Below, one piece after another: positions 1 to 64,000 of a DNA stretch of 64,000 bases. The position numbers and the translations under genes are program-made. The notes under the pieces were generated by a model. That model made no database searches. It had not been told where the DNA came from and saw nothing but the letters and a program-made list of their open reading frames with translations. Source of the stretch: Fimbriimonadaceae bacterium (GTDB taxonomy: Bacteria > Armatimonadota > Fimbriimonadia > Fimbriimonadales > Fimbriimonadaceae). Position 1 is the stretch's first letter. The number at the start of each line of letters is the position of its first letter. The stretch is from NCBI GenBank assembly GCA_023957775.1, contig JAMLGR010000003.1, forward strand, positions 62,001 to 126,000, in the 5' to 3' direction.

Positions 1-27
1 TAGCTTCGGGACGAGGAAAGGAAAGGG

Positions 28-49
28 GGACCGGGCTTTGGCCGGGTCC
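28..49 (-). terminator. Probable rho-independent terminator after the DUF1080 gene
   Basis: On the minus strand, 16 nt past the stop codon of the DUF1080 gene, 9-nt arms (GGACCCGGC and GCCCGGTCC, one mismatch) enclose a CAAA loop. A pyrimidine tract with several T runs follows. It would end the minus-strand operon that begins near 3.8 kb. The tract is interrupted by C, so strength is uncertain. Confidence 0.45.
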
Positions 50-65
50 TCCTCTTTCGTGTTCG

Positions 66-716
66 CTACATCTCGACGATCCAGATGTTGCGGTAGTGCA
101 CGGGAGCGCCGTGGTTCTGCAACAGAATCGGCCCCTTGGCTACGGGCGGGCCCTCGATGCCGGACGTGGTGGCGTTCCCCTGAAGCTCCACATCGCGATG
201 GATCCGGATCCCGTTGTGCCACACCGAGATGCGGGGCTTCTCGGTAACCGCACCCGCCGCGTCGAACCGGGGTGCGCGGTAGAGGATATCGTAGGTGTTC
301 CACCACCCCGGCGGGACGATCGCATCGGTGTCGGGATCCTTCTGACCATAGATCGCGCCGCACCCTCCGAACTTGTAGGTGGGGTTGTTGTAGGAGTCCA
401 GCACCTGGATCTCGTAGCGCCCCTGATTGTAGACGCCGCTGTTGGCGCGGCCCTGGTCCTTGGCGTCCGGCATGAGCGGCAACTGGAATTCGATGTGAAG
501 GCGGTAATCGCCAAAGGTGCGCACCGTTTGGATGTCGGGGGTGCCGGCCTTGACGACCAAGGCGCCATCCACCACGTCCCACTTGACGGGTTCGCCCGAG
601 CCGCGGTGAACCCAGGCGGAGGTGTCCTTCCCGTCAAACAGCACGATGGCCCCCGGCGGCGGAGCACCTGGAGCGGAAGACAATTGCGCCAAAGCGCAGA
701 CGAAAGCGACGAGCAT
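66..716 (-). CDS. DUF1080 (3-keto-disaccharide hydrolase domain) secreted protein
   Basis: This 216-residue protein has a short signal peptide (about residues 1-18) and then one DUF1080 domain, a LamG-like beta-sandwich now also named 3-keto-disaccharide hydrolase. Family marks are VLFDGKDTSAW near the N-terminus, NSGVYNQGRYEIQVLDS in the middle and a C-terminal GPILLQNHGAPVHYRNIW. It is probably exported and acts on oxidised disaccharides or glycans. The ATG at 716 overlaps the TAA of the upstream isomerase gene by one base, so the two are likely co-translated. A longer reading upstream runs through the isomerase in another frame and is not credible. The exact substrate is not evident. Confidence 0.88.
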   Translation of the reverse strand: MLVAFVCALAQLSSAPGAPPPGAIVLFDGKDTSAWVHRGSGEPVKWDVVDGALVVKAGTPDIQTVRTFGDYRLHIEFQLPLMPDAKDQGRANSGVYNQGRYEIQVLDSYNNPTYKFGGCGAIYGQKDPDTDAIVPPGWWNTYDILYRAPRFDAAGAVTEKPRISVWHNGIRIHRDVELQGNATTSGIEGPPVAKGPILLQNHGAPVHYRNIWIVEM

Positions 717-1462
717 TAGATCAACCCCCTGTTGCGGAAGAAAGCGACCGACGTCCTCACCGATGCGATGGCGTCGCCCGGCGGATGGTCCATTTCGACG
801 ATACCGAACTCCACGCCCGATTCGTTGCAAGCGTCCAGCACGGAATCCCAATCGACGGTGCCTTCGCCCGGCGGCACGTCGATCGGGTCGGTTCCGGCCG
901 CAAAATCCTTGAGGTGGACGAGCGGGACGCGCCCCGCGAGCGACCGGACCCAGTCGGCTGGATCTTGGCCCGCGTGCTGGATCCATCCCAAGTCGAGTTC
1001 GGCTTTCACGACGGCGGGATCGGCGGTCGCAAAGAGCCGTTCGAGCCCCGTTTCTCCGTTCGCCGGCGCCAGTTCAAAAGCATGGTTGTGGTACGCGAAA
1101 GCCAAACCCTGGGCGTGGAGACGATGGCCGATGGCGGTCAGGGATCGCCCCAGGGCATCCCACCCGTTCTGATACGCCTCCTCGCCGATCCAAGGCAGAA
1201 CGAGCGTGGACACGCCGAGGACCTGGGCCTCCTGGACGACGGAGTCCAAGCGGTCCACCAAGTCTGGCAGCGACACGTGGGAGCCGCAGGTGGTCAGACC
1301 GTGCGCGTCGAGGCGCCCCCGAAACTCGGAAGCAGGGAAGCCATAGGTGCCGGCGAGTTCGACGTGGGCGACTCCCATGCCGGCGATCGACGCAAGGGTC
1401 CCGTCGAGGTCGTTCGCCAGGGCTTCCCGCAAGGTGTAGAGTTGAAGCCCGAGCCGCATCAT
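716..1462 (-). CDS. Sugar phosphate isomerase/epimerase (xylose isomerase-like TIM barrel)
   Basis: A 248-residue AP-endonuclease-2/xylose-isomerase-like TIM barrel. Visible marks are the opening strand LGLQLYTLREAL, the metal-site strands FAYHNHAFEL, AELDLGWIQHAG and LVHLKDF, and GEGTVDWDSVL. These proteins isomerise or epimerise sugars or polyols in the cytoplasm. Pairing with a DUF1080 protein is common in sugar catabolic clusters and supports a role in oxidised sugar breakdown. The ATG at 1462 overlaps the upstream stop by four bases (ATGA); a second ATG follows directly at 1459. Substrate is unknown. Confidence 0.88.
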   Translation of the reverse strand: MMRLGLQLYTLREALANDLDGTLASIAGMGVAHVELAGTYGFPASEFRGRLDAHGLTTCGSHVSLPDLVDRLDSVVQEAQVLGVSTLVLPWIGEEAYQNGWDALGRSLTAIGHRLHAQGLAFAYHNHAFELAPANGETGLERLFATADPAVVKAELDLGWIQHAGQDPADWVRSLAGRVPLVHLKDFAAGTDPIDVPPGEGTVDWDSVLDACNESGVEFGIVEMDHPPGDAIASVRTSVAFFRNRGLI

Positions 1463-2481
1463 TCGGGTGCCCCGGCCGCCCCGTTCAACGGGGCGCTCCA
1501 CTCGTTCGTCATCAGGCGATCGATCCAGAGATCGGGGTTGTTGGCGGACTCTTCCCGAAAGCCCGGGCTCGCGATGGCGATGGCCCGTTCGCGTGTCGCG
1601 TCCCCCACGTAGACGAGCCTTCCGTCCGCAATCACGCGCACCGTGGCGGTGGAGACGGTCGCTCGGCTCAGCGCCGAAAGACCGATGTGCGCGGCCAGGG
1701 TACGGAACGGTTCGTCCGTGGTCGCGGCGACCGTGAGGGTCAGCACCTGGGTCCGCGGGTCCTGCCACGCGTCGAGCAGTTGGGAGCCCCGCTCGAGTTG
1801 TCCGCGGAGCGACTCGAGCAGCGTGGAATCGACCCATGGCCCAGGGGTGCTTGGAATGGGATGGACATCGGCGGGAGCCTTCTCCGGGACGATGGCGGGG
1901 GCGGGTTCGGGCTCCTGCGTCGACACGTCGATGCGGGTATCCATCACCGGCGGCGCGGGCCGAGTCCTTGCACCGAAGAAGTAGGAAGCCGCGCCGACGG
2001 TCAGGATGAGCAAGATGGTCGCGAGCGCGTACACGCCGGTGCGCGGCGACGACATCGGCAGTCCGATCTGTTGGGCAGTGTGCGCAGCCTCGCGCTCGGC
2101 CAGCCGCGTCCGAACCGATTCCAACTTGCTGCGGACGGATTCGGAGTCCTTCACGATGTCGAGGGCGAGTTCGTACCACTCCGCGGCTTGCTCGAGGTCT
2201 CCGCGCTCGGCACAGATGTCCCCCAAGAGGCCGTTGGCGGTTGCGTTGTTCGGAAAGCGGCGGAGGATCCCAAGGCACACGTCTTCGGCGGCCTTGTAGT
2301 CGCCGCGCATCCGCAAGAGATTCGCCCGCGCAAGATCGGGATAGATGGCGACGTCGCTGCCGTCGGAGCGGGATTCCGAATCCAGAGCCGCTCCGCACTC
2401 GGGACAGTACGGGGCGTCGACGGCGATCGTCGCGAAGCATTTGTCGCACAGTCGCGTCGGGCTATCGTCCGGTGCTGCCAA
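1459..2481 (-). CDS. Zinc-ribbon and TPR protein with one membrane segment
   Basis: A 340-residue protein with three parts. An N-terminal zinc ribbon has CxxC pairs at about residues 12-15 and 26-29. TPR-like helices follow (about 45-115, with [20 protein letters not shown] and [15 protein letters not shown]). A single membrane helix lies at about 148-170, then a proline-rich linker and an outer domain of unknown type. The start is TTG at 2481, overlapping dut by 20 nt; no in-frame ATG lies close by. Topology suggests a cytoplasmic sensor or adaptor linked to an extracytoplasmic C-terminal domain. I do not recognise a named family for the C-terminal part. Confidence 0.8.
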
Positions 2482-2917
2482 AGCCGCCCTCCCCCCGTTC
2501 GGTCTCGTCCAGGAACTCCACGGCTGCGACCTCGGCCCGAATCACCGGGCACACGACCATCTGCGCGATCCGTTCTCCCGCCTCGAACACCACCCTTTCG
2601 GAACCCAGATTCACAAGCAGCACGCCGATCTCTCCCCGATAATCGCTATCGATCGTTCCGGGGGTGTTCACCATGCTGATGCCGTGCCGCAGGGCAAGGC
2701 CCGACCGCGGCCGTATCTGGGCTTCGTAACCTTCGGGGAGGCGCATGCGCAGGCCCGTGGGCACGAGCGCTCTTTGAAGGGGTTCCAACGTGACCGATGT
2801 GCGGGCCCGCAAATCCATGCCCGCGGCGCCGGGCGTGGCGTAGGAGGGAAGGGATGCGCCGGGTTCCACGGTGAACTCGATGCGGACCACGTCTCGGGTC
2901 AACGTTTCTTCCACCAT
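2462..2917 (-). CDS. dut: dUTP diphosphatase
   Basis: A 151-residue trimeric-type dUTPase that hydrolyses dUTP to dUMP and diphosphate, limiting uracil in DNA and feeding dTMP synthesis. All five motifs are present: [34 protein letters not shown] and the C-terminal [11 protein letters not shown] arm that closes the active site. Length is normal. The ATG at 2917 lies 19 nt inside the end of the upstream aldo/keto reductase gene, so the two are probably translated from one message. Confidence 0.96.
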
Positions 2918-3819
2918 AACACTCCTACGTCGGCCCACTCCTTCGACTTCGCTTCCAAGGCCTCGCGCTCGGCTTTCGGCATCGGTTTGAACGCCCGGGC
3001 AAGAGCGAGGTTGGGCTCGACTTCGCTCTCGCGGCGAAGCCCGATCGTGAGGGTCGAAACAGGCAGGGTCCACGCGTAGCGAAGGTAGGCCTCCGCTTCG
3101 AACTTCCCTCCCGAGGCGCGTTCGATCCCCTTGAGCGCTTTCATGCCCGTCACTCCGATCCCGAGAGCGTTCGCCCTCGGCAACACCTCCGTCGCGAAGT
3201 CCGAGACGTGGTGATCCAGGGGGCTGACCGGGACCAGGATCGACTCGAACTCGCCCGTCTCGATGGCACGCAAGATGACCTCGGGACGGGTATGGCCCGT
3301 GATGCCCACGTGGGCGACCAGACCGTCGCGCTGGGCGCGGCGGAGGCCTTCCAAGGCCCCGCCTTTCGCGAGCACCTGGTCGAGTGTCGCGTCGTCGTTC
3401 ACCGCGTGGATCTGGATGAGGTCGATCCGGTCGATGCCCAGGCGTCCCTTCGACGCGGCGACTTCGCGGAGCGCACCGTCGGCGGAGCGTTCCAGGGTTT
3501 TGGTCGCGACGAAGACGGATGGGCGCCGCGTCTTGAGCACTTCGCCCAGCGCGGACTCCGACCTCGTTCCCTGGTAGCTGGGCGCGGTGTCGAGATAGTT
3601 GACGCCTCCGTCGATCAGGCGGTGGATCGCGCGAACGGCCTCTGGAGTCGCCGGGATCTCCGCCGAACCCAGGGCGTAGATCGACGCGTTCCAGCCCGTC
3701 TTGCCGAACGGACGCTTGGGCATGGGCGCCTGAGCCTTGGGTTCGGCGTAGGCGAGCGCGGATCCACCCACGGCGGCGGCGCTCGCGGCACGCAGGAACT
3801 GCCTGCGGGAGAGGCTCAT
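2899..3819 (-). CDS. Aldo/keto reductase with Tat signal
   Basis: A 306-residue NADPH-type aldo/keto reductase. The N-terminus carries a twin-arginine motif (SRRQFLRAA) followed by a hydrophobic stretch, so export by Tat is likely. The catalytic tetrad is visible as Asp and Tyr in [14 protein letters not shown], Lys in FVATKTL and His in [11 protein letters not shown]. It is the first gene of the minus-strand run down to position 66. A TAGCAT hexamer lies 5 nt before the ATG and no Shine-Dalgarno is seen, so the message may be leaderless. The substrate is unknown. Confidence 0.9.
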
Positions 3820-3869
3820 GCCCTATGCTATCACAGCAGCCGTCGTTCGCCGAGGTGGGATACTGGGAT

Positions 3870-4508
3870 ATGCGGATTTTGCCCTTGGGTGAGCGAGCGT
3901 GCCTGCTCTCGGACCTGGGCGCAAGGGCGCACGAGGTGGCGCGGGCGATCGAAGCGCTTGCGCCCGAGGGCATGGAAGAGGTGGTGGCCAGCTTCGACTC
4001 GGTCGGGGTCTATTTCGACCCGGACGTGTTTCGGCTCGAGTCGCTGGACCAGCCGCTCTCCCTCTCAAGGGAAGCGAGTCGCGATGCCACGGAGCACGTG
4101 ATTCCCGTCTGCTACGCTCTGGGCGAGGATCTCGAGGAGGTCGCGGAGCGGCTGCGGACGTCGCCCGCGGAGGTGGCCCGCCTTCACGCGGAGGGCCGCT
4201 ACGAGTGCCTTGCGATCGGTTTCTGTCCCGGCTTTCCCTACTTGGGCCCTCTTCCCGCGCCCCTTGCCGGGCTGCCGCGCCGGCCCGAGCCCAGGCCCCG
4301 CGTCGACGCCGGAGCGGTAGGGATGACCGGGAACGTGACGGGCATCTACACGTTGGACCGACCGGGCGGCTGGTGGCTGATCGGCCGCACCCCCCTGCAA
4401 CTCGTCGATGTGGCCTCCGACTACTTCCCGATCGCCGTCGGCGATTTCGTCCGATTCCAGGCGATCGACGAAGGGGCGTTCGAGCGGCTCCGAGGCAGCC
4501 GGCTGTGA
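3870..4508 (+). CDS. pxpB: 5-oxoprolinase subunit PxpB (KipI family)
   Basis: A 212-residue KipI/PxpB protein. It matches the family through [15 protein letters not shown], the proline/arginine loop [12 protein letters not shown] and [13 protein letters not shown]. PxpB works with PxpA and PxpC in ATP-dependent opening of 5-oxoproline (pyroglutamate) to glutamate, a metabolite-damage repair step. The ATG at 3870 gives the usual N-terminus ([13 protein letters not shown]); an in-frame ATG at 3825 would add 15 residues with no family support. The stop overlaps the GTG of pxpA by four bases. The three genes lie in the common B-A-C order. Confidence 0.93.
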
Positions 4509-5173
4509 AGCGGGTCGATCTCAACGTGGACATTGCCGAGGGCTTTCCTTTCGACGCCCCGTTGCTGGAGTTCGCGACCTCCGCAAACATCTGTTGCGGC
4601 GTCCACGCGGGGTCGCCCGAATTGACGGCGGAGACCGTTGCGCGGTGTCGGGAACGGGGAATTCGGATCGGCGCGCACCCAGGGTATCCGGACCGGGAGT
4701 CGATGGGGCGCCGAGAGCCTGCGACCGACGAGCGCGAGGCGTTCCTCGACTCCGCTTGGGACCAAATCAGGAACTTTGCAGGGTTCCAGCCTGCGTATGT
4801 GAAACCGCATGGCGCGCTCTACAACTGGCTCTCGCGATTGGACGCCTCCGAGGCGGCTGGAGCGAAGCGGCGCCTCCGGTTGCAGGGAACCGCGGTGATG
4901 GCGCTCGCCGAAACGAAGTGGGCCGAGTGCCTGGGTTCCTTTGCGATCCGTGAGGGGTTTGTCGACCGGCTGGTTTTGGAGAACGGACGGCTCGCCCCCC
5001 GATCCGAGCCCGGCGCGGTCTTGCACGATCCGGCCGAGGTGGCCGCCCAAGCCCTTCGCCTCGCGCCGCGCGTGGACACCCTGTGCCTGCACGGCGATAC
5101 GGAGGGATGCCTCGAGTTGGCGGAAACCGTGGTCCGCGCCCTTCGAGATTCGGGTTGGGAGTTGGGCTGGTGA
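4505..5173 (+). CDS. pxpA: 5-oxoprolinase subunit PxpA (LamB/YcsF family)
   Basis: A 222-residue LamB/YcsF protein, slightly short for a family near 250. Signature segments are VDLNVDIAEGFPFD, SANICCGVHAGSPE, IGAHPGYPDRESMGRR and YVKPHGALYN; the histidines and aspartates fit the expected metal/active site. It forms the PxpABC 5-oxoprolinase with its neighbours. The GTG start at 4505 overlaps the pxpB stop (GTGA), and its own stop overlaps the GTG of pxpC in the same way, giving a fully coupled three-gene operon. A longer reading from 3899 is an out-of-frame run through pxpB. Confidence 0.93.
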   Translation: MKRVDLNVDIAEGFPFDAPLLEFATSANICCGVHAGSPELTAETVARCRERGIRIGAHPGYPDRESMGRREPATDEREAFLDSAWDQIRNFAGFQPAYVKPHGALYNWLSRLDASEAAGAKRRLRLQGTAVMALAETKWAECLGSFAIREGFVDRLVLENGRLAPRSEPGAVLHDPAEVAAQALRLAPRVDTLCLHGDTEGCLELAETVVRALRDSGWELGW

Positions 5174-6054
5174 GGCTGCGCGCCCTGGAGGTGTACGGGC
5201 TGGTCACGCTGCAGGGCCCCCCTCAATCGGGACGACGGAAGTTCGGCATCGCGCCGGGCGGGGCGTTCGATCGGGAGTCCGCAGCCTTGGCCAACGTGCT
5301 GATGGGCAACGGCGAGGACGCGGTGGTGATCGAACTCGGCTTGGGAACGCTGGTGATGGACGCGCCGGACGGGGGTGCCCTGGCCGTCGTCGGCGCCGAG
5401 TGCCGTGTGGAAGTGGATGGAAAGGAGCGCGCCGCCCAGAGCGCGATGCACCTTCGGGCGGGCGCGTATGTGGAGGTCGGGATTCGGGCGATCGGCGCGC
5501 GCGTCTACGTGGCTGTGCCGGGAGGGTTCCTGTCGGCTGGCTTGGGGGCCGGCGAGCGCATCTCCACACGGAGCATCCTGGCGTCCGCCGAGGAGCGGAC
5601 CCCCGTCGAGTGTCGACTCGCCGAAGGGCCGGGTTCGCTCGACACGAGGGTGATCCGCGTGCTGCCCGGTCCGCGCCTCGACCGGGTTCCCAACCTTCGC
5701 CTGGAAGGCGAGTGGCGCGTCCGGCCGCAGAGCGATCGCGTGGGCGTGCGTCTCGACGGCGAGTCGCAGCCGCACGGCACCGAACTCCCGAGCGAGCCCA
5801 TGTGCGTGGGGGCCGTGCAGGCGACCCCCAAGGGCGGTCTGCTGGTGCTCGGGCCGGACGGTCCGACGATCGGCGGCTATCCCCACGTGGCCACCGTCAT
5901 CGATGCGGACCTCGACAAGGTTGCCCAACTCCGGCCCCGCGACCAGGTGCGACTGAAGCGAGTGACTTTGGAAGAGGCGCAACAGGCGCGCCGCGCGGCG
6001 CGATCGAAACGGGACCAGATCCTCGCCCAGCTCGCGCTCAGGGCGGGGGAATAG
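5170..6054 (+). CDS. pxpC: 5-oxoprolinase subunit PxpC (biotin-dependent carboxyltransferase family)
   Basis: A 294-residue KipA/PxpC protein of the urea-amidolyase carboxyltransferase-like family. Family marks are TLQGPPQSGRRKFGIAPGGAFD, ANVLMGN, RVLPGPRLDRVP, QSDRVGVRLDG and GPTIGGYPHVATVI. It completes the ATP-dependent 5-oxoprolinase. The start is GTG at 5170, overlapping the pxpA stop. The operon ends here; the next gene has its own promoter. Confidence 0.93.
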   Translation: MRLRALEVYGLVTLQGPPQSGRRKFGIAPGGAFDRESAALANVLMGNGEDAVVIELGLGTLVMDAPDGGALAVVGAECRVEVDGKERAAQSAMHLRAGAYVEVGIRAIGARVYVAVPGGFLSAGLGAGERISTRSILASAEERTPVECRLAEGPGSLDTRVIRVLPGPRLDRVPNLRLEGEWRVRPQSDRVGVRLDGESQPHGTELPSEPMCVGAVQATPKGGLLVLGPDGPTIGGYPHVATVIDADLDKVAQLRPRDQVRLKRVTLEEAQQARRAARSKRDQILAQLALRAGE

Positions 6055-6094
6055 GTCGCACCCAGCAAATTCACGGGTCTTTGATGGAAGAAAC

Positions 6095-6123
6095 TTGCTT
6101 CTCGAAGGACTCGCTGTTATAGT
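6095..6123 (+). promoter_or_regulatory. Sigma-70-type promoter of the PEP-CTERM gene
   Basis: TTGCTT (6095-6100), a 17-nt spacer and TATAGT (6118-6123) form a near-consensus housekeeping promoter. Predicted transcription starts near 6130, leaving a leader of about 46 nt before the ATG at 6176. Confidence 0.6.
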
Positions 6124-6175
6124 GGGTACCGGAGGTTCCCAGTGCCTATGCGGGGCACACTTGGGGAAGCTGTTT

Positions 6176-6775
6176 ATGAGAAAGACGAGCTTACTTGCAC
6201 TATTTGTCGTTGCGGTCCCGTTCGCGGGGGCGCAATCGATCACGACACTCTATGCTGCGAACAACCAAGGCAATCTTGGTGGCGCAGCCTATTTCGATGT
6301 CACCGTTGGATCAACGGCCCTGACCGTCACCGGCTTTGACACGAATACGATCCAAACGGTGGCGTTCGACTTCAGCGTCTACACGCGCAACGGCGCGGGC
6401 ATCGGGAACGAGACCGCGGGCGACTGGACATTGGTTGCCACCGGAAGCGGCGTTGGCTTGGGGACCAACAACCCGTCGGCCGTCACACTGAACAACACGT
6501 TCACGCTCAGCGCGAACACGCTGACGGGGATGGCGCTGGTGATGGGCCCCCAAGCTCAGCACACCTATACGAATGGAACGGGTGCCAACCAGGACTATTC
6601 GAACGCGGACCTCGCCCTCCACTTGGGGAGCACGTCCAACGTCCCCTTCACGGCGCCGACGTTCAATCCGCGTGTGTGGAACGGCACCATCTACTACACT
6701 CCGGTTCCGGAGCCGGCCACCATGGCCATTCTCGGACTCGGCGTGCTGCCCCTGCTTCGACGAAAGCGCAAATAA
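6176..6775 (+). CDS. PEP-CTERM sorting-domain protein
   Basis: A 199-residue exported protein: signal peptide (residues 1-19, ending near FAGAQS), a Ser/Thr/Asn-rich beta-type body and a C-terminal sorting tag. The tag has the PEP motif (VPEPATM), a short hydrophobic span (AILGLGVLPLL) and a basic tail (RRKRK). In bacteria with an exosortase this tag directs cleavage and surface attachment, usually linked to exopolysaccharide. No exosortase gene lies in this window. It stands alone, with its own promoter upstream and a hairpin downstream. Confidence 0.9.
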   Translation: MRKTSLLALFVVAVPFAGAQSITTLYAANNQGNLGGAAYFDVTVGSTALTVTGFDTNTIQTVAFDFSVYTRNGAGIGNETAGDWTLVATGSGVGLGTNNPSAVTLNNTFTLSANTLTGMALVMGPQAQHTYTNGTGANQDYSNADLALHLGSTSNVPFTAPTFNPRVWNGTIYYTPVPEPATMAILGLGVLPLLRRKRK

Positions 6776-6797
6776 GTCGCCGACTTGTTGCAACTCG

Positions 6798-6826
6798 AAC
6801 GCCTCGGTCCGTCGGGCCGGGGCGTT
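6798..6826 (+). terminator. Terminator after the PEP-CTERM gene
   Basis: AACGCC and GGCGTT arms (extended by further G/C pairs) start 22 nt after the stop codon and are followed by CTTGGTTTGGTT on the plus strand. This is a likely intrinsic terminator separating the PEP-CTERM gene from the EAL-HDOD gene. Confidence 0.55.
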
Positions 6827-6948
6827 CTTGGTTTGGTTACGACAAAAACCAGGCATTTCAATGCCAATTCTGCAGGAGCCTCTTGCCCGGACCCTCCGAC
6901 AATTCGAGTGTGGGAGTTGAGCAGGGAAGACACGGACGCGAAGTGTTC

Positions 6949-8139
6949 ATGGCGCGCCAGCCGATCTACGACGGCAACACGGAAGTTGAGGCTTACGAGC
7001 TGCTGTTTCGGCGAGGCGACCAGGGATTCGCCGGCGACGTGAACCTCGCCGACTCCGCCTCCGCACTCACGACGGCGGTCGTCGAACTGGGGTTGGAGCA
7101 ACTGGTCGGCGCGCGGCGCGCTTTTGTGAACATCCCGTACGAGCTTCTTGTCAGCGACTGCCTCCAGGTGCTCCCTCCGGACCGGGTGGTGATCGAGCTG
7201 CTCGAGACGATCGAGCCCACATTGGACGTCATCGAAGCGGTCAAGAAGCTGAAAGGCCAAGGCTACACCATCGCCCTCGACGACTACGTGTTCGAAGGCG
7301 ATCTCGACGCGCTGATCGACCTGGCCGACATCATCAAGGTCGACGTCATGGGTGTGGATCCACAAGCGGTCAAATCCAAGATCTTCAAGTTCCGAAAGCG
7401 GGGCATCCGACTCCTGGCCGAGAAGGTGGAGACCCACGAGATGTTCCGGCTTTGCCGCTCGATCGGATTCGAACTGTTCCAAGGCTACTTCTTCGCCAAG
7501 CCCGAGCTGATGCGCGGCAAGGGCGCCCCCGGCGGAATCGCGGTCGTCCAGTTGCTCACCAAGCTCCAAGACCCCATGGTCCGACTCTCCGAGCTCGAGG
7601 GGCTGATCAACAACGACGTCTCTCTGAACTACCGGTTGCTCAAACTCGTGCGGAGCGCATACGTCGGCGTGGGCGGCGCGGTGGACAGCGTCGGCCAGGC
7701 CCTCGCGTTTCTCGGCACGCGCCGAACCTTGGCACTGGTCAGCCTGCTCGCGATGTCGGGAATGAACGACAAGCCCGACGAGCTGCTGATCACCGCGATG
7801 ATCCGGGCCCGTCTCTGCGAACTTGCCGCCGCCGCGGCTGGACTTGGCCCGCCGGAGAAGTTCTTCACCGTTGGGTTGATGTCGGTCATCGATGCTCTGC
7901 TGGACATGACCATGGAGACGCTCCTGCCCGACCTGCCGCTCTCCGACGAGATCAACGCCGCGCTGCTCGGGACCGACACCGAGTCGCCCTTGTCGGAACT
8001 GCTTCGGTGCGTCTACGCCCTCGAGCGTGGCGACTGGGACAAGGTCTCGTTTCTTCAGGTTGCGCCGGGGGCCCTGGCTGACGCCTACGTGTCCGCCGTA
8101 CGGTGGGCCGCCGAAACCAATCAAGCCCTGGCCGCCTAG
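6949..8139 (+). CDS. EAL and HDOD domain signalling protein (YuxH type)
   Basis: A 396-residue protein opening with ARQPIYDGNTEVEAYELLFR, typical of YuxH-like proteins that join an EAL domain to a HDOD domain. The EAL-like half (about 1-190) has AYELLFR in place of EAL, then VIELLETIEP, IALDDYVF and IKVDVMG, so c-di-GMP hydrolysis is doubtful. The HDOD half (about 195-390) includes LINNDVSLNYRLLKLVRSA. Such proteins bind nucleotides or partners and tune motility or surface behaviour. The ATG at 6949 is used here; a GTG two codons earlier is equally plausible by family comparison. It converges on the response regulator, 11 nt away. Confidence 0.88.
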   Translation: MARQPIYDGNTEVEAYELLFRRGDQGFAGDVNLADSASALTTAVVELGLEQLVGARRAFVNIPYELLVSDCLQVLPPDRVVIELLETIEPTLDVIEAVKKLKGQGYTIALDDYVFEGDLDALIDLADIIKVDVMGVDPQAVKSKIFKFRKRGIRLLAEKVETHEMFRLCRSIGFELFQGYFFAKPELMRGKGAPGGIAVVQLLTKLQDPMVRLSELEGLINNDVSLNYRLLKLVRSAYVGVGGAVDSVGQALAFLGTRRTLALVSLLAMSGMNDKPDELLITAMIRARLCELAAAAAGLGPPEKFFTVGLMSVIDALLDMTMETLLPDLPLSDEINAALLGTDTESPLSELLRCVYALERGDWDKVSFLQVAPGALADAYVSAVRWAAETNQALAA

Positions 8140-8150
8140 CAAGGGCGCCC

Positions 8151-8825
8151 TCAACCAACCAGCTTGTATCCGACGCCCCGCACCGTCAGGAGCAAGCGCG
8201 GCGTCTTCGGGTCCGGCTCAATGTGTGTCCGCAGCCATCGAACGTGGACATCGACGGTGCGTTCGGTCACGAAAGCGTCCCGGCCCCAAACGCGGTCCAG
8301 CAAGGCTTCGCGCGAAAACACCTGGCCGGGATGCTGCGCCAGGAAGTGCAGCAACGCGAACTCCTTCGGGCTGAGGGCGATGGCCGAGCCGCCGCGGGTC
8401 ACTTCGTGCTTCCTGGGATCGATGACGAGGTCGGCGACCTCGACCGGGTCGTCCGCGGCTTCGGCACGGCCCGTCCTGCGGAGCACGGCCTTGACTCGCG
8501 CCGCCAACTCTCCAAGGTTGATCGGCTTGACCACGTAGTCGTCGGCGCCCAGTTCGAGCCCCCGCACCCGGTCCTCCTCGGCGCCCCGCGCCGACGCGAC
8601 GATGATCGGCGTCGTGCTGAATCGTCGGACCGCCCTGCAGAAGTCGAATCCCGATCGATTGGGGAGCATGACGTCGAGGATGACGAGGTCGGGATTGACG
8701 CGTTTGAACAGCCGCATCGCCTCTTCGGCGGACTCGGCCGAGAAGGTCGAGTAGCCCTCCCGCCTCATTCGGCGCTCGATCGTTTCGAGCAAGGTGGTCT
8801 CGTCGTCCACGATCAAGATCGTCAT
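8151..8825 (-). CDS. OmpR/PhoB-type response regulator
   Basis: A 224-residue two-component regulator. The receiver domain (about 1-115) has the acidic pair in LIVDDE, the phosphoacceptor Asp in LVILDVMLP, a conserved Ser/Ala position (VASARG) and Lys in YVVKP. The C-terminal winged helix (about 125-222) ends with RTVDVHVRWLRTHIEP and VRGVGYKLVG. No histidine kinase gene is adjacent, so its partner lies elsewhere. An 11-nt-period direct repeat (8897-8915) lies about 70 nt upstream of the ATG, so self-regulation is possible. Confidence 0.94.
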   Translation of the reverse strand: MTILIVDDETTLLETIERRMRREGYSTFSAESAEEAMRLFKRVNPDLVILDVMLPNRSGFDFCRAVRRFSTTPIIVASARGAEEDRVRGLELGADDYVVKPINLGELAARVKAVLRRTGRAEAADDPVEVADLVIDPRKHEVTRGGSAIALSPKEFALLHFLAQHPGQVFSREALLDRVWGRDAFVTERTVDVHVRWLRTHIEPDPKTPRLLLTVRGVGYKLVG

Positions 8826-8896
8826 GGCGTTCCCACCCCCGATTATGGCTGGAGCGATCCTCCTTCGCCGCGCCGCGCCGGGGAAGGTCCGTCAAA

Positions 8897-8915
8897 CTTA
8901 ACCGAGCCTTAACCG
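8897..8915. promoter_or_regulatory. Direct-repeat box (CTTAACCG x2) upstream of the response regulator
   Basis: CTTAACCG occurs at 8897-8904 and again at 8908-8915, one helical turn (11 nt) apart. Read another way it is TTAACC-N5-TTAACC, which resembles the direct repeats bound by PhoP/PhoB-type regulators. It sits between the stop of the KOW-like gene and the response regulator start, and is a candidate autoregulatory site. Confidence 0.4.
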
Positions 8916-8916
8916 C

Positions 8917-10038
8917 CTAAGTCGCGATGATCTCGACGTTGGCGCGGGGCACGACCACCTCGTCGCCACCATCGAGTCGGGCCTTGAGCACCCGCACTTC
9001 GGTGCCCGAATCCACCACCATCAGGGCGGGTGGGAGTTCGGTGACCTTGCCCAGTTGCCCGAAGTAAGGTTCGCGGATCACGCGGATCGGGGTGCCGATC
9101 GCCAACTCGAGGGCCTCGTCGTGGGGAGGCGCCGCGCCTGTTTTATCGGCCAGGGGGACGATCAGTTCCGGACGGATGACTCCTGCTCGAATCTGAGTCG
9201 CACCGTTGATCGACGCGACCTGGCCGTTCAACGACTTGAGCAGGTCGAACGTGCGCTGCGCCATGTTGAGGAAGCCAAACCCCTCGGTCACGACCAGAGT
9301 CAATCCGATGGCCTCTTGGCCGGTGATCGCGACGCCGATGTCGTACCCGAGGAACTGGATCAGATCGCTGTCGCGCAGACCGCCGGCGACGATCCCGATG
9401 ACGCCCACCTCCGCCGCCTTCGAGATGGCGTCGAACGTCATGCCGGCGCCTCCGATCAGGATCTTGCCCTGGTCGTCATGGCTGATGTCGTCTGCATGGA
9501 GGATCTGGTCGGGGCCGGCCACGGCATGCCGGATCTCGCCGGTCCGCTCGCCCCCCACGCCGAAGATCCCTTGGACCATCGAGCAGCGGGTCTCGATGAT
9601 CGCGCCCTCTTCGGGCATGACCTCGGCGACCACGCCATCGATGTAGGCCTGGACTTCGACGGGAATCGACGGCTCGCGAACCAGCACGTTGCCCGTCACC
9701 TCGGAGATGGCCTCGACGGTCCCCTCGTAATCCGAGGCGATCGGCTTGGGTTTGAAGAAGAGGAACCCCTTGGTCTCGGCAACCACCTGTCCTTTGGCGA
9801 CGGGGTCGCCGGGCTTCAGTTGGAAGTAGGGGATCGCATCCTTGGGTTCGACGCCGAGCTTTTCGGCCAGCTTGATGGTCTGCAGGGGACCGGGGAGCAT
9901 GGCCCGGGCAACGGGATCGCTGGGTTTCACCTCGTCGCCCGCCTTCACCAGCACCTCTCCCTTGATCGGGAGACGGCGGACGCGACGAACGACGATGTCC
10001 GGGCTGACGGTGAGACCTGGCGTGTATGCGTTTGCCAA
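8917..10038 (-). CDS. Conserved protein with barrel-sandwich and KOW-like segments, function unknown
   Basis: A 373-residue protein I cannot name. The N-terminal half shows hybrid/barrel-sandwich (lipoyl-like) strands: IKGEVLVKAGDEVKPSDPVA, KPGDPVAKGQVVAE and YIDGVVAEVMPEEGAIIE. The middle is rich in glycine and small residues (GKILIGGAGMTFDAI, VGIVAGGLRDSDL, VAITGQEAIGLTLVVTEGFG), like a ligand-binding Rossmann-type core. The C-terminus has a KOW-like turn (REPYFGQLGKVTELP). No signal peptide or membrane helix is seen. The start is TTG at 10038, 11 nt after a strong AGGAGG; earlier in-frame codons lie inside the neighbouring gene. It probably shares an operon with the reductase and moaE. Confidence 0.75.
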   Translation of the reverse strand: MANAYTPGLTVSPDIVVRRVRRLPIKGEVLVKAGDEVKPSDPVARAMLPGPLQTIKLAEKLGVEPKDAIPYFQLKPGDPVAKGQVVAETKGFLFFKPKPIASDYEGTVEAISEVTGNVLVREPSIPVEVQAYIDGVVAEVMPEEGAIIETRCSMVQGIFGVGGERTGEIRHAVAGPDQILHADDISHDDQGKILIGGAGMTFDAISKAAEVGVIGIVAGGLRDSDLIQFLGYDIGVAITGQEAIGLTLVVTEGFGFLNMAQRTFDLLKSLNGQVASINGATQIRAGVIRPELIVPLADKTGAAPPHDEALELAIGTPIRVIREPYFGQLGKVTELPPALMVVDSGTEVRVLKARLDGGDEVVVPRANVEIIAT

Positions 10039-10069
10039 AGCGGGGGAAACCTCCTGAAGAGGTGGTAGT

Positions 10070-11094
<1,025 letters not shown>

Positions 11095-11107
11095 TTATGA
11101 GGGCTGA

Positions 11108-11488
11108 TCAGCCCTCGCGCTTCCAGATCGGCACATCAGCCTTGATGCGGTCGATCAGAAACTGACAGCAGGCGAAGGCTTCGGCACGATGCGCGCAGGC
11201 CGCGACGGTGACGACCGCGATCTCGCCTGGGAGGAGCGTGCCTGTACGGTGCGCCAGCGCCACGCGCCCGTTCCACCGCCGCATCGCCTCCTCGCCGAGA
11301 ATCCGCATCTGGGCGAGCGCCATCTCCTTGTAGGCCTCGTATTCGAGCTGAACGGTCGGGGCGCCTTCGGTGACCGAACGCACCTCGCCGCAAAAGACGA
11401 CCACCCCGCCCAGCGAGGGGTCCTCGACGCTTCGCCGCAGCGCCTCGGGATCGAGCGGGCTCTCCGTCAACAAGATGTGGGGTTCCAC
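11108..11488 (-). CDS. moaE: Molybdopterin synthase catalytic subunit MoaE
   Basis: A 126-residue MoaE-like protein, somewhat short for a family near 140-150. Matching segments are GGVVVFCGEVRSVTEG, LEYEAYKEMALAQM, VALAHRTGTLLPGEIAVVTV and the C-terminal RIKADVPIWKREG, which includes the catalytic lysine. With MoaD it inserts sulfur into precursor Z in molybdenum-cofactor synthesis. No other moa gene is present nearby. The GTG start at 11488 is the best-supported choice; the longer reading has a low-complexity N-terminus that overlaps the divergent GAF gene. Confidence 0.9.
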   Translation of the reverse strand: MEPHILLTESPLDPEALRRSVEDPSLGGVVVFCGEVRSVTEGAPTVQLEYEAYKEMALAQMRILGEEAMRRWNGRVALAHRTGTLLPGEIAVVTVAACAHRAEAFACCQFLIDRIKADVPIWKREG

Positions 11489-11541
11489 CAGGCGGTTGTA
11501 CCCGCCGCACACGGCGCTGCCATGGGTGCCAAACTCTTGGC

Positions 11542-11940
11542 GTGGTGGAGCTTGAGACAGCCGAGGCGTTGGTGGCGTCGCTTTCGCGATCGCCGCTGCG
11601 GGGCAGGGCATTGCGGCAGGAGGCGATGGGGAGACTCGACGCCTTGGAAGGGTACGACTGGAGCGGGATCTACCGTCTCGAAGGCGACGCATTGGTGCTG
11701 GATGCCTACGTGGGCGCGCCGACGGACCACGGCCGAATTCCCGTGGGACGGGGTGTCTGCGGCACAGCGGTGTCCGAGGATCGTAACCAGGTGGTCACCG
11801 ATGTGCGCGAGCTCGCGAACTACCTCGCGTGCAGCGTCTCGACCCGTTCCGAAATCGTCGTGCTGATTCGGGACGGGGCCAAGATCCTCGGCCAGATCGA
11901 CATCGACGGAGCACCGGGTCGGGTGGTTCGATGGGCTTGA
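11542..11940 (+). CDS. GAF-domain protein related to free methionine-(R)-sulfoxide reductase
   Basis: A 132-residue single GAF domain close to the fRMsr (MsrC) family: YDWSGIYRLEGDALVLDAYVG, GRIPVGRGVCGTAVSE, VVTDVRELANYLACSVSTRSEIVV and ILGQIDIDG. In active fRMsr three cysteines take part. The GVCG and ACS cysteines are here, but the first one, normally just before the RIP strand, is absent (PTDHGRIP). It may still reduce free methionine sulfoxide with one resolving cysteine, or act only as a ligand sensor. It is divergent from moaE, and the IS element begins 52 nt after its stop. Confidence 0.8.
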   Translation: MVELETAEALVASLSRSPLRGRALRQEAMGRLDALEGYDWSGIYRLEGDALVLDAYVGAPTDHGRIPVGRGVCGTAVSEDRNQVVTDVRELANYLACSVSTRSEIVVLIRDGAKILGQIDIDGAPGRVVRWA

Positions 11941-11992
11941 CGAGAGGATGCTGTGGGCGTTGGCGGCTTCTCGCGGACCGCTGGGACACTAA

Positions 11993-13295
11993 CAGGGTGC
12001 TGAAGAAGCGCCGGTTTTCGGCTGTCTGGATCGGCGCGGGGTCTTTGGCCGCCCGGTATCGCCCGCCATGGGGCGCAGGCGGCGGGTTTTTCGTCGTTTT
12101 GGGAGTGTCTTTGGCCTTTCAGGGGCCTCCAAACGGCCTCCTCAGGTCGTTTGGAGCGTGATGTTCGCCATCCGGACGAGATTGTACGCTGCCGCTCCGA
12201 GCAGGAAGATCCATGCCACCTTGCGCGTGCCCCGGTACCTGAGCTTGTAGAAACCTCCGACAGTTTTCTCCCAGCCGAAGATCTCCTCCACGCGCTTGCG
12301 GATCTTCTGGCTCGTCTTGTAGCCCTCGTGCCTCGTCGTTCGGCCGTCGATGCGGCTGTGCTTGTCCTTGCGCGCCACGTGGGGCTTGATGTCCCGCGAG
12401 CGGCAGCCCTCGACGAACTTCGTCTGGTCGTAGAGCTTGTCCGCGCCTACCGTCGAGCCGCAGCCCACGTTGTCCTCGAGCATCCTGAGCGCCGCATCGA
12501 CTTCATAGTTGCCCTCGACCGTCGTAACCGCAGTGTCCACCACCAGTCCGTTGCGGTTCTCCATCAGAACGTGGCCCGCGTGGCTGAGCTTGGCTTCCTT
12601 GCCCCAGCCTTTGCGGGCCATCCGCGCATCGGGGTCGGTCGTGCTCTGGTGCGTCTGGTTCGTGCGGCTCTCCCCCTTGAAGTCCACTTCGGGATTCGAG
12701 CCCGTGCCGCCTTCGGGCGGATCGGGGGGATCCTTCTTGGGCTTGAAGCTCTTGTGGGAGGCCCACGCCTCCAACAGGGTGCCGTCCACCGTGAAGTGGT
12801 CCTCGCTCATCAGCCGGCGCATCCGCGCGTGGGACTTCACCCCCTCGAAGAACAGCCGCGCAACTTCGCCTTCGAGCAACCGTTCCCGGTTCTTGGAGAA
12901 CGTCGAGGCGTCCCAGACCGCTTCGTCAGCGTCCAGACCCACGAACCAGCGGAAGAGCATGTTGTAGCGGATGTGCTCCATCAGGCGCCGCTCGCTGGGA
13001 ATGGAGTACAGCACCATCAGCACCAGGGCGCGGAGCTGCTTCTCCGGTGCGATCGAAGGGCGTCCGATCGAGGAGTACATCGCCCGGAACTCGGATTCGC
13101 AGTCGGCCAGAACCGCGTCCGTGACACGCTTGACCTCGCGAAGCTTGTGGTCCGCAGCCACGAACATCTCCAGGTTGATCGTCGCGACAAGCGACGGTTG
13201 AAGCTGGTCTTCGCCCTTCATACTTGTAAAGACGAACCAGCCCTGTCAGACGAATTTAATGGATAGCAAAGAATGGTGCCTTTTTCAGCACCCTG
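11993..13295 (-). mobile_element. IS5-type insertion sequence, complete, 1,303 bp
   Basis: The ends carry 16-nt inverted repeats with one mismatch: left CAGGGTGCTGAAGAAG from 11993, right (reverse complement) CAGGGTGCTGAAAAAG ending at 13295. One intact transposase gene lies inside on the minus strand. Flanks are CTAA (11989-11992) on the left and CTAG (13296-13299) on the right, fitting the CTAR target of IS5-like elements, though the two copies differ at the last base. A hairpin (arms 12128-12135 and 12148-12155) overlaps the transposase stop. The right end abuts the stop codon of the phosphoglycerate-mutase-like gene. Confidence 0.88.
12142..13221 (-). CDS. IS5-family transposase
   Basis: A 359-residue DDE transposase and the only gene of the element. 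The N-terminal DUF772 region (about 20-135) includes EKQLRALVLMVLYSIPSERR and DEAVWDASTFSKNRERL. The catalytic core shows DHFTVDGTLLEAW, a first Asp; VGADKLYD, a second Asp; and a C-terminal Glu-containing segment RVEEIFGWEKTVGGFYKLR. A Lys/Pro/Gly-rich insert (about 160-190) separates the first two parts. The frame is intact, so the element may be active. Confidence 0.94.
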   Translation of the reverse strand: MKGEDQLQPSLVATINLEMFVAADHKLREVKRVTDAVLADCESEFRAMYSSIGRPSIAPEKQLRALVLMVLYSIPSERRLMEHIRYNMLFRWFVGLDADEAVWDASTFSKNRERLLEGEVARLFFEGVKSHARMRRLMSEDHFTVDGTLLEAWASHKSFKPKKDPPDPPEGGTGSNPEVDFKGESRTNQTHQSTTDPDARMARKGWGKEAKLSHAGHVLMENRNGLVVDTAVTTVEGNYEVDAALRMLEDNVGCGSTVGADKLYDQTKFVEGCRSRDIKPHVARKDKHSRIDGRTTRHEGYKTSQKIRKRVEEIFGWEKTVGGFYKLRYRGTRKVAWIFLLGAAAYNLVRMANITLQTT

Positions 13296-14402
13296 CTAGG
13301 GGGCGACAGCTTGCCGAACGGCCTGCCATGCGGTGCGTTCCGGTGCCTTGGCCTCCTCCAAAAGCCGTTCGTCGAACGGCCAGGGCCCCTCGACGGGAGG
13401 ACCCGATTCGGCGACCATGCCCACGCCCCGCCCGACCAGGCCTGGGGCGAACACCGCGACCTGGGTGTCCCCGGCGCGCAACTTGGCCAGGATCGGCTCG
13501 AGAAGCTCGGCATCGAGTCGCGCGAGGAGCCACTCCGCCTCCTCCCACCGCTCCTCCCGCCGCAGGGCTTCGAACGCATCGATCACGATCACGATCGGCG
13601 AGCGTTCCAGCGCGCTTTCCGCGAGCAGAAGCATCGGAATGGCGATGCCTTTCCCGGAGATCGTGCGGTCGCCATGCGTGCACCGGGCCAGCCGCGCCAA
13701 TCCTTCCAGCCGCAGCGACCGGCTCTCCAAATGAAGGCGCTCGCCACGCTCCAGCCAGAGGTTGGGTACGGGCTCTCGAAAGCCCTGGCCCCACGGCCAG
13801 AGCACGTTGAGGGGGAGCAACCCTTCGTCCACGCGCCGCAGGTTGAACTCTTCCTCGGCGAGCAGGTTGACCGAGTCGTCGACAAAGCGCCTCAAGAGGG
13901 GCTCTCCATCGCCGACCGGCAGGGAGTCATGCCACTCCTTCCCCGCGCAAGATTCCGGCGAACGCGTTTCCATCTCGATCGAGCCGTTCTCCCAAACGAG
14001 GCCGTGGCGAAGCCCATCGCCTTGGACCCAGCGCAGCTTGGAGGTCTCCAAACGCGCGGCCAGTTGGTGAATGCGATCGAGGGCCGCGCTTCCCGGTCCG
14101 GCGTCCGGAACGGCGAGCACCCCGTCCTTCAACGCCATTACATCGACTTGGAACTGAACCGACCGTTCGGGCGGGTCCACCCCGAAGGCCGCGACGGCCA
14201 GGGGGCCGGGCCGCAGCGCCACCGTGGAGGGGTCCATGCCAAACCACGCGGCCTCCGGCGTCTCGCTTGGAATGGGCTCGGCCAAAGCGAAGACCTCGCT
14301 GCGGGCGCCCAACTCCCCGAGGGCGGGCCCGGGATTTCGCAGCAAACTCTCCCCGCCCGGACTTCCACAGAGCCCAGGAACCACCAGCACGATGCGCCGC
14401 AT
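13296..14402 (-). CDS. Divergent phosphoglycerate-mutase-like (ApgM-type) protein
   Basis: A 368-residue protein resembling the archaeal-type cofactor-independent phosphoglycerate mutase in layout: MRRIVLVVPGLCG at the N-terminus, AAWFGMDPSTVALRPGPLAVAAFGVD, a conserved-looking LLPLNVLWPWGQG (PAN..L.G.G in the family) and a C-terminal alkaline-phosphatase-like segment. The usual metal ligands at the N-terminus (DGxGDR) are replaced by VPGLCGSP, so it may be inactive or altered. The ATG at 14402 overlaps the purF stop by one base, so it is co-transcribed with purF. Its TAG stop lies in the IS target site, so the original 3' end cannot be known. Confidence 0.6.
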   Translation of the reverse strand: MRRIVLVVPGLCGSPGGESLLRNPGPALGELGARSEVFALAEPIPSETPEAAWFGMDPSTVALRPGPLAVAAFGVDPPERSVQFQVDVMALKDGVLAVPDAGPGSAALDRIHQLAARLETSKLRWVQGDGLRHGLVWENGSIEMETRSPESCAGKEWHDSLPVGDGEPLLRRFVDDSVNLLAEEEFNLRRVDEGLLPLNVLWPWGQGFREPVPNLWLERGERLHLESRSLRLEGLARLARCTHGDRTISGKGIAIPMLLLAESALERSPIVIVIDAFEALRREERWEEAEWLLARLDAELLEPILAKLRAGDTQVAVFAPGLVGRGVGMVAESGPPVEGPWPFDERLLEEAKAPERTAWQAVRQAVAP

Positions 14403-15889
14403 CACTCGAGATCCGCGTCGGGATCGAGGAGCAGCGGCTGCCCGCTCGCCACCGCCGCAAACTGGCCGACGTCGGGAGGCGTGTCGAAAGCGTCTTTGCG
14501 AAGATCCGCAGGCACGGGGATCGGGTACTCGCCGTTGAAGCACGCGAGGCAGAACTGATCCTTCCCGCGTCCGACCGCCTCGACGGCGCCGTCGATGGAG
14601 AGGTAGCCCAAGGAGCTGGCTCCGACATGCGCCCGGATCTCGTCGATGGTCATCCGGGCGGCGGCAAGTTCACCGCGCGAGCACATGTCGATGCCATAGA
14701 AGCACGGCCACTTGATCGGAGGGGCCGTGATGCGCACGTGCACCTCTTTGGCGCCCGATTCGAACAGCAGGCGAACGATCTGGCGCGTCGTCGTCGCGCG
14801 CACGATCGAGTCGTCCACGAGGACGAGGCGCATGCCTCGGATGTGCTCGACGAGCGGCGTGAGCTTGAGGCGGACTCCCAATTCGCGCAACCGCTGGTCG
14901 GGGTGGATGAACGTGCGGTGGATGTACCGGCTCTTCATCATCCCTTCGCGGTAGGGAATGCCCGTTTCGCGGCTGTAGCCCAGCGCCGCGGGAATGCCGG
15001 AGTCCGGCACGGGAATCACGACGTCGGCCTCCACGGGGTGCTCTCGCGCGAGGTGCTCGCCCATCCGCTCACGCGCGCTGTAGAGCAGCGTGTCGTACAT
15101 GATCGAGTCGGGTCGGGCGAAGTAGATGAACTCGAAGAGGCACATCGCGTGGCGGCGCGGCGGATGGCCTTGCGCGAAGCGCATGCCCTCCGCGTCGATC
15201 ACGACCATCTCCCCGGGGTCCAACTCCCGTTCGACCGCTCCATCGACGGGTCCGAACGCGCAGCTTTCACTTGCGATCATGTAGCCGGGGCCGACGCTGC
15301 CGGCCACCAGGGGCCGGATGCCGGAGGGGTCGCGGAATCCGATGATCCAGTGCGGGGTCAGGACGGCCACGCTGTACGCGCCCTCGATGCGCTTCATCGC
15401 TTCGCGCACCGCCACCTCGGGACCCTCCTCGAGGTGGCGTACGAGGAGCCGCGCGATGATCTCGCTGTCGCTCGTCGAGTCGAAGTGCTCGCCCTCGGCC
15501 TCCATCTCCTGGCGAAGTCGGCCCGTGTTGATCAGGTTGCCGTTGTGCGCCACCGCGATGTCGCCCACCAGGCTTTGGCAGTAGATGGGTTGGGCGTTGC
15601 GGAGAACCGACGCGCCGGTGGTCGAGTACCGGTTGTGGCCCACCGCCATGTGGCCGGGCATCGAGTCGAGGATCTCCTCTTTGAAGACCTGGCTCACCAG
15701 GCCCATGTCCTTGTGCATCCGAACCCTCTCGCCGTCGCTGACGGCGATGCCGGCGGACTCTTGGCCGCGATGTTGAAGCGCGAAGAGGCCGAAGAACGTG
15801 ACGACGCCCGCCTGCCTGTCCGGCGTGTAGACGCCGAGGACTCCACACTCTTCTTTCGGGTGATCGTCGTGTCCGGGATGGTCGGTCAC
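14402..15889 (-). CDS. purF: Amidophosphoribosyltransferase
   Basis: A 495-residue PurF, the committed step of purine synthesis: PRPP plus glutamine gives 5-phosphoribosylamine. Residues 1-14 are a propeptide; Cys15 in EECGVLG becomes the N-terminal nucleophile of the Ntn glutaminase domain, supported by HNRYSTTG and AHNGNL. The PRTase loop is VLVDDSIVRATT. The cysteines in CSRG and CLACFNGEYP mark the Bacillus-type 4Fe-4S form. The start is GTG at 15889, 7 nt after a TATACT, with no Shine-Dalgarno, so a leaderless message is likely. The mutase-like gene follows with a one-base overlap. Confidence 0.97.
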   Translation of the reverse strand: MTDHPGHDDHPKEECGVLGVYTPDRQAGVVTFFGLFALQHRGQESAGIAVSDGERVRMHKDMGLVSQVFKEEILDSMPGHMAVGHNRYSTTGASVLRNAQPIYCQSLVGDIAVAHNGNLINTGRLRQEMEAEGEHFDSTSDSEIIARLLVRHLEEGPEVAVREAMKRIEGAYSVAVLTPHWIIGFRDPSGIRPLVAGSVGPGYMIASESCAFGPVDGAVERELDPGEMVVIDAEGMRFAQGHPPRRHAMCLFEFIYFARPDSIMYDTLLYSARERMGEHLAREHPVEADVVIPVPDSGIPAALGYSRETGIPYREGMMKSRYIHRTFIHPDQRLRELGVRLKLTPLVEHIRGMRLVLVDDSIVRATTTRQIVRLLFESGAKEVHVRITAPPIKWPCFYGIDMCSRGELAAARMTIDEIRAHVGASSLGYLSIDGAVEAVGRGKDQFCLACFNGEYPIPVPADLRKDAFDTPPDVGQFAAVASGQPLLLDPDADLE

Positions 15890-15896
15890 GGCTCGG

Positions 15897-15902
15897 AGTA
15901 TA
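15897..15902 (-). promoter_or_regulatory. purF: Extended -10 element of purF (leaderless start)
   Basis: TATACT on the minus strand ends 7 nt before the purF GTG, so transcription should begin at or next to the start codon. No good -35 is seen at the usual distance. Confidence 0.45.
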
Positions 15903-15957
15903 CGGCATGGACCTTCGGGGCGGTTTGCGCCATGATGGGATTGATGCGGAGTTAGCG

Positions 15958-18627
15958 ATGGGTCGACTGCCGACGGGGACCGTTACCCTTCTCATGACGG
16001 ACGTGGAGCGCAGCACCCTCTTGTGGGAGGAGGCGCCCGAGGCGATGAACGACGCGATCGCCCGCCACGACGAAATCGTCCGCCAGGCGGTCGAACGCTA
16101 CCAAGGCCACCTGTTGAAAGCCCGCGGCGAGGGGGACAGCCTTTTCGCGGTCTTTGCCTCGGCAGCCGAAGCCGTTGCGGCCGCCGCCGACCTGCAAGAC
16201 GCGCTCGAGGTCGAATCCTGGCCCGAGGGCGCCCCGATCCGTGTCCGCGCGGCCCTGCACACGGGTGAGGCGTTTGCACGCGAAGGCGACTACTACGGCT
16301 CCACGGTCAACCGTTGCGCGCGCCTGCGAGCGTGCGCCCACGGGGGCCAAACCCTGCTCACGAACAGCACCCGAGTGCTGGTGGGCGAGCGACTCCCCAC
16401 CGGAGCCACCCTTCTCGATCTCGACGTCCACCGGCTGAAAGACCTCCTTCGTCCCGAGCATGTCTTCGAGCTGCAGAGGGCGGGTCAGACGGATGCGTTT
16501 CCGCCGATCCGTTCTCTCGCGCCCTCACGGCACAACCTCCCGGTCCAACTCACGAGTTTCGTGGGCCGCGAGCGCGAGGTCGCCGAGGTCTGCGCACTTC
16601 TGGGACGAGCCCGTCTGGTGACGTTGCTCGGCCCTGGGGGAGCCGGCAAGACGCGTCTCAGCCTCCAAGTCGCGGCCGAGTCGATCGACCAGTTCGCCGA
16701 CGGAGTGTGGCAGGTGGACCTCTCATCGGTCGCCGACGGGTCGCTGGTCGCCGACGCGTTCGCGTCCGCTTTCGGCGTCTCCAATCGCGTCGGCGCGGGC
16801 GCCCTCGAACGGGTGACGGAGCACCTCGAGCCGCTTCAGCTCCTGATCGTGCTGGACAACTGCGAACATCTGACCGCCTCCGTCGCGCCGATCGTCTCCG
16901 ATATCCTCACCCGATGCGGCGGCGCGACGGTCCTCGCCACGAGCCGTCAGCGGTTGGGAGTGGCCGGCGAGTTCACCATCCGAGTCGGTCCCCTTCGCCT
17001 CCCCAAGCGCGACGAGGCGGAAGAGCCCGAATCCGCGCTCGCCTTCGAGAGCATCCGGCTGTTCTGCGACCGCGCCGAGGCGCACGATGCCGCCTTTCGG
17101 CTCGGCCTCGGCAACGTGGGGGCCGTCGCGGAGCTGTGCCGGCGGCTGGACGGGATTCCTTTGGCGATCGAGTTGATCGCCTCCAATGTCGGCGAGGTCA
17201 GCCCGAAGCAGATCCTCGACCGGTGGACCGACACGTTTCCCACCCTTGCCTCGGACGATTCGCAGGCGGCCGAGCGACACCAGACGCTGCGCAAATCGAT
17301 CGACTGGAGCACAAATCGTCTGCCCGCCAACGAGCAGGAGCTTTTTGCCCGGCTGTCCGTCTTCTCGGGCGGATGGACGCTGGACGCCTCGGAAGCGGTG
17401 TGCGCGGACGACGGCCTGCCGCGCGACAGCATTCTGCCCCTTCTGCAGCGCCTGGTTCGGGTCTCCCTGGTCCACGTCGAGGAGACGTTGGACGGGGAGC
17501 ATCGCTATCGGTTCTTGGAGACCGTCCGGCAGTACGCGGCCGAGCGGGGCGCCAGCGACAGCGAACCGCTGCAGGCGCGTCACTTCGCGTGGTGCCTCGG
17601 CCTGGCGCGCGAGGCGGATCCCAAGCTCGGGGGTCCGGAACAGGCGGTTTGGCTCGACCGTCTCGAGCCCGAGCGGGACAATTTCCGTCGCGCACTCGAT
17701 TGGGCCGTCCGCGGGCGGCACTCCGAGGCGATCAGCCTCGCGCATGCGCTTCGGCGGCTCTGGCTGCGCAGGGGGCCGTTGCGCGAAGGCCTGCGATGGA
17801 TGGAGGCCGCCCTCGAGGCATGCCCCGAGGCGCAGCGACCTCTGCGAGCGCACACTCTGAACGCCATGGGGGCGTTCTACGACCTGGACGGCAACCCCTC
17901 CGTCGGGCGCAAATGGTACGAGCAGAGCCTGGTCCTTTGGCGTGAGGAGGGAGACCTCGCCCAGATCGCCGCCCTGCTCACGAATCTGGCGATCGTCGCC
18001 AGCCGCGAGGCGAGATCCGAAGACGCCCACACGCTGTTCGCCGAAGGGATCGAGGCGTACCGCAGCTTGGGAGACGAGGGAGGGAGGGCGAGCGCCGAGA
18101 TGAACCTCGGGATGTGCCTGGTGAACGAGGGACGCTTTGAGGAGGCCGTCGAGCAGTTCGACCGCTCCATCCCGGTCTTGCGCGCCCAGGGGATCCAGGC
18201 GAGGTTGGGGATCGCCTTGGGAGACCGGGCCGTTGCGAGGAAGCGGTTGGGACGCGAAGAGGAGTCCGTGGAGGATCTCGTCGAGGCTTTCGGCGTGTGG
18301 CGCGCCGTGGGCGATCGCCTCGCCTCCGCGCGAGGGCTGCTTCTCCTCGCCGAGATCGCACTCGCACGGGACCTCGATCGCCTTGCCGCGGAGATCCTTG
18401 GTGCGGAGACGACCATGATCGAACTTGCCGGAGTCGACGACAGCGCCACCGAAGGTTTGAAGCGGTTGGAGCTGACCGAGATGCTTCGGGAGCGACTCGG
18501 AGCGCAGTTCGACCAACACGTTCGCGCGGGGGCGTCACGCGACGGCCACGAGGCGTTCGCCTTCGGGCAGGCGGCGGTGGACCAGGTGCGCAAAGGTCGC
18601 GACCAGGCGATTCCCTCCGACGGTTGA
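15958..18627 (+). CDS. Class III nucleotide cyclase-STAND ATPase-TPR regulator
   Basis: An 889-residue cytoplasmic protein. The N-terminal class III adenylate/guanylate cyclase domain (about 1-165) shows LMTDVERSTLLW, GEGDSLFAVF and GSTVNRCARLRA, with both metal-binding aspartates and the Asn/Arg pair. A STAND/NB-ARC-like ATPase follows, with a P-loop (LGPGGAGKTRLS, about 223-234), LLIVLDNCEH and ATSRQRLG. From about 590 to the end come TPR-type helices. Related proteins often end in a LuxR helix-turn-helix; none is visible here, so it signals by nucleotide synthesis or protein contact. The ATG at 15958 is preferred over an upstream reading that overlaps the purF promoter. Confidence 0.88.
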   Translation: MGRLPTGTVTLLMTDVERSTLLWEEAPEAMNDAIARHDEIVRQAVERYQGHLLKARGEGDSLFAVFASAAEAVAAAADLQDALEVESWPEGAPIRVRAALHTGEAFAREGDYYGSTVNRCARLRACAHGGQTLLTNSTRVLVGERLPTGATLLDLDVHRLKDLLRPEHVFELQRAGQTDAFPPIRSLAPSRHNLPVQLTSFVGREREVAEVCALLGRARLVTLLGPGGAGKTRLSLQVAAESIDQFADGVWQVDLSSVADGSLVADAFASAFGVSNRVGAGALERVTEHLEPLQLLIVLDNCEHLTASVAPIVSDILTRCGGATVLATSRQRLGVAGEFTIRVGPLRLPKRDEAEEPESALAFESIRLFCDRAEAHDAAFRLGLGNVGAVAELCRRLDGIPLAIELIASNVGEVSPKQILDRWTDTFPTLASDDSQAAERHQTLRKSIDWSTNRLPANEQELFARLSVFSGGWTLDASEAVCADDGLPRDSILPLLQRLVRVSLVHVEETLDGEHRYRFLETVRQYAAERGASDSEPLQARHFAWCLGLAREADPKLGGPEQAVWLDRLEPERDNFRRALDWAVRGRHSEAISLAHALRRLWLRRGPLREGLRWMEAALEACPEAQRPLRAHTLNAMGAFYDLDGNPSVGRKWYEQSLVLWREEGDLAQIAALLTNLAIVASREARSEDAHTLFAEGIEAYRSLGDEGGRASAEMNLGMCLVNEGRFEEAVEQFDRSIPVLRAQGIQARLGIALGDRAVARKRLGREEESVEDLVEAFGVWRAVGDRLASARGLLLLAEIALARDLDRLAAEILGAETTMIELAGVDDSATEGLKRLELTEMLRERLGAQFDQHVRAGASRDGHEAFAFGQAAVDQVRKGRDQAIPSDG

Positions 18628-18652
18628 CATCTCGCCGAGAATGGGCTTTACT
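18624..18652 (+). promoter_or_regulatory. Promoter of the first GFDPII protein gene
   Basis: TTGACA (18624-18629) overlaps the stop codon of the cyclase gene; a 17-nt spacer leads to TTTACT (18647-18652). The ATG at 18660 falls at the predicted start point, so the message would be leaderless. Confidence 0.55.
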
Positions 18653-18659
18653 CTCGACG

Positions 18660-19085
18660 ATGCCGAAACCCGTCTCCCCTCTTTTCCGTGCCGCCGTTCT
18701 CACGACTTGCGCCTGGCTGGCCTTGTTCGGTGCCCCGCTGACCGCCAGCGGTCGGATTCCACCTCAAGGCTTTGACCCGATCATCGCGATGGATCGCTAC
18801 TACTGGCCTTCGCAAAACGCCAATATCGTGATCGACCTCAGCCCGGACAAGTGCCCGAACCTCGTCGCCGGCCGGACCTACACGGTCAACCTCATCCTCC
18901 CCGCCGGGTGGTTGAACGCCCCGAAACCCTTCGAGTTGAAGGGTGGCGAGAAGGTGACCAAGACGGTGCGGACCGGCACCGAAACGGGTTCGTACCTGGT
19001 GCGCGCGCTCGTGCTGGAAGGCAAAACGCAGAAGTGCGAGGGCCGCTTCACGACCCAAGTGGCTCCGATCGTCGTCGGCGGTTGA
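18660..19085 (+). CDS. Small secreted protein with GFDPII motif, copy 1
   Basis: A 141-residue protein of unknown function with a signal peptide (about 1-30, after MPKPVSPLFR). The mature part opens with GFDPIIAMDRYYW (motif at 37-42), then a compact beta-rich domain with CPNLVAGRTYTVNLILPAGW. Two cysteines (in DKCPN and KCEG) could form a disulfide. The next gene encodes a paralog sharing the GFDPII motif and the pattern P-x-(L/I)-V-x-G-x-TY-x-V. I know of no named family. A consensus-like promoter sits directly before the ATG. Confidence 0.72.
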   Translation: MPKPVSPLFRAAVLTTCAWLALFGAPLTASGRIPPQGFDPIIAMDRYYWPSQNANIVIDLSPDKCPNLVAGRTYTVNLILPAGWLNAPKPFELKGGEKVTKTVRTGTETGSYLVRALVLEGKTQKCEGRFTTQVAPIVVGG

Positions 19086-19096
19086 AAGAGGTGGGA

Positions 19097-19125
19097 TTGA
19101 CAACGGGCCTTTCAGGCACTATGCT
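19097..19125 (+). promoter_or_regulatory. Near-perfect sigma-70 promoter of the second GFDPII gene
   Basis: TTGACA (19097-19102), exactly 17 nt, and TATGCT (19120-19125). Transcription should start near 19132, three bases before the GTG at 19135. The very short leader leaves no room for a ribosome-binding site. Confidence 0.7.
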
Positions 19126-19134
19126 TTGCGTACT

Positions 19135-19656
19135 GTGAAGCGAACCCGGTTTCGATGCGTGGCGGCCGTCGCACTCCTGGGAGTGGCGATGGCGATCACC
19201 GTGGGGTTCTCCTCCCCACGGCAGTCCAGGGCGAATCCGCAGACGCGCCCCTTGCCTGCGACGGGCTTCGATCCGATTATCGTGATGGGATCCCGCCTCA
19301 CGGTCGAGGACCGCTCCGGCACGCCGGGCATCCTGACCGGCTTTGATCCGATCATCGGCATGAACCCGAAGGCGAACAAGGAGACGAGCATCACGGTCTC
19401 GCTCGACCCTGGTCAATCCCCAGAGATCGTCAGTGGCGAAACCTATCGGGTCGAGGTCGTTCTCACGGGCGACTGGAGCCCTGCGGGCTGCACCTTCACC
19501 GCGAAAGCCGGTTACGGCGCGAAGTACGCATTCTACGCGACGCCGAACGAAGAGCAGAACGCCACGGTGACCGCAACGACGTTCCGAAAAGTGGATGGCG
19601 AGTGGAAGAAGGTCGACGTGAGAACGACAGCGTTCCAAGTCAACGAAGCCTACTAA
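19135..19656 (+). CDS. Small secreted protein with two GFDPII motifs, copy 2
   Basis: A 173-residue paralog of the preceding gene product. It has a signal peptide (KRTRFRCVAAVALLGVAMA, then a cut near residue 33), two GFDPII motifs at about residues 44-49 and 69-74, and a domain containing SPEIVSGETYRVEVVLTGDW that aligns with CPNLVAGRTYTVNLILPAGW in copy 1. Function is unknown; the repeat of a short exposed motif suggests a binding or sorting tag. The GTG at 19135 gives a normal signal peptide; the TTG at 19126 lies inside the promoter region and is unlikely to start translation. Its stop lies 16 nt before the convergent rpmB stop. Confidence 0.75.
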   Translation: MKRTRFRCVAAVALLGVAMAITVGFSSPRQSRANPQTRPLPATGFDPIIVMGSRLTVEDRSGTPGILTGFDPIIGMNPKANKETSITVSLDPGQSPEIVSGETYRVEVVLTGDWSPAGCTFTAKAGYGAKYAFYATPNEEQNATVTATTFRKVDGEWKKVDVRTTAFQVNEAY

Positions 19657-19671
19657 GCCCCAGGGCCCAAC

Positions 19672-19941
19672 CTACACGCCGTAGCCGGGTTTCTTCAGCC
19701 AGGCTTTCGGGATCGGCTTCAGTCCGGAAACCACCGCAGAGAACTCGGGGCTCTTGAGGACGGACGTGGAGACGACGAGCTTGACCTTGCCGCTCGGGGT
19801 CTGGATCCGGACGACCTGCAGGTTCGGGAGCTGCAATCGGTTCTTCTTCGGCGCCCGAAACTTCCACGCGCCGGAGTGCCGGTGCCGAATGTGCTTCGCG
19901 TTGTTCGCCTTCTTGCCGCTTACCTGACAGACTCTCGCCAT
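19672..19941 (-). CDS. rpmB: Ribosomal protein bL28
   Basis: An 89-residue bL28 of the large ribosomal subunit. It matches through MARVCQVSGKKANNAKHIRH, RHSGAWKFRAPKKNRLQLPN and the basic middle. Length is at the upper end of the family because of a short C-terminal extension ending KPGYGV. The ATG at 19941 gives the standard N-terminus; two extra residues are possible from a codon upstream. It stands as a single gene, and a TATCCT hexamer about 40 nt upstream could be its -10 box. Confidence 0.94.
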   Translation of the reverse strand: MARVCQVSGKKANNAKHIRHRHSGAWKFRAPKKNRLQLPNLQVVRIQTPSGKVKLVVSTSVLKSPEFSAVVSGLKPIPKAWLKKPGYGV

Positions 19942-20039
19942 TTCCAAAAACCTCGTGCGCCGCTGGGCGCGATCTGAGAGGATACTCGAACGGCGCGGCG
20001 CGGCGCAACCAAAGGCCGGTTCGTCGTACTATGGAGTCG

Positions 20040-20627
20040 ATGGACGTGCTGACCCGCGCCTCGATAGGGATTCGGCTTCCTGAGACCGTGGTCGAGCGGC
20101 TGGCCGAACTCCAGGCCGACCTGAAGCGCCGCGCCGGAGCCGAGAACGCGCGGTGGTTCGCGCCCACGGAGTTCGTGTTGACCTTGGCCACCCTCGGCGA
20201 GCTCTCCGTCGCCCAGATGGTGCGCGTCCAGGCAACGCTGCCCCCCGCCGTGGCCGGATTCGGGACCTTCCGCCTCGCTCTGGAGGGGGTCGGAGGGTCT
20301 CCCAACGCCACTCAGCCCCGCGTCGTTTGGGTTGGAGTCGGGGAAGGTGCCCCGCGCCTCGGGGAGCTCCATCGCGTGGTGGAGGCGGCGTTGGGACCGT
20401 TGATGTTGCCTCGCGAATCCCGCCCGCTGATGGCCCACGTCCCGATCGGGCGGCTTCGCAGCGATTCGGAGCAAGCGCGGAGCGCGCTGGGGCGCACGTT
20501 GCGGCACGCGACCACCGAACCTCTGGCGAGCTTCGACGTGGGCTCGGTATCGCTGCTCAAGAGCGAGGTTGGGCCCACAGGCCCCACCCTGGTCGAGATC
20601 GGCCAATGGCCCTTGGGAAGGCCGTAA
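20040..20627 (+). CDS. 2'-5' RNA ligase/cyclic phosphodiesterase-like (ThpR family), degenerate active site
   Basis: A 195-residue protein with ThpR length and layout: SIGIRLPETVVERLAELQ, RWFAPTEFVLTLATLGEL, PRVVWVGVGEG and SVSLLKSEVGPTGPTL. The family uses two H-x-T-x motifs. Here the first reads V-L-T-L and the second H-V-P-I, so one catalytic histidine and one threonine are missing. RNA 2',3'-cyclic phosphodiesterase or ligase activity is therefore doubtful. A TACTAT box (20027-20032) lies 7 nt before the ATG at 20040, favouring this start over the ATG at 20031. The stop codon is supplied by the first unit of the adjoining 63-bp repeat. Confidence 0.78.
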   Translation: MDVLTRASIGIRLPETVVERLAELQADLKRRAGAENARWFAPTEFVLTLATLGELSVAQMVRVQATLPPAVAGFGTFRLALEGVGGSPNATQPRVVWVGVGEGAPRLGELHRVVEAALGPLMLPRESRPLMAHVPIGRLRSDSEQARSALGRTLRHATTEPLASFDVGSVSLLKSEVGPTGPTLVEIGQWPLGRP

Positions 20628-20866
20628 CTTACGCCCGTCCAGCGGGCGTGGCACCTTCCCTCGTGCCGGGGTCCTGGTGGAAGGCCGTAACGCACGCCCG
20701 TCCAGCGGGCGTGGCACCTTCCCTCGTGCCGGGGCCCTTGTGGGAGGCCGTAGCGCACGCCCGTCCAGCGGGCGTGGCACTTTCCCTCGTGCCGGGGTCC
20801 TTCTGGGAGGCCGTAGCGCACGCCCGTCCAGCGGGCGTGGCACCTTCCCTCGTGCCGGGGCCCTTG
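20615..20866. repeat. Four tandem copies of a 63-bp unit containing a palindrome
   Basis: Copies start at 20615, 20678, 20741 and 20804, with a few substitutions and the start of a fifth copy at 20867. Each holds the palindrome ACGCCCG-TCCAG-CGGGCGT (cores at 20631, 20694, 20757 and 20820), followed by a conserved CCTCGTGCCGGG block. The same palindrome occurs singly elsewhere in this window. The array fills the gap between the ThpR-like gene and asd. There are no unique spacers, so it is not CRISPR. Confidence 0.92.
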
Positions 20867-20885
20867 TGAAGGCCGCGGTACGGAC

Positions 20886-21893
20886 CTACCTCCCGAGAGC
20901 CGTCTCGGCGATCTGGACGGCGTTCAAGGCGGCCCCTTTGAGCAGTTGGTCACCGCTGAGGAACAGACAGATCGCCGACGGGTGGCTCGGATCGCGCCGG
21001 ATCCGCCCCACCAGCACCTCGTCTCTCTCCGATGCCTCGAGCGGCATGGGAAAGTGGTTCCCCTCCCGATCGTCCACCACCCGCACCCCCGGGCTCTCGC
21101 CCAACACCCGCCGCACGTCGTCCACCGACGGCGCCTCGCCTTCGAACTCGACCGTCACGGACTCGCTGTGCGCGCGGAGCACGGGCACGCGGATGCAGGT
21201 GACGTTGATCGCCAGCGTGGGATCGTCGAGTATCTTGCGGCTCTCGGCGATGACCTTGGCCTCCTCCTCGTTCATGCCATCCGCGTCGATCGGGGTGTTG
21301 TGGCTGAACAGGTTGAAGGCGTACGGGTGGGGCAACACCTTGGGCTGGGGAGCTTCCCCGTCCAGCACCGCGCGCGTCTGGTCGACCAGCTCCCTCATGG
21401 CCGCCGCTCCCGCCCCCGACGCGCTTTGATACGTGCTGACCACGAGCCTGCGCAAGCGTCCCAGCCGACGCAGGGGCGCTACCCCCATCAGAAGGATGAT
21501 CGCGCTGCAGTTCGGAACCGCCACCAGTCGCGTTTCCGGCGTCAGAAGCTCCCCGTTGATCTCGGGAACCACCAGCGGGACCGACGGGTCCATTCGGAAA
21601 GCGCTCGAGTTGTCCACCACGAGCGCCCCGGCCGCCGTGGCGATCGGGGCATAGATCTTGGACCGAGCGGCGCCCGCGCTGAAGAAGGCGACGTCGACAC
21701 CCTCGAAGGCCCGGTCGTGGATGGCTCGGACCTCCACGTCCTCCCCTCGGAAAGGAACGACCGCGCCGGCGGAGCGTTCGCTTGCATAGAGCAGCAGTTC
21801 GGACGTGGCGAAACCACGCTTCTCGAAGAGCTTGGGAAACTCCCTTCCCACCGCCCCCGTCGCTCCCAATACCGCAACACGTCGTCCAGCCAT
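20886..21893 (-). CDS. asd: Aspartate-semialdehyde dehydrogenase
   Basis: A 335-residue enzyme that reduces aspartyl phosphate to aspartate semialdehyde, the branch point to lysine/diaminopimelate, threonine and methionine. It has the NADP-binding GATGAVGREF, the active-site cysteine in VAVPNCSAI, STYQSASGAG and the late RVPVLRAHSESVTVEF. Length and order are standard. The ATG at 21893 gives the usual start; an in-frame ATG at 21902 adds three residues. The gene stands alone; its 3' end faces the 63-bp repeat array. Confidence 0.96.
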   Translation of the reverse strand: MAGRRVAVLGATGAVGREFPKLFEKRGFATSELLLYASERSAGAVVPFRGEDVEVRAIHDRAFEGVDVAFFSAGAARSKIYAPIATAAGALVVDNSSAFRMDPSVPLVVPEINGELLTPETRLVAVPNCSAIILLMGVAPLRRLGRLRRLVVSTYQSASGAGAAAMRELVDQTRAVLDGEAPQPKVLPHPYAFNLFSHNTPIDADGMNEEEAKVIAESRKILDDPTLAINVTCIRVPVLRAHSESVTVEFEGEAPSVDDVRRVLGESPGVRVVDDREGNHFPMPLEASERDEVLVGRIRRDPSHPSAICLFLSGDQLLKGAALNAVQIAETALGR

Positions 21894-21987
21894 CGCACGC
21901 ATTGATACCCGAGATCCATTCGACCGACGATGCCTCCTCACGCGTCTTGTAAACTGATTCCAGGCCGTCGGAGTCGGTTGGAGCAAA

Positions 21988-22875
21988 TTGGAGAAGATCG
22001 CGCTAAGCCTGACCAAGCTTCGAGAGCAAGGCGACTTCCGTTTCACCCGAAGAAGTGATTGCATCGCGGTCAACGCCTACGGACTGGCGGGGCGTTGCGA
22101 ACTCTCCGCAAACGCCCAAATCGACATCCCACAGGGCGTCTTTCTCCTCGTCATCAACGTCGACGGGACCCTTCTTCTCCGGTGCCGATCCGAGGATCGC
22201 TGGACGATCGCGACGAAGGGCACCGTGGCGTTCCTCCCGGGGCCGCGCAACTTGATCGCCTCGTTCGGTCGCGGCGACCACGAGACCGACTTGATCTGGT
22301 GGAGCGAGTCCCTGACGCCTCAGATAGGGGCCTGGTTGAAGGCCGATCCCACGCTTCGAACTCCCAACCGGGTGGTCAACTGCCGGTCGATTTCACCGAC
22401 GTTCGACGAGATCGTGGGGCGCATCGAACAAGCGTTGGAGGAGCGCTCCCACCGTCAGGAGATGCTGTTTCTCTCGGCGGTCTACGAGCTGGTTCCCTGC
22501 CTTGCGAACGGCACGCACGAGCTGCGCCTGGCGCCGTTGCCGAACCACCTCCCTGCCCAACTGCGGGACATCGCCAGGCAGGTTGCCGACAAGCCCCATT
22601 TTCCTTGGGCCATCCGCGACGCTGCGGCCCTCGCGGGCTACTCCCCCTTTCACTTCTCGAGGGTCTTCAAGCAGCTTGTGGGATACGGCTTCCACCAGTA
22701 CGTGGATCGATGCCGCACCGAGCTTGCGGCCCGGAAGCTGTGCAGTTCCAAGGACACGATCGAGGAGGTCGCGCGCCAGTGCGGCTTCGGCACCTCGCAT
22801 TCGCTTCGCGATTCCATTCGGGAGTACCTCGGCGTCACGCCCACCGAATTGCGCACGACCAACGACGCGGAGTAG
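21988..22875 (+). CDS. AraC-family transcriptional regulator
   Basis: A 295-residue regulator. The N-terminal part (about 1-170) is a divergent cupin-like sensor without a clear family. The C-terminal double helix-turn-helix (about 190-290) has DAAALAGYSPFHFSRVFKQ and IEEVARQCGFGTSHSLRDS, then YLGVTPTELR, typical of AraC. The start is TTG at 21988; other in-frame starts are weak. It is divergent from asd and convergent with trpB, so its target cannot be read from context. Confidence 0.88.
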   Translation: MEKIALSLTKLREQGDFRFTRRSDCIAVNAYGLAGRCELSANAQIDIPQGVFLLVINVDGTLLLRCRSEDRWTIATKGTVAFLPGPRNLIASFGRGDHETDLIWWSESLTPQIGAWLKADPTLRTPNRVVNCRSISPTFDEIVGRIEQALEERSHRQEMLFLSAVYELVPCLANGTHELRLAPLPNHLPAQLRDIARQVADKPHFPWAIRDAAALAGYSPFHFSRVFKQLVGYGFHQYVDRCRTELAARKLCSSKDTIEEVARQCGFGTSHSLRDSIREYLGVTPTELRTTNDAE

Positions 22876-22887
22876 TCGGACTTGCGT

Positions 22888-24069
22888 TCAGAGCGCAAAG
22901 CGGGCCGCCGCCGTCTCCATGTCCTTGTCCCCGCGGCCGCTCAGGTTGACGAGGATCCGCGTTCCGGGGGGGAACGCGTTGGGGCGCCGAAGGGGTGCCA
23001 GCGCGTGCGCGGACTCGAACGCGGGAATGATCCCCTCGCGGGAGGCCAACCATCGGAAGGCCTCGAGGGCCTCGTCGTCGGTGGCGGACTCGTACCCCAC
23101 CCGCCCGGTGTCCTTCAGATAGGAGTGCTCCGCACCCACCCCGGGGTAATCCAACCCTGCCGACACCGAGTGCGTTCCGATCACCTGCCCGTCCTCGTCC
23201 TGCATGAGGTAGCTGTACGAGCCGTGGAGGACGCCCGGCGAGCCGGAGGACAACGGTGCGGCGTGCTCGCCGGTCTCCAGTCCTTGTCCGCCAGCCTCGA
23301 CACCGATCAACTTCACCGAAGGATCGTCGAGAAAACCGTGGAAGAAACCGATCGCGTTCGAGCCCCCTCCCACGCAGGCGATGCCGACTTCGGGCAACGA
23401 GCCGAAGCGTTCGAGATACTGTCGGCGCGACTCCTTGCCGATCACCGATTGGAACTCGCGAACGAGGTAGGGATAGGGGTGGGGTCCCGCGGCGGTTCCA
23501 ATGATGTAGTGCGTGTTCCCCACGTGGGTCACCCAGTCGCGCATCGCTTCGTTCAGCGCATCCTTCAGGGTGCGGGTTCCGCTGGATACGGGGATCACGC
23601 GCGCGCCCATCAGCTTCATGCGGAACACGTTGAGCTGTTGCCGCGCACAATCCTCCTCGCCCATGTACACCTCGCACTCCAGCCCGAAGAGCGCGCACAT
23701 CGTGGCGGTGGCGACGCCGTGCTGCCCTGCACCCGTTTCCGCGATGATCCGCTTCTTCCCCATGCGCATGGCGAGCAGGCACTGGCCCAGGGCGTTGTTG
23801 ATCTTGTGGGCTCCCGTGTGGCACAGGTCCTCCCGCTTGAGGCAGATGTCGTACCCCGTTTCCGACGACAGTCGCCGGCACTCGGTGATCGGCGTCGGAC
23901 GCCCCACGTAATCGCGGGCAAGCCGGTCGAACTCGGCACGAAACTCCGGGTCGGCCCAAGCCCGTTCGAACTCCCCCTCCAGCTCTTCCAAGGCGGGGAT
24001 CAGGGTCTCGGGGACGTACCGTCCTCCATAAGCTCCAAAGCGGCCGTGGGAGTCGGGGGCAGTGGACAT
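22888..24069 (-). CDS. trpB: Tryptophan synthase beta chain
   Basis: A 393-residue TrpB that joins indole and serine to make tryptophan with PLP. Key parts are GRYVPETL, the PLP lysine in [25 protein letters not shown], and the phosphate loop [14 protein letters not shown]. Length is typical of the TrpB1 group that pairs with TrpA. trpA is not adjacent, and no other trp gene lies in the window. A CACAAT box lies 8 nt before the ATG, so the start may be leaderless. Confidence 0.97.
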
Positions 24070-24097
24070 CGGCTTCTATTGTGGCGCACGGGCGGTC

Positions 24098-24775
24098 TCA
24101 GCGAAGCGCCTCGGGATCGGTCGAGGCGACCATCAACGCTCCACCCGCCACCATGGCCGGCAAGAGCAACAGATTGACCAGCGGAACGAGACTCACGATC
24201 CCGCAAACCAGCGCAAATCCGGCCCATCCCCGGCAGCGGAACACACGGCCGAACTGGGCGCCAAACGCCAGCCCGCGCTTGAGGAATGCGCAGGAGGTGT
24301 AGTCGAGCAACCCCAACCAGCCAACCAGCAGCACGGCGACCGGAACGCACCACCAACCGAACAACAGCGCCAGCATGGCGATCGCGGCGGAGAAGCAGGC
24401 CCGCGAGACCGTGTCCCGCACGATCAGGCTGACCGGCAACTTCTTTCGAACGAGAGTCGAGCCCGCCCGCACCTCAATCTCGTCGCTCAGGCGGTCCCAG
24501 AGGAACGAACTCAGAACGCCCGCGAGCGCGACGTAAAGCGTTCCTCCCAGCCAGATCCAGACCGCTGCAAACACGCCAAAGCCCAGGAGGCCGGCGAGGA
24601 CCGAGGCGAATCCAAGCCCTTCCAACCACGCCGCGATCCAAGGGACCAGCAGGAAGCCACCCATCACGAGAAGCGCAGCGAAGAGGGCCCCGGCTTGCAG
24701 GAGAGGCTTCCAAGCAAAAGCCCGCAGGCGCGCATCGCCAAACACGAGCGCCAACCCCCGCAAAAAATGCCCCAT
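24098..24775 (-). CDS. EI24/CysZ-like membrane protein
   Basis: A 225-residue integral membrane protein with about six hydrophobic segments. The layout (FLRGLALVFGDARLRAFAWKPLL at the start, LLDYTSCAFLKRGLAFGAQFG in the C-terminal half) fits the EI24 domain family that includes sulfate transporter CysZ. Substrate is not known; no sulfate-assimilation genes are nearby. Its start lies 33 nt from the heptamer array on the far side of which the pilin cluster ends. Confidence 0.8.
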   Translation of the reverse strand: MGHFLRGLALVFGDARLRAFAWKPLLQAGALFAALLVMGGFLLVPWIAAWLEGLGFASVLAGLLGFGVFAAVWIWLGGTLYVALAGVLSSFLWDRLSDEIEVRAGSTLVRKKLPVSLIVRDTVSRACFSAAIAMLALLFGWWCVPVAVLLVGWLGLLDYTSCAFLKRGLAFGAQFGRVFRCRGWAGFALVCGIVSLVPLVNLLLLPAMVAGGALMVASTDPEALR

Positions 24776-24808
24776 GCCCTAACCAACGGCGCAGAGCGCA
24801 TCCAGGTT

Positions 24809-24948
24809 GCCCAAGGCCCACGGCCTAAGGCCCAAGGCCCAAGGCCCAATGCCCAAGGCCCAAGGCCCAAGGCCAAATGCCCAAGGCCCAAGGCCCAAGG
24901 CCAAATGCCCAAGGCCCAAGGCCTAAGGCCCAAGGCCCAAGGCCCAAC
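24809..24948. repeat. Exact 20 x 7-bp tandem array (GCCCAAG)
   Basis: Twenty consecutive 7-bp units, 140 bp with no length change. Thirteen units read GCCCAAG and the rest differ by one or two substitutions (GCCCACG, GCCTAAG, GCCCAAT, GCCAAAT, GCCCAAC). Units 7-10 and 11-14 are an identical 28-bp block, so the array grew by block duplication. It begins one base after the stop of the small membrane gene. The unit is not a multiple of three and it is not coding. Confidence 0.95.
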
Positions 24949-24949
24949 C

Positions 24950-25411
24950 CTACCATTCCACGTGCGTCTTGGCGGGTGCGGGCTCCGGGATGCTCTTGAC
25001 CACCCACTGCCGCAACCCCATCACCACGCCGAACCCCAGCGCGAGGAACAGCAGGCCCCAACCGAACGTCTTGGCCGGGCTTCCCGTGCTCTGTTTCAGA
25101 TGGGTCGAGGCTTCCGCAAGCACCTTGGCGGCGTTGGGGTCGCTGTGGGTCGTTCCCTGCGCAGAGAGGGCGATGACACCCGCGGCGGCATCGTCCGTCT
25201 TGGCCCCCGGCGGCACATAGATCTCGGTGTCTCGAGGCACCATGCCCACCCGGCCGAAGGTCCCTTGGAGCGCTTGCTGCTTGGCCACCTGGTCTTGGGA
25301 CTGCTCGGGGGTCGCCTTCTGGCCTTTGCGCGGGTCGACGATGCTTCCCCAGGCGGTTCCCACCACCAAGAGGGCGCACAGGGCTCCGAGAATCGCTTGT
25401 GTCAGTTTCAT
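24950..25411 (-). CDS. Hypothetical exported protein of the pilin cluster
   Basis: A 153-residue protein of unknown function, the last gene of the pilin cluster. It has a signal peptide (residues 1-22, MKLTQAILGALCALLVVGTA), a polar middle with Gln-rich and Ala-rich stretches, and one membrane helix near the C-terminus (TFGWGLLFLALGFGVVMGL). An AGGAGA Shine-Dalgarno lies before the ATG. It starts 9 nt after the stop of the PilX-like gene, so it may be a structural or anchoring accessory of the pseudopilus. Confidence 0.75.
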   Translation of the reverse strand: MKLTQAILGALCALLVVGTAWGSIVDPRKGQKATPEQSQDQVAKQQALQGTFGRVGMVPRDTEIYVPPGAKTDDAAAGVIALSAQGTTHSDPNAAKVLAEASTHLKQSTGSPAKTFGWGLLFLALGFGVVMGLRQWVVKSIPEPAPAKTHVEW

Positions 25412-25420
25412 GTCCGTCTC

Positions 25421-27259
25421 CTAGTACTGGGTCAAGCCCCGATCGTGCCAGGTGCTCCGCAACAGGACCGGGCTTCGCGGAAGGGCAAGGTCGATGAGGG
25501 GTTGGGCCGTCAACGTTCGTTCCCGGATGCGCGAGTCGTAGTTCATCTCCATGGGAATGCTGAACACGACCATCGCCTCGTCCTTGCTGATCAGGGTGCC
25601 GTTGAATTTGACGCCACCGCCGCCCGTGCCGATGTTTCCACCACCGACGAAGTTCGTGTAGAGCACCGCGTCGATCTGGTTCACGCCTTCGGCGATGCTG
25701 TTCATGGTCGCGTCGGGGATCACGCTCTTGTAGCGCGGCTTGCCGGACGCGTCGATCTGCAGGGCGTTGAACGCCGGGATCACGTTGCCGTAGTCGTCAA
25801 GTCTCGGTTTCGTAAACGGCGGGGTCATGTAAGCCAGCGGGTAGGGGTTGCCGAACGAGTTGGGATTGCCCATCATTACGGAGCCGCGCGCCGCAAGCGC
25901 CAACATGTCCTTCTTCTCGTTTGCGTTGTCGATCGCCTGCATGTCGCTTCCGCGGAAATCGGGCGGCGTTTTGTACCGGACGGACCCCACCACGTGCACG
26001 TTGCGGCCCGCGTAGATCGTGCCCTGGCCCTGGACGTAGCCTTTGATGACGCAGTCCTGCGTGAACGTGACCGGCCCGTGGATCAACACGGGGTGCGCCG
26101 ACGTTCCGACGAGCACCGCGGAACCGTCGAGGTTGCCGGCGGAGGTGACGGTGTCGTAGGTGCTTGTGCTCGTGTTCCAGACCTTGACCCAAGCCCCTTG
26201 GCCCGCAAACGGATTGGCGGACCCATCCCCGTAGGTGGCCTTCGAGTCCACATAGTTCGTGCTGATGTTCTGGTAGTACTCGAGGTCGCTCAGATCGGGC
26301 ATGACGACCTCTTCGGTCGGGCTCACGTCGAGCATCGTGGTGGTCGCGGCACCCGTATTCGGGCGCTGCCAAGCCCTCTTGCCGGTCGCGTCCATGATCG
26401 CCGCGCCGCTGATCCGGTTGTTCACGATCGTGCCGTCGGACTCGAAGATGAAGTCGCGCCACTGCTCGTAGGTGGAGGACCCCTTGGCGCCGTGAACCGC
26501 CGGATTGTACGCCTGGCGCCACCACTGCTGGCTGGCCGCGTTGGCCTGATACGTCGAATCGCTCCACTTCACGGGCGGAGTGTTCACGACGCCCGCGGCG
26601 CCGGGGATCAACTTGTCGTTGTTTGCCGCGACCAACGAGCCGTTGATCGTCGGCGACCCGTTGAGGATCGAGAAGTTTCCGTTGGCCCGCATGTCGCCGT
26701 TCACCGTCAGCCACGTGGGTTGGAATCCATCCATCCAGCCGTAGTTGTTCACGAAGTAGACGTAGTCGAAGACTTGGGATCGGCTGAGCTGGAACTCCGT
26801 TCCCGCATCCACCGTCTTTCGAGGCTCCCCCGCGTCGAGTTGGCCGTTGTTGTTGAGGTCCAGCCACCCGACCGAGCGCACGACCACCTGCCGTCGGTAG
26901 GGATCGCCTGGATTGGTGAAGGAGACCACGCCCGCGGCGAAACGGCCGACTCCCGGAATATCGGATGCGACGGCCACCATCGGCGACCCCTCTGAGGCGC
27001 CGGTGCAGGCCGCCTCCATCTGCGTGAACGTTTGCGTCACCTTGAAGGGCCGCCAAAGGTCGCGCAACACCGACTGGATGCCCGCCTCGCACAGGTGCGT
27101 CGTTTGAGCCTCCGTGGTCATCTTCTTCGAGAGCCGCACCGACGTGGTCGCGCTTCCGATGTAGGAGGAGGTCGCGACCGCGAGCAGCGTCATGACCAAG
27201 AAGGTGGTGGCGAGCGCCGCTCCGCGCCGTTTGTTTCGAGGGTGCCGGTTCCTTGGCAT
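25421..27259 (-). CDS. Large PilX-like pilus assembly protein with EF-hand-like loop
   Basis: A 612-residue protein with one N-terminal hydrophobic helix after a basic leader (RGAALATTFLVMTLLAVATSS), the PilX/GspK layout. The body is long, beta-rich and Gly/Asn-rich, and resembles the repetitive exported region of other large PilX-type proteins. A calcium-binding loop, DLNNNGQLDAGE, fits the EF-hand spacing at positions 1, 3, 5, 7, 9 and 12. It is probably a minor tip component of a type IV pilus or type II secretion pseudopilus. It starts 13 nt after the PilW-like stop. A precise family is not recognised. Confidence 0.82.
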   Translation of the reverse strand: MPRNRHPRNKRRGAALATTFLVMTLLAVATSSYIGSATTSVRLSKKMTTEAQTTHLCEAGIQSVLRDLWRPFKVTQTFTQMEAACTGASEGSPMVAVASDIPGVGRFAAGVVSFTNPGDPYRRQVVVRSVGWLDLNNNGQLDAGEPRKTVDAGTEFQLSRSQVFDYVYFVNNYGWMDGFQPTWLTVNGDMRANGNFSILNGSPTINGSLVAANNDKLIPGAAGVVNTPPVKWSDSTYQANAASQQWWRQAYNPAVHGAKGSSTYEQWRDFIFESDGTIVNNRISGAAIMDATGKRAWQRPNTGAATTTMLDVSPTEEVVMPDLSDLEYYQNISTNYVDSKATYGDGSANPFAGQGAWVKVWNTSTSTYDTVTSAGNLDGSAVLVGTSAHPVLIHGPVTFTQDCVIKGYVQGQGTIYAGRNVHVVGSVRYKTPPDFRGSDMQAIDNANEKKDMLALAARGSVMMGNPNSFGNPYPLAYMTPPFTKPRLDDYGNVIPAFNALQIDASGKPRYKSVIPDATMNSIAEGVNQIDAVLYTNFVGGGNIGTGGGGVKFNGTLISKDEAMVVFSIPMEMNYDSRIRERTLTAQPLIDLALPRSPVLLRSTWHDRGLTQY

Positions 27260-27272
27260 GGGGTTTCTCCGT

Positions 27273-27836
27273 TTAGTTCGTCAATTGAGGGATGTTGCGC
27301 AGGTAGATCATTTCGCGGCCCCGCGAGGTCATCGTCTTATGGCGATCGCTGGACATCGTGCTTGTCGCCAGCTTCATCCAGAGCTGGCGCGTGATGGTTC
27401 CCGCACCCGGGGTGAACACCCGGTAGGACTGGTTGCCGTCCAGGGGATCCGTGAGGATCACGCCCGAGCAGAGATTGCGGGTGGCGCCGTCCACGACGAG
27501 GTTGAGGTCGCTGCCGTTGACCTCGATGCGTCTCGTCACGCCATCCCAAGTCGCCGGAAGAACGAAGTTGCCGTTCTCATCCTTGACCGGTAGGCGGTAG
27601 TTCAAGCCGTTGCCGTTCCCGTCCACAGTCACGACCATGGCCTCGCGCAACAGTTTGCTCACCTGCCGAATCGCCTGCTGCGACTGGGTCTCCGAATCGA
27701 TTCTCGCTTGGCCGCGAGCCCACCCGGCCATTCCAAAGAGGAGAGCCGCCGCGGCACCCATGAGGACGAGAAAGCTGATCACCGAGGCGACCAGCACCTC
27801 GACCATGGTGGTGCCCCGTCGTTTGCGTCGCTTCAT
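27273..27836 (-). CDS. PilW-like prepilin
   Basis: A 187-residue minor pilin. The basic leader MKRRKRRG is cut before TTMVEVLVASVISFLVLMG, with the conserved Glu at position +5 of the mature chain. The rest is a soluble beta-type head. The ATG at 27836 follows an AGAGG; an in-frame ATG at 27860 would give a longer leader. It lies third in the pilin operon and is likely to form a minor-pilin complex with the PilV- and PilX-like proteins. Confidence 0.85.
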   Translation of the reverse strand: MKRRKRRGTTMVEVLVASVISFLVLMGAAAALLFGMAGWARGQARIDSETQSQQAIRQVSKLLREAMVVTVDGNGNGLNYRLPVKDENGNFVLPATWDGVTRRIEVNGSDLNLVVDGATRNLCSGVILTDPLDGNQSYRVFTPGAGTITRQLWMKLATSTMSSDRHKTMTSRGREMIYLRNIPQLTN

Positions 27837-27870
27837 CGGTTGCCTCTGTTCTTGCTTCATGAACTTCTTG

Positions 27871-28332
27871 TCAAAGGTTGGCGACCAGGGTCCCCATACG
27901 GACGGTCTTGGCGACCCCGCGCATCTGGTAGGTGACGGTCACGGTCACGCGGCGAAGGTCGAGGTCCATCTGCTCGATGAGGACCGTGCCGGTTCCCGAC
28001 GGCAACACCTGCGCGACGCTGTCCGTCACCCCGGCATCGACGTTGGTGAAGGCGTAGGTGTTCGTCTGGACCGGCGTCGTCGAGTCGATGAGCTGTGCCG
28101 ACGCGAGTTGCGTCGGCGTCACATTGGCGTATCCCAAAGCCCGGATCGCCTCGAGCTCTTTCTGGGCGAGGTTGGTCGCTTTGTTGTTGAGATCGGCGAT
28201 CTTCTGGGACCGCGTGGCCGTCGGCATGCTCGCGGCGAGGATCGTCGCGCACACGGCAACCAGGAACACGGCAAAGAGCACCTCAAGGAGCGAGGTCCCC
28301 TGTTGAAGCCGTCGTTTGCACGTCATATCCAT
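27871..28332 (-). CDS. PilV-like prepilin
   Basis: A 153-residue minor pilin with the leader CKRRLQQG cut before TSLLEVLFAVFLVAVCATI; Glu+5 is present. The head contains LAQKELEAIRALGYANVTP, common in PilV-type minor pilins. Several starts are possible (TTG 28341, ATG 28332, ATG 28326); the last gives the shortest leader. A strong hairpin separates it from the upstream major pilin. Confidence 0.82.
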   Translation of the reverse strand: MDMTCKRRLQQGTSLLEVLFAVFLVAVCATILAASMPTATRSQKIADLNNKATNLAQKELEAIRALGYANVTPTQLASAQLIDSTTPVQTNTYAFTNVDAGVTDSVAQVLPSGTGTVLIEQMDLDLRRVTVTVTYQMRGVAKTVRMGTLVANL

Positions 28333-28381
28333 ACAGTCCAATTGCGTACCACATCGCTTCCAAAGAAGCGGAGGGAGTCGG

Positions 28382-28404
28382 GGCCCGGCGGAGTCCGCCG
28401 GGCC
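28382..28404. terminator. GC-rich hairpin between the pilin and PilV-like genes
   Basis: An 11-nt perfect inverted repeat (GGCCCGGCGGA / TCCGCCGGGCC) around one central base, 12 nt after the pilin stop. No U-run follows, so partial termination or 3'-end protection of the pilin message is more likely than a full stop. Such attenuation would raise major pilin over minor pilins. Confidence 0.5.
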
Positions 28405-28416
28405 AACGGGTGTTCG

Positions 28417-28764
28417 TTAGGGCAGCGTGTGGCCCAGAGCGGCCGACTGGCTGCAGCTGGGGTTCGTGCCGATGACGGCCACGGTGTACGTGCCGCCGCT
28501 CGGGCAGCTCGGCTGCGACTTGATGTACGCAGGAGTGATGTCGGCCCAAGCGCAGGCATCGCCCGTCGTCTTGTTGTTCTCCATCGCCCACTGCTCTTTC
28601 GCAGAGTCCATCTGCTTCAAGTTGCCGATGCACGTCTGCTTGCGGCTCGTCTCGCGAGCCTTGATGAAGTTCGGGACTGCGATCGCCAGCAAGATGCCGA
28701 TGATCAAGACCACGATCATGATTTCAACGAGCGTAAAGCCCTTGGTTTTTCGAATTCGCTTCAT
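28417..28764 (-). CDS. Type IV pilin-like major subunit
   Basis: A 115-residue pilin with leader MKRIRKTKG cut before FTLVEIMIVVLIIGILLAIAV, a textbook class III signal with Phe+1 and Glu+5. The mature part has four cysteines (KQTCIGN, DACAW, PSCPS, PSCSQ), enough for two disulfides, and is short, like a GspG/PulG or compact PilA. A GGGAGG Shine-Dalgarno lies 10 nt before the ATG. It is the first gene of the five-gene minus-strand cluster; no prepilin peptidase or ATPase is nearby. Confidence 0.92.
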   Translation of the reverse strand: MKRIRKTKGFTLVEIMIVVLIIGILLAIAVPNFIKARETSRKQTCIGNLKQMDSAKEQWAMENNKTTGDACAWADITPAYIKSQPSCPSGGTYTVAVIGTNPSCSQSAALGHTLP

Positions 28765-28913
28765 TGAGTAACGTCCTCCCAGAAGTTGCGGGTTGCGACC
28801 CCGTACAGGACTTTCCACCTCCGAGCGTCCGAGTTCCCAGCAAAATTGCTGGGATTCAGTTCCCTCCATTCGGCGCACCCCACACGCGATCCCGTATGCG
28901 ATACTGAGACGCT

Positions 28914-29687
28914 TTGATCCTGCGCGACGCCATCCTTCCTGCCGGGGGACGCCTCGACCCCGAAACGGCCGCCCGTGCCGGCACCGAGGTCAAGGCGCTG
29001 GCCTCGTTCGGCGACCAGACGATCCTTGAGCGCACCATCGGTGCCCTTCGCGAGAGCGGCCACGTGCGAAGGATCATCGTCATCGGTCCGACCCTGTTGC
29101 AGGGCCACCCCTCCTGTGCCGGAGCCGACGCCGTGCTCGAAGAAGCAGCCACGGGTCCCGACAACATCTTTCTGGGCGTGGACCACCTCGCCGCGCAGGA
29201 TGACGCCCTCGACGAGATGCTGATCGTCACCACCGACCTTCCCTTCCTATCCGGCGAGATCGTGCGCAGCTATCTGGGGCTTTGCCCCGACGACCGCGAG
29301 TTTTGCGTTCCCTTGATCTCTCGCGGAGAGTTCAACGCTCGCTATCCCGGCGCGACCGCGACCTTCGTGACCCTGCGCGACGGCGAGTTCACGGCGGGAT
29401 GCATGTACGCCGCCAAGCTCGATGCGCTGCGCCGAGCCCGGCCGCACATCGAACGCGTCTTCGAACAGCGCAAGAACAAACTGGGCATGGCGCGGCTTCT
29501 GGGGCTTGGCTTCGTTTGGGGCTACCTGCGCCGGACCCTGACCGTGGCGGACATCGAACGAAAGGTCCAGTCCCTGCTCGATTGCCGCGGAGCCGCCATC
29601 GCGGGCAGCCCTCCCGAACTCGCCTACGACATCGACGACCTGGAGGATTTCGATTACGCGAGCCGACACGTCGGCGAAGCACGGTGA
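28914..29687 (+). CDS. MobA-like NTP-transferase domain protein
   Basis: A 257-residue protein with the Rossmann-type nucleotidyltransferase layout. LRDAILPAGGRLDPETAA resembles the LAGGxSxR nucleotide loop but is altered. EVKALASFGDQTILERTIGAL, VTTDLPFLSG (the D-x-P strand) and GCMYAAKLDALRRA follow. It could transfer a nucleotide to a sugar or cofactor, or bind without catalysis because the Arg of the loop is moved. It starts with TTG at 28914. The MFS gene follows after 19 nt, so they may share an operon. Confidence 0.75.
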   Translation: MILRDAILPAGGRLDPETAARAGTEVKALASFGDQTILERTIGALRESGHVRRIIVIGPTLLQGHPSCAGADAVLEEAATGPDNIFLGVDHLAAQDDALDEMLIVTTDLPFLSGEIVRSYLGLCPDDREFCVPLISRGEFNARYPGATATFVTLRDGEFTAGCMYAAKLDALRRARPHIERVFEQRKNKLGMARLLGLGFVWGYLRRTLTVADIERKVQSLLDCRGAAIAGSPPELAYDIDDLEDFDYASRHVGEAR

Positions 29688-29706
29688 CAACCGGTCGAAG
29701 GGAGAG

Positions 29707-31023
29707 ATGGCGTCAACCAACCTCCAGCGCTGGCTAGAGCCACGCATCTGTGCGAAGCGGGGCGAGCCGGCGCGTCCCAAGTCCGTCGGCGAGTTGTTGA
29801 GCATCAGCGCGTACTGGCTCGCCACCAACGTGCACTGGACCGCCCTTCTGGTCATCGTGCTGCCGCGCGAAGTCGCCAAACTCTCGGGGTCGAACCAGGC
29901 CACGGCTTTGGGGGGCCTGATGAGCATCGGCGCCGCCGTTTCCCTCGTGGTTCCGCTCATCTTCGGGCCGATGAGCGACCGTTGCGCGTCCTGGCTGGGG
30001 CGACGCCGCCCGTTCGTGATCTCGGGGACCGTGGTGAACCTCCTGGGTCTCGCCCTGATGTACGAGGGGGCGCGCCTCGCGTCGTTCGTCGGGTTCCTGC
30101 TCGGCTATCTCGTCGTCCAGATCGGCAACAACGTGGCGATGGGCGCCTACAACGGCGTGATCCCCGACCTGGTCGAGCCGGGCCAGCGCGGTTTGGCGAG
30201 CGGCTTTATGGGCTTGATGACGCAGCTCGGTTCCGCTGCGGGAGTCGTTGGGGCCGGGGTGCTCATGCGCCAGGGCTATGTGCAAGCGACCTATGTGCTG
30301 CTCGGCGGAGTCCTCGCCGTGATGTTGGGGGTGACGATTGCTCGCGTTCGCGAGGCTCCCATCGAGCCCGTCGCGCAGCCCTTGCGGTGGAAGCCGTACC
30401 TCGCCTCCCTCGTCTCGCCGCTCCGACATCCCGACTTTCGGTGGGTGTGGATCACGCGAGCGTTGGTCATGCTCGGCTTCTACACGGTCCAGCCCTATTT
30501 GCAGTACTACCTGCGGGACGTGATCGGCACGCCGGACCCCGTAGGCAGCGCGGCCAAGGTGTTCGTCATCGTCCTGATCGGCGCGACGATCAGCGGCCTC
30601 ATCGGGGGTTGGCTCTCGGATCGTATCGGCCGCAAGCCCGTCGTTTACGCGGCCAACGTGCTCATGGCAACCATGGCGATTGCCCTCGTCGCGTGCCGGA
30701 ACTTGGAACAGGCACTTGCCGTCGGCGTCATCTTCGGGCTGGGGTACGGCGCGTACATCAGCGTGGATTGGGCGCTCGGGACGGACGTGCTACCCAGCCA
30801 GGAGGACGCCGGAAAGGACATGGCGGTCTGGCACATCGCCATGGTGTTCCCCCAGTCCATCGCCTCGCCCATCGCAGGGGTCGTGCTCGCCGCGTTCGGC
30901 CACACCGGCTCGGGCGATTCCACCCGCTATCACGTATCCGGCTACATGGCGATCTTTGGGATCGCCGCCGCGTTCCTCATTCTGGGGGCCGTGCTGCTGC
31001 GCCACGTTCGTGGCGCGCGTTGA
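29707..31023 (+). CDS. MFS transporter
   Basis: A 438-residue major facilitator with about 12 membrane helices. The A-like motif FGPMSDRCASWLGRRRPFV after helix 2 and GWLSDRIGRKPVVY after helix 8 are clear. SLC45/GPH-type sugar transporters share this layout, so sugar uptake is plausible. A GAAGGGAG Shine-Dalgarno precedes the ATG. Its 3' end overlaps the convergent TPR-like gene by 47 nt. Confidence 0.9.
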   Translation: MASTNLQRWLEPRICAKRGEPARPKSVGELLSISAYWLATNVHWTALLVIVLPREVAKLSGSNQATALGGLMSIGAAVSLVVPLIFGPMSDRCASWLGRRRPFVISGTVVNLLGLALMYEGARLASFVGFLLGYLVVQIGNNVAMGAYNGVIPDLVEPGQRGLASGFMGLMTQLGSAAGVVGAGVLMRQGYVQATYVLLGGVLAVMLGVTIARVREAPIEPVAQPLRWKPYLASLVSPLRHPDFRWVWITRALVMLGFYTVQPYLQYYLRDVIGTPDPVGSAAKVFVIVLIGATISGLIGGWLSDRIGRKPVVYAANVLMATMAIALVACRNLEQALAVGVIFGLGYGAYISVDWALGTDVLPSQEDAGKDMAVWHIAMVFPQSIASPIAGVVLAAFGHTGSGDSTRYHVSGYMAIFGIAAAFLILGAVLLRHVRGAR

Positions 31024-31921
31024 ACCGGGCCAACTGATCTTGTAGGTATCTCGCCTCGGCTTTCGGCAGGAGCATCGTCGGCGGAGGAAACGCGTGGCGG
31101 GCCAACACGGGGTCGTTTCGATACACCAGCAGTCCTTCGCGAGCGACCTCGACCGACTCCGAGACCTCCCCCTTTTGACGAAGGACGAGCGAGAGCCACC
31201 TCCACGCCCGCAGGACCTGGTCTTGGTCGTCCTCGTCGGTGGGCGGATGCCGCCGGGCGGAGTCCACCACGTCGCGAAGAAGGACCAGAGCCCGGTCGAG
31301 ATCGCCGGTGCGCGTGATCTCCATCTGTGCCAGATCGGTCTTGAGAAGTTCGCTCCCAGGGTTGGCCTCGATGCCGCGCCGAAGGAAGTCGATGGCCGCC
31401 TCGGTCCGCTCCTTGGAATGTTCCCGTCCCAACACGGAGGCACCGACCGCCCAGCCCATCACGAAGTTTGGGTCGGCCCAGGTCATCAGGCGAAAGAGCG
31501 GGAGAGACGCTTCGGGATCGCGGTGTTGGTGCCCGCGCATGTCCCGGTACGCCTGGGTCGCCCGATCCAGGTCGCCCAGGATTCCTCGAAAGTCGAACTC
31601 CGGGGCGGGAACCACGGTCGTCATTGCCGATTCGTCCATCAGGTGGTCGTGGGCGTCGGCCTCGGCTCCCTCCCGACCGTGCCGATGCTCGCTCTCGGTC
31701 ATCGGGCGCAACTCAACCCCGTTGTGAAGGTAGAGATCGGCGCGGACCCAGAGCCAGGCAGCGAGGTTCGTGCGAAACTGACCCATGAGCGAGGCCGCGG
31801 CGTGGGTCTCCCCTTCCTCCAGCCCCAAACGGGTGTGAGGCTCGTCCCATCGAGCCGCCGCTTGCGGCATCCACCACCCCGCGCCGACGGCGAGCGCCGC
31901 ACCCATCCAAACGAACTTCAC
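30977..31921 (-). CDS. TPR-like exported protein linked to an ABC exporter
   Basis: A 314-residue protein with a hydrophobic N-terminus (FVWMGAALAVGAGWWMP) and helical, TPR-like repeats through the body (about 85-290). A His/Asp/Glu-rich patch (ESEHRHGREGAEADAHDHLMD, about 75-95) could bind metal. The GTG start at 31921 overlaps the permease stop by four bases, so it belongs to the ABC operon. It may be a partner or substrate-handling factor of that exporter. No named family is recognised. Confidence 0.75.
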   Translation of the reverse strand: MKFVWMGAALAVGAGWWMPQAAARWDEPHTRLGLEEGETHAAASLMGQFRTNLAAWLWVRADLYLHNGVELRPMTESEHRHGREGAEADAHDHLMDESAMTTVVPAPEFDFRGILGDLDRATQAYRDMRGHQHRDPEASLPLFRLMTWADPNFVMGWAVGASVLGREHSKERTEAAIDFLRRGIEANPGSELLKTDLAQMEITRTGDLDRALVLLRDVVDSARRHPPTDEDDQDQVLRAWRWLSLVLRQKGEVSESVEVAREGLLVYRNDPVLARHAFPPPTMLLPKAEARYLQDQLARFNARHERGAAARPPE

Positions 31922-32694
31922 AGGGCCTGCCTCGCGAACCGCGCCCACGCCAAACCGAGTGCCGCGGCCGAGTAGATCAGCGCGTACCCGACCAGCGCGG
32001 CGACCACCCAGAGGGGAACCAGTCCCCATCCGTCGTTCGCGACACGGGCGCCCAAATCGAACAAGGCGTACTGCGGCAGGATCGCGTTCACCAGCTTGAA
32101 GATCGGCTGGACCGCAGGCCCCGCTCCCTCGTACGCCATCACCAATCCACGGCTGACCAAGCCCGTTCCGAACGCCAGCACCAGGCTCAGCGTCGCCGCG
32201 CCCTGGGGGGTCATCCACGTGCTGAGCGCAAGGCTCACGGCACAGAGCACGGCGAGCCCCACCATCTTCAGCAACGCGTACTGGACGAAGGTCGCACCAA
32301 AGGTCACGCCGAAGAGGGCGAGTACCCCGGTGGTGAGGGCGATCAGGAGGAAGAACCCGATCCAGGTCACCAGCACGGCGCCCGCGAGTTTTCCAACCAG
32401 CAGCTCCAGTCGCGTGACCGGTCGCGCAAGCAGCGGATAGAGGGTGCGCTGCCGAATCTCCTCGGGGAGCATGCGGCTTGAGACGAGCACCGCCGCCACC
32501 GAAGAGAACAGCCCCAGCACCGTGACGGCAAGGTCCTTGGCGAACGCTTCCAATCCGTTCAGGCCGAAAAAGCCGAGCGCTCCGGCCGCCGCGACGATCA
32601 ACATGCCGAGGATGGCCACGACCCACAAGTCCTTGCGACGGATCGACTCCAGCACCACGCCCTTCGCCAAAGCCCAGACGACGCGTCCCTTCAT
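31918..32694 (-). CDS. ABC transporter permease (ABC-2 type)
   Basis: A 258-residue permease with about six membrane helices (IRRKDLWVVAILGMLIVAAAG first) and the RQRTLYPLLARPVTRLELLVGK segment typical of NosY/ABC-2-like subunits. It works with the ATP-binding protein encoded just upstream (4-nt overlap) to export an unknown substrate or act on the membrane. The ATG at 32694 is preferred over a longer reading in the ATPase gene. Confidence 0.9.
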   Translation of the reverse strand: MKGRVVWALAKGVVLESIRRKDLWVVAILGMLIVAAAGALGFFGLNGLEAFAKDLAVTVLGLFSSVAAVLVSSRMLPEEIRQRTLYPLLARPVTRLELLVGKLAGAVLVTWIGFFLLIALTTGVLALFGVTFGATFVQYALLKMVGLAVLCAVSLALSTWMTPQGAATLSLVLAFGTGLVSRGLVMAYEGAGPAVQPIFKLVNAILPQYALFDLGARVANDGWGLVPLWVVAALVGYALIYSAAALGLAWARFARQAL

Positions 32695-33632
32695 GCCGCC
32701 CTCCGAATCGTCTCCACGAAATAGTCTTCGAGCGAACCGTCCTTGGCCACCAGGTCGAGCAGCCTGTGCCCGGATCGGAGGACGCGCTCGGCGGCCTCCA
32801 GCAGGTCGGCTTTGGTGCGGCACGCGACCCGCAGGGCCCCAGCCTCGTCGACGCCGGTTGCATCAAGTCCGTCGAGGTCGATCGGTCCGTCGGTGAGAAG
32901 CGAGAACGTGCGGAGCTCTTCGCGAAGGGCTCCGAGGGGCCTCTCTTCGACGAGCGCCCCGCGATCGATCACCAAGATGCGATCGCAGAGCATCTCGACT
33001 TCGCTCAATTCGTGGCTGGAGAAGAACAGCGTGGCGCCCTGCGCCTGCTTCTGCCGAAGGATCGCCCTCAGCTCGCGTCGACCCACGGGGTCCAGTCCGC
33101 TGGTCACCTCGTCGAGCACGAGCAGCTCCGGCGAGCCGAGCAGGGCTTGGGCGATGCCGACGCGCTGGAGCATGCCCTTGCTGAGGTGTCGATTCTGCTT
33201 CCGGCCCACCGCGCCCAGCCCGAGGGTGTCCAGCAACTGGGCGGCCTCGTCGCGCAGGGCGCGGCCTCGCAATCCCTGGAGCTCGCCGTAAAGGACCAGC
33301 GTTTCCAGCGGGGTCAGGTAGGGATAGTAGAGCGCGACCTCGGGCAAGTAGCCGGTCCGCGCTTTCGCTTCGCGCGAACCCGCCGGGAGACCGAAGACCT
33401 GGCACGTGCCCGCGCTGGGGGGCACAAACCCCATCAGGGCCTTGAGCGTCGAGCTCTTGCCCGCCCCGTTGGGCCCGAGGAAACCCACGACTTCGCCTGG
33501 TTCGACGCGGAAGCTCAAGCCGCGCACGGCCTCCAGGCGCGCACCCCGCTTGGTGCGGTAACACACGCGGAGGTTCTCCGCATAAATGGCAGGGGTCTCA
33601 GGCACACCGCAATTGTCGGCGAACGGCGCCAT
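32691..33632 (-). CDS. ABC transporter ATP-binding protein
   Basis: A 313-residue ATPase of the ABC-2 exporter type. Walker A is GPNGAGKSST, the signature is LSKGMLQRVGIAQAL (S-K-G-M in place of S-G-G-Q, common here), Walker B is LLVLDEVTSGLDP and the switch His is in SSHELSEVE. The C-terminal 80 residues form the usual accessory domain. The start is either ATG at 33632 or GTG at 33605. It is the first gene of the three-gene exporter operon. Confidence 0.95.
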   Translation of the reverse strand: MAPFADNCGVPETPAIYAENLRVCYRTKRGARLEAVRGLSFRVEPGEVVGFLGPNGAGKSSTLKALMGFVPPSAGTCQVFGLPAGSREAKARTGYLPEVALYYPYLTPLETLVLYGELQGLRGRALRDEAAQLLDTLGLGAVGRKQNRHLSKGMLQRVGIAQALLGSPELLVLDEVTSGLDPVGRRELRAILRQKQAQGATLFFSSHELSEVEMLCDRILVIDRGALVEERPLGALREELRTFSLLTDGPIDLDGLDATGVDEAGALRVACRTKADLLEAAERVLRSGHRLLDLVAKDGSLEDYFVETIRRAA

Positions 33633-33686
33633 TCCTTCAGATCGCCCCCGATCGGATCGCGCGCCAGCGATGGGTAACCTCGCGGC

Positions 33687-34571
33687 ATGTCCCGCGCGCA
33701 TCATCAAGATATCCGCGTCGGCACGCTGGCCCCGATGGACCGCGGCGCCGACTACCTCCGGCAAGTCCTCCCCCACGGCTTCGAATCGTTCGAACTGACC
33801 CTCTGGCAGTACGTGGGAAACGTGAATCTCGAGGAGACGGCCAAGGCCGTGATCGACGTGTGCGGAGACGACGCCGTCATCAGCAGCGTGGGCATCTATG
33901 GAAATCCGCTGCAGGACGAGAAGTGCGCCACGGACTGGGAACGCGTCATCCGGGCGGCGCCGCTCTTCGGGGCCGGCGTGGTGTGCGGGTTCGCGGGAGC
34001 GCTGGAGGACCGGCCGGTGGACGAGAGCATGCCCAAGTTCAAGGAGGTGTTCGGACGTCTGGCGAAACTCGCCGAGGACGCCGGCGTGAAGATCGCGTTC
34101 GAGAACTGCGACATGGGCGGGACTTGGGAGCGTCCCCACTTCAACATCGCCCATTCCCCGCGCGCTTGGGAGATGATGTTCGACGCGGTTCCCGGCGATA
34201 CCCTGGGCCTGGAGTGGGAGCCGTGCCACCAGATGGTCTCGCTGATCGATCCGATCGCGCAGTTGCGCCAGTGGGTGGGGCGGGTGCACCACGTGCACGG
34301 CAAGGACGCGACCGTCGCGTGGGACGTGATCGAGCGTTCGGGCCTGCGCGGCGGCGAGACCTACGTGTGGCACCGGACGCCTGGATTCGGCGACACGAAC
34401 TGGACCGACGTGATCACGATCCTCAGACAGGGTGGTTTCGAAGGTGCGATCGACATCGAGGGATGGCACGACCCGATCTACCGCGACGAACTTGAGATGA
34501 CGGGCCAGGTCTACGCGTTGCAGTACCTGCAGGCATGCCGCGGCGGCGATTACATCGAAAACCCGAAGTAA
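33687..34571 (+). CDS. Sugar phosphate isomerase/epimerase (TIM barrel)
   Basis: A 294-residue xylose-isomerase-like TIM barrel. Metal-site strands are IAFENCDMGG (Glu), LGLEWEPCHQ, VHHVHGKDA (His, Asp) and GAIDIEGWHDP (Glu). The RVHHVHGKDA and IEGWHDPIYRD segments resemble sugar epimerases of catabolic clusters. A TAACCT box (33675-33680) lies 6 nt before the ATG and no Shine-Dalgarno is seen, so the message may be leaderless. It is divergent from the ABC operon. The substrate is unknown. Confidence 0.88.
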   Translation: MSRAHHQDIRVGTLAPMDRGADYLRQVLPHGFESFELTLWQYVGNVNLEETAKAVIDVCGDDAVISSVGIYGNPLQDEKCATDWERVIRAAPLFGAGVVCGFAGALEDRPVDESMPKFKEVFGRLAKLAEDAGVKIAFENCDMGGTWERPHFNIAHSPRAWEMMFDAVPGDTLGLEWEPCHQMVSLIDPIAQLRQWVGRVHHVHGKDATVAWDVIERSGLRGGETYVWHRTPGFGDTNWTDVITILRQGGFEGAIDIEGWHDPIYRDELEMTGQVYALQYLQACRGGDYIENPK

Positions 34572-34642
34572 GGGACGCAAAGACCGCCCAGGGCAACGCT
34601 GGAGGGGACTTGCAAACCTTCCGATACTGCCTGCAGGGCGTC

Positions 34643-34807
34643 ATGGACAACAAGTTGATCTGGCTCGGGATGTTCGTCGGCAGCACGGTCGGCGGCTATG
34701 CGCCGATGCTTTTCGGAGCCGACATGCTCTCGATGTGGTCGATCGTAGGCTCGTTTGTGGGCGGGATCGCCGGCATCGTGGCCGCGAACAAGCTCGGGGA
34801 TTGGTAA
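34643..34807 (+). CDS. Small two-helix membrane protein
   Basis: A 54-residue protein with two hydrophobic segments (LIWLGMFVGSTVGGYAPMLF and MWSIVGSFVGGIAGIVAAN) separated by a short loop. The Gly-rich helices recall small GlsB/YeaQ-like proteins, but the match is weak. It starts 71 nt after the epimerase stop. The ATG at 34643 is preceded by GCAGGGCG; a TTG at 34610 is possible. Function is unknown. Confidence 0.65.
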   Translation: MDNKLIWLGMFVGSTVGGYAPMLFGADMLSMWSIVGSFVGGIAGIVAANKLGDW

Positions 34808-34818
34808 TGGAAACCCCG

Positions 34819-35907
34819 CTAACCTGAAAGCGCCTTGGCCAGCAGGGAGTGGAAGTGGTGGGTCCCCACCTCCTGGGTCGGCGAGTACCGGCCCCTGTGA
34901 TAGAGCCTCGACCGGAGCCCGCGCTGCGTCGCCTCCACGACAGACTCGTCCTCCCGCTCCACGCGGTCCAGGTCTCCGCCGGCGCCCTGATCGAGCAGGG
35001 ACGGATCCCACACGTAGGGCAGGAACGAAACGCGCGTTCGATCCGGACCGAGCGGCCGCACGACGTTCATCGATATCCCCCACGGGTACACGTTGACCAT
35101 CGTGTTGGGGAACAGCCAGAAGTAGTACGCGGCGATGCGTTGTCCCTCGTCGGGATGCCCCGCGGGCAGTTCGAACGCCGGCTCGCCGTCCGCCGCGACT
35201 CCCACTTGGAGGTTGCACGTGTCGAAGCACTCGGTGCGGTACTGGGACACGTCGAGCGACTGGCTCAAGCCCGGGTGGATGAAGGGGATGTGGAACGCCT
35301 CGAGGTAGTTGTCCACGTACAGCGCCCAGTGCGCGCGCATCGCGTACTCCTTGGCGCGGCTCGGTTCGAAGGTCGCCCGGTCGATCGGGAGGAACCCGAC
35401 CCGGGCCTCGACGGGCGCGAGCAGGGCCTCGAGGGTCTGCGCCGGATCGAGCGATGCGAAGAGGAGCCTCCGCCAGGTGCCAAAAGGCACTTTGGGAAGG
35501 TGGTCGGCCTCGCTCGGAAACCCCTCGACGCCCTCGAAGGAGGGCATGCTCTGGAAGCAGCCGTCCAACCCGAACCGGCGACCGTGATAGCGGCACCGCA
35601 GGAACTTCTCGTGTCCCGGGCACTCGGCGACGAGGTTGCCGCGATGGGTGCACACGTTCGAGAGGCAGTGGAGCGCGTCGTCGCGATCCCGGGTCAGCAG
35701 CAGGGGCTCGTCAAGGCAACCTTCGAGCAAGGTGAACGGGTGGATCTGCCCGGGAACGCGCACCAGATCCGTGTCCCCGAGAAACTGCCAACTGCGGGCG
35801 AACACCAACTCCCGGCACGCGGCAAACGCCTCGGGGTCCTTGTAGAACGCCGCAGGCGGAGTGCTGGCCTTGGCGATGTCCGCGTCGATCGCAAAGGTCC
35901 AACTCAT
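34819..35907 (-). CDS. Rieske-type aromatic ring-hydroxylating oxygenase alpha subunit
   Basis: A 362-residue oxygenase with a Rieske [2Fe-2S] domain (about 35-140: CTHRGN and CRYHGRRFGLDG). A catalytic domain with a mononuclear iron site follows (HIPFIHPG for the two His, and a later Asp). The closest layout is that of choline/carnitine or phenoxybenzoate-type oxygenases, but the substrate cannot be named. Reductase and ferredoxin partners are not adjacent. It is divergent from sucC. Confidence 0.92.
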   Translation of the reverse strand: MSWTFAIDADIAKASTPPAAFYKDPEAFAACRELVFARSWQFLGDTDLVRVPGQIHPFTLLEGCLDEPLLLTRDRDDALHCLSNVCTHRGNLVAECPGHEKFLRCRYHGRRFGLDGCFQSMPSFEGVEGFPSEADHLPKVPFGTWRRLLFASLDPAQTLEALLAPVEARVGFLPIDRATFEPSRAKEYAMRAHWALYVDNYLEAFHIPFIHPGLSQSLDVSQYRTECFDTCNLQVGVAADGEPAFELPAGHPDEGQRIAAYYFWLFPNTMVNVYPWGISMNVVRPLGPDRTRVSFLPYVWDPSLLDQGAGGDLDRVEREDESVVEATQRGLRSRLYHRGRYSPTQEVGTHHFHSLLAKALSG

Positions 35908-35999
35908 CGCGCCTCGAACACCGTGTGCGTGTCGATGAGGATGGCGAGCAGATGCATGCGCGTATGGTAGCGCAAACGCCCGGTAAACTCCCCCTTCGC

Positions 36000-37151
36000 A
36001 TGAAGCTTCACGAATACCAGTCCAAAGACCTCCTCGCTCGCTACGGCGTGCCCGTCCCCGGCGGAGACGTGGCGGAGAACGCCGCCGACGCCCGCGCGAT
36101 CGCCGAGAAGTTCGGAGGCAAGGTCGTGGTGAAGGCCCAGGTCCTCATGGGCGGCCGAGGCAAGGCCGGCGGCGTCAAGTTGTTCGACGACGCGGGTGCT
36201 GCGGGCGATTTTGCGGGCGAGCTGATCGGCAAGCGTCTCGTGAGCATCCAAAACCCCACCGGCATGGTCGTGGAGAAGGTGCTCGTCGCCGAACAGATCG
36301 ACATCGCCGAGGAGTACTACGTGGCGGTGCTGCTCGACCGCGCGATCCAGCAGAACATCGTCATGCTCTCGGCTCGCGGCGGCATGGAGATCGAACAGGT
36401 CGCCGAAGAGGATCCCGACGCCATCGTGCGCATCCCGGTCGATCCCGCGTGGGGCCTGGACGACTTCCAGCTCCGCAAGGCCGTCGCGGACGCCCGACTG
36501 CCCAAGGCCGCGCGCGGCCAGATGATCGCGATGATCAAGAAGCTGGTGAAGGCCTACATCGAGAGCGACGCGGAGATGGTGGAAATCAACCCCTGCGCCC
36601 TCACCCCGGACGGACGTCTGCTCGCCGCCGACGCGAAGGTTTCCATCGACGACAACGCCCTGTTCCGCCACCAAGGCTACGCGGACACGGCGGACGAGAG
36701 CGCGGAAGATCCCATCGAGGCCGAGGCCTCGCGCCGCGGCATCGCCTATGTGCGGCTGGGCGGCGACATCGGCATCATCGGAAACGGAGCAGGGTTGGTC
36801 ATGTGCTCGCTCGACGAGGTGAACGGCGCCGGCGGAAGGCCCGCGAACTTCCTCGACGTCGGCGGCGGAGCGCAGGCCGAGCGGGTCAAGGCCTGTGTCC
36901 AGCTCATCTTGATGGACGAAGGGGTCAAGGGGCTGCTGATCAACATCTTCGGCGGCATCACGCGCTGCGACGAAGTCGCCCGGGGCATCCTCGCGGCGTT
37001 CGACGAGCTCAATGTGACGATCCCCGTGGTCGCCCGCATCGAGGGGACGGCGGCCGAGCAGGGTCGCGCCCTGTTGGAGGGCTCCCGCATCGTCCCAGCG
37101 GAGACGATGCAGGAAGCCGCCGGCAAGATCGTCCAGTTGGCCTACGCGTAG
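36000..37151 (+). CDS. sucC: Succinate-CoA ligase beta subunit
   Basis: A 383-residue SucC of the TCA cycle, converting succinyl-CoA to succinate with ADP or GDP phosphorylation. Marks are MKLHEYQSKDLLARYGVPVP, the ATP-grasp strands KAQVLMGGRGKAGGVK and MVEINPCALTPDG, and the CoA-linked PANFLDVGGGA and NIFGGITRCDEVARGI. The alpha subunit gene sucD normally follows, but here an opposite-strand sigma factor does. A TAAACT box lies 10 nt before the ATG, with no clear Shine-Dalgarno. Confidence 0.96.
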   Translation: MKLHEYQSKDLLARYGVPVPGGDVAENAADARAIAEKFGGKVVVKAQVLMGGRGKAGGVKLFDDAGAAGDFAGELIGKRLVSIQNPTGMVVEKVLVAEQIDIAEEYYVAVLLDRAIQQNIVMLSARGGMEIEQVAEEDPDAIVRIPVDPAWGLDDFQLRKAVADARLPKAARGQMIAMIKKLVKAYIESDAEMVEINPCALTPDGRLLAADAKVSIDDNALFRHQGYADTADESAEDPIEAEASRRGIAYVRLGGDIGIIGNGAGLVMCSLDEVNGAGGRPANFLDVGGGAQAERVKACVQLILMDEGVKGLLINIFGGITRCDEVARGILAAFDELNVTIPVVARIEGTAAEQGRALLEGSRIVPAETMQEAAGKIVQLAYA

Positions 37152-37157
37152 GAAGCG

Positions 37158-37724
37158 TCAGCCCAAGGCGACTTGGAGGTCTTTCTTCAGGAGCGCCCTG
37201 GCGCGGAAAAGCCAGCTCTTGATCGTGCCTTCCGGCTTGTTCAGCTCGAGTGCGATCTCGTTGACGTCCATGTGCCGGAAGTGGCGCATGAAGATGATGC
37301 GGCGGTACTTCTCGGGAAGCCGACTGATCGCCTCGTGCACCTCGTCTCTCTCGATGCTCTCGCTGGCCCGCTCGTCGAGCGACTCGCCACCGTCTTGCAG
37401 CATGTACTCGTGCTGCTCGAGCGGGTCGCCGCTTCGTTTGCGGTTGCGCACCGCGTCCACGCAGCAGTTAGCGCAGATGCGGCACAGCCACGGCCGGATC
37501 GGGCGCTCGGGATCGAAGTCCTTCAGCGCCCGGTACGCCTTGACCAGCGTCTCCTGAACGGCGTCGTGCGCATCGTCGGAGTTGCGCAACATGCGTAGGG
37601 CCAAGCTTTGGAGGGTCGGTCGATAGAGATCGACCAGCAACTCGAAAGCCACCGACTCGCCAAGGGCTGCACGATAGATCAGGTGTGCCTCCCAGCTCAT
37701 CAACCGCGGCGAACAAGTTTTCAT
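37158..37724 (-). CDS. ECF-type RNA polymerase sigma factor
   Basis: A 188-residue ECF sigma factor. Region 2 (about 25-95: AHDAVQETLVKAYRALKDFD, then RPWLCRICANCCVDAVRNRKR) and region 4 (about 120-180: LPEKYRRIIFMRHF, NEIALELNKPEGTIKSWLFRARALL) are both clear. The ATG at 37724 follows TGAAGAG. No anti-sigma gene is adjacent, unlike the second sigma factor in this window. The next gene, divergent, encodes an exported protein of unknown function. Confidence 0.93.
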   Translation of the reverse strand: MKTCSPRLMSWEAHLIYRAALGESVAFELLVDLYRPTLQSLALRMLRNSDDAHDAVQETLVKAYRALKDFDPERPIRPWLCRICANCCVDAVRNRKRSGDPLEQHEYMLQDGGESLDERASESIERDEVHEAISRLPEKYRRIIFMRHFRHMDVNEIALELNKPEGTIKSWLFRARALLKKDLQVALG

Positions 37725-37908
37725 CTCTTCAACGCGCTCGTTGCGCGCCTCGATCCCATTGTATCGGGACTTGAAGGGCCTTGGTGAGGAAATCGTGCTG
37801 GTTAGGTCCATCGGCTCATTGCCCGTCCCAAGGAGCAGACGTACCGGACCCCGCCAAAGATCCCTCGCCTGAGCGTGGGAGCGTTGCGTGCCGATCATTT
37901 GAGACAAG

Positions 37909-38778
37909 ATGGCCGCACGGAAGCTTGTATACCATCTCATGGTCTTGTCGCCGATGCTCACGCTGGGCTGCATCGCGCTCGAGACCCGGGTCTTTGCCGA
38001 ACCTTGGGACGAAGATCCCGTCGTTCCAGCGATCGAGCGCGGCATCACCGCGTACGTCGACGTGCTGAGGCTGACCCAGCAGGATCTCTCGGTCGGAACG
38101 CCCACGCCCGAGCGCATCCGGGCCATCGCCGATCTTTGGATCGAGGGACGTGAGGCGGGACGGCTGAAGCCTCTGCCCCCGAGAACCTACGAAGACCTCC
38201 CGCGAGACGGCGCCCGGGGCCAGATCTTCGAAGGCCGGGGACTCGTTCTCTCCCAACTCCACGCGCTCATTCGCGCGGACATGGCGCGCCTGGACTTCGA
38301 CGCGGCTGCGGACGACTGCCTCCGGGCGCTCGAGGTCGCCGAGACGCTCAAGTACTCGGAACTCACGACCGTTGGCGCGTCGACCATCGACCAGCGGGTG
38401 ACCCTGACCCAGTTGGAAGAGATCCTGCCCCACCTGGCGCCGGACCGCGCCGCACAGGTTCGCGATCATCTGCGGGTCTTGCGCGACCGGCAGCAGCCTC
38501 TCGACAAGCTGGTGAGTCTCAGTCGCCAACAGTTCCTGGACGCCACGAGGCGCAGGAGCACCTCGCCGGTCTCTCAGTCGGACGTCCACCACTTGGGCAA
38601 GATCGACTCGATGATGGAGACCGACGCGAGTCCCCAGCGCGTGATCCAGGAGATCAAGGCTTCGCTTGTGGTGTCCAACGGGCGGGACATGCCGCTCTAC
38701 CTCTCCAGCATCAAAATGGGGCTCCAATCGCAGGAGCTTCTCCGCGAGCGGTTCGACTCGCTGCTGGGCAAGACCTGA
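37909..38778 (+). CDS. Hypothetical exported helical protein
   Basis: A 289-residue protein with a signal-like N-terminus (MAARKLVYHLMVLSPMLTLG), possibly a lipoprotein at Cys21 (LTLGC). The rest is predicted mostly helical and charged, with no motif I recognise. Its start is 184 nt from the divergent sigma factor start, so it could be a target or anti-sigma-like partner, but the sequence does not show it. A strong hairpin terminates it 8 nt after the stop. Confidence 0.65.
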   Translation: MAARKLVYHLMVLSPMLTLGCIALETRVFAEPWDEDPVVPAIERGITAYVDVLRLTQQDLSVGTPTPERIRAIADLWIEGREAGRLKPLPPRTYEDLPRDGARGQIFEGRGLVLSQLHALIRADMARLDFDAAADDCLRALEVAETLKYSELTTVGASTIDQRVTLTQLEEILPHLAPDRAAQVRDHLRVLRDRQQPLDKLVSLSRQQFLDATRRRSTSPVSQSDVHHLGKIDSMMETDASPQRVIQEIKASLVVSNGRDMPLYLSSIKMGLQSQELLRERFDSLLGKT

Positions 38779-38786
38779 CCAAGCAA

Positions 38787-38818
38787 AGAAGGCGCTCCCT
38801 CCATTGGGAACGCCTTCT
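38787..38818. terminator. Bidirectional terminator between a plus-strand gene and tRNA-fMet
   Basis: AGAAGGCG and CGCCTTCT arms with inner TCCC/GGGA pairs close a TCCATT loop. It lies 8 nt past the hypothetical gene and 7 nt past the 3' end of the tRNA, so it can serve both strands. Confidence 0.7.
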
Positions 38819-38825
38819 GCGAAAC

Positions 38826-38902
<77 letters not shown>

Positions 38903-38914
38903 GTCTAGCGTGGA

Positions 38915-39331
38915 TTATGGCGCATCATCCGGCTCCGTGTCAACGTCCTCGCGGCGAGGTCGCGACCGGTACGCCTGGATCAGTTTGAAGGCGGCGAGCG
39001 CGATCCCAAGATAGGGCGACAGCTTCTCCAACCGCTTCGTGGAGGAGGAAGTGAGGCCGGCCACCGCTCGGACGATCGTGGACGTGCCGCCCTCGACCGT
39101 CGACATGGCTCCTTTGGCGCTGCTCGAGAACCCCTTGAGGTCCGTCGCGATGGCATCGACTTTCCCCGTCAGGGTTTCGACCCGCTCGGCGATGGCGGCC
39201 AACTTCGGTTGGAGGGCGCGCACGGTCTTCAGCAACATCAGCACGCCGTAGGCGAGCAGAACAAACGCCACCGCGTTGACGATGAAAGCGAACGCGGACA
39301 AGACCAGCCACCAGGTGGGCAACTCGTTCAT
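38915..39331 (-). CDS. DUF948-like membrane-anchored coiled-coil protein
   Basis: A 138-residue protein with one N-terminal membrane helix (WWLVLSAFAFIVNAVAFVLLA) followed by a predicted coiled coil (KLAAIAERVETLTGKVDAI) and a short C-terminal hydrophobic patch. It fits the YtxG/DUF948 type of membrane-tethered helical proteins. The stop of the upstream DUF5695 gene overlaps the start by four bases, so it is the second gene of that operon. Confidence 0.75.
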   Translation of the reverse strand: MNELPTWWLVLSAFAFIVNAVAFVLLAYGVLMLLKTVRALQPKLAAIAERVETLTGKVDAIATDLKGFSSSAKGAMSTVEGGTSTIVRAVAGLTSSSTKRLEKLSPYLGIALAAFKLIQAYRSRPRREDVDTEPDDAP

Positions 39332-41898
39332 TGGACAACCTCGAGCTCGAGTCGGACCGTCCCCAGTTTCGGCAACGTGATCGGAACGGTTACTTCTCCC
39401 TCGACGCTCCCATACGTTTTACCCAGGAACCCGATCCGCTCGCCCCAAAGTCCGCGCACGCGGACGTCGGCGCGCACGTCTCGATCGGACGGATTCTCCA
39501 TCGTCACGTGCGCCCATCGCTTGCGAAGGTCGAGCGTCACCTCGCGAATGAGCCCGAACGACGCGCGAAACTCCGCGCCGATCTGCCGCATGACGACGCG
39601 CCGCATCACGCCGTCCCACGGCCGCACCGTGTACGAGTCGTCGCCCGCCTCGAAGTGGCAACCGAAGGTGTACACGCCGTAGTCGCGGTTTGGGAGCACG
39701 TACGAACCCGCGAAGCGAAGGTAGTCGAACAGGGCCGCCCCCACATCTCCGGTGAGCACGCTGAAACCGTGGTGCCGAGACGCCGCGTCTGGGCAGAAGC
39801 CCATCGACGCCGCGCCGTCCGCCCGGACGAGCGCCCAGACCCCCAGCATGCCGCCGAACGCGAGCCTCAATGCGCCATCGGACACAAATGCGTAGTCGCG
39901 GTCGAGCGCGTTGAAGAAGATCCCCGAATTGCCGGGCGTGTGCCCTCCGAGGCAAAGCTCGCCATGGTCGATGACGATCGGAAAATCCGCACCGTCGGGG
40001 TCCTCCCAGAGCCGCTTGTCGCTGCCGTACCACCACCAGCACGGCGCGAGGGAGCGGGCCGCAAGCGCGCAACGCACCGCGCGTTCCCGCTGCCCCTCGT
40101 CCCGCAGGAAGCGCGCGGTGGCGAAGGCCTCGCCGAAACCGGAACCGTCCGAGCCGAAGGGGAATCGGTGGCGCAGCAGGTCGCGGGCCCGACCCTCGAT
40201 CCGCGTGCGCAGGGCGGCGGCCTCCTCCGACGTCCCTTCGCGCTCCAGCTCCTCGAGAAGCTCGAACACCGAGGCGTATCCGGGGATCCCCGTGTGGCTG
40301 TTGCGGCTCGAAACCGCGTACCGAAAGAGCGCCATCCACGTGCGCCACGCGAGACGCCGGTACCCGGCGGCATCGTGCGCCAACCCCCCGTAGTGCTGGG
40401 CGATGCGGGCCAACGATTGGTACAAGTTCGCCACGCGGGGATACATGTTCGCCCGGCCGAAGTTGAGCGCAACCGAACCGATTTCGCCCAGCGTGCTCCC
40501 CACGGCGCCGTCCGCGGGATTCTGGACGTCGTCCTGGAGGAACTCCGTGACGAAGGCGTCCAAGGTCGCGATTTGGGTGCGATCGGGGTAGATCGCGTTC
40601 TTCTCCGCGAGAAAGAGGGCGTCGCTCAGGCTTCCCTCCAGGGCGAACGCGCTGCCGTAAGCCTCGTACTGGTCGAACTTCTCGCCCGACTCCACATCGG
40701 TCATCACGAGCGCCCGGTAGAGCGTGGAGCGCGGGTCGTCGCACTGCTGGTTGGCGACGATCCAATCGGCGCGCGCTTTGACCAACGACTCGATGTTCTC
40801 CGTGAACAGCAGGTGGGACGTGCTGGTTCGACCCTTCGTGTCCTCGACCGTGAGCTTGATGGGACCCGACTGCTTGGGGCGGATGAAGCAGAAGCCGCCG
40901 TCCTCGTCGGAGTCCGTCTCGAGCTCGGCGTCCCGGCTCACATAGAACGACGTGGGCGTCGTGCCGGCGATCTCGACCGCCACGCCGACGTCGACGGGGG
41001 CGACGGCCCCCGGCAACAGCTTGATCACGGGCTGCCCGCAGAACTGGAGGGCTTGCAGCGCCCCGTCCGGTCCGCGTTCCGCAGGCACGAAGCGGGTCTG
41101 GACCGTTCGCGAATCCCCCGCCTCGAGAACCAGCGACGTGTGGTCGAAGAACCACGTGGACCACTTCTCGCGCTCCACGGCCGCCCGACTGTAGACGTAC
41201 ACCACCGGGATGCCTTCCCAGCGGAAGTGCGTGTTCAACGAGGCCGGCACGTGGTTGAAGAACTCCCACGTCGTATCGGTGCCCGGGAAGACGACCAAGC
41301 CGGGCAGATCCCCGGAGAGACGCTGGGCGAAGAGGTGGCTGGCCGATCCGCCCACGAACTTGTGCACGTGGACCTTGTCCATGAACATGGCCCGCGAATC
41401 GCCATCGCCCGGCGTAGGGCTCTCGTACAGGTTGTTCAGGGCCATGGGAAAGGCGAGTTCCCCGATCTCGATGCTGACCCGCCCGCGGTTGTGGAGCGTC
41501 ACGTCCCAACAGATCTGGGGCAAGGCGCCGGGCACCTCGTAGAACGCTCCCGTGGCCTCGATTTCGGGCAGCAGGGGGAAGTGGTACTGGAACGCGACGC
41601 GCAAGGGGTCGCCTCCCTCCTCGTCTTCGTCGCCGATGGGCAGGGCCGAGACGTTGCGGCTGAGGATCCACGGCTCTTCGGTGCGCGTTCGCGCGCCAAG
41701 GAGGATCGTGCCCGGGAAGTAGTCCTCGGCGAACTCGCCGCCAAAGGTGATGGGGCTGAGGATGAACTCGAACTCGTCGCGCTCTTCAGGCAGGTCGGGA
41801 TCCGCCGCCCAAAGCTGCTGGATGCGTCCACCGGCGCCAAACTCCATCGTGATGAGGGAGCCCGTCAGTTCGGGGCGATCAAGGCCGAATTCGTCCAT
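39328..41898 (-). CDS. DUF5695-family protein
   Basis: An 856-residue protein. The N-terminal part is a beta-type domain (FGAGGRIQQLWAADPDLPEER) and the middle/C-terminal part a helical (alpha/alpha)6-like region (for example WRTWMALFRYAVSSRNSHTG and GHTPGNSGIFFNALDRDYAF). This matches the DUF5695 family, thought to act on glycans. No signal peptide is seen from the chosen start. The ATG at 41898 is preferred because a TACACT box precedes it; the ATG at 41943 would overlap the divergent gene start. Activity is unproven. Confidence 0.78.
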   Translation of the reverse strand: MDEFGLDRPELTGSLITMEFGAGGRIQQLWAADPDLPEERDEFEFILSPITFGGEFAEDYFPGTILLGARTRTEEPWILSRNVSALPIGDEDEEGGDPLRVAFQYHFPLLPEIEATGAFYEVPGALPQICWDVTLHNRGRVSIEIGELAFPMALNNLYESPTPGDGDSRAMFMDKVHVHKFVGGSASHLFAQRLSGDLPGLVVFPGTDTTWEFFNHVPASLNTHFRWEGIPVVYVYSRAAVEREKWSTWFFDHTSLVLEAGDSRTVQTRFVPAERGPDGALQALQFCGQPVIKLLPGAVAPVDVGVAVEIAGTTPTSFYVSRDAELETDSDEDGGFCFIRPKQSGPIKLTVEDTKGRTSTSHLLFTENIESLVKARADWIVANQQCDDPRSTLYRALVMTDVESGEKFDQYEAYGSAFALEGSLSDALFLAEKNAIYPDRTQIATLDAFVTEFLQDDVQNPADGAVGSTLGEIGSVALNFGRANMYPRVANLYQSLARIAQHYGGLAHDAAGYRRLAWRTWMALFRYAVSSRNSHTGIPGYASVFELLEELEREGTSEEAAALRTRIEGRARDLLRHRFPFGSDGSGFGEAFATARFLRDEGQRERAVRCALAARSLAPCWWWYGSDKRLWEDPDGADFPIVIDHGELCLGGHTPGNSGIFFNALDRDYAFVSDGALRLAFGGMLGVWALVRADGAASMGFCPDAASRHHGFSVLTGDVGAALFDYLRFAGSYVLPNRDYGVYTFGCHFEAGDDSYTVRPWDGVMRRVVMRQIGAEFRASFGLIREVTLDLRKRWAHVTMENPSDRDVRADVRVRGLWGERIGFLGKTYGSVEGEVTVPITLPKLGTVRLELEVVQ

Positions 41899-41941
41899 CG
41901 GGGTGCGCGCAGTGTACCGCTCCCCCTTGTAGACTGGCGGC

Positions 41942-42523
41942 ATGCGCCCCCTCCGCGTCACCGTCCTCGGTTCGGGAAACATCGCCACGTCGGTGACGCT
42001 GGTCGCCTCGCTGGCCACCTACTTCGGCGAACACCCCCTCGAACTCCTGTTTTGGGACGCGGACGAGGAGCGGGCGGACCTCTTCGACCGGTTCGCACGG
42101 TTGTGCTTCACCGTGGCCCGCTCCGCGCACGAGTTGGAGACCGTGACCGAGCCGGAGGAGGCGTTGGAAGCGGCCGACCGCGTGCTCGTCGCGGTCGACG
42201 AGAACTGCGCCCAGAAGTTCCTGAAAGGACGCGCCGAGGGCCGGGCGCCCGACCGGGTGGAGATCGCGGTGGAGCGGCTTCTTCAGAACGTGCCCGACAC
42301 GGTTCCCGTGTTCGATTTGGTCGGCGCGGTTTCTCCGCTGCGCGCGCGCACCTCGCGGACCGACCGGTGGCCGTACATGCCCGAAGGTCTCGCGCTCCAG
42401 ACGCGTCCGCACCAGATTCTCCGCTGGATCAGGGGCGAGGAGTACGTGAACGAGCTGCTGGCACGCAACGAGCAATCCCCGTTGAAGGCGTGGCTGGACC
42501 AGCTCGAGCAGTCCGAAATCTAG
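41942..42523 (+). CDS. Small NAD-binding (Rossmann) protein
   Basis: A 193-residue protein starting with a GxGxxA Rossmann loop (VTVLGSGNIATSVTLVASLATYFG) and an acidic strand end (LLFWDADEERADLFDRF). It resembles the NAD-binding half of GH4-type glycosidases or an oxidoreductase fragment, and lacks a catalytic second half. The TAGACT box (41930-41935) lies 6 nt before the ATG. It is divergent from the DUF5695 gene. Its stop overlaps the convergent Mrp stop (shared CTAG). Confidence 0.72.
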   Translation: MRPLRVTVLGSGNIATSVTLVASLATYFGEHPLELLFWDADEERADLFDRFARLCFTVARSAHELETVTEPEEALEAADRVLVAVDENCAQKFLKGRAEGRAPDRVEIAVERLLQNVPDTVPVFDLVGAVSPLRARTSRTDRWPYMPEGLALQTRPHQILRWIRGEEYVNELLARNEQSPLKAWLDQLEQSEI

Positions 42524-43584
42524 CCGGCACCGACGGGTTCGCCCTCGTGGGACAGGATGCTGGCGTGGCGCACCAGCTCTCCCGCGATGGACCGGAACGC
42601 CTGCGCCGGCTTGCCCTCCGGGTTCGCTAGCAGCGCCGGGCGACCGTCGTCGGATGCCGCGCTGATCCCCGGGTCCAGCGGAACCGAGCCGAGGAAGGGC
42701 ACGCCGTGGCGGGCCGCCAACTCCTCGCCGGAGAGCCCCGAGAAGATCTGGCTCACCTCGCCGCAGCTCGGGCAGACGAAGCCGGCCATGTTCTCCACGA
42801 CGCCGAGGATCGGCGCGTTCAGGCGGCGGAAGAGCTGGACGGACTTGCCCGCGATGTTCGCGGCCACGTGTTGGGGGGTCGCGACGATCACGACGCCGGT
42901 CAGCGGCACGAGCTGCGCCAGCGACATGGGCGCGTCGCCGGTTCCGGGCGGGAGGTCCACCAGCAGGTAATCGAGTTCGCCCCACTCCACGTCCGTGAGG
43001 AGCTGTTTGACCGTACCTGCGACCATCGGTCCCCGCCACATCACCGCGGAGTCGTCCTCCAAAAGGAACCCCAGGGACATCAGGCTCAATCCGTGGCGTT
43101 CGATCGGCATGATCTTCGCCCCATCGGTGGTCGGCCGTTCGGAGCAGCCCATCATCAAGGGGATGCTGGGTCCGTAGACGTCGGCGTCGAGCAGGCCCAC
43201 GCGGGCTCCGCGCTGGGCGAGCGCGATGGCGAGGTTGAGGGTCACCGTGGACTTGCCGACGCCGCCTTTGCCGGAGGCCACCGCGATGCACTGCTTGACG
43301 AGAGGGATCAGGTCTCCCGTGTTTGCGGTTCGATCGCGCACGCGCGCCGTCATCTCCACCTCGACGTGGTCGACCCCTTCGACGGCGGCGAGGGCCTCCT
43401 CGCACTGCGATTGAAGGAGCTCGCGGACGGGGCAGGCGGGCGTCGTCAGTTCGATCGTCGCCTTGACGCGGCCCGCGTCGATCTCGAGATCCTTGACGAA
43501 TCCCAAGGTCACGATGTCCCGGTGCAGATCGGGGTCTTGGACGGCTCGCAAGGCATCCAACAGGGCATCTTTCGAGGGGGACAT
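42520..43584 (-). CDS. Mrp/NBP35 family iron-sulfur cluster carrier
   Basis: A 354-residue Mrp/ApbC ATPase. The N-terminal MIP18/DUF59 domain (about 1-90: LRAVQDPDLHRDIVTLGFVK) precedes a P-loop of the deviant Walker A type (VASGKGGVGKSTVTLNLA), LVDLPPGTGDAP and a CxxC (FVCPSCGEV). Such proteins bind and deliver 4Fe-4S clusters. The ATG at 43584 follows a TAACAT box by 7 nt, with no Shine-Dalgarno. Confidence 0.95.
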   Translation of the reverse strand: MSPSKDALLDALRAVQDPDLHRDIVTLGFVKDLEIDAGRVKATIELTTPACPVRELLQSQCEEALAAVEGVDHVEVEMTARVRDRTANTGDLIPLVKQCIAVASGKGGVGKSTVTLNLAIALAQRGARVGLLDADVYGPSIPLMMGCSERPTTDGAKIMPIERHGLSLMSLGFLLEDDSAVMWRGPMVAGTVKQLLTDVEWGELDYLLVDLPPGTGDAPMSLAQLVPLTGVVIVATPQHVAANIAGKSVQLFRRLNAPILGVVENMAGFVCPSCGEVSQIFSGLSGEELAARHGVPFLGSVPLDPGISAASDDGRPALLANPEGKPAQAFRSIAGELVRHASILSHEGEPVGAG

Positions 43585-43656
43585 GCCTTCGATGTTACCA
43601 GTCGCCCTCCCGAGACGGACCGAAACAACCCGAGGACCGGTATCGTCTAAGACCGT

Positions 43657-44427
43657 ATGAGGTTCCGAAGCATCGTCCCCGCCATTCTCGTCCTCGCGTT
43701 GGGCACCGCACTCCCGGCGCAGGCGGACTGGCTCAAGCCGAGCAAAGCCGACCAGGTCAAGCTGGGGCAGCGCGCCGCCGAGGACATCCGCAAGAAGGAG
43801 AAGGTGCTTCCCGCGACCGATTGGCGCGTCGAGACGTTGCGCCGGATCGCGTCCAAACTCCTCCACGCCCTACCCGCGGGCGCCAAGAAGGAGCCTTGGC
43901 AGTACTCGTTCGACGTCATCGACAGCAAGGAGATCAACGCCTTCGCGCTCCCGGGCGGCCCGGTGTTCTTCTACACGGGCCTGTTCGATCTGTTGAAAAC
44001 GGAAGACCAGGTCGCCGGCATCTTGGCGCACGAGCTCACGCACGTGCGCAAGGAGCACTGGGCCTCCGCCTACGCCGACTACCAGCGGCGCCAACTCGGC
44101 CTGACCGCGATCCTGATCTTCCTGCAGCCCAACGACACCCTCACCAACGTGCTCAGCATCGGCAACGACCTCATCCTCGGCCTCCCCTACTCCCGCCGCA
44201 ACGAAACGGAGGCGGACGAGATGGGTGTGGATCTGATGGCCGAAGCCGGCTACAACCCCGAGGGGCTCGCGGACTCGTTCCGCACTTTGCAGGAGAAGTC
44301 GAAGGGCCAGAACGCGCCGGAATTCCTGAGCACGCACCCGGATGACAAGAACCGGATTCAGAAGATTCAGGACCGGGCGGCAAAGATGCACCGCACCTTC
44401 CCTCCCCAAACACCTCTGAAGGGCTAG
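43657..44427 (+). CDS. M48-family metalloprotease
   Basis: A 256-residue exported zinc protease. The signal peptide is about residues 1-23 (MRFRSIVPAILVLALGTALPAQA). The active site is HELTH (H-E-x-x-H) with the third ligand in RNETEADEMGVDLM; FALPGGPVFFYTGLF precedes it. It is BepA/LoiP-like and probably acts in the cell envelope on misfolded proteins. The gene is isolated between the mrp gene (divergent) and a 63-bp direct repeat. Confidence 0.93.
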   Translation: MRFRSIVPAILVLALGTALPAQADWLKPSKADQVKLGQRAAEDIRKKEKVLPATDWRVETLRRIASKLLHALPAGAKKEPWQYSFDVIDSKEINAFALPGGPVFFYTGLFDLLKTEDQVAGILAHELTHVRKEHWASAYADYQRRQLGLTAILIFLQPNDTLTNVLSIGNDLILGLPYSRRNETEADEMGVDLMAEAGYNPEGLADSFRTLQEKSKGQNAPEFLSTHPDDKNRIQKIQDRAAKMHRTFPPQTPLKG

Positions 44428-44432
44428 GCGAG

Positions 44433-44559
44433 CTCCCCCTGGGAGTGCGCGAGCTTGCTCGTCGCCTTCCCCAAAGCCGCAAGCCGCGAGTCGGTCTCCC
44501 CCTGGGAGTGCGCGAGCTTGCTCGTCGCCTTCCCCAAGAGCCGCAAGCCGCGAGTCGGT
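44433..44559. repeat. Two tandem copies of a 63-bp unit
   Basis: Copies at 44433-44495 and 44496-44559 (one 1-bp length difference). Each contains GCGCGAGCTTGCTCG, which can fold as a short hairpin. The array fills the space between the M48 protease gene and the NUDIX gene. It differs in sequence from the 63-bp array at 20.6 kb. Confidence 0.85.
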
Positions 44560-44564
44560 GTCGG

Positions 44565-45050
44565 TCAGTCGCTTCCCCGCCACTCGAAGGCTCGCTCGGC
44601 GACCTCCCGCGAACGCTCGAACACGAGGCGCGTCAGCTCGTTCCACACGTGGTACACCTCGGGAAGCTCCTCCATGGTCACGAACTGACGGCCCCTCGAC
44701 TCCTCCTGGAGTCCGATCTCGGTCAGGCCTTCGACGTTGGCGGCGTAGCAGTCCGCCCAGCGCACCTCGCGCCGGTCGCGCATCTCGTAGCACCCGAAAT
44801 ACTGGGCGTCGGCAAGGAGGGCGCCCGCCTCTTCCAACGTCTCCCGGCGGACCGCTTCGAAGGAGCTCTCATCGGGTTCCACCCGCCCGCTGGGCACACA
44901 CCAGCCGCGTCCCGCGATGTCGCACACCAAGACCTTCGCATCCATCCACGCAAAGACCAGGACCGCGAACGAGCGAAGGGGAGGGCGGTAGGGGGCCGCG
45001 TGGAAACGGAGGACCTGTCGGCCGTACTTGCCGTCCGGAAAGTGCCTCAT
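44565..45050 (-). CDS. NUDIX hydrolase
   Basis: A 161-residue NUDIX protein with an exact box, GRVEPDESSFEAVRRETLEEAGA (G-x5-E-x7-R-E-x2-E-E-x-G). Substrate is a nucleoside diphosphate linked to another group, not identifiable. The start overlaps the lepB stop by four bases (ATGA), so it is translated with the signal peptidase. Confidence 0.92.
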   Translation of the reverse strand: MRHFPDGKYGRQVLRFHAAPYRPPLRSFAVLVFAWMDAKVLVCDIAGRGWCVPSGRVEPDESSFEAVRRETLEEAGALLADAQYFGCYEMRDRREVRWADCYAANVEGLTEIGLQEESRGRQFVTMEELPEVYHVWNELTRLVFERSREVAERAFEWRGSD

Positions 45051-45598
45051 ACGGCCGAAGTCCAGTCCTCTTTGCCGTGGGCTCCGGACTTCGGCCGGGC
45101 GAAGATCCCGCCGATGACGATCACGACGATCGGGGCGACCGCGAGGACGAAGGACCAGAACGAGAAGAAGACGATTTTGCCCCGGACCTCCTCGAGCGGC
45201 ACCGAACCGAAGACGCGGCTGTCCTCGGATTCAGGGCGGTTGTCGCCGAGCACGTAGATCTGGCCCTGGGGCACGACGTACGGGCCTTGGGTCACGGCGT
45301 AGTTCGTGGGGATCCACGCGTAATCCACCACCTCGCCGGGCATCCGGTACACGCGCTTGATGATCGTGTCGTGGGCCGCCTCCTCGCGGATGACGACGAT
45401 GTCTCCCCGCTTGATCGGTCCGACCAACCAATAGGCTTTGCACGACCAGAGATTCCGACCGTTCTTGAGCGTCGGCTCCATCGAAACGCCCGACACGACG
45501 ACCTTTTGGAAGTTGAAGAACCAGAACATGAGGAACGCCAAGGCGTAGATGAGCACCAGCGTGAATCCGGTCAGCGCCCATTTGCTTGATCTCCTCAT
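45047..45598 (-). CDS. lepB: Signal peptidase I
   Basis: A 183-residue type I signal peptidase with one N-terminal membrane anchor (WALTGFTLVLIYALAFLMFWF). The nucleophile Ser is in VSGVSMEPTL and the general base Lys in DTIIKRVYRMPGE. The GDNRPESEDSR box is present. A second membrane helix near the C-terminus (FSFWSFVLAVAPIVVIVIGG) is unusual but seen in some bacteria. The NUDIX gene follows. Confidence 0.93.
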   Translation of the reverse strand: MRRSSKWALTGFTLVLIYALAFLMFWFFNFQKVVVSGVSMEPTLKNGRNLWSCKAYWLVGPIKRGDIVVIREEAAHDTIIKRVYRMPGEVVDYAWIPTNYAVTQGPYVVPQGQIYVLGDNRPESEDSRVFGSVPLEEVRGKIVFFSFWSFVLAVAPIVVIVIGGIFARPKSGAHGKEDWTSAV

Positions 45599-45676
45599 AC
45601 ACCCTTTCCCGGCATGCCAACGGGTTCCGGCATCGTCCGCTATACTGGAAGGCGCACCGAATGGGCCGCATCGACC

Positions 45677-46198
45677 ATGCAGAGCGTCCTCAACAGCATA
45701 TCCCAACACTCGGCCGTACTGCTTCTGGCGCTCATCGTCACGACAGTGGGCCTCGCGGCAGTCTGCGCGATCCTCGCCAACCGGGTGGCGCGCATGAGGT
45801 CGCGCCTGCGATCGCTGCTCGAAGGGGCGCGCGGCGAGAACCTCGAGCGGATGCTGATGGACCATCTTTCGGAGCGCCTGGAGCTTCAGGAGGGGGTGGA
45901 AGACCTGGAGAAGCGGATGGGCAAGGCCGAAGCCAAGCTCCTGACCACCAAGCGCCACATCGGCCTCGTGCGTTACAACGCGTTCGAGGACGTGGGCGGG
46001 CAACAGAGCTTTGCGCTCGCGGTCTTTGACGACAACGGCGACGGCGCACTCGTCACGAGCCTGGTCGGACGGGCGGAGTGCCGCGTCTACTGCAAACCCC
46101 TTTTGGGCGGAAGGTCGGAAAGGAACCTCTCGCAAGAAGAGCAAAGGGCGATCCGGGAGGCGCTCAGCAGCGAGCCAAAATCCATCCTCTCGTCATGA
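45677..46198 (+). CDS. DUF4446 family protein
   Basis: A 173-residue protein with one N-terminal membrane helix (SAVLLLALIVTTVGLAAVCA), a coiled-coil stretch (EDLEKRMGKAEAKLLTTKRH) and the compact DUF4446 domain IGLVRYNAFEDVGGQQSFALAV. This family is common near sigma factors and sporulation/partition genes, but its role is unknown. A TATACT box (45641-45646) lies upstream. The stop overlaps the sigma factor start by four bases. Confidence 0.88.
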   Translation: MQSVLNSISQHSAVLLLALIVTTVGLAAVCAILANRVARMRSRLRSLLEGARGENLERMLMDHLSERLELQEGVEDLEKRMGKAEAKLLTTKRHIGLVRYNAFEDVGGQQSFALAVFDDNGDGALVTSLVGRAECRVYCKPLLGGRSERNLSQEEQRAIREALSSEPKSILSS

Positions 46199-46785
46199 GC
46201 AGCTTCCCCGACGACAAGGTGCTGATCGCGCGTGCGCAGTCGGGCGACCGGGACGCTGTGGACACGCTGATCCGCAAACACGAGCGACGCGCCTACCAGT
46301 ACGCGTTTCGGCTGACGCCCAACCCCGACGAGGCGTCCGACATCGTCGCCGACGCCTTCGTTCGCGTCTATGGGGCGCTTAAGAATTTCAAGGGCCAGAG
46401 CGCGTTCACCACGTGGCTGTACCGCATCTTGACGAACTGCTTCCTGGACAGCCGCAAGCGGGAGAAGAGCCGGGCGACGGTCAGCCTCGAGGCGACCCTG
46501 GTGACCTCGGAGGGCGAGCTGGATCGGCAGGTCGAGGACCCGGGGGAGGACCCTCACGACCTCTCCCTTCGCAACGAGCGGGAGCGGTTGATGCAGGTGG
46601 CGGTGGGCCAGTTGCCGGACTACCAACGAGCGATGATCGTGATGTACCACGTCGAGGCGCTCTCTTACGAAGATATCGCGGAGGCGTTGGACTTGCCCAT
46701 CGGGACGGTCAAGAGCCGACTGAATCGGGCGCGGCTGTCGCTGCGGGAACTTCTTGTGAAAGACGAGGAACTTTTCCGAGCCTAG
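46195..46785 (+). CDS. ECF-type RNA polymerase sigma factor
   Basis: A 196-residue ECF sigma factor with region 2 (IVADAFVRVYGALKNFKGQ, TWLYRILTNCFLDSRKREK) and region 4 (LPDYQRAMIVMYHVEALSYE, DLPIGTVKSRLNRARLSLRE). The likely anti-sigma gene follows by 40 nt. The ATG at 46195 overlaps the DUF4446 stop (ATGA), so all three are one operon. A longer reading upstream is an out-of-frame extension. Confidence 0.95.
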   Translation: MSSFPDDKVLIARAQSGDRDAVDTLIRKHERRAYQYAFRLTPNPDEASDIVADAFVRVYGALKNFKGQSAFTTWLYRILTNCFLDSRKREKSRATVSLEATLVTSEGELDRQVEDPGEDPHDLSLRNERERLMQVAVGQLPDYQRAMIVMYHVEALSYEDIAEALDLPIGTVKSRLNRARLSLRELLVKDEELFRA

Positions 46786-46825
46786 GCAGTCAAAGAGACC
46801 AGAGAAGACGAGGTCTATAGGGAAA

Positions 46826-47677
46826 ATGAACGCCACCAAGGCAAAGGAGTTTTTCTCCGCATACTACGAAGGGTCGATCGACGCCGGACTGAAGCAGTCG
46901 TTCGAGCGCCGCCTCGCCGCCGATGCCGACCTTCAGGCCGAGTACCAGGCTTTCGCGCGGGCCATGGCCGAACTCGATGCCATCCGCGAGATCGAGATCG
47001 CGATCCCCGACGACCTCCACGAGCGCATTCAAGCCCGCCTCGACAAGCACGTCTTCGACCAGAAACGCTCCTCCCAACCCGCGCTGCTCTCGTGGTGGAG
47101 GCCCCTCGCCATCGCCGCCGTGGGCGCTTTGGCGATCTTTGGCGCCGTCCAATCGCTGACCAATAAGGGCGGAGGTCTCATGACGGGCGACGTCCTGTCG
47201 CCGAAGCCGGCCGAGGTCCCCCTCCGCGTGGAATCGATCGATGGCGTTCCCACGCTCTTCTACCGCCCCGCCGAGAAGCACACGTTGATCGTGCGCAATG
47301 TGTCGGACGGCACTGAGCGTGAGAGGCTCGAAGTCGATGGCCGGTTGCTGCGAAGCGAACTGCGCAACTCCGGAGCGTCGGCGAGCTTGGTCAGCATCGA
47401 CGTCGGCGACGGCACCGTCCCGATGATGGTCGCCATTCCCGGTCGGCAACCGACGTCGCACGCGACGGGCCAGGGCACGATCCGGGAGTTCGTGCTGGCT
47501 CTGGCAGATCACTACCGCACCCCGGTGACCTTGCAGACGGGCAGTCCCGACCGCACGGTGGTGTGGGACTTCACCTCGACCGATCCTCTCGCCGACGCGG
47601 CGAAGGCGTTGAAGGACACCCGGTTCTCGGTGGAGCAGCGCTACTCCGGCGTGCTCACGATCCAAGAGCACGAGTAG
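46826..47677 (+). CDS. Membrane anti-sigma-like protein with STN-like C-terminus
   Basis: A 283-residue protein with an N-terminal cytoplasmic helical region (about 1-90) that resembles zinc-free anti-sigma domains, one membrane helix (about 92-110: PLAIAAVGALAIFGAVQSL) and an extracytoplasmic part. The C-terminal 60 residues (ADHYRTPVTLQTG then DPLADAAKALKDTRFSVEQ) resemble a secretin/TonB short N-terminal (STN) domain. It probably holds the preceding sigma factor until an envelope signal arrives. Confidence 0.75.
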   Translation: MNATKAKEFFSAYYEGSIDAGLKQSFERRLAADADLQAEYQAFARAMAELDAIREIEIAIPDDLHERIQARLDKHVFDQKRSSQPALLSWWRPLAIAAVGALAIFGAVQSLTNKGGGLMTGDVLSPKPAEVPLRVESIDGVPTLFYRPAEKHTLIVRNVSDGTERERLEVDGRLLRSELRNSGASASLVSIDVGDGTVPMMVAIPGRQPTSHATGQGTIREFVLALADHYRTPVTLQTGSPDRTVVWDFTSTDPLADAAKALKDTRFSVEQRYSGVLTIQEHE

Positions 47678-47747
47678 ATTTCCTCCCGCCTCACAGCGGG
47701 GCGCCCCCCTCGCGTCCCGCTCCCTTCCTCTACGGTAACCTGCTGTT

Positions 47748-48077
47748 ATGCGCTGGTTGGATGGAGTGTTGATCGCTTTTGGCATCGTGAACCTGCTCGG
47801 GGGGCTCTACGGCTACTTCGGCGCGGGGAGCATGATGTCTCTGATCGGTGGGGTCGGGACCGGCATCGTCGTGATCGCCGGCGCCGCTCTTGCCAAGAGC
47901 CATCCGTCGGCGGGCTATGGCTTGGCCACCGTGGGAACGCTGCTCGTCGGCATCATGATGCTGAAGCGCTATCTGGAGACCCAGAAGGTGATGCCCGCGC
48001 TGATGCTGACCGTGCTGTCCGCCGTCGTGCTGGTGTGCCTCGTCGTCGGCCACTTCGCGGCGCGCAAACCCGCTTAA
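47748..48077 (+). CDS. TMEM14-type small membrane protein
   Basis: A 109-residue protein with four membrane helices, Gly-rich (GSMMSLIGGVGTGIVVIAGAA) and with the short loops of the TMEM14 family, whose bacterial role is unclear. A TAACCT box (47736-47741) lies 6 nt before the ATG, with no Shine-Dalgarno. It is followed by two inverted copies of the dispersed palindrome. Confidence 0.75.
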   Translation: MRWLDGVLIAFGIVNLLGGLYGYFGAGSMMSLIGGVGTGIVVIAGAALAKSHPSAGYGLATVGTLLVGIMMLKRYLETQKVMPALMLTVLSAVVLVCLVVGHFAARKPA

Positions 48078-48105
48078 GTCAGAGGGGTTCCTTCGTCATC
48101 GAGCG

Positions 48106-48216
48106 GCACGCCCGTCGAGCGGGCGTGGCACCCCATCTGCACCCCATCTGCACCCCGCTCGGCACCTTAGTCGGTTCACGGTCCCGGAGGTGCCACACCC
48201 GCTAGACGGGCGTGCT
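48106..48216. repeat. Two copies of the dispersed palindrome, in opposite orientation, with a short tandem run
   Basis: One copy of the 26-nt element lies at 48106-48131 and an inverted copy at 48190-48216. Between them CACCCCATCTG is repeated, starting directly from the first copy's right end. The second copy overlaps the YgfZ stop codon, so the loop of the palindrome supplies TAG. Confidence 0.85.
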
Positions 48217-49197
48217 CCCCGGCTGCGCGAACATCGGCATGGCCCGAAGCTCGGCCCTCACCGTGCCGGCAAATGTTTCGACCTCCACTTCCTCGCCGGC
48301 GAAGGCCGCTTCCCTTCGGATCATCGCGGCCGCCACGCGTCCCACGGTGCTCGTGACCTTGCCCGCGTCCGGACGCCGAGGGGATCGCACCGCGTCTCCG
48401 GCACGCACCGCTTCCTCGCAGACCAGCCCCATCCACGTGCGGTTGGTGTGCCCCCGGCTGTGCATGCGCATCAACACCTCTTGGCCGGTGTAGCACCCCT
48501 TCGTGTAGCTGATGTGGGCCTCCTGATAGGCCGGTCCCAGTTCCGGGGGCAACGTCTTCGAGTCCGTGTCGACGCCCAACAGGGGAATTCCCGCCTCGAT
48601 GCGCAGGAGTCCGACCGCTGCCGGAGGAACGCTCGGGAATCGTTCGCCAAGAATCTGGAGGGCGGCGTCCGCCGATCCATCCAACAACAGGTCCCACCCG
48701 CCGACACCGCTGCGGTCCGAACGCAGACACCTGAGCGAGAGCCCCGCCATCTCTCCAACGCCGGAATCGAGCGACGGGAGCGACACCAGTTCCGACAGCC
48801 GCGCCGTGGCGCTCGCGCCTTGGACCGTCACCGCCGTGACGGGGCCGAGGGGTTGGGCGCGGACGTCTTCGAGAAACACCATCTCCTCGAACCGTCGCAG
48901 AACGGTCTCGGCCCCACCGGTCGGCAGGCCCAGAACGTAGGAATCGCCAAAGTCCCACAGCTTGCCGTCGGCAAGCAATTGCCCCGTGGGCGAGCAGAAA
49001 CAGAGTTCGAGAGAGCCCCCGGGCTCGAGGGTTCGCAGATCGTTCGTCTGCTGGCCCTGCAACCACCCTTTCCGATCGTCGCCGACGATTTCGATCCAAC
49101 TCCAGGATTCGAGGGGCCAGAAACCCGCGGAAACGCGCACGCGGAGCGCGTCCTCCTCGAGTTCGGCAAAGGTGGGGATGGGATCGGGAGTGGCCAT
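48202..49197 (-). CDS. ygfZ: YgfZ/GcvT-like tRNA-modifying or Fe-S repair protein
   Basis: A 331-residue YgfZ. The signature KGCYTGQEVLMRMHSRG contains the essential Cys; DRKGWLQGQQTNDLR and PLLGVDTDSKTLPPE are also conserved. YgfZ binds folate and helps maintain certain Fe-S enzymes such as MiaB. The ATG at 49197 is preferred; a longer reading to 50409 is a chance extension through the next genes. The last residues (GSTPV) are encoded by the repeat. Confidence 0.93.
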   Translation of the reverse strand: MATPDPIPTFAELEEDALRVRVSAGFWPLESWSWIEIVGDDRKGWLQGQQTNDLRTLEPGGSLELCFCSPTGQLLADGKLWDFGDSYVLGLPTGGAETVLRRFEEMVFLEDVRAQPLGPVTAVTVQGASATARLSELVSLPSLDSGVGEMAGLSLRCLRSDRSGVGGWDLLLDGSADAALQILGERFPSVPPAAVGLLRIEAGIPLLGVDTDSKTLPPELGPAYQEAHISYTKGCYTGQEVLMRMHSRGHTNRTWMGLVCEEAVRAGDAVRSPRRPDAGKVTSTVGRVAAAMIRREAAFAGEEVEVETFAGTVRAELRAMPMFAQPGSTPV

Positions 49198-49281
49198 GGC
49201 GATCGGGGCGACGTGCAACAATCGGGAGATGGGCGCCGCCTCTAGGTCATACGTCGAACCGCCGCGGGTCGTGGCGGCGGC

Positions 49282-50097
49282 ATGAATCCCTGGATTCTGG
49301 CTGCGCTCTTCGGGCTCGGATACCACGCCGGCAAGGCGGAGGTCCAGCGCTTCGAACGCCTCGCAGCCGAAGAGATCGCGTCGAAACTGGACGGCGACGA
49401 TCGCCACGTCCACGTGCAAACAAAGCTGAACGGCCTGATCGGGGGAGCGATGGGCGACCTCAAGCAGGTCACGATCCGCGCGTCGAACTTCTCGACGGCC
49501 GAGCTCCCGCTCTACACCGAACCCGATCGCCCGCGCAGCGGCCACATCCGAGAGCTGCGGCTCTTCTTGGACGATTTCCGGCTCGCGGGCTTGCGCGTCG
49601 AGCACCTCGAGGCGTCGATCCCCGATTGCCGCTACGACTTCGGGCTCGCCCAACGCCATCACACCGTGCGGCTCAGCCAAAGCGGAGTGGGGACCGGGTT
49701 GGTTCGCATTCGTGCGCCGGACTTGGAGGCCTACATCCTCCGCAAGTTCAAGGAGATCAAGCGGGTTTCGGTGCGGATCGAGAAGGACAAGGTGTTTGTC
49801 GAGGGGTACGGCGAGTTCATCGTCGTCCATACGAACTTCGAGGTCATCGCCACCCTGGAGTCGCCCGACGGGTCCCGACTGATGCTCGCCAACGCCGTGA
49901 TCTTCTTCGACGGCCGGCGCGCGGACGCGTCCTCCGGAAAGGTCCTCCTCGACACGTTGAACCCCGTGGTGGACCTCGCCAAGGACCTCGGGCTGGCAGA
50001 CGCCGTGCACGTCGAGAAGATCCGCCTCAAGGATGGGTTCCTCGAGGCGTCTGGGGCAACGAAGATCCCGTTGCGCCCGGGCGACCGGTATCCTTGA
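49282..50097 (+). CDS. DUF2993 (LmeA-like) exported protein
   Basis: A 271-residue protein with a short hydrophobic N-terminus (MNPWILAALFGLGYHAG) and the DUF2993 beta-rich lipid-binding layout (LNGLIGGAMGDLKQVTIRAS, DDFRLAGLRVEHLEASIPDC). Family members bind or move lipids of the envelope. The glycosyltransferase gene starts 4 nt after its stop, so the pair probably serves lipid-linked glycan assembly. Confidence 0.8.
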   Translation: MNPWILAALFGLGYHAGKAEVQRFERLAAEEIASKLDGDDRHVHVQTKLNGLIGGAMGDLKQVTIRASNFSTAELPLYTEPDRPRSGHIRELRLFLDDFRLAGLRVEHLEASIPDCRYDFGLAQRHHTVRLSQSGVGTGLVRIRAPDLEAYILRKFKEIKRVSVRIEKDKVFVEGYGEFIVVHTNFEVIATLESPDGSRLMLANAVIFFDGRRADASSGKVLLDTLNPVVDLAKDLGLADAVHVEKIRLKDGFLEASGATKIPLRPGDRYP

Positions 50098-50101
50098 GCG
50101 A

Positions 50102-50800
50102 ATGCCCGACGGCGCCAATCCCGATTTGACGGTGCTGATTCCGGCTCTCGACGAGCAGGACACGATTGGCGAAGTCCTCGACCGCATTCTTGCCCTTCCG
50201 CTCGACACGCAGATCCTGGTCATCGACGATGGAAGCACGGACCGCACTCCCGAGATCCTCGCTTCGTACGGCGATCGGATCGAGGTGCTCCGAAACGCCG
50301 AGCGCGGAGGCAAGGGCAACGCCATCCGCCAAGCGCTGCCCCACGCCCGAGGCGCGGCGGTGATCATCCAAGACGCGGACCTCGAGTACTTCCCCGAGGA
50401 GATTCCCAAGCTCGTGGCGCCGATCCTCGAGGGCAGGGCGAACGTCGTCTACGGCACCCGGTTCGCCGAGGGGCTTCCCAAGGGCATGGCGCTGCCCAAC
50501 AAGATCGTCAACAAGCTCCTTGCATGGAGCGTCGGTTTGCTCTACTTCCGCAAGATCACCGACGAGGCGACGTGTTACAAGGCCTTCAAGCGCGAGGTGC
50601 TGCAGGCGATGCACCTCCAGTGCAGACGGTTCGAATTCTGTCCCGAAGTGACCGCCAAAGCCATACGGATGGGCGAAGAGATCGTGGAGGTCCCGATTTC
50701 GTACGTCCCGCGCACGAAGCACGCGGGCAAGAAGATTCGGTGGACCGATGCCCCCGAGGCCTTCTGGACGTTGCTCAAGCACCGCTTCGGACAGATCTAG
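50102..50800 (+). CDS. GT2-family glycosyltransferase (polyprenyl-phosphate sugar synthase type)
   Basis: A 232-residue inverting GT2 enzyme. It has TVLIPALDEQDTIGEVLDRI, the nucleotide strand VIDDGSTDRTPEIL, the metal DxD in QDADLEYFPEEIP and a late basic segment. Size and layout match DPM1-type enzymes that load a sugar onto a polyprenyl phosphate, without C-terminal membrane helices. The ATG at 50102 lies 4 nt after the DUF2993 stop. Confidence 0.92.
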   Translation: MPDGANPDLTVLIPALDEQDTIGEVLDRILALPLDTQILVIDDGSTDRTPEILASYGDRIEVLRNAERGGKGNAIRQALPHARGAAVIIQDADLEYFPEEIPKLVAPILEGRANVVYGTRFAEGLPKGMALPNKIVNKLLAWSVGLLYFRKITDEATCYKAFKREVLQAMHLQCRRFEFCPEVTAKAIRMGEEIVEVPISYVPRTKHAGKKIRWTDAPEAFWTLLKHRFGQI

Positions 50801-50864
50801 TGTAGCGTCTCAATAATCTCAGGGCAGCGAGACCCGGGTTCAAAGGGGTGACCCGATATGAAAC

Positions 50865-50966
50865 TCCCTTGGTTGCCGGAGCACGCCCGTCGAGCGGACG
50901 TGGCACCGCGCGATGCAGTCCCTTGGTTGCCGGAGCACGCCCGTCGAGCGGGCGTGGCACCTCGCT
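50865..50966. repeat. Two 54-nt tandem repeats with the dispersed palindrome; rest of a 319-nt gap
   Basis: Units begin at 50865 and 50919, each with TCCCTTGGTTGCCGGA followed by the palindrome (50881-50906 and 50935-50960). The gap from 50801 to 51119 holds no gene that I can support; outside the repeats it shows no clear promoter or RNA. Confidence 0.85.
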
Positions 50967-51119
50967 GCGCTATGCAGCTCCTTATGCCTGAACCACGGGC
51001 TCTGCCAGACGTCCAAGCGGGAAAGGCCCCGCGCTGCATGTGAACTCTCCCAAGTCGGCAGCCAAGGGGTCTTTTCAAACTGGACCGTTCCGGCCCTCCG
51101 CGACGTCTGAATCCACGGG

Positions 51120-52163
51120 ATGCCGCAACACGTGCGCGAGTGGATCGAGCAACGGGAGTTGGAGACGCTCTCGCCCTTTGCCTTCAAGGCGTCGGAGAGC
51201 GTCGGGCGGCCGGTGCACGAGGACCAAGACCCCGTGCGCACGTGCTTTCAACGCGACCGCGACCGCGTCCTCCATTCCAAGGCGTTCCGCAGGCTCAAGC
51301 ACAAGACGCAGGTGTTCATCGAACCGCGCGGCGACCACTACCGCACCCGGCTCACCCACTCCCTCGAGGTCGCCCAGATCGCCCGGACCATCGGTCGCGC
51401 GCTTCGGCTCAACGAGGACCTGATCGAGGCCATCGCTCTGGGCCACGACGTGGGACACACCCCGTTCGGCCACGCCGGGGAATCGGCCCTCGATGAGGCG
51501 ATGCGCGAGGCGCGCGCCTCGGGGGCGATCGCGGAGAGCGACCCGTGCCCCGACGGATTTCGCCACTACGAGCAGTCGCTGCGCATCGTGGACGATCTCA
51601 GCCGCCTGAACCTGACCCACGAGACCCGGGCGGGGATCGGCGGGCACAGCAAGGGCCGGAAGGACCTGACGGCCTTCGACGGCGAACCCACCTCCACCCT
51701 CGAGGCGGCGGTGGTGCGAATCAGCGACCGCATCGCCTACATGAACCACGATCTCGACGACGCGCTCCGATCGGGCATGATCGAGGGCGTTCCGGAGGCG
51801 TTCGAGGCGATCGGACCCTCCCACTCGCGACGCATTGGAGCGATGGTCGAGGACGTGATCCTCAACAGCCGAGACCAACCCGCCATCAAGCTCTCGGCAG
51901 CGATGCTCGGGACCATGAACGAGATGAAGGAGTGGCTGTTCGAGAACGTCTACCTCGAATACCCGGTGCGCTACCCCGACCTCGCGAAGGCCAAGCGGCT
52001 GGTGCGGGAGTTGTTCTTCCACTTCCTTGAGCCGGGGACGCTTCCGCCCGGCTTTACCGGTGCTCAGGGCGCGATCGACTATGTGGCAGGCATGACCGAT
52101 CGCTACGCGATGGACACCTACGCAGACCTGAGACTTCCGCGGGGATTCCGCGTCTCCGAGTAA
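51120..52163 (+). CDS. dgt: Deoxyguanosinetriphosphate triphosphohydrolase-like protein
   Basis: A 347-residue HD-domain dNTPase. The metal site is visible as RTRLTHSLEVAQIAR (His), GHDVGHTPFGHAGE (His-Asp, His) and RISDRIAYMNHDLDD (Asp). FRRLKHKTQVF and FEPxHYEQSL-type motifs match the short bacterial Dgt family that removes triphosphate from dNTPs to control their pool. Length is normal for the short type. It stands alone after the repeat-filled gap. Confidence 0.94.
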   Translation: MPQHVREWIEQRELETLSPFAFKASESVGRPVHEDQDPVRTCFQRDRDRVLHSKAFRRLKHKTQVFIEPRGDHYRTRLTHSLEVAQIARTIGRALRLNEDLIEAIALGHDVGHTPFGHAGESALDEAMREARASGAIAESDPCPDGFRHYEQSLRIVDDLSRLNLTHETRAGIGGHSKGRKDLTAFDGEPTSTLEAAVVRISDRIAYMNHDLDDALRSGMIEGVPEAFEAIGPSHSRRIGAMVEDVILNSRDQPAIKLSAAMLGTMNEMKEWLFENVYLEYPVRYPDLAKAKRLVRELFFHFLEPGTLPPGFTGAQGAIDYVAGMTDRYAMDTYADLRLPRGFRVSE

Positions 52164-52195
52164 CCCCCTTGCACGCGTGGCGGTGGGGTATCACC

Positions 52196-52307
52196 GCACG
52201 CCCGTCCAGCGGGCGTGGCACCCGGTGCACCCGTGGCACCCGTGGCACCCGTGGCACCCGTGGCACCCGTGCACCCGTTGCACCCGTGGCACCCATTGCA
52301 CCCGTGG
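52196..52307. repeat. Dispersed palindrome followed by a 9-bp tandem array (CACCCGTGG)
   Basis: One palindrome copy lies at 52196-52221. Ten CACCCGTGG-like units (52219-52307) run on from its right end; one is 8 bp and the first and several others carry substitutions. The array looks seeded from the palindrome's GGCACC end. It lies between dgt and the KefB-type stop. Confidence 0.88.
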
Positions 52308-52316
52308 CGGCGACGA

Positions 52317-53990
52317 TTACCGCAGACTGACGCCCGGGTCGTCTTCGTCCTCTTGCGCGGCTTGGCGCTCTAACGTCGCGTTCCCGAGTTCCCGTCCCAT
52401 CACAAACTCCTCGTCCACCACGACGGTGGCGCCCGAAGCCCGCAGATCGTCGACGAGTTGGTGGTATCGCGAGCGCGCGACGATGCGCAGGTGGGGTGCC
52501 CGGCGGCGGGCTTCGGAGATCACCAACTTCGCGACGGGTCCGTCGGGAAGAGCGACAACCAGCGTCTCAGCCGACCGGATCGATGCGCCTTCGAGGATGT
52601 CCGGGTGCGTGGCGTCGCCGATCCGCGCGGTCAGGCCCTGCGATTCGGCGCGCCGCACGAGCGCCGGATTCAGTTCGAGCACGAACACCGCCACACCCGC
52701 ATCGGACAGAACCCGCGAGGCCGACTCCCCCGCCTCGCCGAAACCGACGAGGACCACGTGGCCGCTGCGCGCCGTCCTGGGACCGTGGCGTTCCTCGACC
52801 GCCAGGCGCCTTGGGGAGAAGAGCCGCACGGCCAGCCTCCGCGCCACGCCGGGCGCCGTGGCGACGAGCGTCGGAGAGGCGAGCAGGGTCGCGACGGAGG
52901 CCGAAGTGAGCACCTGCACCGTGTCGGGCTCGAGAACTCCCTTGCTGGCCGCCAACTGGAGCAGCACGAACGACAACTCCCCGACCTGGGCGAGCGCCAA
53001 GCCCGTGGCCATCGCATTGACGATCGTGAGCCCCGAGGCTCGCACCGCGAGAAAGCCGATGGTCGCCTTTCCCACAAGGACCAGGCCCGCGACGCCGAGC
53101 ACCTGGAGCGGGTGGGCCACGATCCACGCCGGGTCCGCGAGCATGCCCACCGAAGCGAAGAAGAGCGTGACGAACAGCGTCCGCAACGGCAGCACGTCGA
53201 CGCGGATCTGGTCGGCGAACGCCGACTCGCCGAGCAACATGCCGGCGACAAACGCCCCCAACGACGGGGACACGCCGACCGCATGCGCTCCGTAGGCCGC
53301 GGCGATGCACGTCGTGATCGCCAAGAGGATCGGCAGTTCCCGGTTCCGCGTCATGGCCCTGGAAAGCAGGGCGCGAGGCAACAGCAGAAGCAACACCAGA
53401 CCGAAGGAGAGCACGACGATGCCGAGGTTGATCAGCACCGGAAGGCTGGCCCGGATCGTCAGGCCCGGCACTTCGGTGCCCAACGTGTTCACAAGAAGCA
53501 CCAGCGGCACGAGCGCGACGTCTTGGACAAGCAGAATGCCGATCGCAGCCCGCCCATACGACGCGTCAAGGGCGTTCCTTTCGCGCAGCGCCCGCACGAC
53601 GACCGCGGTGCTGCTCAGGGCAACGACGGCCCCGATGGCGATCGCACCCACCGGGTCCAGGCCGAACGCCACCGCCAACCCGAACGCCACGCTCCCGGTC
53701 AGCACGATCTGAATCGAACCGCCCACCAGGGCGATGCGCCCCATCTTCAGCATGCCCTTCCAGGAGAACTCAAGGCCGATCGAGAAGAGGAGCAACGCCA
53801 CCCCGATCTCCGCCAGCGAGTGCACGGCTCCCGATTCGCGCACCACGCCCGCGACGCCGGGGCCCAAGACCACGCCGGCGGCGATGTACCCCAGCACGGC
53901 ACTCTGTCGAAACCGCTCCATCAGCGCCCCCAAAAGGAACGCCGCGGCAAGCGTCGCGACAAGATCGAGCAGAAGTCCCCAGCCAGTCAT
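52317..53990 (-). CDS. KefB-type cation:proton antiporter with RCK domain
   Basis: A 557-residue CPA2 antiporter. The membrane part (about 1-380) has the Na/H exchanger layout with GYIAAGVVLGPGVAGVV and GVALLLFSIGLEF. The C-terminal RCK/TrkA-N domain (about 400-530) has a GxGxxG loop (VLVGFGEAGESASRVL) and an acidic end (FVLELNPAL). It moves K+ or Na+ against protons and is gated by NAD(H) or related ligands. It stands between two repeat arrays. Confidence 0.93.
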   Translation of the reverse strand: MTGWGLLLDLVATLAAAFLLGALMERFRQSAVLGYIAAGVVLGPGVAGVVRESGAVHSLAEIGVALLLFSIGLEFSWKGMLKMGRIALVGGSIQIVLTGSVAFGLAVAFGLDPVGAIAIGAVVALSSTAVVVRALRERNALDASYGRAAIGILLVQDVALVPLVLLVNTLGTEVPGLTIRASLPVLINLGIVVLSFGLVLLLLLPRALLSRAMTRNRELPILLAITTCIAAAYGAHAVGVSPSLGAFVAGMLLGESAFADQIRVDVLPLRTLFVTLFFASVGMLADPAWIVAHPLQVLGVAGLVLVGKATIGFLAVRASGLTIVNAMATGLALAQVGELSFVLLQLAASKGVLEPDTVQVLTSASVATLLASPTLVATAPGVARRLAVRLFSPRRLAVEERHGPRTARSGHVVLVGFGEAGESASRVLSDAGVAVFVLELNPALVRRAESQGLTARIGDATHPDILEGASIRSAETLVVALPDGPVAKLVISEARRRAPHLRIVARSRYHQLVDDLRASGATVVVDEEFVMGRELGNATLERQAAQEDEDDPGVSLR

Positions 53991-54010
53991 CGGAGACTCG
54001 AAGGCTACCC

Positions 54011-54232
54011 GTGCAGCGCCTCAGCGCCCCTTGCGTGAGACTCTTCCTCCGCGCCTCAGCGCCTCAGCGTGAAACTCCCCCTTCCCCATAGCGCCCTTTG
54101 CGCCCCTTGCGTGAGACTCTTCCTCCGCGCCTCAGCGCCTCAGCGTGAAACTCCCCTTCCCCCATAGCGCCCTTTGCGCCCATTGCGTGAAACCTCCCCC
54201 CTCAGCGCCCCTGCGCCTCTGCGTGAAACTCC
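54011..54232. repeat. 76-bp tandem repeat of the GCGTGAAAC type
   Basis: Copies at 54031-54106 and 54107-54182, with a third, partial and drifted, at 54183-54232. The units contain CCTCAGCGCCTCAGCGTGA-like text, a sequence type seen in gaps of many environmental bacterial genomes. The stop codon and last residues of the serine hydrolase are inside the third copy. Confidence 0.85.
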
Positions 54233-55356
54233 CCCTCCCCCTCCGCGGCCTCCGCGACCGCGTTGAAGAACTTCGGCCGCACCTGGGTGATCTTCAGGTT
54301 CTCGCTCGTCGGGTGCACGCGGTTGGAGAGCAGGATTCCAAACATCTTGCGCTCGGGGTCGGTCCACACGCACGTGCCCGTGTAGCCCGTGTGGCCGAAC
54401 GACCGCATCGAGAACTTCGTGCCTGCCGAGGAGCCCTCCGCCGACTTCGTGTCCCAACCGAGCGCCCGCGTGCTTCCCTCCCCGACGCGGGCGGTGAATT
54501 TCTCGACGGTGGCGGGTTGGATGAGCTGCAGGTCGGCGTGACGACCGCCGTTCAGCAGCATCGTCAGGAACACCGCAAGATCGCCCGCCGTCGAGAACAG
54601 CCCCGCATGGCCGGCAACGCCCCCCAGCAACATCGCGTTCGGGTCGTGCACCTCGCCCTGGATGAAATCCTGCGCGTGCGGATGGGGGCAAGCGGTGGAC
54701 CGGATCTCGAGACCCCGCATCGCGCGAACCTCCGCTCGCCAGGGTTCGACGTTCTCGGTGGGCGCGCAACGGCTTCGCACGGGTTCCGGCGGGTTGTACA
54801 TCGTGTCGCGCATGCCAAGCGGTCCGAACACGCGATCCCGCAACAGGCTGTCCAGACTCGAGCCCGACACGCGCTCGATCACCTTCGCGAGCGTGATGAT
54901 TCCCAGGTCGCTGTAAACGGTCTTCGTGCCGGTCGGGTACGTCAGCGGATCGGCGTAGATCGCGTCGAGCACCTCGGCGGCCTTGCGAAACTGACGCTGG
55001 TACGCGTGGAAGGCGGCAAGCCCCGAGTCGTGCAGCAGCAAGTTGCGGACCGTCACCTTCTCCTTGCCGTTCGCCCCGAATTCCGGGAGGGTCTGCGCGA
55101 CGGGCGCGTCGAGATCGAGTTTGCCCGCATCAACCATCAGCATGGCCGCCGTCGTCGTGCCGACGACCTTGGACACCGACGCAAGGTCCCAAACCGTGTC
55201 CGTTTGGACGGGTTTGGATTCCGGGCACTGCATGAATCGCCCGAACGCCCGGGTCGAAACCGAGCCCAAGTGGCCCACCGCGTAGCACGCCCCGGGAAAC
55301 GCCCCGTCGGTGATCGCCTCTTCGACGACTTTGTCTGCTGCCTGTAGGTCAATCAA
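54202..55356 (-). CDS. Serine hydrolase of the class C beta-lactamase/esterase type
   Basis: A 384-residue enzyme with S-x-x-K (ASVSKVVG), Y-S-D in TVYSDLGIITLAKV (YxN in the family) and H-T-G in SFGHTGYTGTCV. There is no signal peptide at the chosen TTG start (55356). It overlaps the AmpG-like gene by 8 nt, so the two are one operon, which suggests action on muropeptides or peptide esters. The final residues (EFHAEAQGR) are encoded by the 76-bp repeat, which supplies the stop codon. Confidence 0.9.
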   Translation of the reverse strand: MIDLQAADKVVEEAITDGAFPGACYAVGHLGSVSTRAFGRFMQCPESKPVQTDTVWDLASVSKVVGTTTAAMLMVDAGKLDLDAPVAQTLPEFGANGKEKVTVRNLLLHDSGLAAFHAYQRQFRKAAEVLDAIYADPLTYPTGTKTVYSDLGIITLAKVIERVSGSSLDSLLRDRVFGPLGMRDTMYNPPEPVRSRCAPTENVEPWRAEVRAMRGLEIRSTACPHPHAQDFIQGEVHDPNAMLLGGVAGHAGLFSTAGDLAVFLTMLLNGGRHADLQLIQPATVEKFTARVGEGSTRALGWDTKSAEGSSAGTKFSMRSFGHTGYTGTCVWTDPERKMFGILLSNRVHPTSENLKITQVRPKFFNAVAEAAEGEGEFHAEAQGR

Positions 55357-56797
55357 TGTCGATCTGCGCCTCCTTGATGTCCTGCCGGTCCATCGGGATG
55401 AAGAACAGCACCAGCATCCCGGGAACGGTGAAGAACATCACCGCGATGAAGAACCAGAGGAACCCATCGCCGGGGTGCGCGATCGCCATCGCCTCCTGCA
55501 GGTACCCGCTGATCGAGCCCGCCAGCAAGGCTCCCAACGCCATGAGCCCTGTGGCCACCGCATAGTTGGACGTGGGGTACCGCGACCCCTGCGAGACGAA
55601 CATGAGGTACACGAGATAGGCCGACAAACCAAAGCCGTACCCGAACTGGTCCACGGCGATCACCAGTCCGATGGGATCGGTGAACGCCGACGAGAAGACG
55701 GTTCCGACATACGAGAACCAGGCGCCCGAGAACAGCGCGAGATTGTCCGGCGCGCTGGCCAAGGTCGCATCGATGTGGCTGGGCGGCCGGACGGACGCCA
55801 ACCAGATGTAGGCGAGGTTCGGCAGGTTCAGCGAGAGCACCATCGGCCAGACGCTCTTCTTGATGCCCCACTTCGAGATGACCCATCCGCCGAGCAGACC
55901 GCCGATGGTGAGGGCGATGACGCCCACCGCCCCACCGATGGCTCCCTGCGCCTTGGTCGAGATGCCCATCCCACCCTCGACGACCGGCTTGAGCAGAAAC
56001 GGCGCGGCCATCGTCGAGATCATGGACTCGCCGAAGCGGAAGAACAGGATGAACCCGAGAATCGCAACGATGCGCTCCTGCCGGAAGAAGGAGACAAACG
56101 CTTCGACGATCGGCACACGGTCTTCGCTCGCGCGTTCGCTGCCCGGCAGGTCGGCCGGCGGATGGGGCATGACCAAGGCGTTGACGATCGCGAAGACGCC
56201 GTACACGCCGGCGCCGACGAGCAGCGCCACGAACCAGGCGTGGGGGATGTTGCCGCTCCGCTCCTCCAGATCGCCGGCGATGTAGACGAGGCCGAAGGTG
56301 GCGAAGAGCGTTCCCAACCGAAACGCCGCCGAGCGGATGCCGACGAAGAACGCCTGGCGCTTCTTGTCGAGGGCGAGCAGATAGAAGCCGTCGGCCGCGA
56401 TGTCGTGCGTGGACGAGAGGAACGCGGTGACGAAGAACACGCCGATGCTTCCGGCAAAGAACCACGATTGGGTGATGGTGAAGGCCACCGCCACCAGGCT
56501 GAGGGCGATGAGGAGCTGCATGCCGACGATCCATCGGCGTTTCGTGGAAGTCACCTCGACGAACGGAGCCCAGAGCGGCTTGAGCATCCACGGAAGTTTC
56601 AGCAGGCTCGTCCACAGTCCGAGCGGGCCCGTCCCGACCCCCAGTTTCGTGTACATCGCACCCGCCATCCCCTGGATGATCATCACGGGAACGCCCTGGA
56701 GAAAGTAGAGGACGGGAACGTACGACCAGGGGTTTTGCTTCGCGTGGCCTTCGGCGTCCGACGCCTCGACGGGCCGGGTTTCGGACTCGACACTCAT
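55349..56797 (-). CDS. AmpG-like MFS permease
   Basis: A 482-residue MFS transporter with about 12 to 14 membrane helices. The AmpG-like opening (YVPVLYFLQGVPVMIIQGMAG, LGLWTSLLKLPWMLKPLWAP) and SSTHDIAADGFYLLAL match muropeptide permeases, which recycle cell-wall fragments in Gram-negative cells. A TATACT box lies 8 nt before the ATG at 56797. The downstream serine hydrolase fits muropeptide processing. Confidence 0.85.
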   Translation of the reverse strand: MSVESETRPVEASDAEGHAKQNPWSYVPVLYFLQGVPVMIIQGMAGAMYTKLGVGTGPLGLWTSLLKLPWMLKPLWAPFVEVTSTKRRWIVGMQLLIALSLVAVAFTITQSWFFAGSIGVFFVTAFLSSTHDIAADGFYLLALDKKRQAFFVGIRSAAFRLGTLFATFGLVYIAGDLEERSGNIPHAWFVALLVGAGVYGVFAIVNALVMPHPPADLPGSERASEDRVPIVEAFVSFFRQERIVAILGFILFFRFGESMISTMAAPFLLKPVVEGGMGISTKAQGAIGGAVGVIALTIGGLLGGWVISKWGIKKSVWPMVLSLNLPNLAYIWLASVRPPSHIDATLASAPDNLALFSGAWFSYVGTVFSSAFTDPIGLVIAVDQFGYGFGLSAYLVYLMFVSQGSRYPTSNYAVATGLMALGALLAGSISGYLQEAMAIAHPGDGFLWFFIAVMFFTVPGMLVLFFIPMDRQDIKEAQIDID

Positions 56798-56864
56798 CGA
56801 CGCGAAGTATAAACCCAGTGGCCCCGAACTTGAAACCCACCGCCCGTGCGCGGGACAATAGAAC

Positions 56865-58817
56865 GTGCAGTACCGCAGCCCCCGGTGGATCCTCCTGTCG
56901 ACGATCGCCGTGCTGGGCGCCTGCGGGAAACCTGCGCCGCCGCCCGCAGTCACCCACACCGTCGACCCGTGGGTGCTGGATGTGATCGACGCGACCGCCC
57001 CGACGCCTGCCCTCCTCACCAACGGCCTCCTCGGGCTGCGGCTTGGGCGGGATGGTAGCGGCTATGGGCCGAACGGCAAGAGGCTGCCCACCTTCACGAT
57101 CGACGGCTATCAAGCCGCGGGCGAGGAGAAGCTCGAAGCCCAGGCGCATCCGTTCCTCGTCCGCTGGACCCTCGACGGTGAGACGCTCCTTCCCGATCGG
57201 TCGCGCCCGTACTCGCAGTCGCTCGACATGCGCACGGGGGTCCTCACCACCCGATGGGAATCCCACGACGTCCGCTTCGAGTGCCGCTCGATCATCGACC
57301 CCTTCCGAAAGATCGCGAGCCAGTCGTGGTGGGTGGTGTCCCCGAGCCGCGGCCTGCTGGAGTGGCACACCGTGGCCGACGGGTTCCCCAACCGGCTTCG
57401 GGTGCGCAACCTGATCGATGGCACCCACTCCGAGGAGATTGCCGCGGGGCGCTACCGGGCGCCCAGGCCGGGCAAGCCGTTCCTCTTCGAGCGGATCGCC
57501 ACCTACGAGCCGGGGGTCATCCCCAGCGTGGCCCAGATGGAGGCCGAGAGCCAGCGCGTCTGGAAGGAGCGGTGGGAAACCGACATCGAGATCGACGGGC
57601 CGGTGGAGGACCAGCGCGCGATCCGATCGTTCCTCTACTACCTGCAGTCGTGCGTGAATCCAAAGGCTCCGCGGGCCGTGAGCCCGATGGACCTCTCGAG
57701 CGAACGCTACTTCGGCCACGTGTTCTGGGACGCCGACGTGTACGTGTTTCCTGCGCTCGCCCTTGTCGCGCCGAACGCCTCGGCCACCATCCCGCGGTAC
57801 CGGCTGAGGATGGAGGCTGCGGCGCGAGACAACTTCCAGCACTGGCTGGCGTCCGGCCGCCCGGTGGCGGGCGTAAAACTGGGCGGTAAGACGCCGGAGT
57901 CGCCCGCCTGGCCCGGAGTGATGTACCCCTGGGAATCAAGTGTGACCGGCAAGGAGACGGTGCCCGGCGACTCGCGCTTCGAGCACCACATCACGGGCTC
58001 CGTCGCCTGGGGGCTCCGCCTGGCGGCTGCCCTGGGGTTGGCGGACGCAAAGGCGGTGCAGCGCGTGCGCAGGGAGGCCGCCGCGTTCTATCTCAACCGC
58101 ATCGTGCGCCGCCCCGACGGCCTGTTCAGCCTGCCCAAAACCATGAGTCCCGACGAAAACCACATCGGAGACGACGACCTTTACACCAACGTGCTGGCGC
58201 AGCAGCTCATCGACGAGAACACGCCCAGTTCCCGCCGGCGGCCCACCTTGATCCGACCGAAGGACGAGACCTCCCTGCTCACCTACGCGGACGACCCTGT
58301 TCGCGGGTACAAGCAGGCGGCCGCCGTGCTGGCGATCTACCCGTTGCAAGACCCGGGAGCCGAGAAACAGTCTCGAGCCATGATCGAGCGGTTTGCTCCC
58401 AAGACGACCGTGAACGGACCCGCCATGAGCGATTCGATCCACGCAGTGATCTGGGCGCGGCTCGACGAGGGCGCGCGAGCCTACGAGACGTGGAGGAAAA
58501 GCTGGGTGCCGTTCACCGACCACCCCTTGATGCTCTTCAGCGAAAAGCGCAGGCTCGAGACGACCTACTTCACGACGGGCGCGGCGGGCGCCCTGCAGTC
58601 CGTCCTGTACGGATTCCTCGGAATTCGCATCGATTTTGGGCAGGAACCGGTGGCGGATTGGTCAAAATCACTAGAAGGAAGGGCTTGGATATCGGTAACA
58701 CCCCACCTGCCCCCATCTTGGAAAAGCGCGAAGCTGAAGAACTTCTGGGTTCTCGGCCATCGCTACACGCTCACCGTCGACCATCGGGGCGTACGTGTGA
58801 CTGAAGGAGACCCATAA
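56865..58817 (+). CDS. GH65-like glycoside hydrolase/phosphorylase lipoprotein
   Basis: A 650-residue probable lipoprotein (lipobox VLGACGKP near residue 20). The body matches the GH65/ATH1 layout: FGHVFWDADVYVFPALALV, VMYPWESSVTGKETVPGD and FEHHITGSVAWGLRLA. Members split or phosphorolyse alpha-linked disaccharides. The start is GTG at 56865, right at the predicted transcription start of a GACAAT box. The deacetylase gene follows after 3 nt. Confidence 0.88.
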   Translation: MQYRSPRWILLSTIAVLGACGKPAPPPAVTHTVDPWVLDVIDATAPTPALLTNGLLGLRLGRDGSGYGPNGKRLPTFTIDGYQAAGEEKLEAQAHPFLVRWTLDGETLLPDRSRPYSQSLDMRTGVLTTRWESHDVRFECRSIIDPFRKIASQSWWVVSPSRGLLEWHTVADGFPNRLRVRNLIDGTHSEEIAAGRYRAPRPGKPFLFERIATYEPGVIPSVAQMEAESQRVWKERWETDIEIDGPVEDQRAIRSFLYYLQSCVNPKAPRAVSPMDLSSERYFGHVFWDADVYVFPALALVAPNASATIPRYRLRMEAAARDNFQHWLASGRPVAGVKLGGKTPESPAWPGVMYPWESSVTGKETVPGDSRFEHHITGSVAWGLRLAAALGLADAKAVQRVRREAAAFYLNRIVRRPDGLFSLPKTMSPDENHIGDDDLYTNVLAQQLIDENTPSSRRRPTLIRPKDETSLLTYADDPVRGYKQAAAVLAIYPLQDPGAEKQSRAMIERFAPKTTVNGPAMSDSIHAVIWARLDEGARAYETWRKSWVPFTDHPLMLFSEKRRLETTYFTTGAAGALQSVLYGFLGIRIDFGQEPVADWSKSLEGRAWISVTPHLPPSWKSAKLKNFWVLGHRYTLTVDHRGVRVTEGDP

Positions 58818-58820
58818 CAA

Positions 58821-59573
58821 ATGCCAAATGTTGTTCTAACCATCGACTGCGAAGGAGCCCACCACGATCGCTGCTACACCGGCGAGTACATCAAGGTGCT
58901 GGAGTCGGAGTTCGTCCCCGCCTCCTGGATGATCCACGTGTCGATGAAGGACCCCAGCGCGAATACGAACCTTTACTATCACGAGTACACGCACAAGATT
59001 CCGAATTGGCACGAGATCGGAATGAAAGTGAACTTCGAGAACGAGCGCGGCTACGTCGAGGACCCCAAAGAGCGCGGCAACATCATGTGGATTGCCAAGG
59101 ACACGCTCAAATCCCACCTGATCAAAGCCACGAGTTTCCGCGCGGGTTGCTTCGCCCTTCTGCCCAGCGACATCCCCTATCTCGAAGACATCGGCATCGT
59201 GGTCGACAGCTCGATCGTCCCGGATGCGAATTACAAGATGTTCGTCGATTGGCAAGGCGCCCCGCACGAGCCGTATCACAGCGACGGAGAGGACCTGAAG
59301 AAGGAAGGTTCGAACAACCTCCTCCACGTCCCCATCGCCACGCACGGCGGCGAGATGGGCTACCTGGACAACGGGTTCGACGCGCTGCAGCCCCTGTTCG
59401 AAGCCAACCTCGGCCGCGAAGTGATCTGCCTGGGCGTCCGCGACTATCACGACTCGGTGGACGATCTGCAGAAGACGATCCGGTACTTCCGCAAGCACGG
59501 GGCGCACTTCACGACGCTGACCCAGGCCGCCAGCGAGCACTACGAGCACCACGAGGCGTTCGCGGGGGTTTAG
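58821..59573 (+). CDS. Polysaccharide deacetylase-like protein
   Basis: A 250-residue NodB-type barrel. The metal triad region appears as VVLTIDCEGAHHDR (Asp), a later HEIGMKVNF (His), then FRAGCFALL and HDSVDDLQKTIRYF near the end. It may deacetylate a GlcNAc-containing polymer; substrate unknown. The stop and the UbiA GTG share one base, so translation is coupled. Confidence 0.78.
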   Translation: MPNVVLTIDCEGAHHDRCYTGEYIKVLESEFVPASWMIHVSMKDPSANTNLYYHEYTHKIPNWHEIGMKVNFENERGYVEDPKERGNIMWIAKDTLKSHLIKATSFRAGCFALLPSDIPYLEDIGIVVDSSIVPDANYKMFVDWQGAPHEPYHSDGEDLKKEGSNNLLHVPIATHGGEMGYLDNGFDALQPLFEANLGREVICLGVRDYHDSVDDLQKTIRYFRKHGAHFTTLTQAASEHYEHHEAFAGV

Positions 59574-60439
59574 TGGCGACAGCGGCAACAGGTACACGCG
59601 GGTTCCGCGTGTACCTGGAGATGATCAAGATCGAACACTCGGTGTTCGCCCTTCCCTTCGCCCTGATCGGCATGCTGTGGGCCTCGGGGTGGCCGGGGGG
59701 GCGCGTGTTCGGCCTGATCGTGCTGGCGATGGTCGCTTGCCGAAGCGCGGCCATGGCCTTCAACCGGATCGCGGATCGCGACGTGGATGCGCGCAATCCG
59801 CGAACGGCGATGCGGGCGTTGCCGGCAGGTTTGCTCCAACTCCGCACCGCGAACCTCTACTTCTACGCGAGTTGCGCGCTCTTCTTCCTGGCCGCGGCCC
59901 TGCTCAACCCGCTCGCGCTCGCGCTCAGCCCCATCGCCTTGGGCGTCACCCTGTTCTACAGCGTCACCAAGCGGTTCACCCCGCTGTGCCACTTCGTGCT
60001 CGGGCTGAGCCTCGGCATCGCTCCCGCGGCGGCGTGGGTCGCCTCGACCGGGTCCCTTTCGTGGCAGATCGTCCCCTTGGTCGCCGCCGTCATGCTCTGG
60101 ACCGCCGGGTTCGACATCCTCTACGCGCTGCAGGATGTGGAGTTCGACCGGGCGAACGGTCTCCGCTCGCTGCCCGAGACCCTGGGCCGGGCGCGAGCCC
60201 TGGCCGTCAGCCGGGCGTGCCACGTGCTGGCGGTGGGGTTTCTCGCAGGCGCGGGGTGGGCCATCGGCGCGGGCCCCTTCTACTACGTGGGAGCGGCCGT
60301 GGCCGGATCGCTTCTCGCCTACGAACAGAGTCTGGTCTCGCCCGACGATTTGAGCAAGATCAACCTGGCGTTCTTCACGTTGAACGGGTTCGTCTCCATC
60401 GGGCTCTTCGTCTTCGTGCTCCTCGATGCCTGGGCCTAG
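59573..60439 (+). CDS. UbiA-family prenyltransferase (MqnP-like)
   Basis: A 288-residue membrane prenyltransferase with about eight helices. Both Asp-rich motifs are clear: NRIADRDVDARNPRT and ILYALQDVEFDRANGLRS. The layout best matches MqnP, which prenylates in the futalosine route to menaquinone, but UbiA is not excluded. The start is GTG at 59573, overlapping the deacetylase stop by one base. Confidence 0.9.
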   Translation: MATAATGTRGFRVYLEMIKIEHSVFALPFALIGMLWASGWPGGRVFGLIVLAMVACRSAAMAFNRIADRDVDARNPRTAMRALPAGLLQLRTANLYFYASCALFFLAAALLNPLALALSPIALGVTLFYSVTKRFTPLCHFVLGLSLGIAPAAAWVASTGSLSWQIVPLVAAVMLWTAGFDILYALQDVEFDRANGLRSLPETLGRARALAVSRACHVLAVGFLAGAGWAIGAGPFYYVGAAVAGSLLAYEQSLVSPDDLSKINLAFFTLNGFVSIGLFVFVLLDAWA

Positions 60440-60470
60440 CCGCCGGACGCGCGAGGGGTACGATGGGCGG

Positions 60471-61166
60471 GTGGAGCGGGCACCCTTCGGTCGAACCAAC
60501 CTTGAGTTGCCGCGCCTCTGGCTCCGTCTCGCAACCCCCGACGCCCCGTCCCTTCTCGACGGGTTGATCGAAGCCGCGACGGGCACAGGCGCCCCGCTCG
60601 ACGTCAGCGCTCCCGCCGCCCTTTGGGGAAGCCGCTTGCGAGGCGCCTCCAACCCCCTTCTCGTGCGCGCGGCGCTGGCCCTGGAGCGCACGGCAGGTGG
60701 TTCGCACAGCGCGGGTCAAGTCGAAGCCCACCTGTTTGAAACGCTCTGCAGCCTGCAGCGCGAACGGGTGGACTTCTACTTCCTCCGCATCGACTCGCGA
60801 CTCGACGAGAACCAGTTGGCCGGAGCGTTGGAAGCGTTGGAGAACGCTCGTGCCGAGGGTCACCTGCGATTCCTGGGGCTGGAGTTCGGAGGAGACGGGA
60901 CCGCGGCGCGTTCGGCGTGGCACCTCCACGATGCGTTCGAATCGGTGATGCTTTCGGACACGAACCTGGACGCATCGTTGGCCGCGCATGTGGAAGCCCT
61001 CGCCGCCGAACGTCGCGTGGGGCTCGTGCGATCCATCGCCAGGGTCCCCGGGGACGAGATTTCGATTGTCGAGGCCCTCCGCCCGCTGCACCCGATTCTT
61101 GTCCCGGTCTCCACGGCCGACGAGATCAGGGAGTTCGCCGCGGAGTTGGCGGGAGCGGCCTCGTGA
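60471..61166 (+). CDS. Degenerate aldo/keto-reductase-like protein
   Basis: A 231-residue protein with an aldo/keto-reductase opening (APFGRTNLELPRLWLRLATP) but no catalytic tetrad. The Asp position is kept (LDVSAPAALWG), while Tyr, Lys and His are lost (the Lys strand reads LLVRAALALE and the His strand VDFYFLRIDS). It is shorter than the family. It is probably a non-catalytic binder or remnant. An ATG at 60426 is possible, but GTG at 60471 fits the family start. It overlaps the next gene by four bases. Confidence 0.7.
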   Translation: MERAPFGRTNLELPRLWLRLATPDAPSLLDGLIEAATGTGAPLDVSAPAALWGSRLRGASNPLLVRAALALERTAGGSHSAGQVEAHLFETLCSLQRERVDFYFLRIDSRLDENQLAGALEALENARAEGHLRFLGLEFGGDGTAARSAWHLHDAFESVMLSDTNLDASLAAHVEALAAERRVGLVRSIARVPGDEISIVEALRPLHPILVPVSTADEIREFAAELAGAAS

Positions 61167-62443
61167 GGGTGGGAGTCGTCGGACTCGGCGCGTCGGGGCT
61201 GCGCGCCGCGATGCTCCTTCGCGCGGGCGGGGCCGAGGTGGCGTTGTTCGAGGCTCGCGATCGCGTCGGTGGCCGATTGATGAGCCCGACCCGCGACGGA
61301 CGCGTGCTGTACGATGCGGGCGGCGAGTGGGTCGATGCGGACCATCGACGGGTGCTGGATTTGTGCGGCGAGCTGGATGTCGCGCTGGATGCCACCGGCT
61401 TCTGGCCCGGCCGGGTGGTCTACCGCGACGACGAGAGCACCGAGGATCTGCTCTGGGCCGACGCCCTCGAGGACGACCTTCGGGTCGAAGGCGCGGCCCG
61501 CGAGCTGTGCCGCAATCTCACCAACCCCCCTTGGCGCAACGAACGCCACGCCTCGCTCGATCGGCGCACGCTGGACGATTTCCTGCGCGAGCATTGCACC
61601 AGCGAGCGGGGGCTCTGGTGGCTCCAAGCCAAGAACCGGTCGGACGAAGGGCAGGATCCGGAGCGCGTGAGCCTCTTGGGATGGCTTTGCGGGTACCTGC
61701 ACTATCTCGATCGGGACCCCGCGGCCATGAGCGCCTTCCGCCTTTCGAGCGGCATGGCCTCCTTCTGCGAAGCCATGTCGCATGCGACCGGCCTGGAGCC
61801 CCGGTTCGGATCGGTGCTGCGCCATGTGCGCCAAGACGCCGGCGGTGTGACGCTCGAGTTCGAGGAGGGCAGCGCCCGCGTCGACGCCGCGGTGCTCACG
61901 TTGCCGCCACCCGCGCTCGAGCGCGTCGTGTTCGATCCCCCGCTCGCCGTCGCCAAGCGGTGCGCCATCGAGGCTTGCCGTATGAGTCCCGCGATCAAGA
62001 TTGCGTGGGAGTTCGACGAGCCGTGGTGGCGGGATTCGGGCTGGAACGGAAGGATGCTTTGCGACCGTCCGGTCCAGCAGACGTGGGACGGGTCCCGAAG
62101 CGACGTCCCCATCCTGTGCGCCTACATCGGGGGTTCGCAGGCCGCCCGGTGGCTGGAGTCGAGCCATCCCGTCGAGGATGCGCTCGCCGTGCTGGACGAG
62201 GTGGCGCCCGGGGCCAGGCGCCGCTTCGTCCAGGGTTGGTTGCACGCCTGGCCCAGCGATCCCTACTCGGGCGGGGCCTTCTCGCACCTCGCTCCCGGCT
62301 ACGCTCTGGAGTTCATGGAGCACATCGGCCCGGCCGAAGGGCGGGTGCACTTCGCCGGAGAGCACACCTCGCTCTGGACCGGGTTCATCGAAGGAGCGTT
62401 GGAGAGCGGCGAACGGGTCGCCCGGGAGATCTTGGATGCGTAG
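61163..62443 (+). CDS. FAD-dependent amine oxidase-like protein
   Basis: A 426-residue flavoprotein. The N-terminal dinucleotide loop is VGVVGLGASGLRAAMLLRAG, followed by VALFEARDRVGGRLMS and a C-terminal FAD-binding segment (RVHFAGEHTSLWTGFIEGAL). It matches monoamine oxidase/phytoene-desaturase-like enzymes. The substrate is unknown. The GTG start at 61163 overlaps the upstream stop, and its own end overlaps the amidohydrolase start by 8 nt. Confidence 0.9.
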   Translation: MRVGVVGLGASGLRAAMLLRAGGAEVALFEARDRVGGRLMSPTRDGRVLYDAGGEWVDADHRRVLDLCGELDVALDATGFWPGRVVYRDDESTEDLLWADALEDDLRVEGAARELCRNLTNPPWRNERHASLDRRTLDDFLREHCTSERGLWWLQAKNRSDEGQDPERVSLLGWLCGYLHYLDRDPAAMSAFRLSSGMASFCEAMSHATGLEPRFGSVLRHVRQDAGGVTLEFEEGSARVDAAVLTLPPPALERVVFDPPLAVAKRCAIEACRMSPAIKIAWEFDEPWWRDSGWNGRMLCDRPVQQTWDGSRSDVPILCAYIGGSQAARWLESSHPVEDALAVLDEVAPGARRRFVQGWLHAWPSDPYSGGAFSHLAPGYALEFMEHIGPAEGRVHFAGEHTSLWTGFIEGALESGERVAREILDA

Positions 62444-63980
62444 ATGGCTGACCGGGTTTCGGTGGGGTTTCGATGGCGAACTCCAGTCGATGCTGATCGA
62501 CGAAGGTCGCGTCCTGCATCGAGGTCCTGTGGGACCCGCTCCCGACGATGCCTCGGTGGAGGACCTTGGGGGCGCCTGGGTCCTTCCGGCGTTCAACGAC
62601 GCGCACTGCCACATCCTCCCCACCGGCCTCGATCTGCAAAAGCTCTATCTGGGCGGATTGAGAACCCACGAAGAGGTGCTCGATGCTGTGCGCGACCGGT
62701 TGCCCGGCGTCGAGGAAGGGGACTGGCTGCTCGCCGTCCACTACGACCAAACGCGATACCCGGGGGTCGAGCATCTCCACCGCGACCAACTCGACGCCCT
62801 CTCGACCACCGTTCCCATTCTGCTGCGCCACTCGAACGGCCACGCAAGCGTCGCCAACAGCGCGGCGCTCGCCGCCGCGGGCGTGGACGAGACCACGTCC
62901 GACCCGCCGGGAGGTTCGTACGTTCGGGATGCCGCCGGACGGCTGACCGGTGTTCTTTTGGAGCGCGCCCACGAGCACGTGTCGCACGCCAAGCCGATGC
63001 CCAATCTCGAAGAGATGGTGGAGGCGATCCTGGAAGCCGCGCGCGCGATGCGCGCCTACGGCATCACGTGCGCCGCGGACATGATGACCGGCCAGTGGGA
63101 CCTGGATCGCGAACTCGAGGCCTTCCGGCTGGCCAGCGAGCGAGACTGCCCCATCCGTCTGCGCCTTTACCTCCAGTGGTCCACGGTGTTCGGGCCCCGC
63201 GCGATGTCTCGGGAGCGTTTGCAGGAGCATGTCGATTCGATGCGGCCCGAGCGTTGCAAGGTCGCAGGGATCAAGATCTTCGCCGACGGAGCGATCGGCT
63301 CGGCCACCGCCGGCATCTACGGTCGGTTCTTGACCAGCACCCCGGAAGGCGAGATCGACGGCCAGATGATCTACAAACCCGAGCGGCTTCGCTCGATGGT
63401 GGCGAAGGCGCACGAGGCGGGCTACTCCGTGAGCGTGCACTCGATCGGGGACCGTTCCACCGACCAGGTGATGGACGCTTTCGAGGCGGTCGACGAGCCC
63501 TCGCGCCATCGTCTGGAGCATGCGATGCTCCTGTCCGATGCGCAGATCGAGCGGCTTGCGGAGATCGGGTGCCACGTGGCGATGCAGCCCGAGTTCCTCC
63601 ATCAGCTCGGACACGCCTATCAGCGCCAGCTCGGTCCTGAGCGAGCATCCAAGATCAAGCGCATGCGGAGCGCACTCGACGCGGGCATTCGGTTGAGCAT
63701 CAACTCCGACCGTCCCATCGTTGCCGGCGACCCCTGGATCGGTGTGCGTACCGCGGTTCACCGCCCGCCTGGGTTCGATCCCGCGGAGAACCTCTCCGCG
63801 GTGGAAGCCCTCAACGCCGCGACCGCGGGCGGGGCCGACGCGTGCGACGACGGCGAGGAGTTTGGCCAGCTCGAACCTGGCCAGTGGGCGGACTTCCAAG
63901 TTCTGGCCACGGACCCCACGGAGCTGACCCCGATGGGTGAGGGGGCGTCCCCCAGGCTCCTCACAAGCGAACGAGCCTAA
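62436..63980 (+). CDS. YtcJ-like amidohydrolase
   Basis: A 514-residue metal-dependent amidohydrolase of the YtcJ/N-substituted formamide deformylase type. Metal motifs are LPAFNDAHCHILPTG (H-x-H), HSIGDRSTDQVMDAF, EHAMLLSDAQIERLAEIGC and SINSDRPIVAGDPW. It is the last gene of the run that starts with the GH65-like lipoprotein. The window ends 20 nt past its stop. Confidence 0.9.
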   Translation: MRRWLTGFRWGFDGELQSMLIDEGRVLHRGPVGPAPDDASVEDLGGAWVLPAFNDAHCHILPTGLDLQKLYLGGLRTHEEVLDAVRDRLPGVEEGDWLLAVHYDQTRYPGVEHLHRDQLDALSTTVPILLRHSNGHASVANSAALAAAGVDETTSDPPGGSYVRDAAGRLTGVLLERAHEHVSHAKPMPNLEEMVEAILEAARAMRAYGITCAADMMTGQWDLDRELEAFRLASERDCPIRLRLYLQWSTVFGPRAMSRERLQEHVDSMRPERCKVAGIKIFADGAIGSATAGIYGRFLTSTPEGEIDGQMIYKPERLRSMVAKAHEAGYSVSVHSIGDRSTDQVMDAFEAVDEPSRHRLEHAMLLSDAQIERLAEIGCHVAMQPEFLHQLGHAYQRQLGPERASKIKRMRSALDAGIRLSINSDRPIVAGDPWIGVRTAVHRPPGFDPAENLSAVEALNAATAGGADACDDGEEFGQLEPGQWADFQVLATDPTELTPMGEGASPRLLTSERA

Positions 63981-64000
63981 CAGTTTCCCCAAAGGTCCCG

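Follow-up and report, generated by a model that had tools for sequence, protein, structure and literature searches.

At positions 18624–19656 of the window, by which we mean the whole 64,000-nucleotide stretch that was analysed (G000:C3:62001-126000, from a genome of 3.5 Mb in 27 contigs whose genus is represented by one genome), two small open reading frames lie in tandem and encode proteins with the same short peptide, GFDPII. The locus raises the question of whether these are genuine, related and strongly expressed genes, and what the shared peptide could be for. A first reading made from the sequence alone had proposed a pair of secreted paralogs behind strong promoters, with a surface-binding or sorting role for the peptide.

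Coding status and predicted export

The first gene, here called P1, occupies positions 18660..19085 of the forward strand (ATG at 18660, stop codon included) and encodes a protein of 141 amino acids with one GFDPII. The second gene, P2, occupies positions 19135..19656 of the same strand (GTG at 19135, stop codon included) and encodes 173 amino acids with two copies of the peptide. An in-frame TTG at 19126 could serve as an alternative start of P2, which is unlikely because it lies too near the -10 box. Under a codon model trained on the same genome from a seed of four clear genes, the codon bias per codon was +0.17 for P1 and +0.14 for P2, while the other five frames were all negative. The GC3 values were 0.81 and 0.80, respectively. 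The presence of two tandem genes at this locus was thus confirmed by the open reading frames and by codon bias in exactly those frames. The search of positions 18000–20100 against Rfam found no elements.

The N-termini of both proteins, read by eye, consist of a basic n-region followed by a hydrophobic stretch, from which we infer that P1 and P2 are exported by means of a signal peptide via the general secretory route. Reading of the sequences revealed no lipobox cysteine at the end of either signal peptide: the LTTC of P1 is located early in the h-region and without a lipobox, and P2 has no suitable cysteine.

Paralogy and the GFDPII peptide

The comparison of P1 with P2 by BLASTP, performed as a single comparison, gave an E value of 8e-11 and 39% identity over 62 residues. 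After the removal of the motif and everything before it, the domains aligned with a local score of 81, where shuffled sequences averaged 26 (sd 4.6), and 0 of 5000 shuffles reached that score (p ~1e-7 to 2e-7). As the motif-free domains align far beyond shuffles, the pair shares a domain and not just a peptide, and on sequence comparison the paralogy of P1 and P2 is genuine irrespective of the motif.

The peptide extends to GFDPIIxM in each copy. In P1 it is GFDPIIAM (18768..18791, forward strand, with GFDPII at 18768-18785), located ~5 residues past the likely signal cleavage site. In P2 the motif search placed GFDPIIVM at 19264..19287 (GFDPII at 19264-19281) and GFDPIIGM at 19339..19362 (GFDPII at 19339-19356), both on the forward strand, the second copy 25 codons past the first. 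Paralogy and a shared GFDPII, with a single copy in P1 and two in P2, were therefore borne out by BLASTP, the shuffle test and the motif coordinates, and the position of the motif near the mature N-terminus holds for both proteins, as judged from the predicted cleavage site.

GFDPII and the following M are identical in all three copies, and the only amino-acid change falls at x (A, V or G). F, D and I are nevertheless encoded by differing codons, with 1–3 synonymous changes on ~5 synonymous sites between copies. Against this invariant motif, the domains of the two proteins are merely ~30–39% identical. Silent-only change among the copies is the pattern expected if the GFDPII peptide is selected, with the reservation that there are three copies from one genome and that recent copying could partly account for the pattern.

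In the 3.5 Mb genome, GFDPII is found once more besides the three copies in the pair, in an O-methyltransferase-like ORF of cytoplasmic type that is unrelated to P1 and P2. The relaxed search of the whole genome for GFDP followed by two hydrophobic residues gave matches in unrelated frames and no further exported protein. No further instance of the pattern GFDPI(I/V)xM turned up in 85 family genomes, and the literature search found GFDPII in no paper. A general sorting signal comparable to LPXTG or PEP-CTERM is unlikely, and this reading was rejected on the ground that GFDPII is absent from all other exported proteins of the genome. Of the two roles first suggested, sorting was consequently given up, while a putative cell-surface binding by P1 and P2 is possible.

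Search for relatives

No homologue of P1 or P2 was found when 60 relatives were searched with each protein, nor did a two-row profile search of 85 family and 291 phylum genomes reveal a relative of either. The GTDB species genomes likewise contained none in a pattern-seeded search, which reaches close relatives only. Viral contigs gave no relative of the pair, and the same was true of phages searched with P2 and of plasmids searched with P1. The best profile matches in the family genomes (E 0.0016–0.036) were attributed to chance, and the top ones that were checked corresponded to the N-terminal region of NuoL-like membrane proteins. One phylum-level match, on G046:C11, was rejected on account of internal stop codons. 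The analysis of synteny around rpmB (L28) in 29 relatives showed neither a GFDP protein nor a similar exported one.

Among the family collections, neither P1 nor P2 matched a Pfam family even with E values up to 10 allowed, and the matches in NCBIfam and PHROGs were at chance level only, which agrees with the initial view that the proteins belong to no named family. The PDB contained nothing significant for either protein. Because no relative was found in any genome or family collection searched, P1 and P2 are, on present sequences, orphan genes of this single-genome genus.

Promoters and leaderless transcription

The P1 promoter (18624..18652, forward strand) consists of TTGACA at 18624-18629, a 17-bp spacer and TTTACT at 18647-18652, with 7 nt to the ATG. 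It overlaps the stop codon of the upstream gene, which encodes a cyclase-STAND-TPR protein, and an alternative -10 box, TACTCT, lies 5 nt from the start. The P2 promoter (19097..19125, forward strand) consists of TTGACA at 19097-19102, a 17-bp spacer and TATGCT at 19120-19125, with 9 nt to the GTG, and it is the top promoter-like site in the consensus scan of positions 10000–29999. The P1 mRNA is predicted to be leaderless, and that of P2 to have a leader of ~0–4 nt. Each promoter scores 10/12 against the consensus. They had been called the best in the window, which is not exactly the case: the tRNA-Met (CAT) gene at 38826-38943 on the reverse strand has TTGACA-N18-CATAAT upstream (at 38943), which scores 11/12 and is the highest sigma-70 consensus match in the window.

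The abutment of promoter and start codon, noted in the first reading, turned out to be a genome-wide layout and nothing peculiar to the pair. Both P1 and P2 have a TANNNT-like box that ends ~5–9 nt upstream of the start. The survey of this layout covered the window together with L042-L061 (400 kb of this genome). Of the 394 genes called, 82, or about a fifth, had a TANNNT box 5–9 nt upstream of the start, as against 25 when a control distance was used. Most of these start-proximal boxes take the form GGTANNNT, in which A or C is preferred towards the end, and no -35 is discernible. The pattern GGTANNNT-N5-8-ATG was found 170 times genome-wide against 63 in reversed controls. Such counts vary across the phylum, from 707 against 199 in G116 and the above ratio in the present genome (G000) to values near 1:1 in many others.

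Leaderless genes with a start-proximal -10 have been described for Deinococcus-Thermus and Actinobacteria (PMC3160421, PMC12340547), and neither paper mentions the Armatimonadota, the phylum to which the present genome probably belongs (Fimbriimonadales-like) to judge from its gene content and relatives. The layout observed here is alike in having TANNNT a few nucleotides before the start, with no Shine-Dalgarno sequence needed. The pair departs from most leaderless starts of its own genome: its -35 is a consensus TTGACA and its -10 is not preceded by GG, whereas the others have GGTANNNT and no -35. The start-hugging layout therefore appears mostly ordinary here, and the consensus -35 is the unusual part. 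For the genome as a whole, the sequence evidence points to leaderless promoters with GGTANNNT beside the start being common and to the consensus -35 marking a rare subset of them.

The hexamer TTGACA is rare, with 24 occurrences in 464 kb on both strands. The full arrangement TTGACA-N16-18-TWNNNT-N4-10-RTG occurs at 5 sites in 3.5 Mb, against 2 in reversed controls, and two of the five are those of P1 and P2. Two other such sites precede real genes, one for a secreted DUF7948/SBBP protein and one for a 23S rRNA intervening-sequence protein. The former, at L107 (G000:C14 near 42805), shares with the pair the rare leaderless promoter of TTGACA-N17 type, and possibly constitutes with P1 and P2 a shared strongly expressed set.

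The tRNA-Met case suggests that TTGACA marks strong primary-sigma promoters in this genome. By contrast, the GGTANNNT box precedes two further tRNA genes in the 400 kb sampled, so that stable RNA genes can do without TTGACA. In Deinococcus radiodurans, expression rose when a start-proximal -10 was given an upstream -35 at 17 bp, but not at 22 bp (PMC12340547). Given the tRNA-Met gene with the same -35, the rarity of that element and the 17-bp effect in D. radiodurans, we infer with good reason that P1 and P2 are strongly expressed. The impression that the promoters look strong is likewise supported by the rare consensus -35.

Predicted fold and role of the N-terminal tail

The AlphaFold2 model of P2, for which P1 was the sole other alignment row, has seven strands within residues 73–170, with block pLDDT values of 54–89 over residues 91–170 and a mean of 53.9. 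The model is disordered before residue 84, and this stretch includes both motif copies. The predicted beta-sandwich domain of P2, with its strands at residues 83–170, corresponds to positions 19381..19644 of the forward strand. The domain of P1, probable from homology to that of P2, spans positions 18816..19064 of the same strand and contains cysteines in DKCPN and QKCEG. The AlphaFold2 model of P1 itself was poor (pLDDT 41). Foldseek searches of the PDB and of the viral library BFVD gave no match below E 1e-3 (best E 1.3e-2 and 4.2e-3, respectively), and the top, non-significant matches were assorted beta-rich proteins.

The pattern V-x-G-x-TY-x-V in the domain of the pair is typical of an early strand in Ig-like/FN3-like domains. 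The domain resembles such domains of secreted bacterial proteins in its length of ~95 residues and, in P2, in its seven predicted strands. It differs from them in having no match above noise in Pfam, NCBIfam or PHROGs and no significant fold match, and nothing comparable to the N-terminal GFDPIIxM tail is known. An Ig-like beta-sandwich in P1 and P2 is thus a low-confidence assignment, reasonable but unproven.

We propose that P1 and P2 are a lineage-restricted pair of tandem duplicates exported by a signal peptide, a reading that in our judgement stands about evenly between right and wrong. The mature proteins would consist of a short flexible N-terminal tail with one or two GFDPIIxM, followed by a single Ig-like domain of ~95 residues. 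Most likely, the tail would dock the proteins onto one specific partner outside the cytoplasm, and the second motif copy may let P2 bind twice or bridge. Each gene would be transcribed separately, as a leaderless mRNA, from a strong primary-sigma promoter that combines the usual start-proximal -10 with a consensus -35. A more far-reaching version is a long shot: here GFDPIIxM would be an extracellular motif of a new kind, used for docking or strand donation, through which P1 and P2 assemble into a two-component surface structure that is very highly expressed from unusually strong leaderless promoters and so far confined to a single genus.

The main rival to docking is that GFDPII is a structural element, the first (edge) strand of the sandwich, with the spare copy in P2 derived from a small internal duplication and both products being ordinary secreted single-domain proteins. 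We consider this credible, on the unlikely side. The AlphaFold2 model of P2 places a short strand at residues 73–76, within the second motif copy; moreover, the motif copy nearest to the domain directly precedes it in both proteins, and GFDPII contains hydrophobic residues. However, the confidence of the strand at 73–76 is very low (block pLDDT 36), the model of P1 shows no strand at the motif, and the first copy in P2 lies 25 residues further from the domain.

It is rather improbable that P1 and P2 are young or decaying orphans of little or no function, kept by chance, with the likeness of the motif due to recent duplication. The restriction to one genome and the empty searches described above would fit such an origin, but both genes show clear in-frame codon bias and carry rare consensus promoters, and their domains have diverged to ~39% at best while the motif has remained identical with silent changes. 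Donor-strand style self-assembly, in which the tail strand of one subunit would complete the sandwich of the next to form surface fibres or caps with the two-copy P2 as a linker, is very unlikely: by mere analogy with chaperone-usher pilins, a putative Ig-like sandwich is combined with a short hydrophobic extension at the mature N-terminus, and the FimA-bound type 1 pilus entry 9fw9_C is among the weak, non-significant Foldseek matches, but the pair differs from those pilins in having no sequence relationship to them, no significant fold match and no adjoining usher or chaperone gene among the locus neighbours examined.

The pair offers a compact and clear example of an orphan family of secreted proteins that was duplicated and kept a short peptide while the rest diverged. 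Should the docking tag prove real, it would add a new linear motif to those that act outside the cell; otherwise P1 and P2 would be an ordinary orphan pair.

Neighbouring genes and tandem repeats

Upstream of the pair, positions 15907-18627 encode a 906-aa protein with nucleotide-cyclase-like, STAND NTPase and TPR domains. This gene belongs to a group of at least five related loci of the genome, and related genes were found in 72 of 85 family genomes, with up to 14 matches per genome. A link of P1 and P2 to it was rejected, as that family is common and the pair is not. Downstream, the convergent gene encodes ribosomal protein L28, and a LigT-like phosphoesterase gene is also nearby.

The window also contains several tandem arrays. 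The one at 20608-20875 consists of 4.3 copies of a 63-bp unit and the one at 24809-24947 of ~20 copies of the 7-bp unit GCCCAAG; both are mostly intergenic. Further arrays are located at 44433-44559, 52214-52308 and 54016-54241.
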